From: Kofleriaceae bacterium
Lineage (GTDB): Bacteria > Myxococcota_A > Polyangia > Haliangiales > Haliangiaceae
Direction of reading: 5' to 3'
DNA: 64,000 nt
Assembly (NCBI GenBank): GCA_018058095.1
Contig: JAGPCO010000005.1
Span: 62,001 to 126,000, forward strand
Both the position numbers and the translations under genes were made by a program. The notes beneath the pieces were generated by a model, which saw nothing but the letters and a program-made list of their open reading frames with translations, did no database searches and had not been told where the DNA came from. Shown piece by piece: positions 1 through 64,000 of the stretch (the stretch's first letter is position 1; each line of letters opens with the position of its first letter).

Positions 1-399
1 GCGGTAGCGCCCGCCGAACATCAACATGCGGCCGGCGCCGTCGAGGGCGGCGGCGTGGCGGCCGCGCGCCGACGGGCCGGCGCCGGTGGCCTGGGCCCAT
101 CCGGTGGTGGGGTCGAGCAGCCAGGTCTCGTCGAGGTACCGCACCTGCGGCTGCTGGTTGACGACCGGGCCATCGTCGCCGCCGAAGATGACGAAGCGGC
201 CGGTGGTCGGATCGGCCACGCCGACCAGATCGGACCGGCCGCCGGGCCGGGCCTCACCCCAGCCCGCGTCGGCGCCGGCGCCGGGCGCGTCGACGGTGGC
301 GGCGGCGCCGTCGTCGCCGCAGGCGCCGAGGCCGGCGGCCAGGGCGAGCGCGAGCCAGCGGGCGGGGTGATACGACACGGGCGAGCGAAGTGGCGGCAC
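1..399 (-). CDS. Kelch-repeat lipoprotein, C-terminal part outside window
   Basis: The reverse strand reads a GTG-started protein whose N-terminus is a lipoprotein signal (hydrophobic ALALAAGLGA then Cys, followed by GDDG and an Ala/Gly-rich linker). It continues with two kelch-type strands (FVIFGGDDG and MLMFGGRYR) separated by a typical YLDETWLLD/W blade. Kelch blades form beta-propellers that usually bind protein or sugar; the role here is unknown. The GTG start is supported by a TATAGT box 6 nt upstream, inside the end of the ABC exporter gene. The gene runs off the left edge, so the number of blades cannot be given. Confidence 0.75.
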   Translation of the reverse strand, partial: MPPLRSPVSYHPARWLALALAAGLGACGDDGAAATVDAPGAGADAGWGEARPGGRSDLVGVADPTTGRFVIFGGDDGPVVNQQPQVRYLDETWLLDPTTGWAQATGAGPSARGRHAAALDGAGRMLMFGGRYR

Positions 400-405
400 G
401 CCCGG

Positions 406-411
406 ACTATA
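406..411 (-). promoter_or_regulatory. -10-like box (TATAGT) of the kelch gene
   Basis: TATAGT on the reverse strand lies 6 nt before the GTG at 399. This is the spacing expected if transcription begins at the start codon. It overlaps the stop codon of the ABC exporter gene. Confidence 0.5.
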
Positions 412-2323
412 CGGCGGTCGCGGCCGGGCGGGGCTCGCCGATGACCTGGTGCTCGACCAGGCGCCGGTACACGCCGGCCCGGGCCATCAGCTCGTCGTGG
501 CGGCCGCTCTCGACGACGCGGCCGCCGTCGAGCACGACGATGCGGTCGGCGTCGCGCACGGTCGACAGCCGGTGGGCGACGACCAGCGTGGTGCGGCCCT
601 TCATCAGGCGGGCCAGCGCGGCCTGGACCTGGGCCTCGCTCTCGGCGTCGAGGTTCGAGGTCGCCTCGTCGAGGATGAGCACGCGCGGGTCGGCCAAGAG
701 GGCGCGGGCGATGGCCAGCCGCTGCTTCTGCCCGCCCGACAGCTTGACGCCGCGCTCGCCGATCATCGTCGCGTAGCCGTCGGGGAAGCCGGTGATGAAG
801 TCGTGCGCGCCGGCGTCGCGCGCGGCCTGCTCGACCGCGGCGTCGCTGGCGTCGTCGACGGCGTAGGCGATGTTGGCGCGGATGGTGCCGGCGAACAGCA
901 CCGGCTCCTGCGCGACCATGGCCATGGCCCGGCGCAGCTCGGCCAGGCGCAGCGTGCGCACGTCGGCGCCGTCGAGCCGGACCGCGCCGGCGGCGACATC
1001 GTCGAAGCGCAGCAGCAGGTGCAGCAGCGTGCTCTTGCCCGAGCCCGACGGCCCGACCAGCGCCACCACCTGGCCGGGCGCCACCGTCAGGCTGACGTCG
1101 CGCAGCACCGGCGCGTCGGGCCGGGCCGCGTAGGTGAACTCGACGTGGTCGAACTCGACCGCGCCGCCGCCGGCCGGCAGCGGCGCCGGCGCCGCCGGGT
1201 CGCGGATGGCCGGCACGGTGTCGATGATGGCGAACAGCCGCTCGGTCGCGCCGGCGGCGCGCTGCAGCGAGCCCCACAGCGACGAGATCTCGGCCAGCGC
1301 GCCGGCGACGAGGAAGGTGTACAGGAAGAACTTGGTCAGCTCGCCGGCGGTGAGGTCGCCGGCGATCATGGCCCGCCCGCCCATCCAGATCATGGCCGCC
1401 ACCGCCAGGTAGCCGGCCGCGGTGGCGGTGGCGAAGAACGAGGCGCGCCAGCGCACCAGCTGCAGCGTGCGGGCGAACGCGCCCTCGACGCCCTGGCGGT
1501 AACGCCCGGCCTCGTGCCGCTCGCGCACGAACGCCTGCACGGTGGCGATGGCGCCGAGCGACTCCTGCACCGTGCCCGACACCCGGGCCAGCTCGTCCTG
1601 CACGTCCTTGCTGCGCCGGCGGATCGACTTGCCGAAGTACACCGTGACCAGGACGATGGGCGGGATGACCGCCAGCATCGACAGCGTGAGCTTGGCGTCG
1701 ATCACGAACAGGAAGATGAGGCCGCCGACCAGCTGGAGCAGGTTGCGCAGGGCCATCGACAGCTCGGTCCCGACCACACCCTCGACCACGGTCACGTCCG
1801 ACGACAGCCGGCCGACCAGCTCGCCGGTGCGGCGCTCGTGAAACCACGCCAGCGGCAGGGTCAGCAGGCGGTCGACCACCAGCACGCGCAGGTCGGCGAC
1901 GACCCGCTCGCCCAGCCAGCTCATGGTGTAGTGGCGCAGCCAGATGAGGCCGGCGTGGCCGACGAAGGCGACGCACAGGATGAGGGTGATGCGGTCGAGC
2001 TCGGCCAGCGAGCCCTGGCCCATGCCGACGTCGACGGCCAGGCTGGCCACCTGCGGGTAGGCCAGGGAGATGGCCGAGGCCGCCAGCAGCGTGAGCACGG
2101 CGACGACGAAGCGCGGCCAGTGCGGCCGCAGCAGCTCGATCAGGCGGCCGAGGATCCGCAGCGAGCGGCGGCTGCGGTCGTCGGCGCCGGTGGCGTCGGC
2201 GCTGGCGGCGTCGGCTCCGATGCCGGTGGGGTCGGCGCTGGGGGTGCTGGTGCCGGCGCTGGTGGCGTCGGCGCCGGGGGGGCTGGTGCTGGCCGGACCT
2301 GGCTCGCCGGCCGTGGTGCTCAC
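407..2323 (-). CDS. ABC exporter, fused membrane and ATPase domains (MsbA/BmrA type)
   Basis: A 638-residue half-transporter. After a ~50-residue Ala/Thr/Ser/Asp-rich tail made of GADATSA-like repeats, residues ~60-350 hold six membrane helices of the type-1 exporter fold. Residues ~390-620 are the ATPase: Walker A GPSGSGKST, Q-loop, signature LSGGQKQR, Walker B RVLILDEATS and H-loop VVAHRLS. Such proteins dimerise in the inner membrane and export lipids, drugs or peptides; the substrate cannot be read from sequence. Start is GTG at 2323. The length fits the family if the odd N-terminal tail is excluded. The kelch lipoprotein follows after 7 nt. Confidence 0.9.
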   Translation of the reverse strand: MSTTAGEPGPASTSPPGADATSAGTSTPSADPTGIGADAASADATGADDRSRRSLRILGRLIELLRPHWPRFVVAVLTLLAASAISLAYPQVASLAVDVGMGQGSLAELDRITLILCVAFVGHAGLIWLRHYTMSWLGERVVADLRVLVVDRLLTLPLAWFHERRTGELVGRLSSDVTVVEGVVGTELSMALRNLLQLVGGLIFLFVIDAKLTLSMLAVIPPIVLVTVYFGKSIRRRSKDVQDELARVSGTVQESLGAIATVQAFVRERHEAGRYRQGVEGAFARTLQLVRWRASFFATATAAGYLAVAAMIWMGGRAMIAGDLTAGELTKFFLYTFLVAGALAEISSLWGSLQRAAGATERLFAIIDTVPAIRDPAAPAPLPAGGGAVEFDHVEFTYAARPDAPVLRDVSLTVAPGQVVALVGPSGSGKSTLLHLLLRFDDVAAGAVRLDGADVRTLRLAELRRAMAMVAQEPVLFAGTIRANIAYAVDDASDAAVEQAARDAGAHDFITGFPDGYATMIGERGVKLSGGQKQRLAIARALLADPRVLILDEATSNLDAESEAQVQAALARLMKGRTTLVVAHRLSTVRDADRIVVLDGGRVVESGRHDELMARAGVYRRLVEHQVIGEPRPAATAV

Positions 2324-2409
2324 TGCGGCGGTGTAGCCCAGCGCCGTCCGCCCGTCACCTGGCCGGACGACCGGGAATCGGCTGGCGGTGGCCGGGGTGT
2401 GGACAGGCG

Positions 2410-2440
2410 TTGACCTGTTATCGACATGATTACGTATATA
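2410..2440 (+). promoter_or_regulatory. Promoter of the coiled-coil gene
   Basis: TTGACC (2410-2415) and TATATA (2435-2440) are 19 nt apart in an AT-rich patch. CGTATATATACG (2433-2444) is a perfect 12-bp palindrome that could also be an operator. Confidence 0.45.
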
Positions 2441-2520
2441 TACGGGCCAAGCCGGGTCGGGCCCGAGACTTGCATTGAATAGCCATGTCCACGCGCCTAC
2501 AATGCTCTGAGAGGTCGATC

Positions 2521-2883
2521 ATGTCGGAAGAGCTGACCGTACAGATCCTGATCCAGATTCGCGACGAGGTCCGTGGCACCAACACGCGGCTCGACGCCAC
2601 CAACGCGCGGCTCGACGCCACCAACGAGCGGCTCGACGCCACCAGCGATCGGCTCGACGCCTCCGTCGGGCGGCTCGACGCCTCGGTCGGGCGGCTCGAC
2701 CGCCGGGTCGACACCCTCAGCCGGCGCCAGGTCGAGGCCGAGGTCCGCCTCGCGACCGAGCTGACCGAGGTCAACACGACCCTGCACGAGATGACCTCGC
2801 TGCTGCGCGATCGCCTCGATCTGCGCGACCGCGTCGCCCGGTGCGAGAGCGACATCGCCGACCTCAAGCACCGCCTGGCCTGA
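2521..2883 (+). CDS. Small coiled-coil repeat protein
   Basis: A 120-residue soluble protein. Residues ~15-75 are tandem heptad-like units (TRLDATN, ARLDATN, ERLDATS, RLDASVG repeated) with Leu and Arg/Asp at fixed places, typical of a parallel coiled coil. The remainder is also helical. No catalytic motif is visible. ATG at 2521 is chosen over an ATG at 2485 because GAGAGG lies 7 nt upstream and the extension looks non-coding. The repeat units probably expand and contract by slippage. I recall similar short coiled-coil proteins from other myxobacterial genomes, but no function is known to me. Confidence 0.75.
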   Translation: MSEELTVQILIQIRDEVRGTNTRLDATNARLDATNERLDATSDRLDASVGRLDASVGRLDRRVDTLSRRQVEAEVRLATELTEVNTTLHEMTSLLRDRLDLRDRVARCESDIADLKHRLA

Positions 2884-2930
2884 TCGACTGCGGCCTGGCC
2901 TGATCGACAGCGGCCTGGCCTGATCGACCG
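2871..2930 (+). repeat. 20-bp tandem repeat copying the gene's own stop region (3 units)
   Basis: Three 20-bp units (core GGCCTGATCGAC) begin inside the last codons of the coiled-coil gene, so each unit carries a copy of its Leu-Ala-stop end. Units differ at one or two positions. A slippage duplication of the 3' end is the simplest explanation. Confidence 0.8.
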
Positions 2931-2943
2931 CGGCGTCGCGCGC

Positions 2944-5534
<2,591 letters not shown>

Positions 5535-5538
<4 letters not shown>

Positions 5539-7784
5539 GGCGGCGGTGGATCGGGCACCGGCACGAAGCCGAGGCGCTGCGACTGGCCGTCGCCGAGCTG
5601 GCCCTGCTCGTTGCGGCCCCAGCACCACACCGAGTCGTCGGTCTGTATGCCGCAGGTGAACTCGAACCCGGCCACGACCCGCTTCCACGTCGCGCTGCCG
5701 ACCCGGGTCGGCGCCGGCACCTGGATCGCCATGCCGGGGCCGAGGCCGAGCTGGCCGTAGGTGTTACTGCCCCAGCAATACAGCTCCCCGCTGTCGACGG
5801 TCACGCCACACGCGTGCTCGCGGCCGAGCGCCAGATGAGCCCAGGGCTGGTTGGAGTCGGTCCGGGCCGGGGCGCCGGTGGTGCTGGCCGCGCGGCCGAG
5901 CTGGCCGCGGCTGTTGCGGCCCCAGCACCACGCCTGCTGGGTGCCGTCGAGCGCGCACGTGAACGCCTCGCCGGCGTAGATGGCGGAGCCCGTCAGCGGC
6001 GCACCCTGGGCCTGGACTGTCACCGCGGCGGGGCCGCCGACCTCGGGCGTGGTGCCGAGCTGGCCGTCGCTGTTGCGGCCCCAGCACGCGATCTGGGTGT
6101 TGCTCCGCACCGCGCAGGTGTGGGTCCCGCCGGTGCTGACGTCGTTGATCATGGACGCGACGATTCGCGGCACGTTGGCGTCAGCGGCGTTGCCGAGCTG
6201 GCCCTCGTCGTGGCGGCCCCAGCACGAGAGGTCGCCGTGCTCGAGCCCGCAGCTGTGGCGCCCCGTGTCGACCTGTTGCCACCCAGTCGCGCTGGTCGCG
6301 ACGCGCAGCGGCCGCGCGCTGTCGCTGGTGTCGTCCTGCCCGAGCTGGCCGCTGCCGCCATCGCCCCAGCACCACAGCGCCGGCGGGGTGGCGCGGTCGA
6401 TCAGGCACGACGTGTCATCGCCGAGCGACAGCGCGCCTGCCGTCGCGCCGGTGACCGGCGTCGGCGCCGCGCGCGCGCGGTTGGTCCCGTCGCCGACCTG
6501 ACCGTCGCTGTTGTCGCCCCAGCACGCGACCGCGCCTGCGCCCTCGATCAAGCAGCCGTGGCCGGCGCCGACGGATAGGCTGCTGGCGCTGCGACCGAGG
6601 GCGAGCGGCTCCGGCATCGGCCCGCCGGAGCCAACCCCGAGCTGGGCGGCGCCATTGTTGCCGGTGCACCACAACGTGGCGTCGCCCGCGTCGATGGCGC
6701 AGGAGTGGGTGGCGCCCGACGAGGCCGCCGCCCACCGGCGATCGGGCACGACCGACGACGGGGTGAGCACCGGCTGGTCGCGGTCGAGCGCGAGGCGTCC
6801 GTGGTCAGCGTCGCCCCAGCACCACAGGAGGCCGGCCTCGTCGAGGGCGCAGGTGTGCCGGCCGCCGACCGCGAGGGTGCTCGCCACGGCCAGCACCTGG
6901 CCGGGCGGCCGGCTGCCCGCGCCCTGGCCTTGCCCGACCTGGCCGACCTCGTCGAAGCCCCAGCACCAGATCTCACCGGCGGTGGTCCGGGCACACGTGT
7001 GGGCATTGCCGACGCCGACCTCGCTCCACGACAAGGCGGTGGCCGCCGCCGCCGGGACCGGGACCGTCGACGACGTGTTGCCGCCCCGGCCGAGCTGACC
7101 GGTGCTGCCCAGGCCCCAGCACCACAACGCGCCGGTGGTCTGGGTGGCGCAGGCGTGGAGCGGGCCGGCGGCGACCTGGTCGTAGTCGGTGCCAGTGATC
7201 TGGGTCGGCTGGTCCTGCAGGATGACGCCCCCCGTCGGCGCCAGCAGGCCCGTGCCGAGCTGGCCGAAGCTGTCCGCGCCCCAGCTCCACATCGTCCCGT
7301 CGGTGGCCACGGCCACCGTGTAGAACGAACCGGCCGCGACCGCCTTCCACGACACCACCCCGGCGGCGCCAGCGGACACCGCGACCGGGCGCGGCTGGGC
7401 GGCGGTGCTGGAGATGCCGAGCTGGCCGCTGCTGTCGCTGCCCCAGCACCACAGGCTGTCGTTCATCTGGACGCCGCACGTGTGGAACACGCCGAGGCTG
7501 ACCTGCTTCCAGGTCGTGCCGGGCTCGACCTGGGTCGGGCGGGACCGGGGGCCGTAGGAGCGGTCGCCGAGCTGTCCGGAGATGTTCTCGCCCCAGCACC
7601 ACAGCGCCGCGGCCTCGTCGATGGCGCAGGTGTGGTTCAGGCCGGCGACGACCCGGCTCCACCGCTTGGAGCCAGCGACCGGCGCGTCGCCGCGGGCGGC
7701 GTCGGCCCCGCCCGCGCCTGGATCGACGCCGAACACCAGGTTGCAGGCCGACGCCAGCAGCAGGGTGGCCAGGGCCGCGCGCAT
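5535..7784 (-). CDS. RCC1-repeat lipoprotein, 14 repeats
   Basis: 749 residues with a short lipoprotein-type signal ([10 protein letters not shown] at Cys14). The rest is a series of about 14 RCC1-type units of the form CAID...LWCWGxNxxGQLG, spaced ~50 residues, enough for two seven-bladed propellers. One unit has WSWG and one LWCTG in place of WCWG. RCC1-like propellers mediate protein or ligand binding. Many units carry a Cys pair (HTCxxx...LWCWG), which suggests disulphides in an exported protein. The family is abundant in myxobacteria; no substrate is known. Start is ATG with a TACCCT box 7 nt upstream. Its stop overlaps the hrpB start. Confidence 0.88.
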
Positions 7785-7791
7785 CGGCCGC

Positions 7792-7797
7792 AGGGTA
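7792..7797 (-). promoter_or_regulatory. -10-like box (TACCCT) of the RCC1 gene
   Basis: TACCCT on the reverse strand, 7 nt before the ATG at 7784. Confidence 0.35.
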
Positions 7798-7904
7798 ACA
7801 TCATCGCGCCATTCGCTCGGTACCGCCGGGCGTCTCGTCGGCCGGGTCGTGGATGGCGCCGGGTGCGCTTGACCCGCCGTCGCGCCTGGCTTGCACTCGG
7901 GGGC

Positions 7905-10900
7905 ATGGGGCTATTCGCACTCCGTCGGGCCATGCGCCAGGCCGCCACCACCGCCGAGGCCGAGGCCGTCGCCGCCGCGGCCTCGCTGGGCACCGACACC
8001 GGTGCGTTCCTCGATCAGGCCTGGGCCGCCGTCGGCGATCTCAAGAAGGTGAGCGCGCTGTACCAGCAGGTGGCCACGGCCAACCCGGCGGTGGCGCTGG
8101 TGCTGGCGCGCTTCGAGCGCATGATGGGTGGCCGCGGCGACGAGTCGGCCATGGCCCTGCGCGGCCTGCTCGAGGAGGATGGCGTGGTCCTGACTGCGCC
8201 GCTGCTGGTGGCCAACCTGGCCGGCGGCGCGCGGATGCAGGCGGCGGCGCGGCTGGTGATGCTGGGCGACGCCCGGGGCGTGCCGCGCATGCGGGAGGCG
8301 CTGGCCGACGCGCCCGAGCGGTCGTGGCAGGCCGCGCTGTGGGCCGGCATCGCCCACTGGGGCAGCGACGCCGACCGGGCCGAGGCCCGGGCCCAGCAGC
8401 GCGGCGAGTTCGACTACCTCACCGCCGAGCTGGCGCGCCAGGGTGACGAGGCCGCCGGCGCCGCGCTCGGCCGCGCCCTCGACGGGTTCGTCGACCGCTG
8501 GGACGCCGGCGAGCGGATGTCGAGCAGCGACTACGAGCCGGTGCGCTTGCTCCTCGGCATGATCCACGACGCCCGCCCGGCCTCCGCCATCCCGGCGCTG
8601 GTCCGCGCCTGCGTGTCGCCGCTGGTGGTCGGCGCGCTGGCGGCGCTGGCGGCGCAAGGGCCGGCCGGGGCGGCGGCGGCGGCGCCGTCGGCCCGGGCCC
8701 TGCTCGCCGACGTGCGCGGGCCCGAGGACGATCGCATGTGGGCCTACCGCCTGGCCGCGCAGGTCGCGCTGTCGGCCGCGGGTGAGGCGCCGACCGAGCT
8801 CGACACCGCGCGGGCGGCGCTGACGCGGGCCCACCTGCGCCGCTACGGCTACCCGAAGGTCGATGACCTGCGCCAGATCCACCTGCTGGCGGCCCGGCTG
8901 CTGCTCGACCACGGCGACGAGGTCGACCGGACCGAGGTCGCACGCCTGGCCACGGCCGATCACCAGCAGCTGCGCCAGCTCGGCCTGGCTGCCTACGACC
9001 GGCTCGGTCGGCCGCGGCCGACCCTGCGCTACTGCGATCCGGCGCGGGTGGCGTGGGAGCAGGCGCAGCATGGCTCGGCCCGGCTGCGCGAGCTGCTGGC
9101 TGACCCGGGCGCGGTGTGGCCGCACTTCGTGGCCAAGGCCCTCGCCGCCAGCGACGACGAGGCCGGTCGGGCAGCGGCGCTCGACTGGGCGTTTGCTGTG
9201 GTCGGCGCGGCCCGGCCGTACCCCATCTCGTATCTCGAGGCGAGCGACCTCGGCGAGGAGGTGGCCGCCGCGGTCGGCGTGGTCAAGCAGCTGGTCGCCG
9301 ACGACGAGGCGGGGCTGGCCCGGGTCCGCGCCCTGGCCCATCCGTGGCTCGACCAGGCGGTGCTCGGCAGCAAGCCGGCGCCGCGGGCCGCGGAGGCCCT
9401 TGGTCAGGCCGACGCCATCGGCGCCGTGGTGCGACGGATCGATCGCGTGCCGTTCGTGCTGGGCAAGCACATCAACGGGCTGGCGCTCGACGCGGACGGG
9501 CGACGCCTGGCCGTGGTCGGCGATGGGCTGGGGGTGATCGTCGACGCCGTCACCGGCGCGGTCGTGACCGAGCTGGCGCTGCGCTACTCGTGGGGCTACG
9601 ACGCGGCGTGGGCGCCGCCGGGCGCCGGCGCCGACGCGCTGGTGGTCGCGTACCACGGCGGCCACCTGGTCGAGTTCGACCCGGCCACCGGCGTGGCCCG
9701 GCGTGAGCTGCCGGGGTTCGGCGGCGTGCCGAACGGGGTGCGGTGCTGCGCGTTCTCGGCCGACGGCAGCCGGCTCGCCGCCGGCGGCAGCTGCGGCAAC
9801 GCGGTGATCTACCGCTGGCCGAGCGGCGAGGTGTTGTGGCAGGGCCGCGGCGAGGGTGGCTTCCAGACGGTGCGGTGGAGCGCCGACGGCACGCGCTGCA
9901 CGTTCTCGCACGTCAAGACCGGCGGCGGCACCCGCAACTACCTGCAGGTGGTCGAGCTGGCCACCGGCGCCAGCCAGGAGATCGCGATGCCGTCGTCGAT
10001 GTGGGCGCTCGGGCCCGATCGCGGCGATGGCGCCGCCACCTGGGCCGGCGGCGAGGCCAAGAAGCTGGTCGCCCTCGACGCCACCGGCGCGCCGGGCAAG
10101 AAGACCGCGGCGGTCGGCCGGGTCGTGCGCCTGGTCGCCACCGGCGGCGGCGCCGTGCTGGCCGCGACCGAGGCGGGTCAGCTCGTCCGGGTCGGTCCGG
10201 GCGGCGAGGTGACCGCGCTCGGCGCCGGCGCCGCCACCGGCCAGTCGGCGATCGAGGATGAGATCCACGGCATGGTGGCCGAGGTGCGCGGCGAGCCCGC
10301 GCCGGCGCCGACCGCGCCACCGCTCGAGGGGCCGCTGTGGGCGCTGGCGGTGGCGGGCGACGGACGGGTGTTCGCCGCCGGCACGTCGGGCACCGTGTAC
10401 CGCTTCGACAGCGCCGGCCGATCCGTCGCCGGCGTGACCGGCCAGGTCCACACCGGTCAGGTCCGCGGCTTCGTGCCGCTGGCCGATGGCACGGTCATCT
10501 CTGGGGGCTGGGACGGCCGGGTCCTGGCCTGGTCGCCCGGTGAGCCGGCCGCCCGCCTGATCACCAAGTTCGGGCGCCGGGTCGAGGAGCTGGTGGCCAG
10601 CGCCGACGGTCGGCACGCATGGGTCGGCGGCGACCACGCGGTGTGGCGGGTCGACGCGGCGGCGGCGACGGTGCACCTGGCCCTGCCGGGTGAGGACGTG
10701 GAGGCCCTCGCCGTCGACGATCACGGCGACGTGGTGTGCGCGACCAACCGCGACCGCGTCGTCCGCATCGGCGAAGGCGGCGCGCCGGTGTGGTCGGAGG
10801 CGGTCGCCGATCCGAGCGCGCTGGTGGTGCGCGCCGACGGCGTCATCGTCGTCGGCACCGAGGCCGGGCGCCTGGTCGGGCTCGACCCGGCCGACGGCCG

Positions 10901-11321
10901 CGAGCGCTGGAACCGGCACGAGCATGGCCGCGACCTGATCGACACCGGGCCGTACGGCAACCCGCACTGCACCGTGGTCGGCCTGGCCCGCGCCGGTGAC
11001 ACCTGGTGGAGCGGCTGCAACGACGACACGCTGCGCTGGATGGCGGGCACGACCGAGGTCCGGCGAGTCCGGCGCTTCCTGGTCGACCTCGGCCTGTTCA
11101 ACGGCGTGGTGGCCTCGCCCGATGGCGCGCTGGTCGCCGCCACCGGCAGCGGCTACCTGCACCTGTTCGACGCCCGCCGCGGCGAGCACCTGCGCTCGCT
11201 GCCGCGGACCGAGTTCCCCGGCGCCGACAGCCTGACCCGCCTGGCCTTCGTCGGCGCCGACCGGCTGTGGGTCGGCAGCGAACGCGGCGCGATGTTCGAG
11301 GTGACCCTGGAGGTGCCATGA
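7905..11321 (+). CDS. Large helical-repeat plus WD40/PQQ-like propeller protein
   Basis: 1138 residues. The N-terminal ~500 are Ala/Leu/Arg-rich helices resembling HEAT-type repeats. From ~510 onward are propeller strands of WD40/PQQ character (LALDADGRRLAVVGDG, FSADGSRLAAGGS, WSADGTRCTF, VISGGWDGRVLAW, VVGTEAGRLVGLDPADGRERW), probably two propellers. Such proteins are scaffolds; no catalytic domain is visible. An in-frame GTG at 7863 would add RRRAWLALGG, which resembles a membrane or Tat-like signal, so the start is uncertain. The stop overlaps the next start (ATGA), giving a three-gene coupled unit with 11318 and 12529. Confidence 0.75.
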   Translation: MGLFALRRAMRQAATTAEAEAVAAAASLGTDTGAFLDQAWAAVGDLKKVSALYQQVATANPAVALVLARFERMMGGRGDESAMALRGLLEEDGVVLTAPLLVANLAGGARMQAAARLVMLGDARGVPRMREALADAPERSWQAALWAGIAHWGSDADRAEARAQQRGEFDYLTAELARQGDEAAGAALGRALDGFVDRWDAGERMSSSDYEPVRLLLGMIHDARPASAIPALVRACVSPLVVGALAALAAQGPAGAAAAAPSARALLADVRGPEDDRMWAYRLAAQVALSAAGEAPTELDTARAALTRAHLRRYGYPKVDDLRQIHLLAARLLLDHGDEVDRTEVARLATADHQQLRQLGLAAYDRLGRPRPTLRYCDPARVAWEQAQHGSARLRELLADPGAVWPHFVAKALAASDDEAGRAAALDWAFAVVGAARPYPISYLEASDLGEEVAAAVGVVKQLVADDEAGLARVRALAHPWLDQAVLGSKPAPRAAEALGQADAIGAVVRRIDRVPFVLGKHINGLALDADGRRLAVVGDGLGVIVDAVTGAVVTELALRYSWGYDAAWAPPGAGADALVVAYHGGHLVEFDPATGVARRELPGFGGVPNGVRCCAFSADGSRLAAGGSCGNAVIYRWPSGEVLWQGRGEGGFQTVRWSADGTRCTFSHVKTGGGTRNYLQVVELATGASQEIAMPSSMWALGPDRGDGAATWAGGEAKKLVALDATGAPGKKTAAVGRVVRLVATGGGAVLAATEAGQLVRVGPGGEVTALGAGAATGQSAIEDEIHGMVAEVRGEPAPAPTAPPLEGPLWALAVAGDGRVFAAGTSGTVYRFDSAGRSVAGVTGQVHTGQVRGFVPLADGTVISGGWDGRVLAWSPGEPAARLITKFGRRVEELVASADGRHAWVGGDHAVWRVDAAAATVHLALPGEDVEALAVDDHGDVVCATNRDRVVRIGEGGAPVWSEAVADPSALVVRADGVIVVGTEAGRLVGLDPADGRERWNRHEHGRDLIDTGPYGNPHCTVVGLARAGDTWWSGCNDDTLRWMAGTTEVRRVRRFLVDLGLFNGVVASPDGALVAATGSGYLHLFDARRGEHLRSLPRTEFPGADSLTRLAFVGADRLWVGSERGAMFEVTLEVP

Positions 11322-12532
11322 GCGCGAGCAAGACGACGAAGAAGCCGGCGGCGAAGAAGGCGGCGGCGAAGAAGCCGGCGGCCAAGAAGCCGGCGGCGAA
11401 GAAGGCGGCGGCGAAGAAGCCGGCGGCCAAGAAGGCGGCGGCGGCGAAGAAGCCGGCGGCGAAGAAGCCGGCGGCGAAGAAGGCCGCGGCGAAGAAGCCG
11501 GCGGCGAAGAAGGCCGCTGGTGGCCCACCCCGGGCCGCGTCCGCGCCGCCGACGGTGACCGACAGCGGGTCGCTGCAGCGCCACCTGTCCTGGGTCCTCG
11601 ATCTGGCCGGGGCGCCCGACCACCACGTCTCCGACGAGCTGGCCACGGTCGAGGCCGGCCTGGGCCGGCCGGTGCCGGCCGAGCTGCGCAGCGCGCTGCA
11701 GCGCCACTTCCAGTACGACTCCGGCGACCACCCCAAGATCGACGACGAGACCTGGCAGGGCAAGCTGCCCGACGTCCCGGCCTGGCTCGATCAGCTGCGC
11801 CGGCCGTGGGAGGGCACCCTGCACGCGATCCAGCACCTGCTCGGGCTGTTCCAGCTCGGTCAGCAGATCAACCGCGGCGATCACATGTTCGCGATGGCCG
11901 GGCTCGAGGCGTGGGGGCCGCTGCCGACCGGCGGCGTCTTCTACTACGACGAGCGCGAGATGGGGCGCTGGGGCAACGGCACCGTCGGCGGCTTCCTGCT
12001 CCAGAGCCTGCATGAGCTGTGGAAGGAGGCCGATGGCGAGCGCGACGGCGGAGATCCCGACGACGAGGTCGAGATCGACCTGACCGACCTGCGCGACTGC
12101 TTCCACGTCGAGGGCTTCGATCACCGGGTCGAGCCGCCCGAGGCGGTCGACCTGGCCCCGCCGCTGGCCGCGGCCTGGACGGCGCGCGCCGAGTTCGTGA
12201 CCCGGCGCTTCGGCACGATCGCCATGCTGCGCAGCGTGCTGGCCGGCAGCGACCGGGTCTGGGTGGCGCAGCTGCCGACCGAGGAGGAGTGGGTGACCGA
12301 GCGCGACCTGGTCGCGACCAGCTACCCGGCCGCCATGTTCTGGCTGCTGGCGCACTGGCTGTGTGGCAACGACGAGGAGCTGGCCGACTGCGCCGCCCGC
12401 ACCGCCCGGCACGCCTCGCCGCTGGTCGGCGCGCTGCGCGCCTACGTGACGACGAACCGGTCGGCCGACGTGGTCGGCCCGGCCCAGGACAAGATGCTGG
12501 CGGCGGTGCGCCGCGCCGAGGCCGCGAGTTGA
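11318..12532 (+). CDS. Protein with histone H1-like Lys/Ala/Pro tail and possible SMI1-like domain
   Basis: 404 residues. Residues ~5-68 are almost purely KKPAAKKAAAKK repeats, like the C-terminal tails of histone H1 and the lysine-rich tails of some bacterial DNA-binding proteins; such a tail can bind DNA or polyanions. Residues ~85-400 are a globular domain (VEAGLGRPVPAELRSALQRH, then GVFYYDEREMGRWGNG) that distantly resembles SMI1/KNR4 (SUKH) proteins, though I am not certain. ATG at 11318 overlaps the upstream stop (ATGA). The tail is encoded by a GC-rich trinucleotide-like repeat prone to length change. The gene lies between a propeller protein and a secretin-like lipoprotein. Confidence 0.7.
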   Translation: MSASKTTKKPAAKKAAAKKPAAKKPAAKKAAAKKPAAKKAAAAKKPAAKKPAAKKAAAKKPAAKKAAGGPPRAASAPPTVTDSGSLQRHLSWVLDLAGAPDHHVSDELATVEAGLGRPVPAELRSALQRHFQYDSGDHPKIDDETWQGKLPDVPAWLDQLRRPWEGTLHAIQHLLGLFQLGQQINRGDHMFAMAGLEAWGPLPTGGVFYYDEREMGRWGNGTVGGFLLQSLHELWKEADGERDGGDPDDEVEIDLTDLRDCFHVEGFDHRVEPPEAVDLAPPLAAAWTARAEFVTRRFGTIAMLRSVLAGSDRVWVAQLPTEEEWVTERDLVATSYPAAMFWLLAHWLCGNDEELADCAARTARHASPLVGALRAYVTTNRSADVVGPAQDKMLAAVRRAEAAS

Positions 12533-14193
12533 AGGCGGCCAGGCTCGTCGTCGTCGCGGCGGCCGCGCTCGGCGCCGGCTGCGGGCAGGCACAGGGCGAT
12601 CGCTGCCAGCGTTTCGTCGAGCGCTCGCGCCGGGTGCTCGAGCCGATGCTGGCCGAGGCCGGCAAGCCGTCGCCGCCCGACCTGTTCGCCGGGATGCTGG
12701 ACGGCTGCCGCGCCGCCTCGGCCGACGAGCGCGCCGCCATCGACTGCGTGGTCGACGCACCGGATCAGGCCGCGGTCGCAGCCTGCTGGCAGGCCGAGTT
12801 CGCCGACTACGCCGGCACCGGCGTGCTGCGCGAGCTGCGGACCAAGCTGGGCCGCGTCAGGCGCCGGGCCGAGCTCGAGCTCGAGCTTCGACCCGACGCC
12901 GCGCCGATCGACGCCGCGCCCCCGGTGGACGCGCGACCAGCCCGGACCTGGCCAGCCGCGGTCGACGTCGCCGCCCTGCCGCAGCTCGTCGCGCCGGGCC
13001 TCGACCCGGGCGCGCCGGCGCCGGTCGAGCTGGTCGTGGTCGACCTGCCGGCCGGCCTGGTGTGGACCGTGCTGCGCCCCGACCGCGCGCCACTGCTGAC
13101 CGCCCCGGATGAGCGGCGGATCAGCGCGCGGGTGCGGGCGCGCGACCGTGCCGGCGCCTACGCGCTACTGGCCGCGCACCTCGGCGAGGCGCCGCCGGCC
13201 TGGCGGCCTCGCGGCGGCGGCCCTGCCGTCGACCTGCGCTTCGCCGCCGCCCCGGTCGCCGACCTGCTGCGGCTCGTCGCCGACGTCCAGCGCCGCTCCA
13301 TCGTGCCGGCGCCGGGCCCGCTCGGGGCGGTCGACATCGTCGCGCGCCGGGTCCCGGTCGGCGCGGTCCTGGCCGGCCTGCTGGCGGTCACCGGGCGCCG
13401 CGGCCTCGAGGTCGGCAACACGACGTACGTGGTGCCGGCCGACCTCGCGGCGCTGCCCGCGCTGCCCGCCGTCCCGGCGGCGGCGGGCGGCCGCCTGGCG
13501 CGGCTCACCCTGATCGGGGCCCACGCCGCCGACGCGGTGGCGGCGTTGCGGGCGATCAGCCCGGCCGAGCTCGGGGTGCGCCTGCCGTGTGGCGGGCCGA
13601 CCTTCGATCTGCGCCTGCGGGAGGTGTCGCCGGCCGAGGCCGTGCGCGCGCTGTCGGTGGCCAGCGGGTTGCCGGTCGAGGGCGGGCCGGCCGCGCCGTG
13701 CGAGCCACCGGTAGGCGCGCCGACCGATCCGACGGCGCTGCACGTGGTGGTGTGGCGTGGGGCCGAGCGCGCCGCCGTGGTGTCCGACGGCCAGGGCAAG
13801 CGCCACGTCGTGCGGCCGTCGACGGCACCACCCGTGGTGGAGGTGCTGGAGTACGCGGTCACCTATCCGGACCGCACCGTGGCGGGCGCCCCGGCGGCCA
13901 CGCGGTCCCGCATCGCCGGCGACGCCAGCGACGACGCGCACCTGGTGCGGGCCGCCGGCGTGCTGATCGAGGCCGGCGCCGGCCGCGCCTGGCTGCAGTA
14001 CGACGACGGTGAGGTCGTGGTGGCCCAGGCCGGCGTGGGCTACGACGGCCGCGCGGTCGAGGTCACGCCGACGGGCGTGACCATCACCGAGGACGTGGTG
14101 GAGGTGATGGCGCCGTCCGATCCGCGCCTGCGCGCGGGCAGCGGCCTGGTCACGTTCACCGTGCCGCTGGCCCGGGCCCCGGCGGCGCCGTAG
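12529..14193 (+). CDS. Lipoprotein with two secretin/TonB short N-terminal-like (STN) domains
   Basis: 554 residues from a TTG start overlapping the previous stop (TTGA). KAARLVVVAAAALGAGC is a lipoprotein signal. Residues ~20-110 are a Cys-containing helical region. Residues ~225-310 read VDLRFAAAPVADLLRLVADV...RVPVGAVLAGLLAVTG and ~325-385 read RLTLIGAHAADAVAAL...FDLRLREVSPAEAVRALS. Both match the pattern of STN domains, which in secretins and TonB receptors bind periplasmic partners. No secretin barrel follows, so this is not a secretin. It may serve an envelope complex with the two genes upstream. The stop TAG is the first triplet of a palindromic repeat. Confidence 0.65.
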   Translation: MKAARLVVVAAAALGAGCGQAQGDRCQRFVERSRRVLEPMLAEAGKPSPPDLFAGMLDGCRAASADERAAIDCVVDAPDQAAVAACWQAEFADYAGTGVLRELRTKLGRVRRRAELELELRPDAAPIDAAPPVDARPARTWPAAVDVAALPQLVAPGLDPGAPAPVELVVVDLPAGLVWTVLRPDRAPLLTAPDERRISARVRARDRAGAYALLAAHLGEAPPAWRPRGGGPAVDLRFAAAPVADLLRLVADVQRRSIVPAPGPLGAVDIVARRVPVGAVLAGLLAVTGRRGLEVGNTTYVVPADLAALPALPAVPAAAGGRLARLTLIGAHAADAVAALRAISPAELGVRLPCGGPTFDLRLREVSPAEAVRALSVASGLPVEGGPAAPCEPPVGAPTDPTALHVVVWRGAERAAVVSDGQGKRHVVRPSTAPPVVEVLEYAVTYPDRTVAGAPAATRSRIAGDASDDAHLVRAAGVLIEAGAGRAWLQYDDGEVVVAQAGVGYDGRAVEVTPTGVTITEDVVEVMAPSDPRLRAGSGLVTFTVPLARAPAAP

Positions 14194-14258
14194 CAGGACG
14201 CTGGCCGGGGAGCTCACGCACGGGCCTTCGAGCGGCCTTGCACCCGCAGCGCCACCTA
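14191..14258. repeat. Palindromic TAGCAGG-type element between convergent genes (degenerate copy)
   Basis: Left end TAGCAGGACGCTG; right end, read on the reverse strand, TAGGTGGCGCTG. Each end's TAG is the stop codon of the flanking gene (lipoprotein on +, Hsp20 on -). The middle is less symmetric than in the copies at 31601 and 40978. It may act as a two-way terminator. Confidence 0.55.
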
Positions 14259-14696
14259 CTTCTTGCTGGCGATCTCGATCTTGCGCGGCTTGGCGTTGAC
14301 CTTCTTGCCGACGTTGACGGTCAGGACGCCGTCGTCGAGCTTGGCCTCGACCTTGTCGCCGTCGGCGGAGTCCGGCATGGAGAAGCTGCGCGAGAACGCG
14401 CCGTACTGGCGCTCGTACACGTAGTAGCTCTCGCCTTCCTTGCGCTCCTCCGAGCTGCGCGAGCCGTTGATCGACAGCACGCCGTTGTGGAACGACACGT
14501 CGAGGTCGGCCTGCTTGACCCCCGGCAGGTCGGCCCGCAGGACGAAGGCGTCGGCCGTCTCCTTGACCTCGAAGCTGGGGCTGAAGGCCGAGGCCTGGCG
14601 GGTCAGGGGGTCCCAGGCGAACAGCTCGCGCGCGAGCGCAAATGGATCGCGGCTGTAGAAGGCGGGGGTGGCGTCACGACGGGTGATGAGCGACAT
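14256..14696 (-). CDS. Small heat shock protein (Hsp20 / alpha-crystallin)
   Basis: 146 residues, the usual length. The alpha-crystallin domain spans ~40-140: [20 protein letters not shown], the L9 motif DDGVLTVNV, and the short C-terminal tail RKIEIASKK, which holds an IEI form of the I-X-I motif that docks neighbouring subunits. Hsp20 proteins are ATP-independent cytoplasmic holdases that form oligomers and keep unfolding proteins soluble. A strong Shine-Dalgarno AGGAGA lies 6 nt before the ATG, so this gene has a real leader, unlike many neighbours. The 211 bp upstream should hold its promoter; no clear sigma-32 box is seen. Confidence 0.95.
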
Positions 14697-14907
14697 GGTG
14701 GTTCTCCTGATGATCTGGTTGGCGGCCGAGTGGCGTGGCCGCGGGGTGATGACCTCTCTGTAAGTCGCCGCGCGCGCGCCGCAACGGCTTGACGAACGCC
14801 CTCGCCGTGCACACCAGGGACCGATCGCCCTCGCGCCGGGCCTGCACGATCGGGCAGGCGCCTGCCAGCCCGGCCAGGGGCCTGGTCCGGACGCCCGCCT
14901 CCCAGGC

Positions 14908-15813
14908 TCAGCGCGCGACCAGGCGGGCGAAGCAGCGTGGCGAATCGTCGGGCTGGCCGACCGGGCGCAGCACCCCGGCCGCGCCGACGTCGTCGCCCCA
15001 GCGGAACAGGCGCAGGTGCACCGCGACCTGGTCGCCGGCGAAACACGGCTTGCGAAAGGCGATGTCGAGGCTGCGGGTCAACACCGCGCGCGAGAGGCCG
15101 TGTGCGGCCAGCCGGCGCTGCGTGGCCTCGATGAACAGGCGGGGGTAGACGAGCGAGTTGACGTGCTGGTTGGAGTCGGTCTGGTCGAGGCCGAAGCAGG
15201 TGACGACCGGGTCGGCCACGTCGGCGTCGTCGAGCCAGGTCGCGCCGGCCGGCAGCTCGCCGGCGCTGGTCGCCGACGGGCCCGGGTAGCGGGCGGCCGG
15301 CACCGCCGGCAGGTCGGGGTGGCCGACCGCGGCGAACGAGGTGACGGAGCGCTGGCCAGGGGGCGCGAACAGCCGGGTGAAGACGTGCTCGGCGAACAGG
15401 TGCCCGGCCACCACCGGTTCGCCCGGACCCTCGCGCGGGAACAGGCGACCGGCCCGCCCGGACAGCGACAGCCACATGTTGAGGTACAGCCGATCGACCT
15501 GGCCGCTCACCTCGCGCGCCGCCAGCTCGAACCGCCCCGCGCCGGTCGCGGGCTGGTCGAGCCGGACCCGGGCCTCGGTGCCGGTCACCGTGAGCCGGGT
15601 CAGGATCGGCACGATGCCGTGCTTGCTCAGGGCCCGCTCGCCGTCGCGCCGGGCCAGCACCGGCCGCCACAACGTCCACGCCAGCGCGGCCGGCAACGCC
15701 ACCACCCGCAGGCGGCCGTCCTGGGCCACGTCCTCGTAGCGCAGCTCGCCGGTGCCCTCGCCGTGTTGATCCGCAGGCACCTCGGGTGGCACGGGCATCA
15801 CGAAGTCGGGCAT
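14908..15813 (-). CDS. Hot-dog-fold protein, probably acyl thioesterase-like
   Basis: 301 residues. The C-terminal half carries [21 protein letters not shown], which matches the Asn-His-Val-Asn helix region of acyl-ACP/acyl-CoA thioesterases (D-x-N-x-H-V-N). The N-terminal half ([32 protein letters not shown]) may be a second, degenerate hot-dog. Thioesterases of this type hydrolyse acyl thioesters or act as dehydratase-like folds; substrate unknown. ATG at 15813 is preferred to an upstream start because of a TACGCT box 8 nt before it and because the longer N-terminus looks non-coding. It is divergent from the phosphoesterase gene 93 bp away. Confidence 0.6.
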
Positions 15814-15893
15814 ACCCGCCGAGCGTACTGCAAAACGACCCTGGCCCTGCGGCCGGGCGGGCCCGGCGCTGGTCGGCACGAGGCGGCGCGCGC

Positions 15894-15899
15894 TACCGT
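15894..15899 (+). promoter_or_regulatory. -10-like box (TACCGT) of the phosphoesterase gene
   Basis: TACCGT ends exactly 6 nt before the ATG at 15906. A TACGCT on the opposite strand (15822-15827) serves the divergent gene. Confidence 0.4.
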
Positions 15900-15905
15900 C
15901 GGCGC

Positions 15906-16538
15906 ATGGTCCGCGTCGTCGCCATGGCCGACACCCACGGCCACCACGCCACGATCGACGTGCCCGACGGCGATGTGCTGGTCCACGCCGGCGACCTCAC
16001 CGCCCGTGGCACGCTGCCGCAGCTGCGCGCGGTCGCCGACTGGCTGGCCGCCCTGCCGCACCGGCACAAGGTGGTCATCGCCGGCAACCACGACTTCGCG
16101 CTGCAGCGGCAGCCCGGCCCGGCCCGCGCCCTGTTCACCGACGCCGGGCTGACCTATCTCGAGGACGAGGAGGTCACGCTGGATGGCCTGCGCGTGTACG
16201 GCAGCCCGTGGCAGCCGTGGTTCCACGACTGGGCCTTCAACCGGCGGCGTGGCCCCGACATCGACACCTGCTGGCGCCGTATCCCGACCGGGCTCGACCT
16301 GCTGGTCACCCACGGCCCCCCGGCGGGGTTCGGCGATCGCTGCTACGACGGTCGCCGCGTCGGCTGCGCCGACCTGCTGGCCCGGATCGTCGAGCGTCGG
16401 CCGCGCTTCCACCTGTTCGGCCACATCCACGAGGACGGCGGCCGCTGGGACGACGGCGTGACCACCTTCGTCAACGTCACCACCGCCGATGACACCCGGC
16501 CGTGTACGGTGCTCGACGTCTCGCCGGCGCCGGGCTGA
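15906..16538 (+). CDS. Calcineurin-like metallophosphoesterase
   Basis: 210 residues, a compact single domain. All five metal and catalytic motifs are visible: ADTHG (D-x-H), HAGDLT (GD), AGNHDF (GNHD), VTHGPP (H) and FGHIHEDGG (GHxH). The close match to the short metallophosphoesterases of the MPPED1/2 type suggests a soluble phosphodiesterase on small nucleotides or phosphoesters; the true substrate is unknown. The extra WQPWFHDWAFNRRRG segment before the fourth motif is typical of that subgroup. It ends 5 bp from the convergent MBL-fold gene. Confidence 0.88.
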   Translation: MVRVVAMADTHGHHATIDVPDGDVLVHAGDLTARGTLPQLRAVADWLAALPHRHKVVIAGNHDFALQRQPGPARALFTDAGLTYLEDEEVTLDGLRVYGSPWQPWFHDWAFNRRRGPDIDTCWRRIPTGLDLLVTHGPPAGFGDRCYDGRRVGCADLLARIVERRPRFHLFGHIHEDGGRWDDGVTTFVNVTTADDTRPCTVLDVSPAPG

Positions 16539-16543
16539 CGGCG

Positions 16544-18154
16544 CTAGTGTTCGTGCCCGTGCCCGTGCCCGTGCCCGTGCTCGTGCCCGTGCCCGTGCTC
16601 GTGTCCACCGGCGCAGGTCCCGCACACGTGCTCGTGGGTCGAGGTCGGGCCGAGCACGAAGCGGCGGCCGTGCTGGAGGTGGACCAGGCTGGCGCCGACC
16701 CCATGCGCGGCCCGGGCCATGCCGTGGAACGCGCCGAGCGAGTGCGAGCCGATGTGGCTCTGGAGCAGGTACGAGCCGGCCAGCCGGTACCACGGCAGGT
16801 TGCCGTGGGCGTACGGGTACAGCATCGACAGACCGGCCTCACGCACCAGCCGGCCCAGCACGCTGACCGGCGTCCCGGTCTCGGGAGCGTCGTCGAACAG
16901 CGCGATCGGCGGCAGGTACCAGGTGTACAGGCGGCCGAAGGTGAGCGGCTCGTGGTGGGCGTCGCGGTAGCCGGCGGCGCGGGTGTGGGTGGCGAGGCGG
17001 TTGGTCATCAGGCCGAGCGGACGGGTGTCGCCCCGGCGGCGTGTCGCCAGCCACTCGACCTGGGCGTCGGTCACCGCGGAGTCGGCGCACAGCGCCCACA
17101 CCTGGTCGGGTAGCTCGAGCAGGTAGCAGTTCCAGGTGTGGTCGAGGCTGGGCGGGAACTCGCCGATGAAGGGGAAGGCCGTGATCCGGAGCTCGCCGAT
17201 CGCCACGGACTCGCCGTGGCGCAGCACGCGGACGTCGCGCTCGGCGCCGAGGAGGGTGCGCAGCGCCACCACCAGGTCGACCTGCCACGGCTTGCGCGCG
17301 TCGGCGGCCGGGACGTAGATCGGCACCGTCGGCGGGATCAGGCCGAGCGCGCCGAGGTCCATGTGGTCGAGGTCCTGGTGGGTGATGAAGACCGCGTCGG
17401 GCAGCGGCAGCTCATCCTGGGTGACGTGGTGCGCGCCGGGGCCGTAGTCGGGCAGCAGGTACTGATCGGGCACGTCGGCGCCGAACAGGCTGGTGCGCTC
17501 GGCCTCGGTCCAGGCCATGCGCGGGGTCGGGAACGGGTCGAACCACACGTTCTTGCCGGCGCAGGCGGCCCGGACGTAGGCGTGCCCGAGCCACATCAGC
17601 GTCGGTTCGGTCTCGACCGCGGGCACCGGGCTCGGGCCCGGCACGACCTCGAGCACGCCGCGCGCCAGCAGGTCGTCGACCACCTCGTCGTCGATGCCCA
17701 GCTCGAGCTGATCGGCCAGCGCCAGCACGTCGGCCCGTCGGGCGCCGCGGTGCAAGGCGCGCAGCACGTCGAGCACGCGCGGGGTGTCGGCCTCCGACGG
17801 CAGGTACGCCATGTTGGAGTCCTGGCGGATGCGGCCATCACGCAGCAAGATGCCGAGGTCGCCCAGCCGCAGCTCGAGCGCCGAGTCGAGCTCGGGCAGC
17901 GGCTCGACCTTCACCGCGTGGGTGGTGGGGTCCTCCTTCCACAGCGTGAGGTACCGCCCGAGCGGGACGTCGGTCCGGAACGACCGGGCCTCCTCGATCT
18001 GGCCGGCCGCGACCAGCGAGCGGACGATGCCGACGACGTGGTGGGCGTAGCGGACCCGGGCCGGGTCGGCCGTCAGCGTCTGCGGGGTCATCGGGTGGAC
18101 GCCCTGGCGCAGCTGCGGGAACACGTGGGGGGACAGGCGGATCCAGGGTGACAT
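16544..18154 (-). CDS. MBL-fold metallo-hydrolase with His-rich C-terminal tail
   Basis: 536 residues. Residues ~30-190 are a helical domain with winged-helix-like stretches (RADVLALADQLELGIDDEVVDDLLARGVLEV). From ~200 is a metallo-beta-lactamase fold with the signature THQDLDHMD (first metal His replaced by Gln context compared with HxHxDH), then CADSAVT and the later THTRAAGYRDAHHEP. The last ~20 residues alternate His with Gly or Glu and are encoded by a CGTGCC-type hexamer array. Such a tail could bind Zn or Ni. The reaction is unknown. It follows the giant kinase gene on the same strand after 61 bp. Confidence 0.75.
   Translation of the reverse strand: MSPWIRLSPHVFPQLRQGVHPMTPQTLTADPARVRYAHHVVGIVRSLVAAGQIEEARSFRTDVPLGRYLTLWKEDPTTHAVKVEPLPELDSALELRLGDLGILLRDGRIRQDSNMAYLPSEADTPRVLDVLRALHRGARRADVLALADQLELGIDDEVVDDLLARGVLEVVPGPSPVPAVETEPTLMWLGHAYVRAACAGKNVWFDPFPTPRMAWTEAERTSLFGADVPDQYLLPDYGPGAHHVTQDELPLPDAVFITHQDLDHMDLGALGLIPPTVPIYVPAADARKPWQVDLVVALRTLLGAERDVRVLRHGESVAIGELRITAFPFIGEFPPSLDHTWNCYLLELPDQVWALCADSAVTDAQVEWLATRRRGDTRPLGLMTNRLATHTRAAGYRDAHHEPLTFGRLYTWYLPPIALFDDAPETGTPVSVLGRLVREAGLSMLYPYAHGNLPWYRLAGSYLLQSHIGSHSLGAFHGMARAAHGVGASLVHLQHGRRFVLGPTSTHEHVCGTCAGGHEHGHGHEHGHGHGHGHEH
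16552..16604. repeat. CGTGCC hexamer array inside the MBL gene end
   Basis: About eight imperfect hexamers (CGTGCC with CGTGCT variants). On the coding (reverse) strand they read GGCACG and give the His-Gly/His-Glu tail. The same hexamer occurs in intergenic arrays at 31651 and 45541. Confidence 0.8.
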
Positions 18155-18215
18155 GGCTACCTCGGTTGAATGTGGCCAGACCGACGGGGCGGCGGGGAGA
18201 TCGGGCGGCGGGGCG

Positions 18216-21200
18216 TCATGGCGGGGCCGCCCGGGTCGTGGGTGAGGGTGCGGTCACCCCCTGGCACGCCCGAGGATCGATCGGCCGCGGCACCCGCACG
18301 CCGGCCTCGAGCGTGAACGGGACCCGACACGCGGCCTCGCGCTCGAGCGTGGCGACGTCGGCGCGGTCGCGCGCGAGCGTGACGAAGGTGACCGCGCCGC
18401 TGAGCCCCCCCACCGCGACCTGGCCGTCGGCCGCGGTCACCAGGCGGGCCTCCGACGGCAGCGGCACACGCAGCAGCACCGCGGCGCTGGTGCGGTCGAC
18501 CACGGTCAGCACGCGGTTCATGCCGCCGACCAGCAGCAGGTCGTCGTCAGCGAACGACAGGTTGATGACGTCGGCGCCGTACAGCCCGACCAGGCCGAGC
18601 TTGCGGCCGGTCGCCAGGTCGAACTCGGTGACCGAGCCATCGTCCATCCCGGCGAAGACGTGCCCGGCCCGGACCGCGACCATCCACGGGTAGGCCTCGC
18701 CGGCGTAGCGCCCGAGCTCGCGGCCATCGGTCAGCGCTCGCCGGCCGATCGTGTAGTCCTGCCCGACCACGAACAGGCTGCCGCTGGCGAGGTCGCTCAG
18801 GAGCGCGCGCAGGACCCCGCCTGGAGGATCGATCGAGAAGCGCAGCGCGCCGGTGCGTGTGTCCCATACCCGAGCGCCGCCGTCCGTGCCGTACACCACC
18901 GCCGAGCCATCCCCGAGCCAGAACCGGATCAGCTCGTTGCCGATCGCGGGCAGCTCGCCGGGCAGCGAGAGGTGGGGGCCGCCGACGAGCGACACGATCT
19001 GGGCCGGCCCCGCCGGCGCCACCGCCAGCAGGCGGGCGCCGTCAGGCGCGAGCTCGATGGTCGCCCCGGCGCCGAGCGCCGGCAGGTCGAGGCGCCGCGG
19101 CGCCGCCGCGCGCGGATCGGGTGCGGACACGTCGACCTCGTGCAGGACGCCGTCGGCCGCGGCCAGCAGCCACCGCCCCCCCCGGCACGCGGCGTCGGAC
19201 ACGACCAGCTCGGCCGGGCTGGTCCACACCACCTCCCCGCTGCGGCTCCAGCCGATGGCCTTGCCGTCGGCGCCGACGGTGAGCCAGCTGGGGCCACCGG
19301 TACACGCGGCCACGCGGGTGACGATGCCGGCGTGTGCGGTCGGCCGGTACTGGGTGGTCGAGCGCGAGGTCCAGCGCCGGATCGTGCCGTCGCCGCCGGC
19401 GCTGACCACCTCGTCGCGCCCGGGCACGGTGAAGGCGCGGAACACCGCCGCGCCCTGGGCGGCGAAGCGGGCCAGCGGCAGGGCGGCGTCGACGTCCCAC
19501 AGGATGGCCGAGTCGCCGATGGTCGTGAGCACGCGGGTGTCGTCGGCGCCCCACCGCACCGAGTACACCAGACCGCGGTCGGGGCTGAGCGTCGCCTTGC
19601 TGCTGCCGTCGCGGTTCCACACCCGGATCGTCCCGTCGCGGGCGCCGGTGGCGAGCAGCTTGCCGCTCGGGCTCCACACCACGTCGTCGATCGCCGCGCT
19701 GTGGCCGACCATGGTGGCGCGGGCGGCGCCGGTGCGCGCGTCCCACAGCTTCGCGGTCCGGTCCCAGCCAGCGGTCGCCAGCAGCGCACCATCGGCGGAG
19801 AACGCGACCGCCCAGGTCGTGTCGGCGTGGGCGTGGGGGATGAACGTGCGGACGGCGCCGGTGTCCGGATCGATCAGGCGCAGGCTGCCATCGAAGCCGG
19901 GCACGGCCATGGTCCGGCCGTCGGGCGACAGCGCGGGCAGGCCGACCGATCCGCCGGGGATGGCGTGCTGGCCCACCTTGCGCCCGGCCGGCAGGTCCCA
20001 CACGCTGATCGTGCCGGCGTCGTCGGCCAGGTACACGCGCCGGCCGTCCGGACCGAACATCACCACGAACAGCCGGCTGTCGCCGTGGACGAGGGTGTGG
20101 ACCAGCTCGCCGGTGGCGACCCGGTACAGCCGAGCTCGTCCGTCGAAGGACGGCGCCGCCAGGAGCGCGCCGTCAGGTGAGGCGGACAGGTTGAAGATGC
20201 CATCGCGCGCGTCGCGCAGCACGTGCAACGGCGCGGCCTGGTCGACGCTCCACAGGTTGACCACGCCATCGGAGCCGGCCGAGGCGAAGCGGGTGCCGTC
20301 GCCGAGCGGCACCATGGCCCAGATCTTCTTGTCGTGGCCGCGCTGGACCAGGCGCTCGGCCGCGAACACCTGCCGGGCGGTGGCCAGCGGCACCTCGAGC
20401 GCGGCGCCGCTGGCGCCACCGGCTCGGGCCGCGGTCAGGTACACCAGCGCCGCGCTGGCGTCGCCGGCGACGGCGGCGCGCTGGCCGAGGCTGAGGTTGC
20501 TGGCGGTGACCGCGTCCTTGGCCTGGCCCTCGCCGGCGACCGCCCGCCGCTCGTTGCTGGCCGCCCGCACCCGCTGGGTCTCGGCGTCGCGGTACAGCAC
20601 CAGCGCGACCACCAGACCGACGGTGAGGATGGCGAGGATGGTGCCGATGGCGCCGTTGCGGAGGCGGCGGCCGCGCGCCGCGTCGCGCTCGCTCGCATCG
20701 CCGAACTGCTGCTCGACCGCGGTCAGGAGGCCCGGGTGGCGGGCCCGCCACAGCTGGTACTCGGTCAAGGTCTCGGCGCGCCACAGCAGGCCGCGCGGCC
20801 GGCCGCGCTCCTCCCACTGCCGGGCCGCCGCGCGCAGCTGGTCGCGCAGGCGGGCGCCCTCGGCGTCCTCGCGTCGCCAGTCGATCAGCCGGGGCCAGCC
20901 CGACAGCAGCGCCTCGTGGACGACCTCGACCCGGTCGATGCCACCGACGCCCTCCGACCCGGTCAGCAGGCGCGCGCCGATCAGCTTCTCGATGACCGAC
21001 TCGCCGGTGCGGGCGTCGCCGAGCAGCTCGAGCATCTCGGCCCGGGTCAGCACCGCGCGGGTGCCGTCGGCGGTGACCAGGTTGCGGAAGCCGACCCGGA
21101 CCAGCTGCCGCTCGTCGGCGCTCATCTGCCCGAACACCCGCTCGGCGTGCTGGGCCAGCGCGCCGCCGACGCCGCCCAGCGTCTCGTACGCCTTGCGGGT

Positions 21201-23777
21201 CAGGCGGTGGGCGTGCCGATCGCGCAGGTCCCACATCTGCGCCGCGGTGAACGACAGGAGCGGCAGGGCGGCGGCCTGGTCGGCCACCGCGCTCACCATC
21301 TCGGCCGGCAGCTCCGGGTCCTCGAACTCGTAGCCGGCGCGGCGGGCCGGCTCGGTCAGGATGCGGCCGAGATCCTCGGCGGTCGGGGTCGCCAGCAGCT
21401 GCAGGCCGGTGGCCAGGCGCTCGCGCAGCGGGCCGACCTGCTGGCAGCGCAGCAGGAAGTCGTCGCGCACGGTCAGCACGACGCGGATGGGGTCGTCGAC
21501 CAGGCGGCTGATGCCGACCAGGGTGTCGACGTAGCGGGCGCGGTCACCCGGGTCGTGGCACAGGGTGAAGACCTCCTCGAACTGATCGACGTAGAGGAGG
21601 ACCTGGTGCTGCTGGGCCTGGGCCCAGCCCCGCAGCGCGGCGCGCACGCCGTCGCCGTCGAGTTCGCCCGCGCCGATGCCGACGCCGGCGCCGACCAGGC
21701 CGGCTCGCAGCGCGGTCAACGGCGACGGGCCGGGGCGGACGATGATCGTCGTCCAGCTCGGGCCGAGCGCCGGGACCACGCCGGCCTGCACGAACGAGCT
21801 CTTGCCGGCGCCCGACGGGCCGACCACGACCAGCAGCGGCGTCACCCGCAGGCGATTGGCGAAGGCCTCGGTCTCCTGCTCGCGGCCGACGAACTGATCG
21901 GCGTCGTCGCGAGTGAACGTGGCCAGGCCGCGATACGGCGGGCGCTGCTCGGCCGCCTGGGCCCGCTCGTCGGCGTCGAGCCCGACCCGGGCCCGCATCC
22001 ACGGCCACAGGGCGTCGTCGGTGCGCTCGAACCCGGTCGGCAGCGACACCAGGCGCGCGCCGCCCTTGCCGGCGCCATCGAGCACGAACATCTCCTCGCC
22101 GTGGCCCGGGGCCGGGCGGGCCAGCTGGACCAGGGGTGACAGCGGCACGACCACCGCGCCGTTCTGGTCGATGAGCACCAGCGCGTCGCGGCCGCCGGCG
22201 TCGGCCAGCGCGCCCCGCACCGGCACGGTGGCGCGGTGCAGCCGGCGCACCCCCATCCACGGCTCGCCGACGTCGGCCCGCCCGTCGGCCGCGCGCACCA
22301 CCACCAGCGGGTACGAGCCCAGCCAGGTCAGCCGGCGCAGCAGCTTGTCGACCAGCGGCAGGGCCTTGCCCAGCTGGGCCAGCGTGGTCGCCTCGTCGGC
22401 GGTGGGGTGCTGTTCGAACCAGCCGCGCAGCGTCAGCAACCCGGCCAGCTCGTCGGTCGCGCTCGTCGTCGCGCCGTCGCCCGGCGCCAGCAGCTCGATC
22501 AGCTCGGGCAGCGCGAAGCCGTCGCCCAGGGCCGAGACGCGACCGGCGATGCGCTGCGCCAGCTCGATCCACTCGGGGTCGGACAGGCCGCGCTGACGGA
22601 GCTGGCGCAGGCGGACCTGCAGGTCGTCCTGATCGCCGCCGACGCGGGCCGCGACCTCACACCAGCAGGCCAGGGCCAGGTTGCCGATCAGGCGGACGAC
22701 GACGCGGACCACCGCGAACACCGCGCCCTGGGCCTGGTGCACGTTGCGCACGCTGTCGAACGCGGCCACCGCCTCGGCCAGCGGCTGCGGCGCGCTGGTC
22801 AGCAGCTCGTCGCGCAGGAACGGGTCGAGCTCGGGCAGCCGGGGCGCGGCGCCGTCGAGGCCGGCCGCGGCCCGCATCGCCGCCGCCAGCTCGAGCGCGC
22901 TCGGGAAGCGATCGTCGGGACGCTTGGCCATGGCCCGGGCGATCACCGCGTGCAGCGCCGCCGGCAGGTGGGCCGGCAAGGCGGGCACCGGCGCGCGCGC
23001 GTGCAGGCGGGCGATGCCGGGCGTGGTCGGGGCCGAGAACGGCAGGCGCCCGGTCAGGACCTCGAAGGCGAGGATGCCGAGCGCGTACACGTCGGTCCGG
23101 GCGTCGGCCCGGCTGGCGTCGACCCACTGCTCGGGCGCCATGTACGCCGGCGAGCCGAGGTACTTGCCGGCCCGGGTGTAGCGGGCGCCGCTGCCCTGCG
23201 CCAGCGCGGGCTCGTCGGTGGCCTCGTCGTCACCGGGGCTGGTCCCGGCGTCGCTGGCGCGGCCATCGCCGCCGTCGCCCTTGGCGATGCCGAGGTCGAG
23301 CAGCTTGGGCAGGAGACGACCGGCCCGGGCCAGCACCATCACGTTCGACGGCTTGAGGTCGCGGTGGATGATGCCCTGCTCGTGCGCGGTCTGCACCACC
23401 TCGCAGATCTTGTCGAACAGCGGCGCGAAGCGCTCGAGCGGCAGCGGCCCCTGCTGCTCGACGACGCGGTCGAGCGGGGTGCCGCGCACCAGCTCCATCG
23501 CCGTCCACAACGTGCCGTCGGGCTCGGACCCGAACGCGTAGATGTGCGCGGCGTACGGGTGGTCGAGCTTGGACGCCAGCCGGGCCTCGCGCAGGAAGCG
23601 GGCGACGTACTCGGCCGAGCTGGCCGACGGCGCCAGCGGCACCTTGATCACCGCCTCGCGCCCGAGCAGCGGCTGCTCGGCCCGGTACACCGCGCCGAAC
23701 CCGCCGGCCCCGATCTGGTCGCGCACGACGAAGTCGCCGAGCGTCCGCCCGATCAGTGCTTCACCCTCGGAGCCCAC
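18216..23777 (-). CDS. Ser/Thr protein kinase fused to STAND ATPase, membrane helix and WD40 propellers
   Basis: 1853 residues. ~10-290: protein kinase with glycine loop GAGGFGAVYRA, VIK lysine, HRDLKPSN catalytic loop, DLG in place of DFG, APEQ and DVYALG. ~590-900: STAND-type NTPase beginning YRGLATFTRDDADQFVGREQE, Walker A GPSGAGKSS, Walker B LLYVDQFEEV. A membrane helix near residue 1090 (IGTILAILTVGLVVALVLY) is followed by a helical stretch and at least ten WD40-like strands (GHSAAIDDVVWSPSGKLLATGARDG) to the end. It is probably a signalling hub with the WD40 part on the far side of the membrane from the kinase. GTG at 23777 is chosen: GACAAT lies 8 nt upstream and the upstream extension looks non-coding. 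Confidence 0.85.
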   Translation of the reverse strand: MGSEGEALIGRTLGDFVVRDQIGAGGFGAVYRAEQPLLGREAVIKVPLAPSASSAEYVARFLREARLASKLDHPYAAHIYAFGSEPDGTLWTAMELVRGTPLDRVVEQQGPLPLERFAPLFDKICEVVQTAHEQGIIHRDLKPSNVMVLARAGRLLPKLLDLGIAKGDGGDGRASDAGTSPGDDEATDEPALAQGSGARYTRAGKYLGSPAYMAPEQWVDASRADARTDVYALGILAFEVLTGRLPFSAPTTPGIARLHARAPVPALPAHLPAALHAVIARAMAKRPDDRFPSALELAAAMRAAAGLDGAAPRLPELDPFLRDELLTSAPQPLAEAVAAFDSVRNVHQAQGAVFAVVRVVVRLIGNLALACWCEVAARVGGDQDDLQVRLRQLRQRGLSDPEWIELAQRIAGRVSALGDGFALPELIELLAPGDGATTSATDELAGLLTLRGWFEQHPTADEATTLAQLGKALPLVDKLLRRLTWLGSYPLVVVRAADGRADVGEPWMGVRRLHRATVPVRGALADAGGRDALVLIDQNGAVVVPLSPLVQLARPAPGHGEEMFVLDGAGKGGARLVSLPTGFERTDDALWPWMRARVGLDADERAQAAEQRPPYRGLATFTRDDADQFVGREQETEAFANRLRVTPLLVVVGPSGAGKSSFVQAGVVPALGPSWTTIIVRPGPSPLTALRAGLVGAGVGIGAGELDGDGVRAALRGWAQAQQHQVLLYVDQFEEVFTLCHDPGDRARYVDTLVGISRLVDDPIRVVLTVRDDFLLRCQQVGPLRERLATGLQLLATPTAEDLGRILTEPARRAGYEFEDPELPAEMVSAVADQAAALPLLSFTAAQMWDLRDRHAHRLTRKAYETLGGVGGALAQHAERVFGQMSADERQLVRVGFRNLVTADGTRAVLTRAEMLELLGDARTGESVIEKLIGARLLTGSEGVGGIDRVEVVHEALLSGWPRLIDWRREDAEGARLRDQLRAAARQWEERGRPRGLLWRAETLTEYQLWRARHPGLLTAVEQQFGDASERDAARGRRLRNGAIGTILAILTVGLVVALVLYRDAETQRVRAASNERRAVAGEGQAKDAVTASNLSLGQRAAVAGDASAALVYLTAARAGGASGAALEVPLATARQVFAAERLVQRGHDKKIWAMVPLGDGTRFASAGSDGVVNLWSVDQAAPLHVLRDARDGIFNLSASPDGALLAAPSFDGRARLYRVATGELVHTLVHGDSRLFVVMFGPDGRRVYLADDAGTISVWDLPAGRKVGQHAIPGGSVGLPALSPDGRTMAVPGFDGSLRLIDPDTGAVRTFIPHAHADTTWAVAFSADGALLATAGWDRTAKLWDARTGAARATMVGHSAAIDDVVWSPSGKLLATGARDGTIRVWNRDGSSKATLSPDRGLVYSVRWGADDTRVLTTIGDSAILWDVDAALPLARFAAQGAAVFRAFTVPGRDEVVSAGGDGTIRRWTSRSTTQYRPTAHAGIVTRVAACTGGPSWLTVGADGKAIGWSRSGEVVWTSPAELVVSDAACRGGRWLLAAADGVLHEVDVSAPDPRAAAPRRLDLPALGAGATIELAPDGARLLAVAPAGPAQIVSLVGGPHLSLPGELPAIGNELIRFWLGDGSAVVYGTDGGARVWDTRTGALRFSIDPPGGVLRALLSDLASGSLFVVGQDYTIGRRALTDGRELGRYAGEAYPWMVAVRAGHVFAGMDDGSVTEFDLATGRKLGLVGLYGADVINLSFADDDLLLVGGMNRVLTVVDRTSAAVLLRVPLPSEARLVTAADGQVAVGGLSGAVTFVTLARDRADVATLEREAACRVPFTLEAGVRVPRPIDPRACQGVTAPSPTTRAAPP

Positions 23778-23935
23778 CGCGCTCGATTGTCGATCCTCGC
23801 GCGCGGCGAGGGAACGGCGAAGCGCCACGATCGCGTGCCCGGCGCCCGGCGAGGGACCGGCGAAGGGCCCCGATCGCGCCGACGGCGGCGCCAGGCTGGG
23901 CGGCCGGTGCAAGGTGCACAACTCGAGATCGCCGC

Positions 23936-23955
23936 TTGCGCGACCCGTGCACGCC
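23936..23955 (+). promoter_or_regulatory. Candidate activator box upstream of the first mini-protein gene
   Basis: TTGCGCG-N4-GTGCACGCC, identical outside the 4-nt spacer to a box at 25381. TGCRC and GTGCA form a loose dyad. It lies 49 bp before the -24 element of 24004. Confidence 0.5.
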
Positions 23956-24003
23956 GCCACGACGGCGCTCCAAGCAATGCCCTGGAATCACGTCCGACGA
24001 GGC

Positions 24004-24019
24004 TGGCGCGCCACGTGCA
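24004..24019 (+). promoter_or_regulatory. Sigma-54-like -24/-12 element of the first mini-protein gene
   Basis: TGGCGCG-CCAC-GTGCA fits the sigma-54 consensus TGGCACG-N4-TTGCW with two mismatches. The GC of the -12 box lies 14 nt before the start GTG. Confidence 0.5.
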
Positions 24020-24032
24020 AGAGTCAGTCAGC

Positions 24033-24221
24033 GTGAAGAAGACGAAGCCACCTCGCAAGCTGACGCCCCGGGCCCTGTCCGCCGAAGGCCTGGTCGGAGC
24101 CGATGGTGGCGGCTACATCCGCTACGGCGACATGATCTGCACCTGCGGATCCGTGGTCTACGGCGACGGGTGGTGCCCCAACTGCCAGGCATACGGCATG
24201 GAGGAGATCAGCTGGTACTGA
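24033..24221 (+). CDS. Cys-containing mini-protein, family member 1
   Basis: 62 residues from GTG. Basic, Pro-rich N-terminus (KKTKPPRKLTPRALSAEGL), then GGGYIRYGDMICTCG and CPNC, ending in EISWY. The block PRALSxExL...IR[FY]GDMxC is shared with the proteins at 25489 and 28232, which fixes the start. The CxC/CxxC spacing suggests a small zinc-ribbon or a modified peptide; nothing shows which. A sigma-54-like element precedes it. Its 3' end overlaps the convergent PLP-decarboxylase gene by 14 bp. Not recognised as a known family. Confidence 0.65.
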   Translation: MKKTKPPRKLTPRALSAEGLVGADGGGYIRYGDMICTCGSVVYGDGWCPNCQAYGMEEISWY

Positions 24222-25341
24222 TCCCGCGCTCGGTCCGGAACACCACGGCCGCGGGGGCCACCCCGGAGAAGCCCTGGTTCCACGCCGCCGCGTAGCCGCT
24301 GACCGCGCCGACCACGATCGGCGCCCCCACCGGGTAGTCACGCCCGTCGGCCACGAAGTCGCCCAGCACGTCGTCCTCGAAGCAGGTCGGCCCGACGATG
24401 GTCAGGTGGTCGCGTCGGCCCGGAGCCGGCGCCGTCCCGGCCAGGGCGACCGGGGACCAGCGCAGGTGCGCCGCTCGCGACAGGGTGCTGACCAGCACCG
24501 TGCGATCGCGCCGAGGGCACACGGCGGCGACCTGGCCGACGGCCCAGCCGGCGCCGAGGGTCCACAGCCGGCCCGGCTCGATGCGCAGCTCGACCTCCGG
24601 CAGCGCTACCCGCACCGCCGCCAGCGCCGGGCCGAGCTGCTCGGCCACGCCGTGCCATCCGCCGCCGAGATCGACGAAGGCGGGCCGCCACCCCAGCTGG
24701 TCGACCGCGTGGGCCACCGCCGCCGCCAGCGCTCCCCACGCCGCGGGCGAGGTCAGCACGGTACCGGCGCCGTGGACGTGGAGGCCGACCCGTCGCCCCG
24801 CCGCGGTGGCGGCGCGGACCAGCACCAGCGCGCGGGCCTGGCCATCGGCGTCGTCGAGCTCGAGGCCGAAGCGCGAGCGGCGGTGGCCGTCACCGGCCTG
24901 CAGGGCGCCGATGGCAGGGTGGCCTGGCGCCAGGGCCGACACCGACACCCGCACCGCGACCTCGACCTGGCCAGGCCACGCCAGCACCCGCGCCAGCGCG
25001 GCCTCGGTCTCGACCGACACGACCGTGGTGGCACCGGCGCGTGCGGCGTCGCCGGCCGGGCTGGCGCACGACACCAGCCCGGGCGCGAGCCCGGATGCGA
25101 GCGCGTGTTCCCCGGGACCGGCCAGGTCGAGCCCGTCGAGCTCGGCGCAGGCCAGCTCGACCATCGGCCGCGCGGGCAGCGACTTCACCGCAAACAGCAC
25201 CCGCACGCCGAGCGGCCGCGCCGCCGCCATCACCGCCCGCATGCGGTCGCGCATGGGATCCAGGTCGTACACCAGCACCGGCGTCCCGGCCGTGGCCACG
25301 TCCCCCACGAGCGGCGGCAGCCACGGCGGGATGGGCAGCAT
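24208..25341 (-). CDS. Fold-III PLP-dependent decarboxylase (ornithine/diaminopimelate decarboxylase-like)
   Basis: 377 residues. The TIM-barrel holds the PLP lysine in VLFAVKSLP, HVHGAGT, the phosphate-binding DLGGGWHG and EPGR. The C-terminal beta domain has GPTCFEDDVL (catalytic Cys region) and GAVSGYAAAWNQGFSG. These are the marks of group IV decarboxylases acting on ornithine, lysine, diaminopimelate or carboxynorspermidine; substrate is not decided. It is monocistronic, with TAGCGT 6 nt before the ATG. It is flanked by two related mini-protein genes: one overlaps its 3' end, the other diverges from its 5' end. That may be chance or may mark a joint function. Confidence 0.85.
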   Translation of the reverse strand: MLPIPPWLPPLVGDVATAGTPVLVYDLDPMRDRMRAVMAAARPLGVRVLFAVKSLPARPMVELACAELDGLDLAGPGEHALASGLAPGLVSCASPAGDAARAGATTVVSVETEAALARVLAWPGQVEVAVRVSVSALAPGHPAIGALQAGDGHRRSRFGLELDDADGQARALVLVRAATAAGRRVGLHVHGAGTVLTSPAAWGALAAAVAHAVDQLGWRPAFVDLGGGWHGVAEQLGPALAAVRVALPEVELRIEPGRLWTLGAGWAVGQVAAVCPRRDRTVLVSTLSRAAHLRWSPVALAGTAPAPGRRDHLTIVGPTCFEDDVLGDFVADGRDYPVGAPIVVGAVSGYAAAWNQGFSGVAPAAVVFRTERGISTS

Positions 25342-25347
25342 GGGGGC

Positions 25348-25353
25348 ACGCTA
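25348..25353 (-). promoter_or_regulatory. -10-like box (TAGCGT) of the decarboxylase gene
   Basis: TAGCGT on the reverse strand, exactly 6 nt before the ATG at 25341. Confidence 0.4.
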
Positions 25354-25380
25354 GCAGGCGGTCAGCTTGTGCAGGCTCTG

Positions 25381-25400
25381 TTGCGCGCGAAGTGCACGCC
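25381..25400 (+). promoter_or_regulatory. Candidate activator box upstream of the second mini-protein gene
   Basis: TTGCGCG-N4-GTGCACGCC, the same as at 23936 except in the spacer. It lies 59 bp before the -24 element at 25459, one helical turn more than at the first gene. Confidence 0.5.
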
Positions 25401-25458
25401 CATACACCAGCTGGCTCCGGCCCGTCCCGTAACCCCTTGCCTTCAGGTCGATCGATGG

Positions 25459-25474
25459 TGGAACACGGTTTGCT
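25459..25474 (+). promoter_or_regulatory. Sigma-54-like -24/-12 element of the second mini-protein gene
   Basis: TGGAACA-CGGT-TTGCT: both the GG and GC pairs and the TTGCT box are perfect. The GC lies 15 nt before the ATG at 25489. Confidence 0.6.
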
Positions 25475-25488
25475 CTGACGTTGGGTCG

Positions 25489-25755
25489 ATGAAGAAGCCC
25501 GCCCCTCGCCGCATCGCGCCCCGGCCGCTGTCCAGCGAGTCGCTCGAGGGCTTGTCGGGCGGGGCCGGCAAGATCATCCGCTTCGGTTCGGGAGCCTGCG
25601 ACGTGTGTGGCTACCTGACCGACGACCCCGAGATGGTCGACTGCCCGAAATGCAACCCGCCCGCCTCGGCCGGTGGTGGAGGTGGTGGCGGCTTCGGTGG
25701 TGGCTTCGCAGGCAACTTCGGCTTCGGTGGCCTCAGCGACGACCTGGTGATCTGA
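25489..25755 (+). CDS. Cys-containing mini-protein with Gly-rich tail, family member 2
   Basis: 88 residues. KKPAPRRIAPRPLSSESLEG, then GGAGKIIRFG, then CDVCG...VDCPKC (two CxxC pairs 16-18 residues apart, a zinc-ribbon-like arrangement). A tail of about 30 residues follows, rich in Gly and Phe (GGGFGGGFAGNFGFGG) and ending LSDDLVI. The N-terminal block matches the proteins at 24033 and 28232. The Gly/Phe tail resembles structural or phase-separating segments. No function is known to me. It ends 21 bp from the convergent PepSY gene. Confidence 0.7.
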   Translation: MKKPAPRRIAPRPLSSESLEGLSGGAGKIIRFGSGACDVCGYLTDDPEMVDCPKCNPPASAGGGGGGGFGGGFAGNFGFGGLSDDLVI

Positions 25756-25756
25756 G

Positions 25757-25775
25757 CCGGCCCGACGGGTCGGCC
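25757..25775. terminator. Imperfect hairpin between convergent genes
   Basis: GGCCCGAC-GG-GTCGGCC with a one-base bulge, between the stops of the mini-protein and PepSY genes. There is no T-run, as expected in such GC-rich DNA. Confidence 0.35.
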
Positions 25776-25776
25776 A

Positions 25777-26466
25777 TCAGGGCGCTGGCGCAGGCACCGA
25801 CGGTCGCTCGTCGCCAGGTGACCTCGGCGCCTCGGTCGCCGTCGTGGCCGCAGCGCGGTGCGCCTCCGGTCCGCCCGACCACACGACGTAGGCGACGGGG
25901 ATGGCGATGCCGGCCCCGGCCAGCAGCGCGCCGCGCCAGCGCAGGCCGAGCCGGCCCTTGATCATGAACAGGCCGGAGATGGCCAGGTACAGCAACATCA
26001 CCGCGTACACGTCGGCGACGTAGGTCCAGGCCCGCTTGCCGCGGTTGTAGTGCAGCCAGTTGGCGACGCGCAGGAAGAAGCGCGACGACCGTCCCTGGTC
26101 GACCACCAGGCCGGTGTCGCCGTAGATGACCAGCTTGCGGCTGTCGTACTCGAGGTGCAGCTCGTCCCCGGCGCGGTAGGTCGAGCGCGGCGGGCCGAGG
26201 TCCAGCGCGGCCCGCGCCGCGGCCACGGCCTCGTCGTCCGACAGCGTGGCCGGGATGGGAGCGATGGTGCGCTCGTGCTGGTAGCTGGTGAAGTTGGGAT
26301 CCCAGTCGGCCAGGTGGTTGATGGCCAGGCCGCTCACCGCGTAGATCACGGTGAAGCCGACGGCGAGGTAGCCGAGGTCGCGGTGCACGGCGCGCAGCCA
26401 GGCCCGCCAGCGCTTCTTGATCGTGACCAGCAGGCTGGCGCCTGGCTCGGCGGCCGGCTCAGCCAT
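25777..26466 (-). CDS. PepSY-type membrane partner of the molybdoenzyme
   Basis: 229 residues with three or four helices. RDLGYLAVGFTVIYAVSGLAINH is the first helix of PepSY_TM proteins. A ~100-residue periplasmic loop carries the PepSY fold (ELHLEYDSRKLVIYGDTGLVVDQG). YVADVYAVMLLYLAISGLFMI and LAGAGIAIPVAYVVW follow, then a Pro/Ala-rich tail. The His residues in helices 1 and 3 could bind haem, as in the membrane subunits of ferric-reductase-like systems. The start ATG lies inside the last codons of the molybdoenzyme gene (8-bp overlap), so the pair is translationally coupled and probably forms one complex. Confidence 0.8.
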   Translation of the reverse strand: MAEPAAEPGASLLVTIKKRWRAWLRAVHRDLGYLAVGFTVIYAVSGLAINHLADWDPNFTSYQHERTIAPIPATLSDDEAVAAARAALDLGPPRSTYRAGDELHLEYDSRKLVIYGDTGLVVDQGRSSRFFLRVANWLHYNRGKRAWTYVADVYAVMLLYLAISGLFMIKGRLGLRWRGALLAGAGIAIPVAYVVWSGGPEAHRAAATTATEAPRSPGDERPSVPAPAP

Positions 26467-27190
26467 ACCGCTCCTCCCGCCACGGATCGGCGTGGTTGTG
26501 GTAGCCGCGCACCTCCCAGTAGCCGGGCTCGTCGGCGGCGACGAATCGCACGCCGGTGATCCACTTCGCGCTCTTCCAGAAGTACAGGTCGGGCACCAGG
26601 CCGCGCACCGGCGCGCCGTGCTGGAGCGCGAACGGGCGACCGTTGAGGCGGTAGGTGATCATCGCCTCGGGTCGGGTCGCCTCCGCCAGCGGCACGTTGG
26701 CCGTGTAACCATGGGCCGCCTCGAAGATGACGTGGCGGGCCTCGGCCTTCATCCCGGCCTTCTCGGCCAGGGTGGTCATGAGGACGCCCTTCCACAGGCC
26801 GGCCAGCATGCTCCAGCCGGTCACGCAGTGGACGTCGGCCTCGCGCTCGTGCTGTGGCAGCTTGAGCAGCGCGGCGTAGTCGAGCTCGAGCGGCTGGCGG
26901 ACCAGGCCATGGACACGCAGCCGGAAGCTCTTGACGTCGCCCGGGCCCTCGTCACCACCCATCGGCCTCAGCTTCTCGATGACCCGCTGCCCCGGCGGCA
27001 GGCGCGGCCGCCCGTCGGCCCGCTTGTCGGCCCGCGCCTTGCGAGTCATGTCGTCGCTGGCGAGCCGGTACACGGCGCCCCCCACCGCAAGCAGCGCCGT
27101 GCCAGCCACGGCCGAGGTGACGAAGCGGCGCCGGTCGAGCGCGCTGCGCAGCGCCGGGTAACGATCGAGGTCGGGGTCTTGGCGGTTCAC
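26459..27190 (-). CDS. YedY/sulfite-oxidase-family molybdopterin oxidoreductase
   Basis: 243 residues. A twin-Arg-like N-terminus (RRRFVTSAVAGTALLAVGG) suggests Tat export of the folded cofactor enzyme. The Mo-ligating Cys is in DVHCVTGWSML, matching the CVxGWS motif of MsrP/YedY; HGAPVRGLVPDLYFWKSAKWI is the conserved end of the domain. Known relatives repair methionine sulfoxide in the periplasm or oxidise sulfite; here the electron partner is probably the PepSY membrane protein. GTG at 27190 is chosen for the strong GGAGG 6 nt upstream, and the twin-Arg motif follows it at a normal distance. An upstream reading would translate the 12-bp repeats. Confidence 0.88.
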   Translation of the reverse strand: MNRQDPDLDRYPALRSALDRRRFVTSAVAGTALLAVGGAVYRLASDDMTRKARADKRADGRPRLPPGQRVIEKLRPMGGDEGPGDVKSFRLRVHGLVRQPLELDYAALLKLPQHEREADVHCVTGWSMLAGLWKGVLMTTLAEKAGMKAEARHVIFEAAHGYTANVPLAEATRPEAMITYRLNGRPFALQHGAPVRGLVPDLYFWKSAKWITGVRFVAADEPGYWEVRGYHNHADPWREERYG

Positions 27191-27250
27191 GGAGCCTCCA
27201 GCACAGCTACGGGCAGGTGGCGGGGTTGGATCGGCCCTCGGCGGTGGCGC

Positions 27251-27286
27251 GTCACGGCCAAGGTCACGGCCGAGGTCACGGCCAAG
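27251..27286. repeat. 12-bp tandem repeat, 3 units
   Basis: Three units GTCACGGCCAAG/GTCACGGCCGAG lie 60-100 bp upstream of the molybdoenzyme start. They could be regulator sites or simple slippage. Confidence 0.7.
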
Positions 27287-27361
27287 GTAGTAGAGCACAT
27301 GCGGCCTGAGTGCCTACGTCGCACCCCGGGGTGGTTACCGGCGGGCCTCCACCCGTCGTGG

Positions 27362-28054
27362 TCAGGCCCGGCCGTAGACCGGGACCAGCGTGCCGGTGGT
27401 CAAGGCGTTGTCGGCCGAGGCCAGGAACGCGATGGTCGCCGCCAGCTCGCTCGCCTTGGGCCAGGCGTCGTGGTCGGCCGCGGGCATGGCGGCGCGGTTG
27501 GCCGGGGTGTCGATGATCGACGGCACCACGGCGTTGACCAGGATCCGCTCGGCCAGCACCTCGGCGGCCAGGCACTGGGTGATCGACGCCACCGCCGCCT
27601 TGGCCGCGCTGTACGCGATCATGCCGCCGACCGGGCTCAGCACCGGTCGGGCCGCGACGTTGACGATCCGGCCGCCGCCGCCGCCGCCGCCGCGCATGGC
27701 CCGCACCGCCTCCCGGCTGCACAGGAAGCAGGTGGCCGCGTTGAGGGACCACTGCTTGCCGAGGTCGGCCAGCGAGGTGTCGGTGATGGGCGCCATCGCG
27801 AAGCCGCCGACGAGGTGGATCGACGCCCACGGCGCAGGCAGGTCGGCGTAGTACCGGGTCACCGCGGCCTCGTCGTCGAGCGCCAGCCCGGGCCGCGCCA
27901 CCACCGCCGGCGAGGTCGCCCATGGCAGGTGCGCCGGCAGCGCCGCCTCCACCATCGGCACGTGGACGGTGGCGCCGCGGGCGAGCAGCGCGGTGACGAC
28001 GGAGGCACCCAGGCCACCGGTCGCGCCGGTGACCACCACGTGTTGTCCTTGCAT
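27362..28054 (-). CDS. Short-chain dehydrogenase/reductase (SDR)
   Basis: 230 residues. The NAD(P) motif is TGATGGLG; the catalytic Tyr and Lys are in YSAAKAA; the Asn position is in SLNAATCF and the Ser lies in the NVAARP..PVGGM strand. The short loop RAMRGGGGGGGRIVN is a poly-Gly insertion from a GCC repeat. Classical SDRs reduce or oxidise alcohols, sugars or acyl groups; the substrate is not decided. It is monocistronic, with TAGAGT 6 nt before the ATG. Confidence 0.88.
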   Translation of the reverse strand: MQGQHVVVTGATGGLGASVVTALLARGATVHVPMVEAALPAHLPWATSPAVVARPGLALDDEAAVTRYYADLPAPWASIHLVGGFAMAPITDTSLADLGKQWSLNAATCFLCSREAVRAMRGGGGGGGRIVNVAARPVLSPVGGMIAYSAAKAAVASITQCLAAEVLAERILVNAVVPSIIDTPANRAAMPAADHDAWPKASELAATIAFLASADNALTTGTLVPVYGRA

Positions 28055-28060
28055 CGGCGC

Positions 28061-28066
28061 ACTCTA
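28061..28066 (-). promoter_or_regulatory. -10-like box (TAGAGT) of the SDR gene
   Basis: TAGAGT on the reverse strand, exactly 6 nt before the ATG at 28054. Confidence 0.45.
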
Positions 28067-28126
28067 GCCTGCCCGGGCCCGCTGGCCGCCTCCGGCCGGG
28101 GCGATGTGCACCTCGCCGGGTCCACG

Positions 28127-28146
28127 CTGCGCACCGAGTGCAACGT
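28127..28146 (+). promoter_or_regulatory. Candidate activator box upstream of the third mini-protein gene (weaker match)
   Basis: CTGCGCA-N4-GTGCAACG resembles the 23936 and 25381 boxes and lies 58 bp before the -24 element. CGTGCACG follows it immediately. Confidence 0.35.
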
Positions 28147-28203
28147 GCACGGGTTGGCCGAAGCCGCCGTCGGCCAAGCCCTCGACGGCACAGGGCGCCG
28201 TCC

Positions 28204-28219
28204 GGGCGTGAGACTTGCT
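28204..28219 (+). promoter_or_regulatory. Sigma-54-like -24/-12 element of the third mini-protein gene
   Basis: GGGCGTG-AGAC-TTGCT: the GGC and TTGCT blocks sit at the right spacing. The GC lies 13 nt before the ATG at 28232. Confidence 0.5.
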
Positions 28220-28231
28220 TACTCCCCGAGG

Positions 28232-28414
28232 ATGCGCAAGCGCACCCCGCTCCGGCCACGTGCCCTCGACGTCGAGGCGCTGGACACCATGGCCGGTGCG
28301 GCGAGCAAGTTCATCCGCTTCGGCGACATGGTGTGCCGCAACTGCGGAACTCGCCAGGCCCTGGCGCCGGCCTGCGCAAGCTGCGGCTGGGTGCCTGGGC
28401 AGGCCTTCCAGTAG
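28232..28414 (+). CDS. Cys-containing mini-protein, family member 3
   Basis: 60 residues: RKRTPLRPRALDVEALDTM, AGAASKFIRFGDM, then CRNCG...ACASCG (two CxxC pairs ~12 residues apart) and a short WVPGQAFQ end. The PRALxxExL and FIRFGDMxC blocks match 24033 and 25489. A four-Cys pattern this tight is common in zinc ribbons. A GAGG sits right at the ATG. Function unknown. It converges with the VWA lipoprotein gene 54 bp away. Confidence 0.68.
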   Translation: MRKRTPLRPRALDVEALDTMAGAASKFIRFGDMVCRNCGTRQALAPACASCGWVPGQAFQ

Positions 28415-28468
28415 GCCGGTTCGGGCGGGACCGGGCCCAGGGCGGGCAGCCGGTCGGCGCCGACGTGC

Positions 28469-29446
28469 CTACTCCACCGGCGGGAAGTTCTCGCAGGCGG
28501 CCTGGAACGTGTCGAGCGCCTGCTGCAGGGCCGGCGCCAGGTTGCCCTCGCAGATCGACGAGAACACCGCGTTCTGCCGGCCGGCCGGCGCCCCGCTGTT
28601 GACCTGGTTGACGAAGTCGATGAGCTTGGTCGCCTCGGCCGCGTCGCCGAAGGTCGAGGTGCAGTCGGTCTGGCCGGCGATGACCGCGGTCGACCAGCGG
28701 CCACGTCCGCCCTTGACCTGATCGAGGAAGGCGATGGTCTCGGCCGGAGCGACGAACGGCGCGCCGGTCCCGGTGCACGGATCGGCCGCCGGCGAGATCA
28801 TCCAGTTGTTGTCGGTGCGCGAGCAGTCGTTCTCGTCGGTGATCATCACCACCGCCAGCAGCGCGTCGTCGCGCAGGAAGCCGGCGTTGGTGCCGTCGGT
28901 CACGCGCTCGCGCAGCGCCATCTGCGTCATCAGCAGCGGCATCTCGAAGCCGGGGCCGGTGATGCCGACCCGGGCCCGCTGCGCGAACATCGACGCCATG
29001 TTGACGTCGGACCGCTCGAGCCAGCGCCGGGTCGAGCCGGCGCCATCGACGAACGCGCCGTTGCGGCCGGTCTCGGTCATGGGCAGGGTGATGGGGCCGC
29101 TGCTGATCGAGTAGCTCACGGTGCGGCCGGTGGTGGTCACCGCCACCCGGTAGTCGAGCGGGCGGCCCGGCTCGACCTCGTACGACGACAGCACGTCGGC
29201 GAACATCGGGAAGTTGGTGGCGAGGTTGCCCTGCTCCTGCTCCATCGAGCCGGAGTCGTCGACGATGAACATGATGTCCATGGCCTGGCACCGGCCGGCC
29301 GGGGCGAGCGCCGCGTCGGGCTCGGCCCCGCCGCCAGCATCGACGCCGGTGCCGCCGCCGCCGTCGTCACGGACGTTGGGCCCGCACGCGGCGAGCATCG
29401 AGGTGAGCAGGAACGCGCCGACGATGGAATGACGAAGCTGCGGCAT
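28469..29446 (-). CDS. VWA-like lipoprotein
   Basis: 325 residues. GAFLLTSMLAACG is a lipoprotein signal; an Asp/Gly/Ala linker follows. A von Willebrand A-like domain starts at residue ~55 with the MIDAS motif FIVDDSGSM; VVMITDENDCS is the later strand with a MIDAS-like Asp. Six or more Cys suggest disulphides, consistent with an exported protein. These domains bind ligands through a metal ion; myxobacteria have many such lipoproteins, of unknown role. ATG at 29446 is chosen because the signal peptide begins there, with a GGGGGG run 8 nt upstream. Confidence 0.8.
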   Translation of the reverse strand: MPQLRHSIVGAFLLTSMLAACGPNVRDDGGGGTGVDAGGGAEPDAALAPAGRCQAMDIMFIVDDSGSMEQEQGNLATNFPMFADVLSSYEVEPGRPLDYRVAVTTTGRTVSYSISSGPITLPMTETGRNGAFVDGAGSTRRWLERSDVNMASMFAQRARVGITGPGFEMPLLMTQMALRERVTDGTNAGFLRDDALLAVVMITDENDCSRTDNNWMISPAADPCTGTGAPFVAPAETIAFLDQVKGGRGRWSTAVIAGQTDCTSTFGDAAEATKLIDFVNQVNSGAPAGRQNAVFSSICEGNLAPALQQALDTFQAACENFPPVE

Positions 29447-29662
29447 CGGAGACCCCCCGGCCGACGTTCGGCCCGGGCGAACAATACTCAGCCTCGGCCG
29501 GACTGGAACCGCAAAACCGCCCGACCCAGCTGACGGCATCTGTCGCCGCGGGGCCCCACGGCCGAGGGTTCCGAGGTGGCTTCACATGCGCCAGCCACGG
29601 GCTCGAACCCGCGCACCTTCAAGCACTTGCGGCCAGGGGCCGGAGCTGTGTACACCCCCGGC

Positions 29663-30688
<1,026 letters not shown>

Positions 30689-30748
30689 CGTCGCCCGGCG
30701 CGGCCCGGTGTTGGCGGCGCGGTGAAAACCGCCTACGCTGCGCCGGCC

Positions 30749-31603
30749 ATGCCCGCCGTCACCGTCGCTGCCCTGCAGACCGCCCTGACCGACGACGTCG
30801 CCGCCAACGTCGCCAGCATCACCGCGCTCATTCGCGACGCCGCGAGCGCGGGCGCGCAGATCATCCTGCCGCCGGAGCTGTTCGAGGGGCACTACTTCTG
30901 CCGGGACCAGCACGAGGTCGACTTCACGCGGGCCCGCCCGGCCGAGGGCCACCCGACGATCGCGCACCTGCAGCGGCTGGCGGCCGAGCTGGGCGTGGTC
31001 ATCCCGGTGTCGTTCTTCGAGCGCGAGGGGCCCGAGTACTACAACTCGGTCGCGGTCCTCGACGCCGACGGTCGCAACCTCGGCGTGTACCGCAAGGCGC
31101 ACATCCCCGACGGGCCTGGCTACCAGGAGAAGTTCTTCTTCAAGCCTGGGCGCACGCCGTTCACCACGTTCCAGACCCGCTTCGCCAGCATCGGCGTCGC
31201 CATCTGCTGGGACCAGTGGTTCCCCGAGGCGGCCCGGGCCATGACCCTGGCCGGGGCCGACCTGCTGTTCTACCCGAGCGCGATCGGCAGCGAGCCCGAC
31301 GAGCCGGGCTTCGACAGCCAGGCGCCGTGGCAGCGGGTGATGATCGGCCACGCCGTCGCCAACTCGGTCGGCCTGGTCGCGTCGAACCGGATCGGCGTGG
31401 AGGGGCAGGGCGCCGGCGCCATCACCTTCTACGGCAGCTCGTTCGTGTGCGACGCCCGCGGCGACAAGCTGGCCGAGCTGGCGCGCGGGGCCACCGGGGC
31501 GGCCATCGCCACCCTCGACACCGACGAGCTGCGCCGGGTCCGGGCCAGCATGGGGTTCTTCCGCGACCGCCGGCCCGAGCTGTACGGACCGCTGGTGCGC
31601 TAG
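30749..31603 (+). CDS. aguB: N-carbamoylputrescine amidase
   Basis: 284 residues, nitrilase superfamily with the catalytic triad Glu in LPPELFEG, Lys in YRKAHIPD and Cys in AICWDQWFPE. It closely follows the AguB pattern (ELFEGHYFC, KFFFKPG). It hydrolyses N-carbamoylputrescine to putrescine, CO2 and ammonia, using the product of the previous gene. ATG at 30749 is preferred to GTG 30722, because a TACGCT box lies between them. The stop TAG is the first triplet of a palindromic repeat. Confidence 0.95.
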   Translation: MPAVTVAALQTALTDDVAANVASITALIRDAASAGAQIILPPELFEGHYFCRDQHEVDFTRARPAEGHPTIAHLQRLAAELGVVIPVSFFEREGPEYYNSVAVLDADGRNLGVYRKAHIPDGPGYQEKFFFKPGRTPFTTFQTRFASIGVAICWDQWFPEAARAMTLAGADLLFYPSAIGSEPDEPGFDSQAPWQRVMIGHAVANSVGLVASNRIGVEGQGAGAITFYGSSFVCDARGDKLAELARGATGAAIATLDTDELRRVRASMGFFRDRRPELYGPLVR

Positions 31604-31694
31604 CAGGGTCCTGAGAAATGCCGCGCAGCGGCGGTTCTCGCGTCCTGCTCCGTGCCCGTGCCCGTGCCCGTGCCCGTGCCCGCGCCCGATCTGG
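31601..31694. repeat. Palindromic TAGCAGG element plus CGTGCC array
   Basis: 31601-31649 is an inverted repeat: arms GCAGG..GAGAA and TTCTC..CCTGC around a GCCGC-GCA-GCGGC core. Its first triplet is the aguB stop. 31651-31680 is five CGTGCC hexamers, then CGCGCC and CGATCTGG. The same order of parts occurs at 45493, so the two parts move or copy together. The arms differ from other copies but still pair. Confidence 0.8.
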
Positions 31695-31874
31695 TCCGAG
31701 ATCCGGGCCCCTGGCGAGGCAACACGTGCACTCGCGCTGGCACGAACGCGGCGGCGTGTCGCCGTCCGCGGGCAGCTGGTAACGGGTTGCTGACAGGTCT
31801 GTCGGCGCCGCGACGCCACCGTTGTCCAGGGGGAAACAGTGCGTTCGTCGACGAGCCAGACCGGCGCGAGCGGC

Positions 31875-31880
31875 TAGAGT
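31875..31880 (+). promoter_or_regulatory. -10-like box (TAGAGT) of the membrane YceI gene
   Basis: TAGAGT, 7 nt before the ATG at 31888. Confidence 0.4.
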
Positions 31881-31887
31881 GCCGCCC

Positions 31888-32880
31888 ATGTCGCGCTCGC
31901 CCTTCCTGCCGGTCGCCCTCGCCGGCGCCGCCGTGGCGGCGGCGGCGGCGCGCTGGCTGGTGCAGGGCTCGGGCAACCTCTACACCGCGACCAGCAAGCG
32001 CTTCTACGTGCCCGATCCCGACGTCGGCTGGCGGGCGATCACCGATGGTCCGCTGTGGCTCGGCCTCGAGGTCATCGGCCTGATGGTCGCGCTGGTGGCG
32101 GCGGTGGCGGTGGCCGGCTTCATCATCCGGCGGCGCGAGCGCCGGCGTGGACAGGCCTGGACCTGGGCGCGGCGCGCGACCTGGGGCGTGGCGGCGTTGC
32201 CGCTGTTCATCCCGGTCGCCGCGTTCGCCACCGGCCTGGCCCCGTCGGGCGGCCGCGAGGCGCTGCCGGCCGGCGCCACCGCGTCGGCGCCGACGGCGGG
32301 GATCGAGGGCGGCCTCGACGTGCCGGCCGGGCCGTACCAGGTCGTGGCCGGGCGCGGCTCGTCGATCACCGCCAAGCTGGCCGCTGGCGGCGAGCGGTTC
32401 GAGGCGCGCTTCGCCGGGGACGTCGCCGGCACGTTGACCGGCGATCTGCGCCGGCTGGTCGACGCCGGCTCGCTCGGCGCCAGCCTGTCGGTCGACGCCG
32501 CCTCGGTCGACACCGGCATCGAGCTGCGCTCCAAACACGCGCGCGAGGACTACCTGGCGGTCGGCAAGTTCCCGCGCGTGACCTTCACCCTCGGCCGGCT
32601 CGTCGCCGCCCGCCAGGACGGGCCCGAGACGGTCTCGTTCCGCGCGCTCGGCACCGTCGGCCTGGTCGGCCACGACGTGCCGGTCGAGGTCACCGGCACG
32701 GTGCGCGCCGCCAGCGCCGAGGCCGCGGCCCGCCTCGGCGTGCCAGGCCAGCGGGCCCTCATCGTCGCCGCCGACACCACGCTGTCCATCAAGGGCACCC
32801 CGCTCACCAGTGACAGCACCTTCGACGACGCCCAGGTCCCGCTGGTGGTGTCGCTGGTGCTGGTGCCGGCCGCGCGGTGA
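31888..32880 (+). CDS. Membrane-anchored YceI-domain protein
   Basis: 330 residues. Three hydrophobic stretches at ~5-25, ~55-80 and ~95-115 form the membrane part. Residues ~140-330 are a YceI/lipocalin-like domain: YQVVAGRGSSITAKLAAGG start, then GTLTGDLRRLV and the signature IELRSKHAREDYLAVGKFPRVTFTL (known YceI motif D-x-x-L-x-x-x-x-F). YceI proteins bind lipids or isoprenoids in the periplasm. A soluble lipoprotein of the same family follows at 32960. Confidence 0.82.
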   Translation: MSRSPFLPVALAGAAVAAAAARWLVQGSGNLYTATSKRFYVPDPDVGWRAITDGPLWLGLEVIGLMVALVAAVAVAGFIIRRRERRRGQAWTWARRATWGVAALPLFIPVAAFATGLAPSGGREALPAGATASAPTAGIEGGLDVPAGPYQVVAGRGSSITAKLAAGGERFEARFAGDVAGTLTGDLRRLVDAGSLGASLSVDAASVDTGIELRSKHAREDYLAVGKFPRVTFTLGRLVAARQDGPETVSFRALGTVGLVGHDVPVEVTGTVRAASAEAAARLGVPGQRALIVAADTTLSIKGTPLTSDSTFDDAQVPLVVSLVLVPAAR

Positions 32881-32959
32881 GCCACCTGCCGCCTCCTGTC
32901 CCGTCCGTCCACTCCGTTCGCAACGATCCCGTGAACCCGTAACCTCCGTGGAGCTATCG

Positions 32960-33631
32960 ATGAAGAACCTGCGCACCTGGATGTCCGTCACCCTGCTCGC
33001 TCTGTCCGTGGCCGCCGCTGGCTGCAACAAGAAGGACGAGCCGAAGACCGAGCCGGCCAAGGTCGAGCCGGCCAAGACCGAGCCCGTCAAGGTCGAGCCG
33101 CCCAAGACCGATCCGGTCAAGACCGAGCCGCCGGTGGCCGCCGCCGACGACAAGAGCGACTGGCTCAAGGTCGTGGCCGATCACACCGAGGCGGCCAAGG
33201 GCCCGGTCGACGTGGTGTTCAAGGGCATCAAGGTGGTCAAGGCCGACTTCGACCCGGCCAAGGTCGAGGGCGGCACCGCCGAGCTGGAGATCGATCTCAA
33301 CACGCTCGAGTCGGGCATCCCCAAGCGCAACGACCACCTCAAGTCGGCCGACTACCTCAACGCGCCGGCCGCGCCGTCCATCAACGTCAAGATCGCCAAC
33401 GTCAAGAAGACCGGGGACAACGCCTATTCGGCCGACGCCACCGTCAAGCTGAACGGCAACGAGAAGACCTACCCGGTCACGTTCAACGTCGTCGAGACCA
33501 TGGCCGACGGCATCCGCATCAAGGGTGAGCACAAGTTCCTGCGCACCGACTTCAAGGTCGGCAAGGCCGAGGGCGACGGCGCCAAGCCGGAGCTGAGCGC
33601 GACCCTGCAGCTGACCCTCAAGAAGACCTGA
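32960..33631 (+). CDS. YceI-domain lipoprotein with Lys/Pro/Glu spacer
   Basis: 223 residues. LLALSVAAAGC is a lipoprotein signal. Residues ~22-60 are KxEPxK repeats (EPAKVEPAKTEPVKVEPPKT), an extended spacer that would lift the domain off the membrane. Residues ~70-223 are YceI-like: GPVDVVFKGIKVVKADF, LNTLESGIPKRNDHLKSADYLN and a conserved FLRTDFKVG end. GGAG 8 nt before the ATG gives it a normal leader. With 31888 it makes two YceI proteins in tandem. Confidence 0.85.
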   Translation: MKNLRTWMSVTLLALSVAAAGCNKKDEPKTEPAKVEPAKTEPVKVEPPKTDPVKTEPPVAAADDKSDWLKVVADHTEAAKGPVDVVFKGIKVVKADFDPAKVEGGTAELEIDLNTLESGIPKRNDHLKSADYLNAPAAPSINVKIANVKKTGDNAYSADATVKLNGNEKTYPVTFNVVETMADGIRIKGEHKFLRTDFKVGKAEGDGAKPELSATLQLTLKKT

Positions 33632-33766
33632 TCGTCGGCTGGCCTGGCGCGACCCGCGTGGTCGCCGCCGTGGGCTGCCGCAGCACGGGGCCGGTCGGGT
33701 GTGAACTCGACGGGCCTCGTCGTTTTCGGGCTCGGCCCGGGCCGCGGGCTCTGCCATGCTTGCCGC

Positions 33767-34339
33767 ATGCGCGAAACCCGCCTCGCCCCCGGGCTGCTGC
33801 TGGCCATGCCGCAGCTCGACGATCCGAACTTCGCGCGCGCCGCCGTCCTGATGATCGAACACGGCGACGAGGGCTCGTTCGGGCTGGTGATCAACCAGCC
33901 GACCCAGGCCACGGCGCGGGAGGTGCTGGGCGAGCTGGAGGTGCCCTGGGCCGGCCCGGCCGAGGCGGTGACGTACTGCGGCGGGCCGGTCTCGCCGTCC
34001 ACCGGCTGGGTCCTGCATGAGCCGATCGCCGGCTGGCCGACCCCCGACGGCAGCGCCGGCACGGTCGAGATCGCCCCGGGCGTCTGGCTATCGACCTCCC
34101 TCGACCGCCTGCGCCTGCTCGCGCGCGAGGCGCCGCCCCGCCTGCGGATCCTGCTCGGCTACTCTGGCTGGGCCGCTGGCCAGCTCGCGGTCGAGATGGC
34201 GCGCGGCTCGTGGCTGCATGCCGATCTCGATCCGGACCTGGTGTTCGACGCACCCCCCGATCAGATCTGGAGCCGAGCGGTTCGCAGCGTCGGCATCGCC
34301 AACCCCGAGGCGATCGTGCCGGCGGTCGGCGTGCACTGA
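33767..34339 (+). CDS. yqgE: AlgH/YqgE (UPF0301) protein
   Basis: 190 residues, the usual size. LAPGLLLAMPQLDDPNFARAAVLMIEH and GSFGLVINQPT at the start, YCGGPVSPSTGWVLHE in the middle, and RILLGYSGWAAGQLAVEMARGSW near the end are the family signatures. The protein is cytoplasmic, with an undefined regulatory role. CATGCT lies 6 nt before the ATG. Confidence 0.93.
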   Translation: MRETRLAPGLLLAMPQLDDPNFARAAVLMIEHGDEGSFGLVINQPTQATAREVLGELEVPWAGPAEAVTYCGGPVSPSTGWVLHEPIAGWPTPDGSAGTVEIAPGVWLSTSLDRLRLLAREAPPRLRILLGYSGWAAGQLAVEMARGSWLHADLDPDLVFDAPPDQIWSRAVRSVGIANPEAIVPAVGVH

Positions 34340-34363
34340 CCCTGCGCGGGCGCGCTCGGCCGC

Positions 34364-34378
34364 CGGGTTCGCGACCCG
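34364..34378. terminator. Hairpin after yqgE
   Basis: CGGGT-TCGCG-ACCCG, extended by a less perfect outer GCCG/CGGC, 25 nt after the stop. No T-run. Confidence 0.35.
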
Positions 34379-34461
34379 TGGTCGGCAGCCCAGGGAGAGA
34401 GCCCCACTGGGTCCCATCTCCCGCTGTTGACCTCGGGTCAATGCGCCGCACCAGGGTCCGA

Positions 34462-34482
34462 GCAGTTGGCTCGACCAACTGC
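34462..34482. promoter_or_regulatory. Perfect dyad GCAGTTGG-N5-CCAACTGC
   Basis: 8-bp arms with a 5-bp spacer, 23 bp before a sigma-54-like element and 64 bp before the repeat-protein ATG. A probable regulator binding site. Confidence 0.5.
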
Positions 34483-34505
34483 GAGCCGGCTGACCTTGTT
34501 GCCTG

Positions 34506-34521
34506 TGGCCCGTCGTTCGCA
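34506..34521 (+). promoter_or_regulatory. Sigma-54-like element before the repeat-protein gene
   Basis: TGGCCCG-TCGT-TCGCA has the GG and GC pairs at the correct spacing and one mismatch in the -12 box. The GC lies 26 nt before the ATG, leaving room for the ribosome site at 34534. Confidence 0.35.
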
Positions 34522-34546
34522 CAGCGCGAGGCCGGAGGTCAGCACG

Positions 34547-36586
34547 ATGAAGCAAGGCAGCACCGGCACGGACGGCAGGGTGGGACGAGACGGCGGCACG
34601 CCGTCCGCGGTCGAGCGAGCCAGGGCGCCGGTGACGGCGTCGGGGCTCGAGCTGCTCGACGACGCGGCGCTCGACCGCGCGATCGGCGCAGGTGATCCGG
34701 TGATGATCGTCCGCGGCGGCGCCGGTCCACGCCGGCTCGAGCTGGCGCCCTCATCCATGCCTGGCGGCGGCCTGGGGCTGTTGCCCGGGGGCAGTCGGCT
34801 GCTGACGGTCGACCCCACGCTGATGGGCGGGCCAATGCCGGGCGTCTCCGGCGGCGCCGGCAACCCGTTCGCACCGTACCTGCAGGGCGGTTCGTCCTGG
34901 TCGTCGGGGCCGAGCATGTCGGCCGCCCCATCGCCTGTCCACGGTGGTGGGGGCGATGGGCCGACCTGGATCCAGCCCAGCGCGGCCGGGGTCTTCCACG
35001 GTGGCTTCGGCTACAACAACGAGCCCATCGCCGGCTCGGCGGTGCGGGGCACGGCCATGCTCGGCGAGGTCAAGCTCGAGCAGCTCGACTACGGCGGCAA
35101 GGGGCAGGTCTCGGCGCTGCACCTGGGGGTGAACGGCGAGGTGGCCGACGGCCACACCCTGAGCCTCGACGCACGTGGGCTGACCGCGCAGGGACAGGTC
35201 AGCCTGCTCAGCGCGTCCGGGTCGGCCGCGGTGGTGAACGGGGAGGCCAAGTACAGCGGGCCGTACGGGACCAGCGCCAACGTGCAGGGCGCCTGGCTCA
35301 CCGCCAACGGCAACGCGGGCCTGGTCGGGCAACGCGAGGATGGCAAGTGGAGCTACGGCCCCCACGCCGAGGCCGGCGCCGCGGTGTGGCAAGCCCAGGG
35401 TGGGCTCGAGAAGTCCGATCCGAGCTCGCGCTGGGACGGCGCGATCGGCATCGAGGGCAGCGCGGCGTCGATCAAGGCCGGGCTTGGCCTGACCGTGGTC
35501 GACACCGACGGCGACGGTCGCTACGAGATCGAGGGCAAGGCCAACGGAGCCTTCGGCCTCGGCGCCGGGTTGATGGCCCGGGTCGAGATCCCGGTCGGGA
35601 TCGAGGAGGCCAGGTACGCCGCGATCCAGACCGGCGCGGCGATCCAGGAGACGGCGCAGGGCACGGTCATCCTGGCCGAGCAGGGCGCGCAGGCGGTCGG
35701 CGAGCAAGCCCAGCGCGCCGGGCAGGCGATCTCCGAGGCGGCGACGCAGGCCGGCGCCGCCATCGACGAGACGGTGCGTGGGACCGGCATCCTGATCCAG
35801 CAGGGCATCCAGGGCGTGCAGGACACGTGGAACTCGTACTTCGGCGCGTCGAGTACGCCGGCGCCCAGCCCCGCCGGCCCGAAGGTGGCCGCGAGCACAG
35901 CGAGCGACCCGTCCGGGGGCGACCCCGGCGGCGAGCTGGCAGCGGTGGCGGCGTCTGACACCACTGCCGAGCTCGGCGTCGAGACGGGCGCCGCCGGCGG
36001 CGGCTATCCCGGCGCCGACATCAACGTCGCCGCCGACACCGACGCCAGCTACGCCGCTGCCACCGACGCCAGCTACGCCGCCGACACCGAGGCCAGCTAC
36101 GCCGCCGACACCAGCTACGCCGGCGACAGCAGCTACGCCGCTGCCACCGACACCAGCTACGCCGCTGCCACCGACGCCAGCTACGCCGCCGACACCGAGG
36201 CCAGCTACGCCGCCGACACCGAGGCCAGCTACGCCGCCGACACCGAGGCCAGCTACGCCGACAGCAGCTACGCCGGCGACGCCGGCTACTCAGACGGCGG
36301 CAGCAGTTACTCAGACGGCGGCAGCAGTTACTCAGACGGCGGCAGCAGTTACTCAGACGGCGGCAGCAGTTACTCAGACGGCGGCAGCAGCTACGCTGGC
36401 GACACCAGCGCTGCCGGCAGCTACGCTGGCGACACCGGCTCTGCCGGCAGCTACGCTGGCGACACCAGCTACGCCGGAACCTACGCCGGCGCCGACTACG
36501 GCGCTGGCAGCAACTACGCCAGCGACTACGGCGGCGGCAGCTACGTCGCCAGCGGGAGCGTCGACGGCACGATCACCTACGCCTGA
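34547..36586 (+). CDS. Large Gly/Ala-rich protein with C-terminal Ser-Tyr repeats
   Basis: 679 residues, start ATG with GGAGG 9 nt upstream. No signal peptide is visible. ~30-130 is a Gly/Pro-rich head. ~145-340 is a beta-rich region of repeats (LGEVKLEQLDYGGKGQVSALHLGVNGE, GQVSLLSASGSAAVVNGEAKYSG), like domains that pack beside toxin or secretion-associated regions. ~350-430 is Ala/Gln-rich helix (amphipathic, VILAEQGAQAVGEQAQRAGQAI). ~490-679 is tandem SYAADTEA and SYSDGGS units. Not recognised. The Tyr/Ser/Asp tail could be an adhesive or extended surface segment. A dyad and a sigma-54-like element precede it. Confidence 0.65.
   Translation: MKQGSTGTDGRVGRDGGTPSAVERARAPVTASGLELLDDAALDRAIGAGDPVMIVRGGAGPRRLELAPSSMPGGGLGLLPGGSRLLTVDPTLMGGPMPGVSGGAGNPFAPYLQGGSSWSSGPSMSAAPSPVHGGGGDGPTWIQPSAAGVFHGGFGYNNEPIAGSAVRGTAMLGEVKLEQLDYGGKGQVSALHLGVNGEVADGHTLSLDARGLTAQGQVSLLSASGSAAVVNGEAKYSGPYGTSANVQGAWLTANGNAGLVGQREDGKWSYGPHAEAGAAVWQAQGGLEKSDPSSRWDGAIGIEGSAASIKAGLGLTVVDTDGDGRYEIEGKANGAFGLGAGLMARVEIPVGIEEARYAAIQTGAAIQETAQGTVILAEQGAQAVGEQAQRAGQAISEAATQAGAAIDETVRGTGILIQQGIQGVQDTWNSYFGASSTPAPSPAGPKVAASTASDPSGGDPGGELAAVAASDTTAELGVETGAAGGGYPGADINVAADTDASYAAATDASYAADTEASYAADTSYAGDSSYAAATDTSYAAATDASYAADTEASYAADTEASYAADTEASYADSSYAGDAGYSDGGSSYSDGGSSYSDGGSSYSDGGSSYSDGGSSYAGDTSAAGSYAGDTGSAGSYAGDTSYAGTYAGADYGAGSNYASDYGGGSYVASGSVDGTITYA
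36287..36391 (+). repeat. Five perfect 21-bp units encoding YSDGGSS
   Basis: The units are TACTCAGACGGCGGCAGCAG(T/C), nearly identical at DNA level, so the expansion is recent. Upstream (36040-36260) a 24-bp unit encoding SYAADTEA is also repeated with slight changes. Confidence 0.9.
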
Positions 36587-36626
36587 GCCGGGGGCGCCCG
36601 TGGCGCGCCGGCCCGAAACGGCGAAC

Positions 36627-36650
36627 GGCCCGCTGGGACACCAGCGGGCC
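36627..36650. terminator. Strong two-way hairpin between convergent genes
   Basis: GGCCCGCTGG-GACA-CCAGCGGGCC, a perfect 10-bp stem, 38 bp after the repeat-protein stop and 28 bp past the RRM stop on the other strand. Confidence 0.75.
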
Positions 36651-36677
36651 GCGCGTCATCAGGTCAAGGCGCCGGGC

Positions 36678-37145
36678 TTACCAGCGGTCGCCACCGCGGC
36701 CGCCACGACCGCCGCGGCGACCACCGCCGTCGTCGCCGCCGCCACCACCGTCGTAGCCGCCGCCGCCGCCGCCATCGTAGCCACCGCGACCACCGCCGCC
36801 ACCGCCGTAGCCGCCGCCGCCGCCGCCGCGGCCGCGGCCGCCGCCACCCCCGCCGTAGCCACCACCACCACCACCACCACCACCGCCACCGGCGCGCGGG
36901 CGGCTCTCGGCCTCGTTGACGCGGAGGGCGCGACCGTCGAGGTCCTTGCCGTTCATGCCCTCGATGGCCTTCTGTGCCTCCTCGGCGGTGCCCATGGTCA
37001 CGAAGCCGAAGCCACGCGGACGGCCGGTCTCACGGTCCGTCACCAGGTAGACATCCTCGACCGCGCCGAACGAGGCGAAGGCGGCGCGCACGGCGTCGGG
37101 GGAGGTGTTGAAGTTGAGATTGCCGACGTACAGACGAGTGTTCAC
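36678..37145 (-). CDS. Glycine-rich RRM RNA-binding protein
   Basis: 155 residues. An RRM spans residues ~3-80 with RNP2 LYVGNL and RNP1 RGFGFVTM; the rest is almost pure Gly with Arg, Tyr and Asp (RGG-like), as in cyanobacterial and plant cold-induced RNA-binding proteins. Such proteins bind single-stranded RNA and often rise in the cold. GTG at 37145 is chosen for GGAGAG 6 nt upstream; RNP2 begins 5 residues later, as usual. The leader upstream is long. Confidence 0.92.
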   Translation of the reverse strand: MNTRLYVGNLNFNTSPDAVRAAFASFGAVEDVYLVTDRETGRPRGFGFVTMGTAEEAQKAIEGMNGKDLDGRALRVNEAESRPRAGGGGGGGGGGGYGGGGGGRGRGGGGGGYGGGGGGRGGYDGGGGGGYDGGGGGDDGGGRRGGRGGRGGDRW

Positions 37146-37568
37146 GATGCTCTCCAGATTCGCTGGCCAGGCACGTTCGCGATGGATCCCCAGGATGGGC
37201 CGGTACCGGGGGGCTACGCCGCCTCGCGTTCTTTCGAGGCGACGGCCACAACAACCCGGAACCGGAAGGAGACCCGAACGAACCGCGGACCGAACGAACG
37301 GCGAAGACGCGAGACCGTGAACGGAGGCACCGAGCACCGAGATGACGTGACTCATCTTTGGTACCGCGCTCGCCGTCCGAGGGCAAGCAAGAAACCCTCC
37401 GCAGGGCCCGTGGAGGCCCATCCGGAGCCAATCCGGACCTGCCGCACCGGCCACGGTCCGGGTGCTGTCGGCGCGTAACCGGCGAAAACGATTTGCGCCG
37501 GCCACCCCGAAACGCAGCGAGGCCGCCTGGTCAGAGGCGGCCGCGACCGGCGCCGAAGCCTGCGCAGG
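37146..37568. other. Intergenic: ino1 end and leader of the RRM gene
   Basis: 423 bp with no credible gene on either strand. It holds the ino1 hairpin at 37521-37542 and, next to the RRM gene, a long reverse-strand stretch less GC-rich than its surroundings, with several CGTTC/GTTCG words. It may be a long 5' leader, as found for cold-induced RNA-binding genes. No clear -35/-10 pair was found. Confidence 0.5.
37521..37542 (-). terminator. Hairpin after inositol-phosphate synthase
   Basis: GGCCGCCT-N6-AGGCGGCC, an 8-bp perfect stem, 27 bp downstream of the ino1 stop on the reverse strand. Confidence 0.6.
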
Positions 37569-38888
<1,320 letters not shown>

Positions 38889-39015
38889 CGCTAACTCTCC
38901 AGTGCGTCCGCTGCGCCGGATAGGTTCACCGGGCTGACACGGACCGCGGGAAATTGCCGCAGAACCTTCGGCGCGGCAAGCGAAACGGCTGGCATTACGA
39001 GACCTTGCCGATCGC

Positions 39016-39039
39016 GAGGTGTCGGGAATTCGACACCTC
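39016..39039. promoter_or_regulatory. Perfect 9-bp dyad between GDPD and ino1
   Basis: GAGGTGTCG-N6-CGACACCTC. It may be an operator for ino1 or a hairpin ending GDPD transcription. No T-run follows. Confidence 0.45.
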
Positions 39040-39146
39040 CGACGCCCGCCTTACGAAGGCTCGCGATTTCCCACGGTTGAAGCACCGACGCGGCGAGCAC
39101 GCTGTGCGACGGCGCACGGCGCAGCGGCGGGCGCGTGGCGGCCCGC

Positions 39147-39938
39147 TCAGGAAATGGCCGAGGCCATGGCGCGAAACACCGGCGCGATCGCCGCCGGATC
39201 GTCGGTCATGATGCCATCGGCGCCCAGCGTGAGGAGGCGACGGGCCTCGGCCGGCTCGTTGATCGTCCAGAAGTCGACCCGCATGCCGAGCCGGTGACAG
39301 CGCGCGATCCACGCCGGCCGATCGAACCGGAGCGGTCCGGCGTGGGTCGGCAGCTGGGCCGCGCTGGCCAGGAAGGGCAGGTTGCGCACCACCATCTCGG
39401 GCAGGGCCAGCAGCGCCGCCACCTCGGCCTGCGCCAGCGCGGTCTCGCCGGCGTAGCCGCGCCGGCGCACCTCGAGCAGGGTGCGGGCGTGGAAGCTGGC
39501 CAGGGTCACGCGCTCCTCGGCGCCGAGTCGGCGCAACAGCGCCAGCACGGTCGGCACCGGCGACGGCGTGTGCACCTTGAGGTCGACGTTGAAGCGCAGG
39601 TGCGGCAGCTCGCGCAGGGCCTCCTCGAGCGTGCACACCCGGATGCCCCGGCCCAGGTGCGGGCGCTGGCCGGCGCGGTCGACGAAGCCCCAGCCGACGT
39701 CGAGGGCGCGGGCCTGGTCGAGGGTCAGGTCGCGCCAGGCCACGCCGACGCCGGTCATGCGCAGCGCGCTCGGATCGTGCGAGACGAGCACGTGCCCATC
39801 GGCGGTGAGGTGGACGTCGGTCTCGATGGCGTCGACACCGATCTCGGCGGCGCGGCGAAACGCCGGCAAGGTGTTCTCGGGCAGCTCGACCGCGGCGCCG
39901 CGGTGCGCGTACAGGAGGCGCGGGTGGCGCGCGGGCAT
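39147..39938 (-). CDS. Glycerophosphodiester phosphodiesterase
   Basis: 263 residues. The GDPD signature is complete: YAHRGA with PENTLPAF, the metal pair ETDVHLT, SHDPS, the Glu position in FNVDLKV and the C-terminal WTINEPAEARRLLTLGADGIMTDDP. It hydrolyses deacylated phospholipids to glycerol-3-phosphate and an alcohol. There is no signal peptide, so it should be cytoplasmic. GACAAT lies 6 nt before the ATG, matching the leaderless spacing. Confidence 0.94.
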   Translation of the reverse strand: MPARHPRLLYAHRGAAVELPENTLPAFRRAAEIGVDAIETDVHLTADGHVLVSHDPSALRMTGVGVAWRDLTLDQARALDVGWGFVDRAGQRPHLGRGIRVCTLEEALRELPHLRFNVDLKVHTPSPVPTVLALLRRLGAEERVTLASFHARTLLEVRRRGYAGETALAQAEVAALLALPEMVVRNLPFLASAAQLPTHAGPLRFDRPAWIARCHRLGMRVDFWTINEPAEARRLLTLGADGIMTDDPAAIAPVFRAMASAIS

Positions 39939-40023
39939 CGCCGCATTGTCCCTCGCGCCGGTGACCGGCGTCCACCGCCGGCGCCGCCCGTCGCCGCCGC
40001 CGTCCGTCGCGCGGCGGCGCTGC

Positions 40024-40029
40024 TATGCT
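40024..40029 (+). promoter_or_regulatory. -10-like box (TATGCT)
   Basis: TATGCT ends 6 nt before the GTG at 40036 (and directly abuts another in-frame GTG at 40030). Confidence 0.45.
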
Positions 40030-40035
40030 GTGGGG

Positions 40036-40980
40036 GTGCTGCCGCGATCGTCGCTCGTCCCCGTGCTCGCCGCCCTGAGCCTCGTGCTGACCACGACGAG
40101 CGGGCGGGCCGGTCCGGTTCGCCTCACCGCCTCCAGGGGCGGGCCGGACGACGTCCCGGCTGCGACCCGGGCGATCGAGGCGCTGGTGCCGGCGATGGCG
40201 CCGTGTTTCCGGCGCGCGGCCGGCCCGGTCCGGGTCGCGCTCGAGGTCGGCGCCGACGGCGAGGTCGGGGCGGCCCGGGCCGAGGCCGGCGGCAAGGCCG
40301 CGCAGTGCGCGGCCGGGTTGCTGCTGGTCGCCAGCTTGCCGGCCGGGCGCGCGTCGTGGTCGGCCGTGGTCGAGCTCGACACCACCAGCCTCGAGCAACG
40401 GCTCACCGCCGAGCTGGCGGCGCGGCGCGAGGTGCTGGCGCAGTGCCAGGGCAAGGACCCTCGCCGGGCCGGCACGCTGACGCTCGACCTCGCCATCGAC
40501 GCCAGCGGCGCGGTGGCCGCGGCCAAGGTGGCGACCAGCTCCGGCAGCAAGGCCATCGACCAGTGCGCCGTCGATGGCGCCCGTCGCCTGGAGGTGAGCG
40601 CGCCCGGCCGCTCCGTGCGTTACCAGCTGCGCGTCGAGTACGTCGGCGGCAAGGGCGGCGGCGTGGCGGAGGCACCCGGGCGCGCGCCCACCTCGGCGGC
40701 GGAGGCCGGCTCGGTCAACGGTCCGCTCGCGGCCGGCGTGGTGCAGGGTGTGTGGGACGGTCGGGCCCGACCCAAGGTCCTGGCCTGCGCTGGCAAGGCC
40801 CGCGGCAGCGTGATGATCACCTTCAAGATCCGGGGCGACGGCACGGTCAAGAACGTGACGATCAAGGACAGCACCCTCACCGCGGCCGGCTTCCCCGGCT
40901 GTGTCGACGGCGTGGTGCGAGGCCTGACCTTCCCGGCCGCCGCCGGCGAGACCTTCGTCAAGCTGCCGGTGCGGATCTAG
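40036..40980 (+). CDS. Exported protein with AgmX/TonB-like C-terminal domains
   Basis: 314 residues. A short hydrophobic signal (SLVPVLAALSLVLTTTSGRA) is followed by three repeats of one fold: the APCFRRAAGPVRVALEVGADGEVGAA part, the VLAQCQGKDPRRAGTLTLDLAIDASGAVAAAKV part, and the VLACAGKARGSVMITFKIRGDGTVKNVTI part. Each has the Cys, V-x-F/L and D-G-x-V pattern of the AgmX/PglI C-terminal domain of myxobacteria, a TonB-like module. Its partner is unknown. Either GTG 40036 or 40030 could start it. Its TAG stop is the first triplet of a palindromic repeat. Confidence 0.78.
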   Translation: MLPRSSLVPVLAALSLVLTTTSGRAGPVRLTASRGGPDDVPAATRAIEALVPAMAPCFRRAAGPVRVALEVGADGEVGAARAEAGGKAAQCAAGLLLVASLPAGRASWSAVVELDTTSLEQRLTAELAARREVLAQCQGKDPRRAGTLTLDLAIDASGAVAAAKVATSSGSKAIDQCAVDGARRLEVSAPGRSVRYQLRVEYVGGKGGGVAEAPGRAPTSAAEAGSVNGPLAAGVVQGVWDGRARPKVLACAGKARGSVMITFKIRGDGTVKNVTIKDSTLTAAGFPGCVDGVVRGLTFPAAAGETFVKLPVRI

Positions 40981-41027
40981 CAGGGCGCTGCAAACGTGGC
41001 TGCGCCGCGTCTGTCAGCGTCCTGCTA
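40978..41027. repeat. Palindromic TAGCAGG element supplying the stop codons of both convergent genes
   Basis: A 50-bp palindrome. Left end TAGCAGGGCGCTG; right end on the reverse strand TAGCAGGACGCTG. CAAACG pairs with CGTCTG, around a GGC-TGC-GCC core. The left TAG (40978-40980) ends the AgmX-like gene; the right TAG (41025-41027, reverse) ends the FG-GAP gene. This is the clearest copy in the window. Confidence 0.88.
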
Positions 41028-42440
41028 GTCCGCGCCGATGACCATGGCGCCGAAACCGGGTCCGCCGGTGATGATCCGGTCCGCCACCACGCCGGCGGTG
41101 CCGCTCGCCGGCAGCACGCGGCCGCCACGCAGCAGGTAGACCACGCCGGGTGCGGGGTTGGTCCGGGCGACGCCGACCGCCAGGTCGTCGACGCCGTCGC
41201 CGTCGAGGTCGCCGACCAGCGAGGCGGTGACGCCGAAGTGGTCATCCCCGCTGTCGCCGTCGAGGCGGAACGTCACGTCGGTCGGGAGGTAGGTCCGATC
41301 GAGCGTCAGACCAGCCACCCCCAGCACGGCCCCGCTGCAGGCGACCCCGCACCACCCGATGGTGAGCAGGTCGGCGCGGCCGTCGCCGTCCCCGTCGAAC
41401 CCGGTCACGATCCGGTTGCCGACCTGGTCGCCCGGGCGGCCGACGATGCGGGCGCGGGCGGCGCTGGCGGCGTCGACCGTGCCGGCCGCGAGCGGGCCGA
41501 GCAGGACCAGGGTGTGGCCGGCCGACACGCCCGCCCCGCTGGCCTGGTCGGCGCCGACCACGAGGTCGACCGCCCCATCGTGGTCGACGTCGGCCAGCCC
41601 GACGCCGGAGCCGAGCAGCTCGGTGTCGATCGTGGTGCGGACCCGCACCACGTTGGCCTCCGCCTCGAGCTCGCTCGCGGTGCGGGCGCCGGCGGCGATC
41701 GGCCCGGGGATCACGTCGACCGCGCCACGCCCGGCCGGGGCGCGGTAGCGGTTGCCCACCACGAGGTCGTCCTGGCCGTCGCCGGTCAGGTCGCGCAGGC
41801 GACTCGGTGCGGACGGCTCGTTCGCCCCCGTCGGCAGCCCGATCCGCGCGTGCGGCGGGCCGTCGATGGCGCCGCTCGTGAACACCAGGATCTCGCCCTC
41901 CACCGTGCCGACCGTCACCGCCAGGTCGACCCGGCCGTCGCCGGTCAGGTCACCCAGGCTGCCGACGACCCGGCTGTCCACCCCGGTGGTCGACAGATCG
42001 GTGCTGGTGGCCAGGTCGAGCAGGGCGACCGTGCCGGCCGGCAGCGGCCCGACGATCCGGTGCAGCCGGATGAGGCCGGCCGCCTCGGTGGTCACGAACA
42101 GCTCGGCCACGCCATCGCCGGTGACGTCGCCGAGGGCGACCAGGTTGGTGAGCAGGGCAGCGGCCCCAGTCAGCGAGAGGGTCGTGGTCGCGTCACCCTC
42201 GTCCGCGGGCGCGAAGCCGGGGCCCCCGGCGAAGACGTGGATGCTCGTGGTGCTGGCCACCACCAGGTCGGGCCGGCCGTCCCCGGTCAGGTCGCGCGCC
42301 ACGCTGGGGCCGATCGGGCCGTCGGTGCGGGCGTCGGCGCCGACCCCGGTGCCGCCGTCGGTGCGTGCCACGCCGAAGTCGATCTGGCCGCACCCGGCAA
42401 TGGCGCACAGCGCGCCTGCGGACCAGCGGCCGGCCGACAC
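41025..42440 (-). CDS. FG-GAP/VCBS-repeat lipoprotein
   Basis: 471 residues. The N-terminal GALCAIAGC is a lipobox. From residue ~45 on are about seven FG-GAP units, each with a calcium-loop motif D-x-(T/D)-G-D-G-x-x-D-L (DLTGDGRPDLVV, DVTGDGVAELFV, DVDHDGAVDLVV, DGDGDGRADLLT, DLDGDGVDDLAV), which form an integrin-like propeller on the cell surface or in the periplasm. Partner unknown. GTG start 8 bp after the FKBP stop suggests co-transcription. Its stop TAG lies in the palindromic repeat. Confidence 0.88.
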   Translation of the reverse strand: MSAGRWSAGALCAIAGCGQIDFGVARTDGGTGVGADARTDGPIGPSVARDLTGDGRPDLVVASTTSIHVFAGGPGFAPADEGDATTTLSLTGAAALLTNLVALGDVTGDGVAELFVTTEAAGLIRLHRIVGPLPAGTVALLDLATSTDLSTTGVDSRVVGSLGDLTGDGRVDLAVTVGTVEGEILVFTSGAIDGPPHARIGLPTGANEPSAPSRLRDLTGDGQDDLVVGNRYRAPAGRGAVDVIPGPIAAGARTASELEAEANVVRVRTTIDTELLGSGVGLADVDHDGAVDLVVGADQASGAGVSAGHTLVLLGPLAAGTVDAASAARARIVGRPGDQVGNRIVTGFDGDGDGRADLLTIGWCGVACSGAVLGVAGLTLDRTYLPTDVTFRLDGDSGDDHFGVTASLVGDLDGDGVDDLAVGVARTNPAPGVVYLLRGGRVLPASGTAGVVADRIITGGPGFGAMVIGAD

Positions 42441-42448
42441 GGTGGCGG

Positions 42449-42910
42449 TCAGGTCTCCTCTTGCAGGATCGAGGCGGGTACTGGCGGCGGCTTGGGGTCG
42501 CGCACCTGCATCACCTCGACCGCGTACCGGAGGTCCTTGTCGTGCAGCGGGTGGACCAGGCGGACCTCGACCACGTCCTTGTCGGCCTTCTCGATCTGCA
42601 GCAGCACCTCGCCGCCGTCGGCGCCCTTGGCGGCGAAGCGCTCGCCGACGGTGAGCTTGGCGTCCTTGGGGAACTCGGCGCGCGGCATCTTCTTGAGCGG
42701 GTGCATGGCCGGGTTGCCGAAGGCGTCGGCCGCCTTGAGCACGCCGTCACGCTTGGTGCCCGGCTCGAGGCCGGCCAGCACCTTCTCGAGGCCTGGCAAC
42801 ATGGCGCCGCCGCCGTGGACGTACTCGACGACGCTCTTCTCGAGGACGGCACCGCCGACCACCGTCAGCTCGACCTTGAGGCGAACCCGCAGACCATTGT
42901 CGATCTTCAC
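42449..42910 (-). CDS. FKBP-type peptidyl-prolyl isomerase (SlyD-like)
   Basis: 153 residues. [25 protein letters not shown] and the later AADAFGNP match the SlyD-type FKBP core with its insert-in-flap domain; GTG at 42910 begins just before [12 protein letters not shown]. No His-rich metal tail is present. It catalyses proline cis/trans isomerisation and acts as a chaperone in the cytoplasm. TACGAT lies 6 nt before the GTG. An earlier start (43147) would give a long, non-conserved N-terminus and is rejected. Confidence 0.88.
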
Positions 42911-42916
42911 CCGACG

Positions 42917-42922
42917 ATCGTA
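42917..42922 (-). promoter_or_regulatory. -10-like box (TACGAT) of the FKBP gene
   Basis: TACGAT on the reverse strand, exactly 6 nt before the GTG at 42910. Confidence 0.4.
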
Positions 42923-43101
42923 CCCCCAAAGCGCGGCGGGAGGCGCCGGGCGCCGGCGGCGGTGGGCTCGGGCCAGCCGCGGCCGACCGTCGCCGGGCCA
43001 GGCCGGGCCCGGAGGGTGTGACCGCGACCCGACATCGGCGTCCGGAAAAACGTGAACCGAGGTTGGCGGAAGCACCGGCCGGTGATAGCAAACCGGCCGG
43101 G

Positions 43102-43120
43102 TTCCGCCGGCTTGGCGGAA
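43102..43120. promoter_or_regulatory. Dyad TTCCGCC-N5-GGCGGAA with a second half-site
   Basis: A perfect 7-bp dyad 44 bp before the lipoprotein ATG. TTGGCGGAAG also occurs as a direct repeat at 43063 and 43112. A possible regulator site. Confidence 0.4.
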
Positions 43121-43164
43121 GTTGCCCGGTCGGCATGAATCCCGCATCCTGCTCCTTCGTCACC

Positions 43165-43596
43165 ATGGCCCGTCGCGCTTCCCCACACGTCCTGTCGCTG
43201 CTCCTGGCCGCGCTGCTCGGCGCCGCCAGCGAGGCCGGCTGCCGCTCGGCGCCGTCCGCGCAGCTGCACGTGCTCGGTATCGAGCACAGCCCCAACCAGC
43301 AGGGGCCGGTCGCCGATCAGATCTTCGTCCAGGTCGTCAACACCGCCAAGAAGACGATGCGCCTGCAGCGCCTGCAGTACACCTTCGCCGGGGCCGGCGC
43401 CGGCGCCGATCCAGGCCGCGGCGAGCTGGCGCTGGCGCGCGAGGTCGCGCCCGGCTCGTCGGTCATCGTCGCCATCCCGATCGATCTGGCCAGCCTGCCC
43501 GACGGTGAGGTCGGCGCGGTCACGCTCAACGGCCGCCTGTTCGCCGAGCTCGATCGGATCGTGCAGCAGATCCCGGTCTCGATCGTCGTTCGCTGA
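43165..43596 (+). CDS. Small lipoprotein with LEA14/WHy-like domain
   Basis: 143 residues. LSLLLAALLGAASEAGC is a lipoprotein signal. The rest is one beta-sandwich: FVQVVNTAKKTMRLQRLQYTFAG followed by VAPGSSVIVAIPIDL, the pattern of the LEA-2/WHy domain found in desiccation-related proteins. Function in bacteria is unclear. ATG at 43165 is preferred to 43135 because the signal peptide fits it better. Confidence 0.7.
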   Translation: MARRASPHVLSLLLAALLGAASEAGCRSAPSAQLHVLGIEHSPNQQGPVADQIFVQVVNTAKKTMRLQRLQYTFAGAGAGADPGRGELALAREVAPGSSVIVAIPIDLASLPDGEVGAVTLNGRLFAELDRIVQQIPVSIVVR

Positions 43597-43776
43597 CCGC
43601 CCCGCGCGCGCTCCTCCGTCGATGCATCGGATGCCAGCCGTCGACGTGATCGCGATCGGCGACGTGTTCGTGATCGCGCCGACCACGACCACGTCCGCAA
43701 ACGTCGCACGGTGAGGCCCGACCGCTCGAGGCCGCCGCCAGCACGGCCGGCCCTGGCGGCCCCGTCGGTTCCGGCG

Positions 43777-43782
43777 TAGGGT
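43777..43782 (+). promoter_or_regulatory. -10-like box (TAGGGT) of bioB
   Basis: TAGGGT, 7 nt before the bioB ATG. Confidence 0.35.
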
Positions 43783-43789
43783 CCGGCCG

Positions 43790-44919
<1,130 letters not shown>

Positions 44920-44920
<1 letters not shown>

Positions 44921-45495
44921 TGCGGATCGATCGCGTGTACACCCGCGGCGGCGACGAGGGCCAGACCTCGCTCATCGGCGGCGATCGGGTGTCGAAGGCG
45001 GTCAGCCGTATCGATGCCTACGGCACCGTCGACGAGCTCAACGCCACGCTCGGGCTGGTCGGCATGGCCCTGGCTGCGTCCGCGGCCGGCCCCCACCTCG
45101 CGCCGATCGTCGCCCGGGTCCAGAACGAGCTGTTCAACCTCGGCGCCGAGCTGGCCACCCCGGACCCGGCGCGGCGCAAGACCATGCCGCACGTCGAGGC
45201 CCGCCACGTCGACGCGCTCGAGCGCGACATCGACGCGGTCAACCCCGACCTGCCCGAGCTGCGCTCGTTCGTGTTGCCCGGCGGTGGCTGGGCCTCGGCC
45301 CACTTCCACCTCGCTCGCACCGTGTGCCGGCGCTGCGAGCGGCTGGTCGTGGCCATGCGCGACGCCGGCGAGGACGTCGGCGAGCTGGCCATCACCTACC
45401 TCAACCGGCTGTCCGACGCGCTGTTCGTGTGGGGCCGGTGGGCGGCGTGGAAGGACGGCGCGGCCGAGCCGCTGTGGCAGCCCGAGAAGGCGTAG
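44920..45495 (+). CDS. ATP:cob(I)alamin adenosyltransferase, PduO type
   Basis: 191 residues. The ATP-binding N-terminus is [69 protein letters not shown] and [16 protein letters not shown] are all family signatures, including the catalytic Arg pair. It adenosylates cob(I)alamin to coenzyme B12 in the cytoplasm. ATG overlaps the bioB stop. The TAG stop is part of a palindromic element. Confidence 0.95.
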
Positions 45496-45684
45496 CAGGG
45501 CGCTGACAAACACGGCGCAGCCGCGTTTGCAGCGACCTGCCCCGTGCCCGTGCCCGTGCCCGTGCCCGTGCCCGATCTGGGCGGTCAGGCGTCCGGCCGC
45601 CTCGCGGCTGCCACGTAGACCGCAACGGCGTCGGCCTGGCGCGGTCGGCGCCGCCCGAGCGATCGGGCATGGGCACGGGCACGG
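45493..45684. repeat. Palindromic TAGCAGG element plus CGTGCC arrays in inverted order
   Basis: 45493-45540 is the palindrome (TAGCAGGGCGCTG, GACAAAC / GCGTTTG, CAGCGACCTGC, core GGC-GCA-GCC). It runs straight into five CGTGCC units ending in CGATCTGG, as at 31601. 45554-45577 and 45661-45684 are inverted copies of a 24-bp segment differing at one base, 83 bp apart. It lies between the convergent adenosyltransferase and cytochrome genes and may end both transcripts. Confidence 0.82.
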
Positions 45685-45692
45685 TCGCCCTC

Positions 45693-47357
45693 CTACCGCC
45701 CGGCGCTGAACGGGTGACAGCCGCTGCAGCGCTGCGCGGTCGGCTCGTGGTCGGCCAGATCCTTGTGGCAGCGGGCGCAGGCGGCGCGGTCGGCGGTCGG
45801 CACCGGGTCGTGGCTGCCGCGGTGGCAGGCGGCGCAGTACTGGTGGCCGGGCGAGGCGTGCAGCCCGGGCCGAGGCGCCGGGTGGCAGCTGGTGCAGGCC
45901 GGCGGGCGGGCCACGCCGCCGGGGCCGTGGGCGCGGTGGCAGGTGGCGCAGTCGGCGACGAGCTTGCCGTGGCCGCGCCCGGCCTGGTCCTTGTGACAGC
46001 TGGCGCAGGTCGCGGCCTCGGCTCGCATCGTCGTGCGGTGCGGATCGTGGCAGGCCTCGCAGCGGGCATGCCCGGCCGGGGCCGAGGCCGCCTCGGCCTG
46101 GTGACAGCTGGCGCAGGTCGGGCGCGCCGCCGCCGGCGCGTGCAGCGCATCGCGATGGCAGGTCGCGCAGTCGCGGTGGCCGGCGGCGACCACGCGGGTG
46201 ATCGGCGCGTGGCAGCTCGCGCACGTCGCCGTGGCCTGCCGCGGGGTGTGACCGGCGGCGCGGTGGCAGCCGGTGCAATCGGCGTGGCCGGTGCCAGCGC
46301 TGGCCCGCGCGCGGTCGGCGTGGCAGCGCGCGCAGTCGGCCGCGGCCAGCACCGGCTTGCCGGCGTGGGGCTGATGGCAATCGGCGCAGGCGGCGGTGCC
46401 GTGGCGCGGGGTGTCGGCGTGGCAGGTCGCGCACGGCCGCGCCAGCTGGGTCGCGCCGAGGCGGTCGTGCACCGGGTGGCAACCCAGGCACGGCCCGCCG
46501 GTCGGCGCCGGCGTCGGGTGACGGACCACCTCGCGGTGGCACGACCCACACGGGCGCGGCGCGTCGGGCCGGTGCGGCTGGTGGCAGCCGGTGCAGGCGC
46601 GGTGGGCGGCGGGCGCCAGGACGGCGCGGCCGCCGTGACAATCGACGCACGGGCGCGCCGCATCGGCGGTGAACTCGTGCGGCTGGTGGCACCCGGTGCA
46701 GCGATCGTGGCCGCCGCCGAGCGCGCTGACCGGCACCAGCGGACGGGTCCGGGCGTGGCAGCTGGCGCAGCGGCCGTCGGCGGCCGCGGCCGGCTCGTGC
46801 GGGCCGTGGCACGACTGGCAGTCGCCGGCCGGTCGGGCGCCGTGGTGCCCGGCCTGGGCGTCGTGGCAGTCGGTGCACGCGCGCGGCTGCAGCGACGGCG
46901 TCTGGTGCGGACGGTGACAGGCGGCGCAGGTCTCGTCGCCGTGGACGCCGACGGCGGCGGCCAGCAGGCCCTGCGGTCGGTCGTGGCAGCGCATGCAGGT
47001 GCCGCCGTCTTGATCGTCGCCGAAGCGGTGGCAGTCCTGGCACGCCGGCGCCGGCGCGCGGCCCGCGCCGCCCGGGTGGAGCGTGGCGGCGACGTCGTCG
47101 TGGCAACGCGCACACAGCTCGGCCGGCGGCCGGGTGAAGCCGAGCGCGCCGACGTCGTGGCAGCCGCGGCACGCCACGCCGCCCTCGACGTGGACGCGGT
47201 GACCGTCGCTGGTGCGGGCCTGCTTCCACGCCGACGGCACCTCGGCGGCCGGCGCGGCGTCGACGCCGGCGTCTTCGCCACACGCCGCCAGCACCAGCGC
47301 GCCGAGCAGGATCAGCGGCACCCAGCCGGCGTGCGGCCGCGCCACCGGTCGGCTCAC
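45693..47357 (-). CDS. 27-haem c-type cytochrome lipoprotein
   Basis: 554 residues. [11 protein letters not shown] is a lipoprotein signal; 27 CxxCH haem motifs then follow at ~15-25 residue spacing, with many repeated units of the form CxxCHQPH. The outer leaflet or the periplasm is expected. There is no OmcA/MtrC fold; it is a long haem wire. GTG at 47357 overlaps the previous stop (GTGA). It is the last gene of the operon and is followed by an inverted-repeat region. The high haem count makes c-type maturation factors necessary; none are in the window. Confidence 0.88.
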
Positions 47358-48433
47358 GGCCGCGCCCCGAGCGCGCCGAGCGCGCCGCTCGGGTGGCACA
47401 GCCGACACGGCAGCTCGGTCAGGTTGCGCCGGCTCGACCACCCCGGCGGGTGCGGGTTGCCGCCCGGGCCGCCGACCTGGTGACAGCTCACGCACAGGAC
47501 CTCGCCGGCGCCGCCGTGGCAGCTCGCGCACGCGACCGGGTCGCGTCGGGCCGCGTCGCCGTGCAGGTTGCCGCCGGCGCCGACGCCGACCCAGCCGGGC
47601 GGGTGCGGGTTGCCACCGGGGCGGGCGCCGGCGCCGACGCCGCGCTCCTGGTGGCACTCGAGGCAACGCGTCGGCTGGTGGCACGACGCACACGCGCCGC
47701 CGGCGGCGCGGGCCTCCTCGCCGTGGCGACCGAGGAAGGCCGGGCGGTGCACGCTGGCCGACATCGGATCGGTCGGGCGCAGCCGGGCCGGGATGACCGG
47801 CGCGGTCACGCCGTGGCAGCTGGCGCAGAACGGCTGGCGGTGGCAGCTCGCGCACAGGTCGCCGGCCGCGCTGGCCTGGGCGCCGTGGCGGGCGGCGAAG
47901 TCGTCGTCGTGGATCAGGTGCGACGCCGGCGGCGTGCCCTCCTCGGCCAGGTCGACGTGACAGGCCGCGCACGCCCGCACGTCGCGCGCGCGGTCGTGCT
48001 CGTGGCAACCCCAGCACGCGGCCATGGCCGGGCGCAGCGGCCCGTCGCCGTCGGCGACGCCGACGTGGCAACGCATGCAGTTGCCGACGGCCGGACCTAG
48101 GTGGCGGGCGTGGGCGAAGGTCAGGTGCGCGCGCGCCTCGGCCGCGGCCCCGGCCACCAGCGGGTCGCCGTGGCAGCCGCGGCACGACCGACGGTCGTGC
48201 GGGCTGGCGTGGCAGCCGGCGCTGGTGCACGTCGCGTCGTCGGGCAGGTGCAGCGGGCCGGTGTCGCCGGCGCGGGTGATGCCGTCGTGGCAGCGCGTGC
48301 ACGGCACGCCGGCCAGGACGTGGGCGCGGTGGGCGAAGCGCGGCGGGCCCGACCGGCGCAGGCCGAGCACGCCGGCGCACGCCACCGCGGTGGTCGCCAG
48401 CACCAGCAGCAGGAGCCAGCGGCGGCGGGTCAC
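47354..48433 (-). CDS. Multihaem c-type cytochrome (12 CxxCH plus CxxxCH)
   Basis: 359 residues. An N-terminal helix ([18 protein letters not shown]) anchors or exports it. Twelve CxxCH motifs and one CTSAGCH (three residues between Cys) are seen, with His residues before many motifs for bis-His ligation, in the manner of MtrA-like periplasmic wires. GNPHPPGW occurs twice near the C-terminus. In a conduit it would sit in or under the barrel. GTG overlaps the barrel gene's stop, and its own stop overlaps the next GTG. Confidence 0.85.
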
Positions 48434-49623
48434 GGCGTCCACCTCCGGCCCAGCAGCGCCAGCACCTCGACCCGCGACCGCTCCGATGGCGTGGCGCCGC
48501 CCTCGATCGCGAGCGCGCCGTCCCAGCCCGCGCCGGCCCAGCCGAGCGCGGCCATAGCCCACGGCCACAGTGTGCCGCGACCGCGATCCTCGTCGGGCCG
48601 GACCAGCTCGGCCTCGACGCTGGCGCGCCAGCGGCCGTGCGGCAGCCGGGCCGCCAGCCGGGCCCCGGTCCAGCCGCCGCTGACCGCGCCGGTCCGGCGC
48701 AGCTCGCCGACCACCGCACCCGCGCCGGCGTCGTCGAGCCGCAGCGTCGCGCGCGCCACGCCGTCGGCCTCGGTCGCGCCGTCGTCGTCGATCGGGCCGG
48801 CCACGCGGCGCGCGCCGACGTCGGCCAGCAGGTCGAGCCGGGGCGCGGCTCGCCAGCGCACCGCCGCGCCGACCCGCTCCGACGCCACGTCACCGAGCAC
48901 GGTGAACAGCGAGGTCGCCGGCAACAGGTGTGACGGCAGGCGGCGCTCGGCCCGCACCTCGGCGCGCACCGCGCGCCAGCGCCGCGCCAGCGCCAGCTGC
49001 AGATCGGCCAGGGCCGGGTCGCTCAGATCGAACGCGGCGCGCCCGCTCACATCGAGCCGGCCCAGCGCGGCCGAGCCGTCGAGGCCGAGCTCGCGCGCCT
49101 CGAGGCGGCCGGCGCTGCGACGCTCGAGCGCGGCGACGCCGACGCCGCCCCAGTCGCCCAGGCGGCGCCCGAGCCGCGCGCCCGCGGCCCAGTCCCACGC
49201 CGCCGCGCCCAGCCGGGGCGCGACCGGCACGCCGGCGAAGGCGTCGACGTCGATCCGGTGCGGCAAGCGAGCGCGGCCGGCCAGGCCGTCGAGGTGGAGC
49301 GGGCGCAGCGCGCCGGTGCTGGTGATGAGGCGGCCGAGGCGGGCCTCGGCCCGGCCGTCGGCCCGGCGCGCGATCAGCGCGATGATGAGGGCGTCGCCCA
49401 TCACCTCGTCGTCGCCGGCGCCGAGCCAGATCATCGCCTCGGCGGAGAACCGCTCGCCCGGCTGGCCGACGTCGCCGCCGAGCACCAGCAGGCCGACCGG
49501 GGCCTGGGTCTGGGTCAACGCGTCGGCGCGCAGGCGCAGCGGCCCGGCGGCGCCGACGCGCGCGCCGACGCTGGTCGCCACGGCGACCAGCAGCAGCGCG
49601 CCCAGCAGGCGGCCCCGCGTCAC
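48430..49623 (-). CDS. Predicted outer-membrane beta-barrel of the conduit
   Basis: 397 residues. GRLLGALLLVAVATSVGARVGAAG is a signal peptide. The rest alternates short amphipathic strands rich in Arg, Ala, Leu and Val (RRSAGRLEARELGLDGSAALG, RWRAVRAEVRAERRL) with turns, and the last residue is Pro after W, unlike the usual Phe. No known porin motif was recognised; the barrel call rests on strand pattern and operon position between cytochromes, as with MtrB/PioB. It carries no CxxC motif. GTGA overlaps lie on both sides. Confidence 0.6.
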   Translation of the reverse strand: MTRGRLLGALLLVAVATSVGARVGAAGPLRLRADALTQTQAPVGLLVLGGDVGQPGERFSAEAMIWLGAGDDEVMGDALIIALIARRADGRAEARLGRLITSTGALRPLHLDGLAGRARLPHRIDVDAFAGVPVAPRLGAAAWDWAAGARLGRRLGDWGGVGVAALERRSAGRLEARELGLDGSAALGRLDVSGRAAFDLSDPALADLQLALARRWRAVRAEVRAERRLPSHLLPATSLFTVLGDVASERVGAAVRWRAAPRLDLLADVGARRVAGPIDDDGATEADGVARATLRLDDAGAGAVVGELRRTGAVSGGWTGARLAARLPHGRWRASVEAELVRPDEDRGRGTLWPWAMAALGWAGAGWDGALAIEGGATPSERSRVEVLALLGRRWTP

Positions 49624-49931
49624 GGCCCGGCCTCGGGCGGGGTGGACGCCTCCTCGCCGGGGGCGGGCGCGGCGGCCGGCCGCGTGGTGATCGCCGGGGC
49701 GGCGTCGCTCGGCGACCCCAGCGGCGGCGGCGTGGTCGAGCCGAGCCGGCGCAGCCGGCGCAGGTCGCGGTACACGATCCACCCGTACAGCGCGAAGGCC
49801 CCGGTGCCGATGGCCTGGCCGAGCGACATCGCCAGCATCACCGGCAACGGCGTCGGCTGCAGCACCGACCACACCATCAGCACCAGCGCGACGAGCGTGA
49901 GGATCGCCGAGATGCGCAACCAGCGGTTCAT
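49620..49931 (-). CDS. Small two-helix membrane protein
   Basis: 103 residues. Two helices (ISAILTLVALVLMVWSV and LAMSLGQAIGTGAFALYGWIVY) are followed by a Pro/Ala-rich tail of ~40 residues. No haem motif. It sits between the NapC-like and barrel genes with ATGA and GTGA overlaps, so it is likely a small subunit of the electron-transfer apparatus. Not recognised as a named family. Confidence 0.6.
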   Translation of the reverse strand: MNRWLRISAILTLVALVLMVWSVLQPTPLPVMLAMSLGQAIGTGAFALYGWIVYRDLRRLRRLGSTTPPPLGSPSDAAPAITTRPAAAPAPGEEASTPPEAGP

Positions 49932-50545
49932 CGTCCGACCTTGCTCCACGGGTGGGCCGGCCCGTGGCAGCCCGCGCCGACGCAGCTGACCTCGTCGCCG
50001 GTCAGCTCGTCGCGCAGGCTGGCGTGGTCGGCGATCTCGACCCAGCCCGGCGCGGTGGTCGAGTGGCAGCGACGGCAGGTCGCGCTCGGGAACGGGTCGC
50101 GGATGTGGATGCTGGTGCGAGCCTCGTCGAGCGACATCGACCGGTAGGTCAGGAGGTAGTGGTAGACGTGGCGCAGGCCGGCGATCTTGGTGGCGACCGT
50201 GCCGAACATCCCGTAGTTGGCGTGGCACGTGTAGCAGCTGGCGTCGCCGAAGGCCTGGTTGCGGCTGTGGATGGCGGCCAGCGACGACGAGGCCGGGTCC
50301 TGGGCGTCGCGCTGGTACGGCGTCATCACGTGGCACGAGCCGCAGAACTGGACCTGCTTGGTCGCCTCGAAGCCGGCGTAGCTGCCCGAGCCCGCGGCGG
50401 CGAGCGGGAACACGCCGATGCCGAGGAGCAGCGCCAGCTTGGTGATCCGGTTGAGCGGCGGCCGCGCCAGCAGGTACCAGAGCAGGATCGTGGCGGCCAG
50501 GGCCGCGCTCGCCAGCGTCACGACGCCGAGCAGGTCAAGGTGCAT
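49928..50545 (-). CDS. NapC/NirT-like membrane cytochrome c
   Basis: 205 residues. Two hydrophobic helices at the N-terminus (VTLASAALAATILLWYLL, ITKLALLLGIGVFPLAAAG) are followed by haem motifs CGSCH, CYTCH, CRRCH and CVGAGCH (three residues between). NapC/NirT proteins oxidise menaquinol and pass electrons to periplasmic cytochromes, the role CymA plays in Shewanella. ATG at 50545 is preferred because GGAG lies 7 nt upstream; ATG at 50557 is also possible. The start lies inside the end of the previous gene, and the stop overlaps the next ATG. Confidence 0.85.
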   Translation of the reverse strand: MHLDLLGVVTLASAALAATILLWYLLARPPLNRITKLALLLGIGVFPLAAAGSGSYAGFEATKQVQFCGSCHVMTPYQRDAQDPASSSLAAIHSRNQAFGDASCYTCHANYGMFGTVATKIAGLRHVYHYLLTYRSMSLDEARTSIHIRDPFPSATCRRCHSTTAPGWVEIADHASLRDELTGDEVSCVGAGCHGPAHPWSKVGR

Positions 50546-51755
50546 CGACGTCTCCATCGAGGTGGCTGCCGACCAGGACGTTGCCGAACGGGTCGACCGA
50601 GGTCGGGTGACAGGTCACGCAGGCGGTGATGGTGGTCACCCCGGCGTGGGCAGGGGTGGCGGGTGGCACGCCGTGGCAGCTGCCGCAGGTGACCTCGCCG
50701 GTGCGGGTCCAGCCCGGCTGGCTCGGGCCGTGGCACCAGGCGCTGGCGCAGGTGGCGCGGTCGTGGTCCCAGCCGAGCGCGCTCGCGACCTCGGCCGGTC
50801 CGGCGCTGTCGAGGTGGCCGGCCGCGGTCACCGTGGCCGGTTCGGCGTGGCAGGTCACGCACGGCACCGGCGGCCCGAGCCGGCGTGGCCCGGTCAGGTG
50901 GGCGACGTGGGCACCCACGCCGACGGCGGTGGTGAAGGTCGCGCCCGAGAGATCTCGCGGTGGCGCCGGCGAGCTGGCGCCGCCGTGGCAGCCGCTGCAC
51001 GCCGGCAAGGCCGGGTCTCCCACCGCGACCACGCCGTCGAGGTGATCGGCCCGGGCCGGGGTGGTCGGGTGGCACGTGGCGCAGTCGGCGCGGGCGTGGT
51101 CGGGCGGCGGCGCGCCGTGGCAGGAGGTACACCCGGCCGGGCCGGGCGGGTCGTCGGTCCAGCGTGGCACGGTGAGCGCGCCGCCGGCGGGACCGAGCAC
51201 GGCGCCGTGGCAGTACACCTGGGCGCAGGTCGCCTCGGCCGGCGCGTAGCTGGGCGGCCCCGACCGATCGGACGAGCTCACGGTCAACCCAGCCAGGCCG
51301 GTCAGCACCACCTCGGCCGGGGCCGGGTCGACCGCCCCGCCGACGAGGATGTGGCCATCATCGTCCCACGCCGCCGGCACCTGGTGGCAGGTGGTGCAGG
51401 CCACCTGCGCCAGCCGGTGGGTGGCGTGGGCACCGGAGCCCGGCGCCTCGGCATGGCAGGTGTCGCACGCGGTCGGGCCACGCACGTGGCAGCTGGTGCA
51501 GCTCGGCGCCGCGCTGGTGCCGGCGAAGTCGGCGCCGTGGCAGGTCGCGCACAGCGCGAAGTCCCAGCCGCGTGCCGCCAGGTCGCGGCCGTGGAAGTCC
51601 GGGCTGGCCGGATCGAGCACACCGGCGGCGTGCACCCCGAGCCCAGCCGCGTCGGCGCCGAGCGGTCGCGGATCCGCGCAGGCGGCCAGGCTCGCTGCGA
51701 CGCCGAGGACCACCCGCACCAGCCGGGTGGTCGTGCTGGGCCCGCGCCGGTTCAC
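50535..51755 (-). CDS. Multihaem lipoprotein with CxxxxCH...CxxCH repeats
   Basis: 406 residues. VVLGVAASLAAC is a lipoprotein signal. Ten CxxCH motifs and two CxxxxCH motifs (CAQVYCHGA and CASAWCHGP) occur. The paired CxxxxCH...CxxCH pattern is that of the Geobacter sulfurreducens repeat family of surface multihaem proteins. Whether the longer spacing binds haem is not known from sequence. GTG overlaps the OmcA-like stop (GTGA). Confidence 0.82.
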   Translation of the reverse strand: MNRRGPSTTTRLVRVVLGVAASLAACADPRPLGADAAGLGVHAAGVLDPASPDFHGRDLAARGWDFALCATCHGADFAGTSAAPSCTSCHVRGPTACDTCHAEAPGSGAHATHRLAQVACTTCHQVPAAWDDDGHILVGGAVDPAPAEVVLTGLAGLTVSSSDRSGPPSYAPAEATCAQVYCHGAVLGPAGGALTVPRWTDDPPGPAGCTSCHGAPPPDHARADCATCHPTTPARADHLDGVVAVGDPALPACSGCHGGASSPAPPRDLSGATFTTAVGVGAHVAHLTGPRRLGPPVPCVTCHAEPATVTAAGHLDSAGPAEVASALGWDHDRATCASAWCHGPSQPGWTRTGEVTCGSCHGVPPATPAHAGVTTITACVTCHPTSVDPFGNVLVGSHLDGDVDAP

Positions 51756-53950
51756 CGGCCGTGCACGACCATCACGTCGTTGTCCGAGCCGGGGCCGTGG
51801 CAGGTCGCGCACGCCTCGGCGCCGAGCAGCGTCGTGTTGATGGCGGCGTGGGCGGCGACGTACGGCTGGTCGTGGCAGCTGGTGCAGACCGAGGTCTCGG
51901 GCGCCAGCCGGGTCGTGCTGGTGACCGCCCAGAACGGGCTGGTGCAGTACGCGTCGGCGTCGGCGCTCGGGGTCTCGCCGCAGGTCAGCTCCTGCAGGAT
52001 GCTGGGCGCCGCGCCGCGCGACGGCAGGCCCCAGGTGCCGTCGCGGTGGCACGCGCTGCAGTCGGCCAGGTCGCGCGGGTAGCGGATCTCGCCGGCGTTG
52101 AACGCGGTGCCGGCCGGGTTGGCCACGGTCGGGGTCGGGTTGGCGCCGAGGATGTACGACTGGCTCAGGTGCTCGCCGGCGTGGATCTTGTGGATCATCA
52201 CGCGGAAGTCGACGCTCTCGGCCAGCACGGTCGAGCCCTCGAACCGGGCGACGCGGTCGGCGTTGGCGTTCTCCGGGTTGTGGCAGGTCACGCAGTACGC
52301 CGCGCCGCGCCGGTTGCCGCCGTGGAAGCGCAGGTCGTAGTGGCACGCGTTGCACTTGGCCGGATCGATGATGTCGCGCCGGGCGGCGACGGCCCCGGTG
52401 ACCGCGAACGGGAAGGTCGGCGACACCGTCGGGTAGCGCGGGTCGGCGGCGTTGACCGCGGCCTCGATGGCCACGGTGAAGCTGCCGGTGGCGTCGGCCG
52501 GGATGACGACCGTGGCCGGGAAGGTGTAGCTGAAGCGACCGTCGGCGGCGTCGACCGCGGTCAGGGTGCCGGTCGCGCCGGAGCCCTGGACCGTGACCTG
52601 GGCCCACGGGTTGGTCGAGGTGCCGACCGTCCAGTACCGGGTGTAGTCGGTGTTGGGGCCGACGATGAGCGCGCGCAGCGAGGCCAGCGGCGCAGCCTGC
52701 AGGTCACGCGGGACGCCGTCGTACAGGGCGCGGAAGGTGAAGGTGATGGGCGAACCCGGCACGACCGGGTTGACCGACTCGATGGTGATGCCGAGCGCGT
52801 GGGTGGCGTCGAGCGAGGCGACGGCGTGGGCCGGCACGATCGGCGCCAGCGAGCCGGTCGCCGGGTGGCACACGTTACAGGGCGCGTCGTCGGGCTGGGC
52901 CCCGCCCGAGTGCAGGACCTGGCCAACCGGGGGCGGGTCCACGAACGAGGTGGTGTCGTGGCACGACAGGCAGGCGGTCCGGGCCGGCGCGGTCTTCCAG
53001 CGATCGCCCTGGGCGGCGCCGGCGTGGCAGCTGTCGCACCGCTGCACCGGCTGCGGGAACGCCACCGTCGAGAAGTCGTGGATGGTGCCGCCGAAGCCGA
53101 TGATGCGGTACGGCGTCCCGGCCAGCACCGACGGCAGGCCGTGGCCGGCGTGGATCTTGTGCACCATCACCTTGAGGTCGACGGTGTTGCCGGTGTCGGG
53201 GTCGGCGCTCTGCGCGGTGTGGCACAGCTCGCACTGGTCGACCGCGGTGTAGCGGCCGCCGTGGGCCGAGAACTCGCCGTGGCACGAGGCGCACCCGGCG
53301 GCGCTGGCGACGTCGCGCTCGGCCAGCGCTCCGCCGTCGGGGCGGACCGCGAACAGCGCGCGGTCGAACGCGGCGACGCCGTCCAGCGTGCGCGAGGCGA
53401 CCGCCAGCACGCTCTGGGTCAGCGCCGGGTCGAACCCGGTCAGCGGCGCGGCGAACGTGTAGCTATAGGTGCCGGCGGCCAGATCGACCGTGGTGAACGT
53501 GCCGGTCGCCTCGGTCGTGGCCTGGGTCGCGGTGGCGCCGCCGGGCGACGTCGCCACCCGGGTGGTGTACGCGGTGTGGGTCGCCGGCTCGCCGGCGGCG
53601 TCGAGGCCGAGCTGGGCCAGCACGAACGACACCGAGACCGGTCCTTCGGTCAGCCGGCCGGTCCGGTCGAGCGGCATGCCGGCGCCGTCGCGCAACCGGA
53701 ACGCGACCACGGCCTGGGTCGCGCTCATGGTCAAGCCGGTCACCTCGACGTCGACGCCGGGCATGGTGAACCAGGGCGACAGGCCGTCGTCACCTGGGTC
53801 GCCCTGGGCACCCGGGTCACCCATCAAGCCGGGATCACCACCGGCGCCGTCGGTGCCCTGGGGACCGGATGGGCCCTGGGGCCCGGCGGGGCCCTCACAC
53901 GCGGTTGAAGCGAGAACGAGGAGCAGGAGCAGAGGGATGGAGCGGAACAT
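51752..53950 (-). CDS. OmcA/MtrC-family decahaem surface cytochrome
   Basis: 732 residues. LLLLLVLASTAC is a lipoprotein signal; a collagen-like GPxGPxG stretch of ~40 residues follows. The rest follows the OmcA/MtrC plan: beta-domain, five haems (CASCH, CELCH, CDSCH, CLSCH, CNVCH), beta-domain, five haems (CNACH, CVTCH, CSACH, CTSCH, CATCH). MVHKIHAG and MIHKIHAG are the conserved His-containing motif in each half. It would pass electrons from the outer membrane to metal oxides, flavins or electrodes. It is the first gene of the operon. Confidence 0.93.
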   Translation of the reverse strand: MFRSIPLLLLLVLASTACEGPAGPQGPSGPQGTDGAGGDPGLMGDPGAQGDPGDDGLSPWFTMPGVDVEVTGLTMSATQAVVAFRLRDGAGMPLDRTGRLTEGPVSVSFVLAQLGLDAAGEPATHTAYTTRVATSPGGATATQATTEATGTFTTVDLAAGTYSYTFAAPLTGFDPALTQSVLAVASRTLDGVAAFDRALFAVRPDGGALAERDVASAAGCASCHGEFSAHGGRYTAVDQCELCHTAQSADPDTGNTVDLKVMVHKIHAGHGLPSVLAGTPYRIIGFGGTIHDFSTVAFPQPVQRCDSCHAGAAQGDRWKTAPARTACLSCHDTTSFVDPPPVGQVLHSGGAQPDDAPCNVCHPATGSLAPIVPAHAVASLDATHALGITIESVNPVVPGSPITFTFRALYDGVPRDLQAAPLASLRALIVGPNTDYTRYWTVGTSTNPWAQVTVQGSGATGTLTAVDAADGRFSYTFPATVVIPADATGSFTVAIEAAVNAADPRYPTVSPTFPFAVTGAVAARRDIIDPAKCNACHYDLRFHGGNRRGAAYCVTCHNPENANADRVARFEGSTVLAESVDFRVMIHKIHAGEHLSQSYILGANPTPTVANPAGTAFNAGEIRYPRDLADCSACHRDGTWGLPSRGAAPSILQELTCGETPSADADAYCTSPFWAVTSTTRLAPETSVCTSCHDQPYVAAHAAINTTLLGAEACATCHGPGSDNDVMVVHGR

Positions 53951-53990
53951 CGCCCACGTCAGCTATCACGATCCGTGCCTGGTTCGTGTC

Positions 53991-54031
53991 GTGTAACCAA
54001 TTGAAACAACTCAAATATTTCGAAACAGGGC
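53991..54031 (-). promoter_or_regulatory. AT-rich promoter region of the cytochrome operon
   Basis: About 40 bp with far more A+T than anything around it, upstream of the OmcA-like ATG. GAAACA occurs twice (from 54003 and 54022) and TTTCGAAA is a palindrome. No certain -35/-10 pair was chosen. Confidence 0.5.
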
Positions 54032-54094
54032 GCAGATCCTGCGTGGCCAGCGAAGATGCCGGCAAGGCCCGCCGGTGGTGCGCTTTGGCGGCGA

Positions 54095-54790
54095 TCAGGC
54101 GAGGGCCCGGAGCTGCTCAGAGACCTCCCGATCGTTCCCCGCGTCGAGGGCGGAGGCGAGGGCCGCGATCCGGGCCGGCGTGGCGCCAGCCTGGAGGACG
54201 TCGGCCAGCGCTGGTGCCGCCGGGCGCCCCAGGCGGCGCAGCGCCGCCGTGCGGCCGAGCGGGACGCGGCGCAGCTCGCCCTGGCCCAGCCGCCAGGCCA
54301 GCACCAGGGCCGGCAGCGCCAGCAGATCGGTCGGATCGGCCACCACCGTGGCGCCCGGGCTGAGCACCGCCCAGGCCGCGCCGAGTCGGTCGGCCGCGGC
54401 GGGCACCAGCTTGGCGACGGTGAAGACCAGCCCGGTCGCGCCGACACACGCCCCCAGGCGGGCGCGCGACAGGCTGGGGTCGAGGCGGGCGCCGGCGCGC
54501 GCCGCCAGGTGCAGCACCACGCCGACGAGCGCGGACAGCACCAGCGGGGCCAGCACCAGCCCGGCCAGGTCCGACAGCTTGCCGGTCAGCCAGCCCGGGG
54601 CAGCGCTCGGCTTGAGCCACCAGTCGTTGAGCACCAGCAGCGCCGCCGCGGCCAGGACCAGCGGGTGCAGCGCCTCGCCGATCGGCAGCGGCGCGCCGTC
54701 GACGCGGTCGCGTCCGCGCAGCCAGCGGCGCGCGCGGTCGAGGGCGCCCGCCGAGCGTGCATCGCGCCCGGTCGGCGTGTCGATCGTCAC
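54095..54790 (-). CDS. Unknown membrane protein
   Basis: 231 residues with four probable helices ([67 protein letters not shown]). The segment [25 protein letters not shown] recurs in hypothetical membrane proteins of this phylum; no function is known to me. The soluble C-terminal ~60 residues are Ala/Leu/Arg-rich helix. TAGCAT lies 6 nt before the GTG start. Confidence 0.6.
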
Positions 54791-54796
54791 CGGCCG

Positions 54797-54802
54797 ATGC
54801 TA
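54797..54802 (-). promoter_or_regulatory. -10-like box (TAGCAT) of the membrane-protein gene
   Basis: TAGCAT on the reverse strand, exactly 6 nt before the GTG at 54790. Confidence 0.4.
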
Positions 54803-54875
54803 CCAGCGGGGCGAACGCCGGCGCAGGAGGCGGTGGAATTGCGCGGCCGACTCGGGCGGCGCTGGCGCCGCTGTA

Positions 54876-54881
54876 TATACT
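54876..54881 (+). promoter_or_regulatory. -10 box (TATACT) of the 54888 gene
   Basis: TATACT, within TATATACT, exactly 6 nt before the GTG at 54888. It is the best -10 match in the window. No TTGACA-like -35 at 17 nt. Confidence 0.55.
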
Positions 54882-54887
54882 GCCGCC

Positions 54888-56288
54888 GTGTCCGACGCCG
54901 ACAAGCCATCCGACGCCACCGATCCCAAGCAGACCGAGAGCGGCCGCCAGCTGGCCGAGGCCGAGCAGGCCGCGCGCGAGCGCTTCGAGCGGGCCATGAC
55001 CGAGCTGCGCGAGGGCGCCTACCGGTTCGCCCAGCGCGCGCGTGAGGAGTGCGAGGTCCTGCTCGAGGAGCTGATCGACCCCGAGGGCGAGACCGTGGCC
55101 AACATCGCCGAGGTCGAGGGCGATCAGGGCGCCGGCGCGCTGGCGCAGTCGCTCGAGCTCATCCAGTTCGACACCTGGTTGTTCGGCCAGATCGGCGACA
55201 AGGAGGAGCTCGACCTCAAGGATCAGGCGCACTGGGCGGTGTGGTTCCAGTTCGGCGCGTGGATCGGCGAGACCATCCGCCGCCGCCACGGCGGCAACTG
55301 GCTGCTCCTGGCCGAGGACCCGCACACCTGGCGCATCGGCTTCTCCAAGGTGCTGCTCGAGATCGCGCCGTTCATGTTCGCCGAGCAGCTCATCCGCATG
55401 GGCTCGGGCGCGACCCGCCGCATGGTGACCGAGGTCGACCGCCTGTGGACCGCGCACGAGGAGCAGAAGGAGAAGGACGGCGGCAAGGAGGTCGACCGCT
55501 TCGTCGCCCAGCACTACATCCGCATGCACACCGTGCCGCTCGGGCAGTGGATGGCGATGGACTTCCAGCGCCTGGGCCAGCTGTGGACCAAGGCGCCGGT
55601 GCGCGACCTCATCGCCGCCATCACCGAGTCGGCCCCGCGCCTGGGCGCCGCCAACGCCCAGATCGTCGAGAAGGTGGTCGAGGCCCTGACCAAGGCCAAC
55701 CAGGACCTGCCGGTGGCCGAGCAGACCCGGGACCGCGGCCTGTTCGAGGCCATCGCCCAGATCGTCAGCCTGCGCCGGGCCACCGCCCCCATCGCCATCG
55801 ACATCCTCGAGCGGGTGGTCATGCCGGCGCTGCACGTCGGCCTGCCCGAGACCTTCCCGCCGCTCGACGAGGATGACTTCGCGACGATGCGCAAGGGCAT
55901 CGAGCTGTTCGCCTTCTTCGTCGACATCGTCCCGCACAAGTTCCAGGCCGACGACGAGGGTTTCCTCGGCACCATCCCGCACGAGCAGCTGTCGACCCCG
56001 TACGCCGATCGCAACACGCTCGAGATCGGCAAGGGCGACTGGGTGGTGATCAACCCGGCCCACTTCGTGCCGATGCTCAGCGAGCTCGACCCGCAGAAGC
56101 TGCTCGACCGGTACGACGCCTTCGTCACGTACCTGGCCGAGCTGCCCGACGCGCCACGCCGGCGCGACGACGGCCGCATGCTGGCCGAGACCGCGATCCG
56201 CGCCCTGGCCGATCTCAAGGCGTGCGTGGCGATGGCGGCCCAGAACAACGACGCCCTGCTGTTCCGCCTGCTGCCGCCGCCGGGCTGA
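54888..56288 (+). CDS. Unknown soluble protein
   Basis: 466 residues, no signal peptide or membrane segment. The N-terminal ~50 residues are charged helix ([44 protein letters not shown]), coiled-coil-like. The rest is mixed helix ([63 protein letters not shown]). No motif was recognised. The start GTG is leaderless-like. The next gene downstream, 124 bp on, is a sigma-54-type mini-protein gene. Confidence 0.7.
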
Positions 56289-56382
56289 GCGGCGGCACCG
56301 GCGGCGCACACCAAGACCACACACGCTGACCAGGCAGCGGCGGCCCGGCGGCGCCGGCGACGTGGCTTCGCCTGGTTGCGGC

Positions 56383-56398
56383 TGGCCTTCGCCGTGCA
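56383..56398 (+). promoter_or_regulatory. Sigma-54-like -24/-12 element of the fourth mini-protein gene
   Basis: TGGCCTT-CGCC-GTGCA, with the same GTGCA -12 form as at 24004. The GC lies 14 nt before the ATG at 56412. No TTGCGCG/GTGCA upstream box is obvious. Confidence 0.45.
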
Positions 56399-56411
56399 CG
56401 AGGTGGCGGGC

Positions 56412-56588
56412 ATGAAGAAGCCCATGCCCATCGGTCAGGCCCTGCGCGCCGTGTCGTCCACCAACTTGGCCCGCGTCGGCGGTGGTGAGGATCGCCCGCC
56501 GGCCCCGCCGCCGCCGCCGCCGTCGTCGCCGTCGCCGTCGCCCTACCTCAAGTACGAGCTCAAGAACGTGCTCATCTCGGGCTACTGA
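56412..56588 (+). CDS. Pro-rich mini-protein ending in an Hcp-like strand
   Basis: 58 residues. MKKPMPIGQALRAVSSTNLARVGGG is followed by a Pro/Ser run of ~20 residues and the end YLKYELKNVLISGY. That end matches the Y-L-K-x-x-L-x-N-V-x-I-S-S-Y strand near the C-terminus of type VI secretion Hcp proteins, whereas the rest of Hcp is absent. It could be a fragment or an unrelated small protein. It has no Cys, so it does not belong to the CxxC family by sequence, but it shares their MKK start and promoter arrangement. Its end overlaps the convergent membrane-protein gene by 7 bp. Confidence 0.5.
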   Translation: MKKPMPIGQALRAVSSTNLARVGGGEDRPPAPPPPPPSSPSPSPYLKYELKNVLISGY

Positions 56589-57109
56589 CCGCCGTCGCGT
56601 CGAGGTCGCGCCGTCGCGGTCGGGAACACCGGCGCCTCGGCCCGCTCGAGCGCGCGCCGCTCGAGCAGGTGCAGCACCGGCTCGGCGATCGCCGTGACCG
56701 GCCCGAGCAGCCACAGGCCGAGCACCCCGACCGCGAACACCCACTCGCCGTACTGCTCGTGGTTACGCGCGAACAGGTGGACCAGGAAGACGGCGACGAG
56801 GGCCACGAAGCCGGCCGCCAGTCCGGACAGGCCGTACAGCACGCCGGCGCCGAACCCGGCCCGGCGGACCCGCAGCCAGCCGAGCGCCACCACGCCGAGC
56901 GCGACCAGGGCGGCCGGGCCGCCGTCGGCGTAGTTGCTGTGGATGGCCTCGTCATCGAGCTGGTGGGCCGGGAGTAGGTAGCCGACCACCGCCATCACGG
57001 CGCACACGGCGATGCCGGCGAACAGGACCTGGCGCACGATGGCGCGCGGCCCGCGCAGCGTGAGGTCGCGCAGGCGCCGACGTGGAACGGGGGCGGCGAG
57101 ATCGACCAT
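56582..57109 (-). CDS. Unknown membrane protein, four helices
   Basis: 175 residues. Helices QVLFAGIAVCAVMAVVGYLL, AALVALGVVALGWLRV, LYGLSGLAAGFVALVAVFLVHLF and WVFAVGVLGLWLLGPVTAIA. Not recognised. ATG at 57109 has TACCAT exactly 6 nt upstream, so a longer start at 57391 is rejected. DUF1223 lies just upstream on the same strand. Confidence 0.7.
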   Translation of the reverse strand: MVDLAAPVPRRRLRDLTLRGPRAIVRQVLFAGIAVCAVMAVVGYLLPAHQLDDEAIHSNYADGGPAALVALGVVALGWLRVRRAGFGAGVLYGLSGLAAGFVALVAVFLVHLFARNHEQYGEWVFAVGVLGLWLLGPVTAIAEPVLHLLERRALERAEAPVFPTATARPRRDGGQ

Positions 57110-57115
57110 GCGTCG

Positions 57116-57121
57116 ATGGTA
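57116..57121 (-). promoter_or_regulatory. -10-like box (TACCAT)
   Basis: TACCAT on the reverse strand, exactly 6 nt before the ATG at 57109. Confidence 0.4.
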
Positions 57122-57170
57122 GCGCGCGGCACCAGGCCCGAGCCGGCAAACTCCGGCGCGGCGTGGGTGG

Positions 57171-57944
57171 TCAACGCGGCGCGGGTAGGTCGCGGCTGGC
57201 GATGATGGCGCCGTCGTGCTCCCGCTGCGCGAACACCACCACCCCGACGTGGGTCCAGGCCGGATCGCGGTGCAGCCGGTATCGCCCGACCTGGCCGGCC
57301 GGCGCCACCTCGACCAGGGCGCGGACCACCCGCGGGTTGACCAGCGTCTCGCCTCGGTTCTCGCCGTGTTCGACCGGCGTCGCTGCAGCATCGGCCCACA
57401 GCGCGGCCAGCACGGGCGCGTCGGCCGGCGCGGTCGCGGTCAGCTCCACCGCGTCGGCGCTCCAGGTCGCGTCGGCCCGCAGCGGCGCCGGTGGGGCGAC
57501 CTGGGCCAGCAGCGCGACGATGCCAGCCCGGTCGGAGCCGACTCGATCGGCCACCCCGTCGATCACGAGCTGCGGCGTGTACGGCCCGCGCGTGCCCAGG
57601 GATCGGGCGTACGCGCGCTGCCGGGTGCTCCACGCCGGCGCCGCCAGCGGGTCGGCCCAGCCGAGGTCGTCCCAGTAGTCGACGTGGTAGGCCAGTGCGA
57701 CCCGGGCCGGCGCCGACGTCTCGGCGGCAAGGTCGACCAGCAGCCGGTCGGCCGGTGGGCACGAGCTACACCCCTGCGACGTGAAGAGCTCGAGCACCAC
57801 CGGGCCGTGCTCACTGGCGCGTCCCGGCGGGACCTCGGGGCCGGGCGCCGGGGCGACCGGGGCCCCCGCAGCGGCGCCACGGTCGCAGGCGCCGGCCAGC
57901 CCGGCCAGCAGCAGGCACGCGCGGGCCAGGTGTCGCCGCCGCAT
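57171..57944 (-). CDS. DUF1223 thioredoxin-like lipoprotein
   Basis: 257 residues. [12 protein letters not shown] is a lipoprotein signal. The domain signature is [17 protein letters not shown] (thioredoxin-type CxxC), then [18 protein letters not shown] and YTPQLVIDG. The family is periplasmic, of unknown redox role. A TAGCCA lies 5 nt before the ATG. MsrB is divergent 102 bp away; both are linked with oxidative-stress repair in principle, though this is only position. Confidence 0.85.
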
Positions 57945-58046
57945 GCGGCTGGCTACGCGGCTCGAGCCTGGCGGTTACCAGCCCGCGATCGCGCTGGCGA
58001 TCGGAGCGGACGACCGGGCCCCGGTGCGCTACCCCTGGGCCACGCC

Positions 58047-58502
58047 ATGTCGACCACCTCGCCGACCTCCGCCTCCGGGTTCGATCTCACCCCGCTCGAC
58101 GACGCCCGCGTCCTGGCGCTGGCCGAACGCCTGACGCCGGCCGAGCGCGCGGTGCTGCTGCAGGCCGGCACCGAGCGGCCATTCTGCGGCGTGTTCCTCG
58201 ACAACAAGCGGACCGGCACCTACGTGTGCCGGCTGTGTGGCCTGCCGCTGTACCGGTCGGCGGCCAAGTTCGAGTCGGGCACCGGCTGGCCCAGCTTCTT
58301 CGCGCCGTTCGATCCAGCGCACGTGCGCGAGGTGACCGACGCCAGCCACGGCATGGTCCGGACCGAGCTCGTGTGCGCCCGCTGCGGTGGCCACCTCGGT
58401 CACGTCTTCCCGGACGGGCCACCGCCGACCGGGCAGCGCCACTGCCTCAACTCGGCTTCGCTCGACTTCGTCGACGAAGGTGGTCCGCTGCCCCTGCGCT
58501 AG
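58047..58502 (+). CDS. msrB: Peptide-methionine (R)-S-oxide reductase MsrB
   Basis: 151 residues. The zinc Cys pairs are CRLC and [18 protein letters not shown] and the catalytic Cys in [11 protein letters not shown] are conserved. An extra ~40-residue N-terminal helix precedes the standard start [15 protein letters not shown]. It reduces methionine-R-sulfoxide in proteins in the cytoplasm. The TAG stop is the first triplet of a palindromic element. Confidence 0.95.
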
Positions 58503-58547
58503 CAGGCTGCTGAGAACCCGTGCCGGCGGCCTGCTAGCAGGCTGCTA
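58500..58547. repeat. Palindromic TAGCAGG element with both stops (nested copy)
   Basis: TAGCAGGCTGCTGAGAAC starts at the msrB stop. TAGCAGCCTGCT on the reverse strand starts at the stop of the sensor kinase (58545-58547). A further TAGCAGG lies in between (58535), so two copies are overlapped or nested. Confidence 0.75.
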
Positions 58548-60041
58548 CGGCTCGCCCGGCAACACGACCACGAAGCGCGCGCCCCCGGTCGGCGCCGGCG
58601 TCGGCGCCACCTCGAGGTCCCCGCCGTGCTCGAGCACGAGCTTCTTGGCGATGGCCAGGCCCAGGCCGGTCCCGGTCGCCTTGGTCGTGACGTACGGCTC
58701 GAAGATCTTGTCGCGGTCGGCGCTGGCCACGCCCTTGCCCTGGTCGTCGATGGTGATCGTGACCCGGCCGCGCTGGTCGGGCGTCCAGCCGACCACGACG
58801 TCCCCGGCCCGACCGGCCTCCTGCCCGGCCTGGACCCCGTTCTCGACCAGGTTGACCATGACCCGCTTGAGCAGCAGCTTGTCGCCGCGCACGGTCAGGG
58901 CCCGGTCCGGGGCGCGCAGCGTCACCCGTGGCGCCAGCGCTGGGTCGAGCAGGAGCTCCTCGAGGACCTCGGCGATGGCCAGCGGCGCCGCCTCGACCTT
59001 GGGCAGCTGGCCCAGCGTGCGGAAGGTGTCGACCAGGCGGCGCAGGCCGGCGATCTCCTCCTCGACGATCTCGCCGGCGTCGGTCAGGAGGCGGCGGAAC
59101 TTGGCGTCGTCCCCGCGGTAGGCCGACACGCACTGCTGCACCGCCAGCTGGATCGGCGTGAGGGGGTTCTTGATCTCGTGCGCGAGCCGGCGTGCCACGT
59201 CCTGCCAGGCGCCGATGCGCTGCAGGTACTCGATCTGTCGGCGCTGCCCGTCGAGGTCGTCGAGCATGGTGTTGAACGCGCCGGCCAGCTCGGCCATCTC
59301 GTCGGCGCCACGCAGCAGGGCGCGCGCGTGCTGCTGGCCGGCCGAGACCTGGCGCGCGGTCGTCACCAGGGCGGCGATGCGCCGGGTCACGACCCGGGCC
59401 GCCAGGAGCCCGAGCAGCACGGTCAGGACGGCGGCGCCGGCCAGCAGGGCGAGGAAGGCCCAGCGGTAGCCGGCCGGCAGCGCGCTGCGCACGGTGGCCA
59501 CCGAGCGCGAATGATCGAGCGCCTGGCCCAGCACCTGGTAGTCGGTCTGCAGGTCGGCCGGCACCGCGAAGCCGAGGCGGAGCAACCCGCTCGGCAACGG
59601 GTGCTCGACCTCACGCAGGGCCCAGCCCGCCGCCGGCAGTGGTCGGCGCGCGGACGCCGTGACGACGCCGACCGGATCGATCACCGCCAGGAGGTGCAGG
59701 GCGGGCTCGCGCGCCAGCACCACCTCGAGCGCGGCCGGGGTGGTCGCGCCGCTCACCGCTGGGTCGGCCGCCAGCCGCCCGCCGATCTCGGCGTGCAGGC
59801 GCTTGGTGGTCTCGAACAGCTCGCGGTACGCGTCGAGCGCGCGCGCCATGGGCGCCTCGCGCGCCTGCGCCTCGTTGGCGGCGAAGTTGGCGGCGACCCG
59901 GGCCAGCTGATCGATGAGGTACGACGACGCCAGCAGCGGGGCCAGCACGATCAAGGTCAGCGCCAGCACGACCTTGAGCTGCAGGCTGACCCGGGCCCGG
60001 CGGCGGCTCGTGGCCGGCGGTGGCGCGCTCGGCCCGCTCAT
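58545..60041 (-). CDS. NtrY-like sensor histidine kinase
   Basis: 498 residues. A membrane helix (VVLALTLIVLAPLLASSYLI), a ~160-residue periplasmic domain, a second helix (FLALLAGAAVLTVLLGLL), HAMP, then the phospho-acceptor His in RRLAHEIKNPLTPIQLA, N-box NLVENGVQAG, G1 DDQGKGV and G2 TGTGLGLAIAKK. The HEIKNPLTPIQL form is typical of the NtrY group. The response regulator is not in the window. Upstream are DUF4390 and an Omp85-like barrel, coupled by overlaps; DUF4390 beside an NtrY-like kinase is a known pairing in proteobacteria. Confidence 0.9.
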   Translation of the reverse strand: MSGPSAPPPATSRRRARVSLQLKVVLALTLIVLAPLLASSYLIDQLARVAANFAANEAQAREAPMARALDAYRELFETTKRLHAEIGGRLAADPAVSGATTPAALEVVLAREPALHLLAVIDPVGVVTASARRPLPAAGWALREVEHPLPSGLLRLGFAVPADLQTDYQVLGQALDHSRSVATVRSALPAGYRWAFLALLAGAAVLTVLLGLLAARVVTRRIAALVTTARQVSAGQQHARALLRGADEMAELAGAFNTMLDDLDGQRRQIEYLQRIGAWQDVARRLAHEIKNPLTPIQLAVQQCVSAYRGDDAKFRRLLTDAGEIVEEEIAGLRRLVDTFRTLGQLPKVEAAPLAIAEVLEELLLDPALAPRVTLRAPDRALTVRGDKLLLKRVMVNLVENGVQAGQEAGRAGDVVVGWTPDQRGRVTITIDDQGKGVASADRDKIFEPYVTTKATGTGLGLAIAKKLVLEHGGDLEVAPTPAPTGGARFVVVLPGEP

Positions 60042-60697
60042 CGGCGCGGCCGGTAGAACGGCTGCGAGCGCAGCCGCAGGACCCGGTCGGCGGCCGGGAC
60101 CTTGGGGTTGATGAACACCGACACGAACGAACCGAAGAACGAGCCACCACGATCGAGCCCACCCGAGCCGTCCGACAACCAGCGCCGGACCTCGGCCAGC
60201 GTCTCCTGCGACACCGGGTTGAGCTCGGCCACCACCGCCAGCACGTGGTGGGCCTCGATCGGGAGATCGGCGAGGTTGGCGATGGGCAGGGCGTCGATCG
60301 ACGTCAGCAGCTTGAGCGCGTCGGCCCGGTACTTGACGCGCAGCGTGCGCCGCCCGCCGGGGCCGTCGAGGCGCACCGCGTAGACCTCGTCCCACAGGTC
60401 GTACACCGCGCGTCGCTGCAGCAGCTGGAACCCGACCGGGCTGCTCTTGCCCTTGGGGTAGACCCACAGGCGGATCACGATCGTGGTCGGGAAGCCGGAG
60501 TCGAGCGCGTCGTAGGCCGTGCTGTCGAACAGGCGGCCGATAGTGGTGGTGACGACCAGGCCCTGGCCGCGCTCGGCGAAGGCCATGCGCTGCGCCAGCG
60601 AGCCGTCCTCGGCGGCGGCCACGCCGGTCGCCAGCAGCAGCACGCTGACCACGCCCAGCCCGAGCGTGCGCGCGGCCCGGGCCAGCGCCACGCTCAC
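60038..60697 (-). CDS. DUF4390 protein
   Basis: 219 residues. A signal peptide (LGLGVVSVLLLATGVAAAE) and a beta-rich domain (LVVTTTIGRLFDSTAYDALDSGFPTTIVIRLWVY, EVYAVRLDGPGGRRTLRVKY) match DUF4390, an envelope family found next to NtrY-like kinases. GTG at 60697 overlaps the stop of the barrel gene, and its stop overlaps the kinase ATG. Confidence 0.8.
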   Translation of the reverse strand: MSVALARAARTLGLGVVSVLLLATGVAAAEDGSLAQRMAFAERGQGLVVTTTIGRLFDSTAYDALDSGFPTTIVIRLWVYPKGKSSPVGFQLLQRRAVYDLWDEVYAVRLDGPGGRRTLRVKYRADALKLLTSIDALPIANLADLPIEAHHVLAVVAELNPVSQETLAEVRRWLSDGSGGLDRGGSFFGSFVSVFINPKVPAADRVLRLRSQPFYRPRR

Positions 60698-62187
60698 AGC
60701 GGCACCCGGCCGAGCGCGTTGGCCAGCGTCAGCTCGAACACCCCCAGCTCGGTGTCGACGCGCAGGCCGGCGTCGAGGACGAGGTCGATCGGCAGGGCGT
60801 CCCAGCCGTGGGCGTCGCGCACGCGCAGGTCGACCCGGTCGGCCAGCATCCACAGCCCGCCACCGACGAACAGGTCGCCGCCGAACACCCGCTTGCCGCC
60901 GCGGAACAGGCGGGCCACGTACTCGACCATGGCGCTGCCGCCGACCTCGCCGGTCGGGTCGTCGGGGCTGCGGGTGCCGAGGAAGCCGGGCGCGTTGCCG
61001 GTCGCCACCGCCAGGCCGAGCGCGCGCGGCGTGACCATGCGGTTGACGTCGCCCAGGTGCAGGCGCTCGAACCGGGGCGCGTCGCCGAGGATGAGGCCGC
61101 CGGTCAGGCGCAGGCCGACCGCGTGGGTGCCGTCCCGGCGCGGCCACCAGCGGTCGTACCGCCCCAGCAGCGCGGCGTAGTCGTAGTCGCCGCCGAGCAG
61201 CGTGCTGCCCAGCTCGAGCTGGACCTGGGCCCGATCGCCCTCGTGCGGCAGCACCGGGTCGGGCCGGGTGTCGCGGTCGAACCCGAGCGCGATCGCCACC
61301 ACGTCGCTCCGGCCCGGGCGCAGGTGCAGCGGCACGCCGATCACCGCGCCGTCGCTGGTGACCCGGGTCGGCGCGATCGGCACGGCGGCGCCGATCGCCT
61401 CCAGCCGCACCGCCGCCGACAGCCGGGTCAGGGCCGACACGTCGTAGCCGGCGCCGCCGCGCGCGCCCAGGCGCCAGTACGGGAAGGCCTGGAAGTTGGT
61501 GAGGTCGTCGTCGTCGAGGGCGCCGGCCACCCGGTACGGCTCGCTGCCGTGCTGGGAGCTGATGGTGCCGAAGGCCGACAACCGCGTGCCGAGCAGGCTG
61601 GGCGCGCCGAGGCGAAGCTCGGCCGCGCGCTGGTCGCGGCCGCCGCTGACGCCGCGGTCGAGCGCGTAGATCGCGCCGCCGCCCAGGGTCAGGCCGGTCC
61701 CGACCAGGTTGCGCTCGCTCAGGTCGAGCCCGAACCAGGCCACGCTGCTGCTGCTGCTTCCGAACCACAGCCGGTTGAGCGCGACCGTGCCGCGTTCGAC
61801 CACCACCACCCGCACCACCACCCGGCCACGCGCGCTGCCGCGCCGCATGGCCAGGTCGACCTCGTGGAAGAAGCCGAGGGCCAGCACCTTGTACTTGGCC
61901 GCGCGCAGCTCGGCCGCGCCGGCATGGACGGCGTCACCGACGGAGAACGGCAGCGCGCGCCGGATGATGCGGTCGGCGGTGGCGACGTTGCCGACGATCT
62001 CGATCGCCTCGATCTCGATGACCGGGCCAAGGTCGTCGTCCTCGGTCGGGCCCGGGCCGGCCTCGGTCGGCGGCTCGGGCGGGGGCACCGGCTCGGGCTG
62101 CGCCGCCGCGGGCGCGCCGACGGCGAGGATCAGCCCGACGGCGGCGACCGCGGCGCGAGGGCGACCTGGGGGCGAGCCGCGGACCAT
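60694..62187 (-). CDS. Omp85/BamA-family barrel with one POTRA-like domain
   Basis: 497 residues. Signal peptide (VAAVGLILAVGAPAAAQP), a Pro/Glu linker, one POTRA-like domain at ~58-150 (IEIEAIEIVGNVATADRIIRRAL, KVLALGFFHEVDL) and a C-terminal barrel of ~330 residues rich in alternating strands (ERNLVGTGLTLGGGAIYA, RLRSAFGT-like turns). BamA/TamA proteins insert or export outer-membrane proteins; a single POTRA and this size resemble the short Omp85 forms. ATG at 62187 has TACCGT 7 nt upstream. Confidence 0.75.
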   Translation of the reverse strand: MVRGSPPGRPRAAVAAVGLILAVGAPAAAQPEPVPPPEPPTEAGPGPTEDDDLGPVIEIEAIEIVGNVATADRIIRRALPFSVGDAVHAGAAELRAAKYKVLALGFFHEVDLAMRRGSARGRVVVRVVVVERGTVALNRLWFGSSSSSVAWFGLDLSERNLVGTGLTLGGGAIYALDRGVSGGRDQRAAELRLGAPSLLGTRLSAFGTISSQHGSEPYRVAGALDDDDLTNFQAFPYWRLGARGGAGYDVSALTRLSAAVRLEAIGAAVPIAPTRVTSDGAVIGVPLHLRPGRSDVVAIALGFDRDTRPDPVLPHEGDRAQVQLELGSTLLGGDYDYAALLGRYDRWWPRRDGTHAVGLRLTGGLILGDAPRFERLHLGDVNRMVTPRALGLAVATGNAPGFLGTRSPDDPTGEVGGSAMVEYVARLFRGGKRVFGGDLFVGGGLWMLADRVDLRVRDAHGWDALPIDLVLDAGLRVDTELGVFELTLANALGRVPL

Positions 62188-62194
62188 CCCCGGT

Positions 62195-62200
62195 ACGGTA
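62195..62200 (-). promoter_or_regulatory. -10-like box (TACCGT) of the Omp85-like gene
   Basis: TACCGT on the reverse strand, 7 nt before the ATG at 62187. Confidence 0.35.
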
Positions 62201-62333
62201 GCGCACCGGGCCTGGCCACGTCGCCCCGTCGACCGGCCGACCGCCGCGCGTGGGTCCGTCGCGCCACCAGGTGTCGACGGTGGCGGACCCGCGCCGGCCA
62301 TGGGCGTGGCACCGCAGCCGCACGGGGTGGTGG

Positions 62334-62339
62334 TACGTT
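62334..62339 (+). promoter_or_regulatory. -10-like box (TACGTT) of the lipoprotein gene
   Basis: TACGTT, exactly 6 nt before the ATG at 62346. Confidence 0.4.
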
Positions 62340-62345
62340 CCGGTC

Positions 62346-62822
62346 ATGGTCGGTCGTCGTCCGCGCTGGCTGCTGGGGCTCGTCGGGCTGGCCTGGCTCG
62401 GGCTGGCGCCGGCTTGCTCCGACCTGCGGGACTTCCGGGGCACCTGGGCCGGGCCGGTCGCCGTCGGCAGCGGGCCGGGCGCGAGCGCGGTCTTGACCGG
62501 CTTCCCCGCGGCGACCGAGGCGCAGCTCCGGATCGATCGGGCCGACACCACCGGCTTCGCCGGCGAGCTGACCGTCGCCGATCAGATCGCGGCCGCGCCC
62601 CTGGCCTCGGTGCCGGGCGCCGAGGCCGACGTGCTGGCCGGCTTGACCTTCGCCGGCGCGCCGCTCCGGGTCTATCTCGGCTTCGCGCCGATGACCGACG
62701 GCGCCGGCGACGCCCTGGTGGTGCTGTCCGTGCACGACGAGGATCGGGTCGAGCTGCGCCTGGTCCGGGCCGGCCCCGCGCCCCGCTACGGCGTGTTCGC
62801 GCTGGCGCGCTCGGCGCCATGA
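62346..62822 (+). CDS. Small lipoprotein
   Basis: 158 residues. WLLGLVGLAWLGLAPAC is a lipoprotein signal. The rest reads as one beta-domain: FRGTWAGPVAVG, then TGFAGELTVADQI and LRVYLGFAPMTDG. No family recognised. It may be a periplasmic binding or scaffold protein. Confidence 0.75.
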   Translation: MVGRRPRWLLGLVGLAWLGLAPACSDLRDFRGTWAGPVAVGSGPGASAVLTGFPAATEAQLRIDRADTTGFAGELTVADQIAAAPLASVPGAEADVLAGLTFAGAPLRVYLGFAPMTDGAGDALVVLSVHDEDRVELRLVRAGPAPRYGVFALARSAP

Positions 62823-62875
62823 GCGACCGCCCGGTCCGCGCCGCCGCCAGGGCCAGGCCCGGCGAGGTTCTGCGC

Positions 62876-62881
62876 TATAGT
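62876..62881 (+). promoter_or_regulatory. -10 box (TATAGT) for the leader ORF and kinase
   Basis: TATAGT, exactly 6 nt before the GTG at 62888, the same hexamer and distance as at the kelch gene. Confidence 0.5.
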
Positions 62882-62887
62882 GGCGCG

Positions 62888-62920
62888 GTGTCGTTCCCCC
62901 GCGGTAGGACCGCGCCGTGA
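62888..62920 (+). CDS. Possible 10-codon leader peptide
   Basis: GTG followed by SFPRGRTAP and TGA. The stop overlaps the kinase GTG (GTGA), and TATAGT lies 6 nt before it. The peptide sequence itself shows nothing. It may couple translation to the kinase, or the true kinase promoter may be TAGGAC, 6 nt before 62917. Confidence 0.3.
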   Translation: MSFPRGRTAP

Positions 62921-64000
62921 ACTGCCCGCGCTGTAGCGCTGGCCTCGACGACGGCGCGCGCTTCTGTGGCGCGTGCGGGTACTCGCTGTCGGCGACGGAG
63001 TCGTCGAAGAACGCCCTGCCGCAGCAGGATCCGGACTTCATCGGCCGGGAGATCGCCGGGCGCTACCGCATCCAGGCCAAGCTGGGCGAGGGCGGCATGG
63101 GCGCGGTGTTCCGCGCCGAGCAGATCTCGCTCAAGCGCCAGGTCGCCATCAAGCTGCTGCGGCCGGTGCTGTCGGCCGACCCCAACCTGGTCCGGCGCTT
63201 CAACGCCGAGGCCGAGCTGGCCGCCAAGCTCAACCACCCCAACACCGTCAACATCTACGACTTCGGCCAGGACCGCGACGGCACGCTGTTCATCGCGATG
63301 GAGTACGTCGAGGGCAAGTCGCTCCGGCACGTGCTCACCGGCGCCGGCCCGTTGCCGCCGCGCCGGGCCCTGGCCATCGCCGGCCAGATCGCGGCCTCGC
63401 TGGCCGACGCCCACGCGCTCGGCATCGTCCACCGCGATCTCAAGCCCGACAACGTCATGTTGACCGAGCGCGGCAAGAACAAGGACGTCGTGCGGGTGCT
63501 CGATTTCGGCATCGCCAAGCTGCGCGACGACAACCGGCAGACCATGCAGGCCATGACCCAGGCCGGCGACCTGGTCGGCACCCCGCAGTACATGTCGCCC
63601 GAACAGGTCCGCGGCGATCGCGTCGACGGCCGGGCCGACGTGTACGCGCTCGGCGCGCTGCTGTTCGAGATGCTGACCGGGCGCCTGCTGTTCGAGGGCA
63701 ACTCGGTCTTCGTCATCATCTCGCGCCACCTGAACGACACGCCCGATCGGCCGAGCCAGCGCCGCCCCGACCTCGGGCTGGCGCCGGCGCTCGACGAGCT
63801 GTGCCTGGCCGCGCTGGCCAAGGACCCGATGGCGCGCATCCCGTCGATGGAGGTGTTCGGCGAGCGCCTGGCCGAGATCGCCGCCAGCCTGGGTGGGCCG
63901 CTCAGCGCGGCGGCCTCGGTGCCGTACGGCGGCGCCTCGGCCGAGGTTCACACGCCGACGCCGCCGGCGATGCCACCGCCGACGGGCCCGGCCCCCATGC
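62917..64000 (+). CDS. Ser/Thr protein kinase with N-terminal zinc ribbon, partial
   Basis: 361 codons before the window ends. The first ~25 residues form a zinc-ribbon (CPRC...CGAC) as in several myxobacterial kinases. The kinase domain has [44 protein letters not shown] and [16 protein letters not shown], all normal, unlike the DLG kinase at 18216. A Pro-rich linker begins at ~350; more domains are expected beyond the edge. GTG at 62917 overlaps the leader ORF. Confidence 0.93.

What the first reader, a model, noticed from the sequence alone, without database searches (positions are those of the whole stretch)
24033..28414. A three-member family of short Cys peptides, possibly RiPP precursors or zinc ribbons
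The proteins at 24033, 25489 and 28232 (62, 88, 60 residues) share a basic N-terminus, a PR-A/P-L-S/D-x-E-x/S-L block and an IR-F/Y-G(DM)-C block, then Cys pairs. The C-termini differ: plain, Gly/Phe-rich, and short. Conserved leader with variable tail is what RiPP precursors show; CxxC pairs are what zinc ribbons show. Either is consistent. I know no named family with this pattern. A fold-III PLP decarboxylase sits between two of them.
Basis: partly seen in the sequence, partly recalled or inferred. Interest (0 to 1): 0.7.

Follow-up and report, generated by a model that had tools for sequence, protein, structure and literature searches.

The report
Scattered double-glycine secreted peptide family
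Three small cysteine proteins in this myxobacterial-type genome belong to a nine-gene family that looks like precursors of secreted peptides: each has a cut-and-export leader, a shared sigma-54-type promoter and a metal-binding-like core, and together they suggest a scattered peptide arsenal found so far in only one species.

Summary
The genome holds nine members: three in the window and six singletons on other contigs. None was found in 15 congeners or about 400 other genomes of the phylum, or with one motif pattern in 84,980 species.

All nine carry a classic double-glycine leader, L(-12)-x4-L/I(-7)-x4-G(-2)-G/A/S(-1). Only 1 of 1,224 background ORFs matches. In all nine, the best sigma-54 (-24/-12) site in the 200 nt upstream lies 12-14 nt before the start codon. 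Six further peptides share leader type and promoter but have unrelated cores (Trp/Gly-rich, lanthipeptide-like, Pro-rich); one is in the window at 56412.

The genome encodes two C39-peptidase ABC exporters with intact catalytic residues. Each lies beside an FHA sigma-54 activator, and neither lies beside a member. No maturation enzyme was seen beside any Cys-family copy.

All nine keep four Cys/His ligands in two pairs; in two members His replaces one Cys. That favours metal binding over thioether chemistry.

Best reading: precursors of small secreted peptides, exported in trans by C39 transporters under sigma-54-type control, with a zinc-knuckle-like core. The biological role is inferred, not shown.

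The parts
24033..24221 (+). Cys-peptide precursor 1 (62 aa, GTG start); leader MKKTKPPRKLTPRALSAEGLVGADGG, core GYIRYGDMICTCGSVVYGDGWCPNCQAYGMEEISWY
24004..24019 (+). sigma-54-type -24/-12 site TGGCGCGCCACGTGCA, 13 nt before the start codon
   Evidence: best-scoring site in 200 nt upstream
25489..25755 (+). Cys-peptide precursor 2 (88 aa); leader ending LSSESLEGLSGG, core with CDVC/CPKC pairs and a Gly/Phe-rich tail
25459..25474 (+). sigma-54-type -24/-12 site TGGAACACGGTTTGCT, 14 nt before the start codon
   Evidence: best-scoring site in 200 nt upstream
28232..28414 (+). Cys-peptide precursor 3 (60 aa); leader ending LDVEALDTMAGA, core with CRNC/CASC pairs
28204..28219 (+). weak sigma-54-type site GGGCGTGAGACTTGCT, 12 nt before the start codon
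   Evidence: score 8.2, the lowest of nine but still the best in 200 nt
56412..56588 (+). further double-glycine-leader peptide with a different, Pro-rich core (58 aa): MKKPMPIGQALRAVSSTNLARVGGGEDRPPAPPPPPPSSPSPSPYLKYELKNVLISGY
56383..56398 (+). sigma-54-type site TGGCCTTCGCCGTGCA, 13 nt before that peptide's start codon

Best explanation
The three proteins, with six dispersed paralogues, are precursors of small secreted peptides. The first ~23-26 residues are a double-glycine leader. A C39-peptidase ABC exporter (with HlyD-type adaptor and TolC-type channel) encoded elsewhere in the genome recognises it, cuts after G-G/A/S and exports the core in trans. Each gene is transcribed on its own from a sigma-54-type -24/-12 promoter placed so close that the start codon falls 12-14 nt after the -12 box, leaving an almost absent 5' leader. 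The same promoter arrangement serves other double-glycine peptides and many lipoproteins. The released core (~35-63 residues) begins near [AG]Y[IV]R[FY]G and holds two Cys/His pairs that most likely clamp one metal ion as a mini zinc knuckle; two disulfides are the alternative in the seven members with four Cys. The likely use is outside the cell, as a bacteriocin-like or prey-directed peptide set or as secreted metal-binding peptides. Shown by sequence: family, leader motif, promoter motif, exporters, ligand conservation, core diversity. Inferred: cleavage, export, sigma-54 dependence, metal binding, biological role.
For: Leader: 9 of 9 members match L.{4}[LI].{4}G[GAS] ending at residue 23-26, against 1 of 1,224 background ORFs of 50-100 aa. 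The 12-residue block has no indel, while the stretch before it and the core vary in length. Promoter: the best sigma-54 site in 200 nt lies 12-14 nt before the start in 9 of 9 (Mann-Whitney p 6.5e-7 against 97 other genes). The pattern occurs 60 times in the genome against 9 for the reversed pattern and 20 at a shifted spacing; in 1.22 Mb the gap distribution peaks at 12-13 nt. Core swap: C85 (two copies), C94, C112, C204 and window 56412 pair a double-glycine leader with the same promoter but have other cores. Exporters: five C39 hits; C27 and C92 keep the catalytic C/H/D and lie beside FHA sigma-54 activators. Ligands: seven members have four Cys; the other two have three Cys plus one core His in the missing-ligand position. 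Structure model, low confidence: a helix only in the leader (14-23) and short strands around the first Cys pair. Parallels: class II microcin GG/GA leaders and C39/MFP/TolC export (PMC9746304); sigma-54 as controller of the bacterial exterior (PMC3162934).
Against: No exporter, immunity or maturation gene was seen adjacent to any copy. The nine leaders and promoters are homologous, so the nine matches are not nine independent tests. The sigma-54 matrix was set by hand from the published consensus after the motif had been noticed. The promoter class mostly precedes lipoproteins, so it is not specific to peptides. w28232 and C181 have weak -24 boxes. No transcript, protein or activity data exist. 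The core stays conserved for ~14 residues past the cut, more than in most hypervariable bacteriocin or RiPP families.
Confidence: 0.7

Rival explanations
1. Post-translationally modified RiPP precursors, modified at Cys or aromatic residues by an enzyme acting in trans (for example the genome's lone MNIO enzyme or a radical-SAM protein) and then exported.
For: The leader resembles lanthipeptide-type leaders present in the same genome (C112 vs NF038153 E 5.3e-4, below its cut-off). A single MNIO gene sits on C13 (PF05114 E 3e-90). A radical-SAM gene on C34 carries the same promoter spacing. Core Cys and Tyr residues are conserved.
Against: None of the nine copies was seen to neighbour a maturase. 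The four-ligand pattern with Cys-to-His swaps does not fit thioether or thiooxazole chemistry.
Confidence: 0.15
2. Cytoplasmic zinc-ribbon micro-proteins of unknown role (nucleic-acid or protein binding); the Gly-Gly motif is coincidental.
For: CxxC-CPxC pairs; sub-threshold Pfam zinc-ribbon and rubredoxin-like hits (Zn_ribbon_3 21.7 bits against 27; RUBY_RBDX 16.8 against 26.5); basic N-terminus.
Against: The leader motif is at 1 in 1,224 in the background and is shared, with the promoter, by peptides lacking Cys. The regulon is dominated by exported proteins. The loop between the Cys pairs is hypervariable.
Confidence: 0.12
3. Secreted disulfide-bonded class II bacteriocins (microcin-like) with no metal. 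This is a variant of the best explanation and overlaps with it.
For: Double-glycine leader, C39/HlyD/TolC systems in the genome, even Cys number in seven of nine, Gly-rich tail in one.
Against: Two members have three Cys plus a His in the ligand position; no recognisable immunity partner gene; nine dispersed single genes.
Confidence: 0.25

Closest known systems
Class II microcins (e.g. microcin V/CvaB system)
   Same: Double-glycine leader (GG or GA), C39 ABC transporter + membrane fusion protein + TolC in the same genome, small core (PMC9746304)
   Different: Nine dispersed paralogues without adjacent exporter or recognisable immunity gene; four-ligand Cys/His core; sigma-54-type promoter; no family-model match
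Class I lanthipeptide-type leaders (NF038153 lant_leader_L1a)
   Same: Short basic MKK start and L..L..GG leader; two other peptides of this genome (C112, C204) lean on this model, and a congener peptide passes it (28 bits vs 22)
   Different: The Cys family does not match the model; no LanB/LanC neighbour was seen; cores lack a clear Ser/Thr-Cys pattern
Zinc-ribbon / rubredoxin-knuckle families (PF13248, PF21349)
   Same: Two CxxC-like pairs, CPxC second knuckle
   Different: Below curated cut-offs; C/H swaps and hypervariable loop; N-terminal export leader
Sigma-54 exterior/lipoprotein regulons (PMC3162934, PMC12316311)
   Same: -24/-12 promoter upstream of exported proteins
   Different: Start codon fixed 12-13 nt from the -12 box; small double-glycine peptides among the targets

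Membership tests
Double-glycine (C39) leader peptides | L(-12), L/I(-7), G(-2), G/A/S(-1) leader in a short N-terminal segment | tested here: met
   9 of 9 members; background 1 of 1,224
Double-glycine (C39) leader peptides | C39 ABC exporter with intact catalytic residues in the genome | tested here: met
   C27 and C92 exporters keep C, H, D (read from sequence); C152 lacks the Cys
Double-glycine (C39) leader peptides | Leader cleaved after GG on export | not testable with these tools
   needs in vitro cleavage or mass spectrometry
RiPPs | Linked maturation enzyme (YcaO, radical SAM, Lan, MNIO) | tested here: not met
   genes read beside all nine copies are unrelated; the lone MNIO lies on C13
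RiPPs | Post-translational modification | not testable with these tools
   needs mass spectrometry
Class I lanthipeptides (NF038153) | Leader model match | tested here: not met
   none of the nine members hit NF038153 at E up to 10
Class II microcins | Adjacent immunity protein gene | tested here: inconclusive
   no partner gene noticed beside the copies, but immunity proteins are hard to recognise
Class II microcins | Antibacterial activity | not testable with these tools
   needs an assay
Zinc-ribbon families in Pfam | Score above the curated cut-off | tested here: not met
   best 21.7 bits against 27
Zinc-ribbon-like metal binding | Four Cys/His ligands in two pairs | tested here: met
   9 of 9, two with a Cys-to-His swap
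Sigma-54 regulon | -24/-12 promoter at a consistent place | tested here: met
   best site in 200 nt lies 12-14 nt before the start in 9 of 9
Sigma-54 regulon | RpoN/activator-dependent transcription | not testable with these tools
   needs 5'-end mapping and an RpoN test

The most novel reading that the evidence does not exclude
A myxobacterial-type lineage runs a scattered, sigma-54-controlled, nearly leaderless regulon of orphan double-glycine peptides with interchangeable cores, exported in trans by shared C39 machines. One core class is a new secreted metal-knuckle peptide family used against other cells.
Probability: 0.35. Interest if true: 0.75.

Novelty: new variant of a known kind. Interest (0 to 1): 0.58.

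Why it matters
Bacteriocin and RiPP mining usually looks for clusters. Here the precursors are lone genes spread over the genome and tied together only by leader and promoter, so cluster-based tools would likely miss them. The promoter-plus-leader rule found six further peptides, one of them inside this window, and can be applied to other genomes. The fixed 12-13 nt between the -12 box and the start codon across dozens of exported-protein genes is a directly testable claim about near-leaderless sigma-54 transcripts. The Cys/His core would be an unusual secreted metal-binding peptide.

Tried and rejected
Pfam, NCBIfam and PHROGs gave no family above cut-off (PHROGs for the window peptides only, no convincing hit). 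PDB sequence profile: only chance-level zinc-finger hits. Plasmid tblastn with the C67 member: none. Congener and phylum profile searches found no member; congener decarboxylase orthologues are only ~45% identical, so a fast-evolving peptide could be missed. At the decarboxylase locus several congeners have the neighbours but no peptide. AlphaFold model: pLDDT 60, too weak for a fold search. The MNIO gene has no sigma-54-type site scoring above 6 near its start and no member beside it. An 'AA' element ~28 nt upstream of the -24 box is in most Cys-family members but not in the other peptides or the lipoprotein genes, so it was not read as a regulon box.
Full report
Observation. The three ORFs at 24033-24221, 25489-25755 and 28232-28414 are present, start with basic residues and share PR.L..E.L....G, IR[FY]G and two Cys pairs. 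A single-sequence search of the window's own genome (G000, 7.57 Mb, 227 contigs; window = C27:62001-126000) already found relatives on other contigs. A profile found nine members: the three here and C67:43578-43766(-), C188:4579-4806(-), C181:11623-11832(+), C69:48439-48621(-), C49:13784-13972(-) and C150:4003-4194(+). Pairwise identity is 27-53%, and the three window copies are not each other's closest relatives, so this is not a recent tandem array.

Distribution. No convincing member was found in 55 relatives, including 15 of the same genus, or in 379 genomes across the phylum (only the best 15 first-look candidates per genome were scored). A motif pattern over 84,980 named species gave only unrelated matches; that pattern covers only some members. 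At the decarboxylase/PepSY locus, several congeners keep the neighbours without the peptide. Congener orthologues of that decarboxylase are only about 45% identical, so absence of a fast-evolving peptide is weak evidence of novelty.

Leader. Every member has L(-12), L or I(-7), G(-2) and G/A/S(-1). The 12-residue block is free of indels, while the region before it and the core vary in length. The rule L.{4}[LI].{4}G[GAS] ending at residue 20-32 fits 9 of 9 members and 1 of 1,224 mechanical ORFs of 50-100 aa. This is the layout of double-glycine leaders cut by C39 peptidase exporters (general knowledge; GG or GA for class II microcins in PMC9746304). The nine are homologous, so they count as one lineage, not nine independent matches.

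Promoter. Upstream of all nine is a TGGCNC-N5-YTGCW-like site. With a matrix set by hand from the published sigma-54 consensus (TGGCACN5-7TTGCT, PMC12316311), the best site in the 200 nt upstream is at a gap of 12-14 nt from the start codon in all nine. The weakest are w28232 (8.2) and C181 (8.5). The pattern with an 11-14 nt gap occurs 60 times in the genome, against 9 for the reversed pattern and 20 with a 15-18 nt gap. In 1.22 Mb of this genome, the distance from such sites to an ATG peaks sharply at 12 and 13 nt (26 and 18 cases; every other gap 10 or fewer). The genes downstream are mainly lipoproteins and other exported proteins, in line with sigma-54 as controller of the bacterial exterior (PMC3162934). 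A related pattern is found in 15 of 16 genomes of the genus, with one control match in all. By the usual -24/-12 geometry the transcript would start within a few nucleotides of the start codon; this is inference.

Core swap. The same leader type and promoter spacing occur with unrelated cores: two tandem peptides on C85 and one on C94 sharing WYWTGS[TS]WA[YF]GDP; lanthipeptide-type leaders on C204 and C112; and a Pro-rich peptide inside the window at 56412-56588. In the window, five ORFs have such a site at a gap of 11-14 nt; four of them are double-glycine peptides. This is the strongest argument that the N-terminal part is a leader and not part of a zinc protein.

Exporters. Five C39 hits exist. 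Those on C27 (about 12.07-14.40 kb, roughly 72 kb from the window trio) and C92 keep the catalytic Cys, His and Asp; the C152 copy lacks the Cys (read from sequence). Both intact exporters sit with HlyD-type adaptors, TolC-type channels and FHA sigma-54 activators. The C27 cluster also encodes two larger proteins with double-glycine leaders. No exporter is adjacent to a Cys-family gene, so export would be in trans. That link is inferred.

Core chemistry. The core starts near [AG]Y[IV]R[FY]G and has two short Cys/His pairs separated by a loop of very variable length. Seven members have exactly four Cys. C181 and C49 have three Cys and one core His placed as the fourth ligand (CGH and HSC). Such swaps are typical of metal sites (general knowledge) and argue against thioether chemistry. 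No Pfam zinc-ribbon model reaches its cut-off, and the fold prediction is of low confidence.

Maturation. HMM scans of neighbours show ordinary genes: ClpA-like AAA, ABC/MacB, FAD oxidase, AMP-binding, SDR, CoA-transferase, SIR2/TPR, STAND-WD40 kinase, PLP decarboxylase, PepSY, molybdopterin oxidoreductase; the wider ORF lists were read by eye. No RiPP maturase was seen. One MNIO gene exists on C13, away from all members and without this promoter.

Verdict. The most likely reading is a dispersed family of double-glycine precursors for small secreted Cys/His-knuckle peptides, under sigma-54-type control. What they do outside the cell is not shown.

Noticed in passing
window 56412-56588 (+): A fourth double-glycine-leader peptide with a Pro-rich core and the same sigma-54-type site 13 nt before its start.
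   Followed up: partly
G000 genome-wide: A sigma-54-type regulon of exported proteins and lipoproteins whose start codon is fixed 12-13 nt after the -12 box, suggesting nearly leaderless transcripts; also seen in congeners.
   Followed up: partly
L077 (G000:C27:4001-24000), 5563-16676: C39 ABC exporter, two HlyD-type proteins, TolC-type protein, FHA sigma-54 activator and two larger proteins with double-glycine leaders (14511, 15501).
   Followed up: partly
L132 390-650 and 1008-1259 (-); L295 16117 (+): A second peptide family with a WYWTGS[TS]WA[YF]GDP core and Gly-rich tail; two copies in tandem.
   Followed up: partly
L203 9126-9356 (-); L204 about 9710-9920 (-); L169 1501 (+): Lanthipeptide-type leader peptides; no Lan enzymes seen beside the two in this genome, and those two have the same promoter spacing.
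   Followed up: partly
L149 1423 (-) and L150 1423 (+): Two peptides whose GG leader is followed by only 8 residues (LSNPHPTG, FFSNQTGE), pheromone-like, without a good sigma-54-type site.
   Followed up: no
L208 7677-9457 (-): A lone MNIO-type enzyme (NCBIfam best hit bufferin maturase, below cut-off) followed by what reads as a DUF2063-like partner, with no obvious precursor beside it.
   Followed up: partly
L131 1481-2572 (-): A radical-SAM protein whose ATG is 12 nt after a sigma-54-type site; a possible trans maturase, or chance.
   Followed up: no
window 18216-23960 (-): Kinase-STAND-WD40 fusion protein (1914 aa) divergent from the 24033 peptide gene.
   Followed up: no
upstream of the Cys-family members, ~28 nt before the -24 box: An 'AA' doublet in most of the nine members, absent from the other peptides and the lipoprotein genes.
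   Followed up: partly
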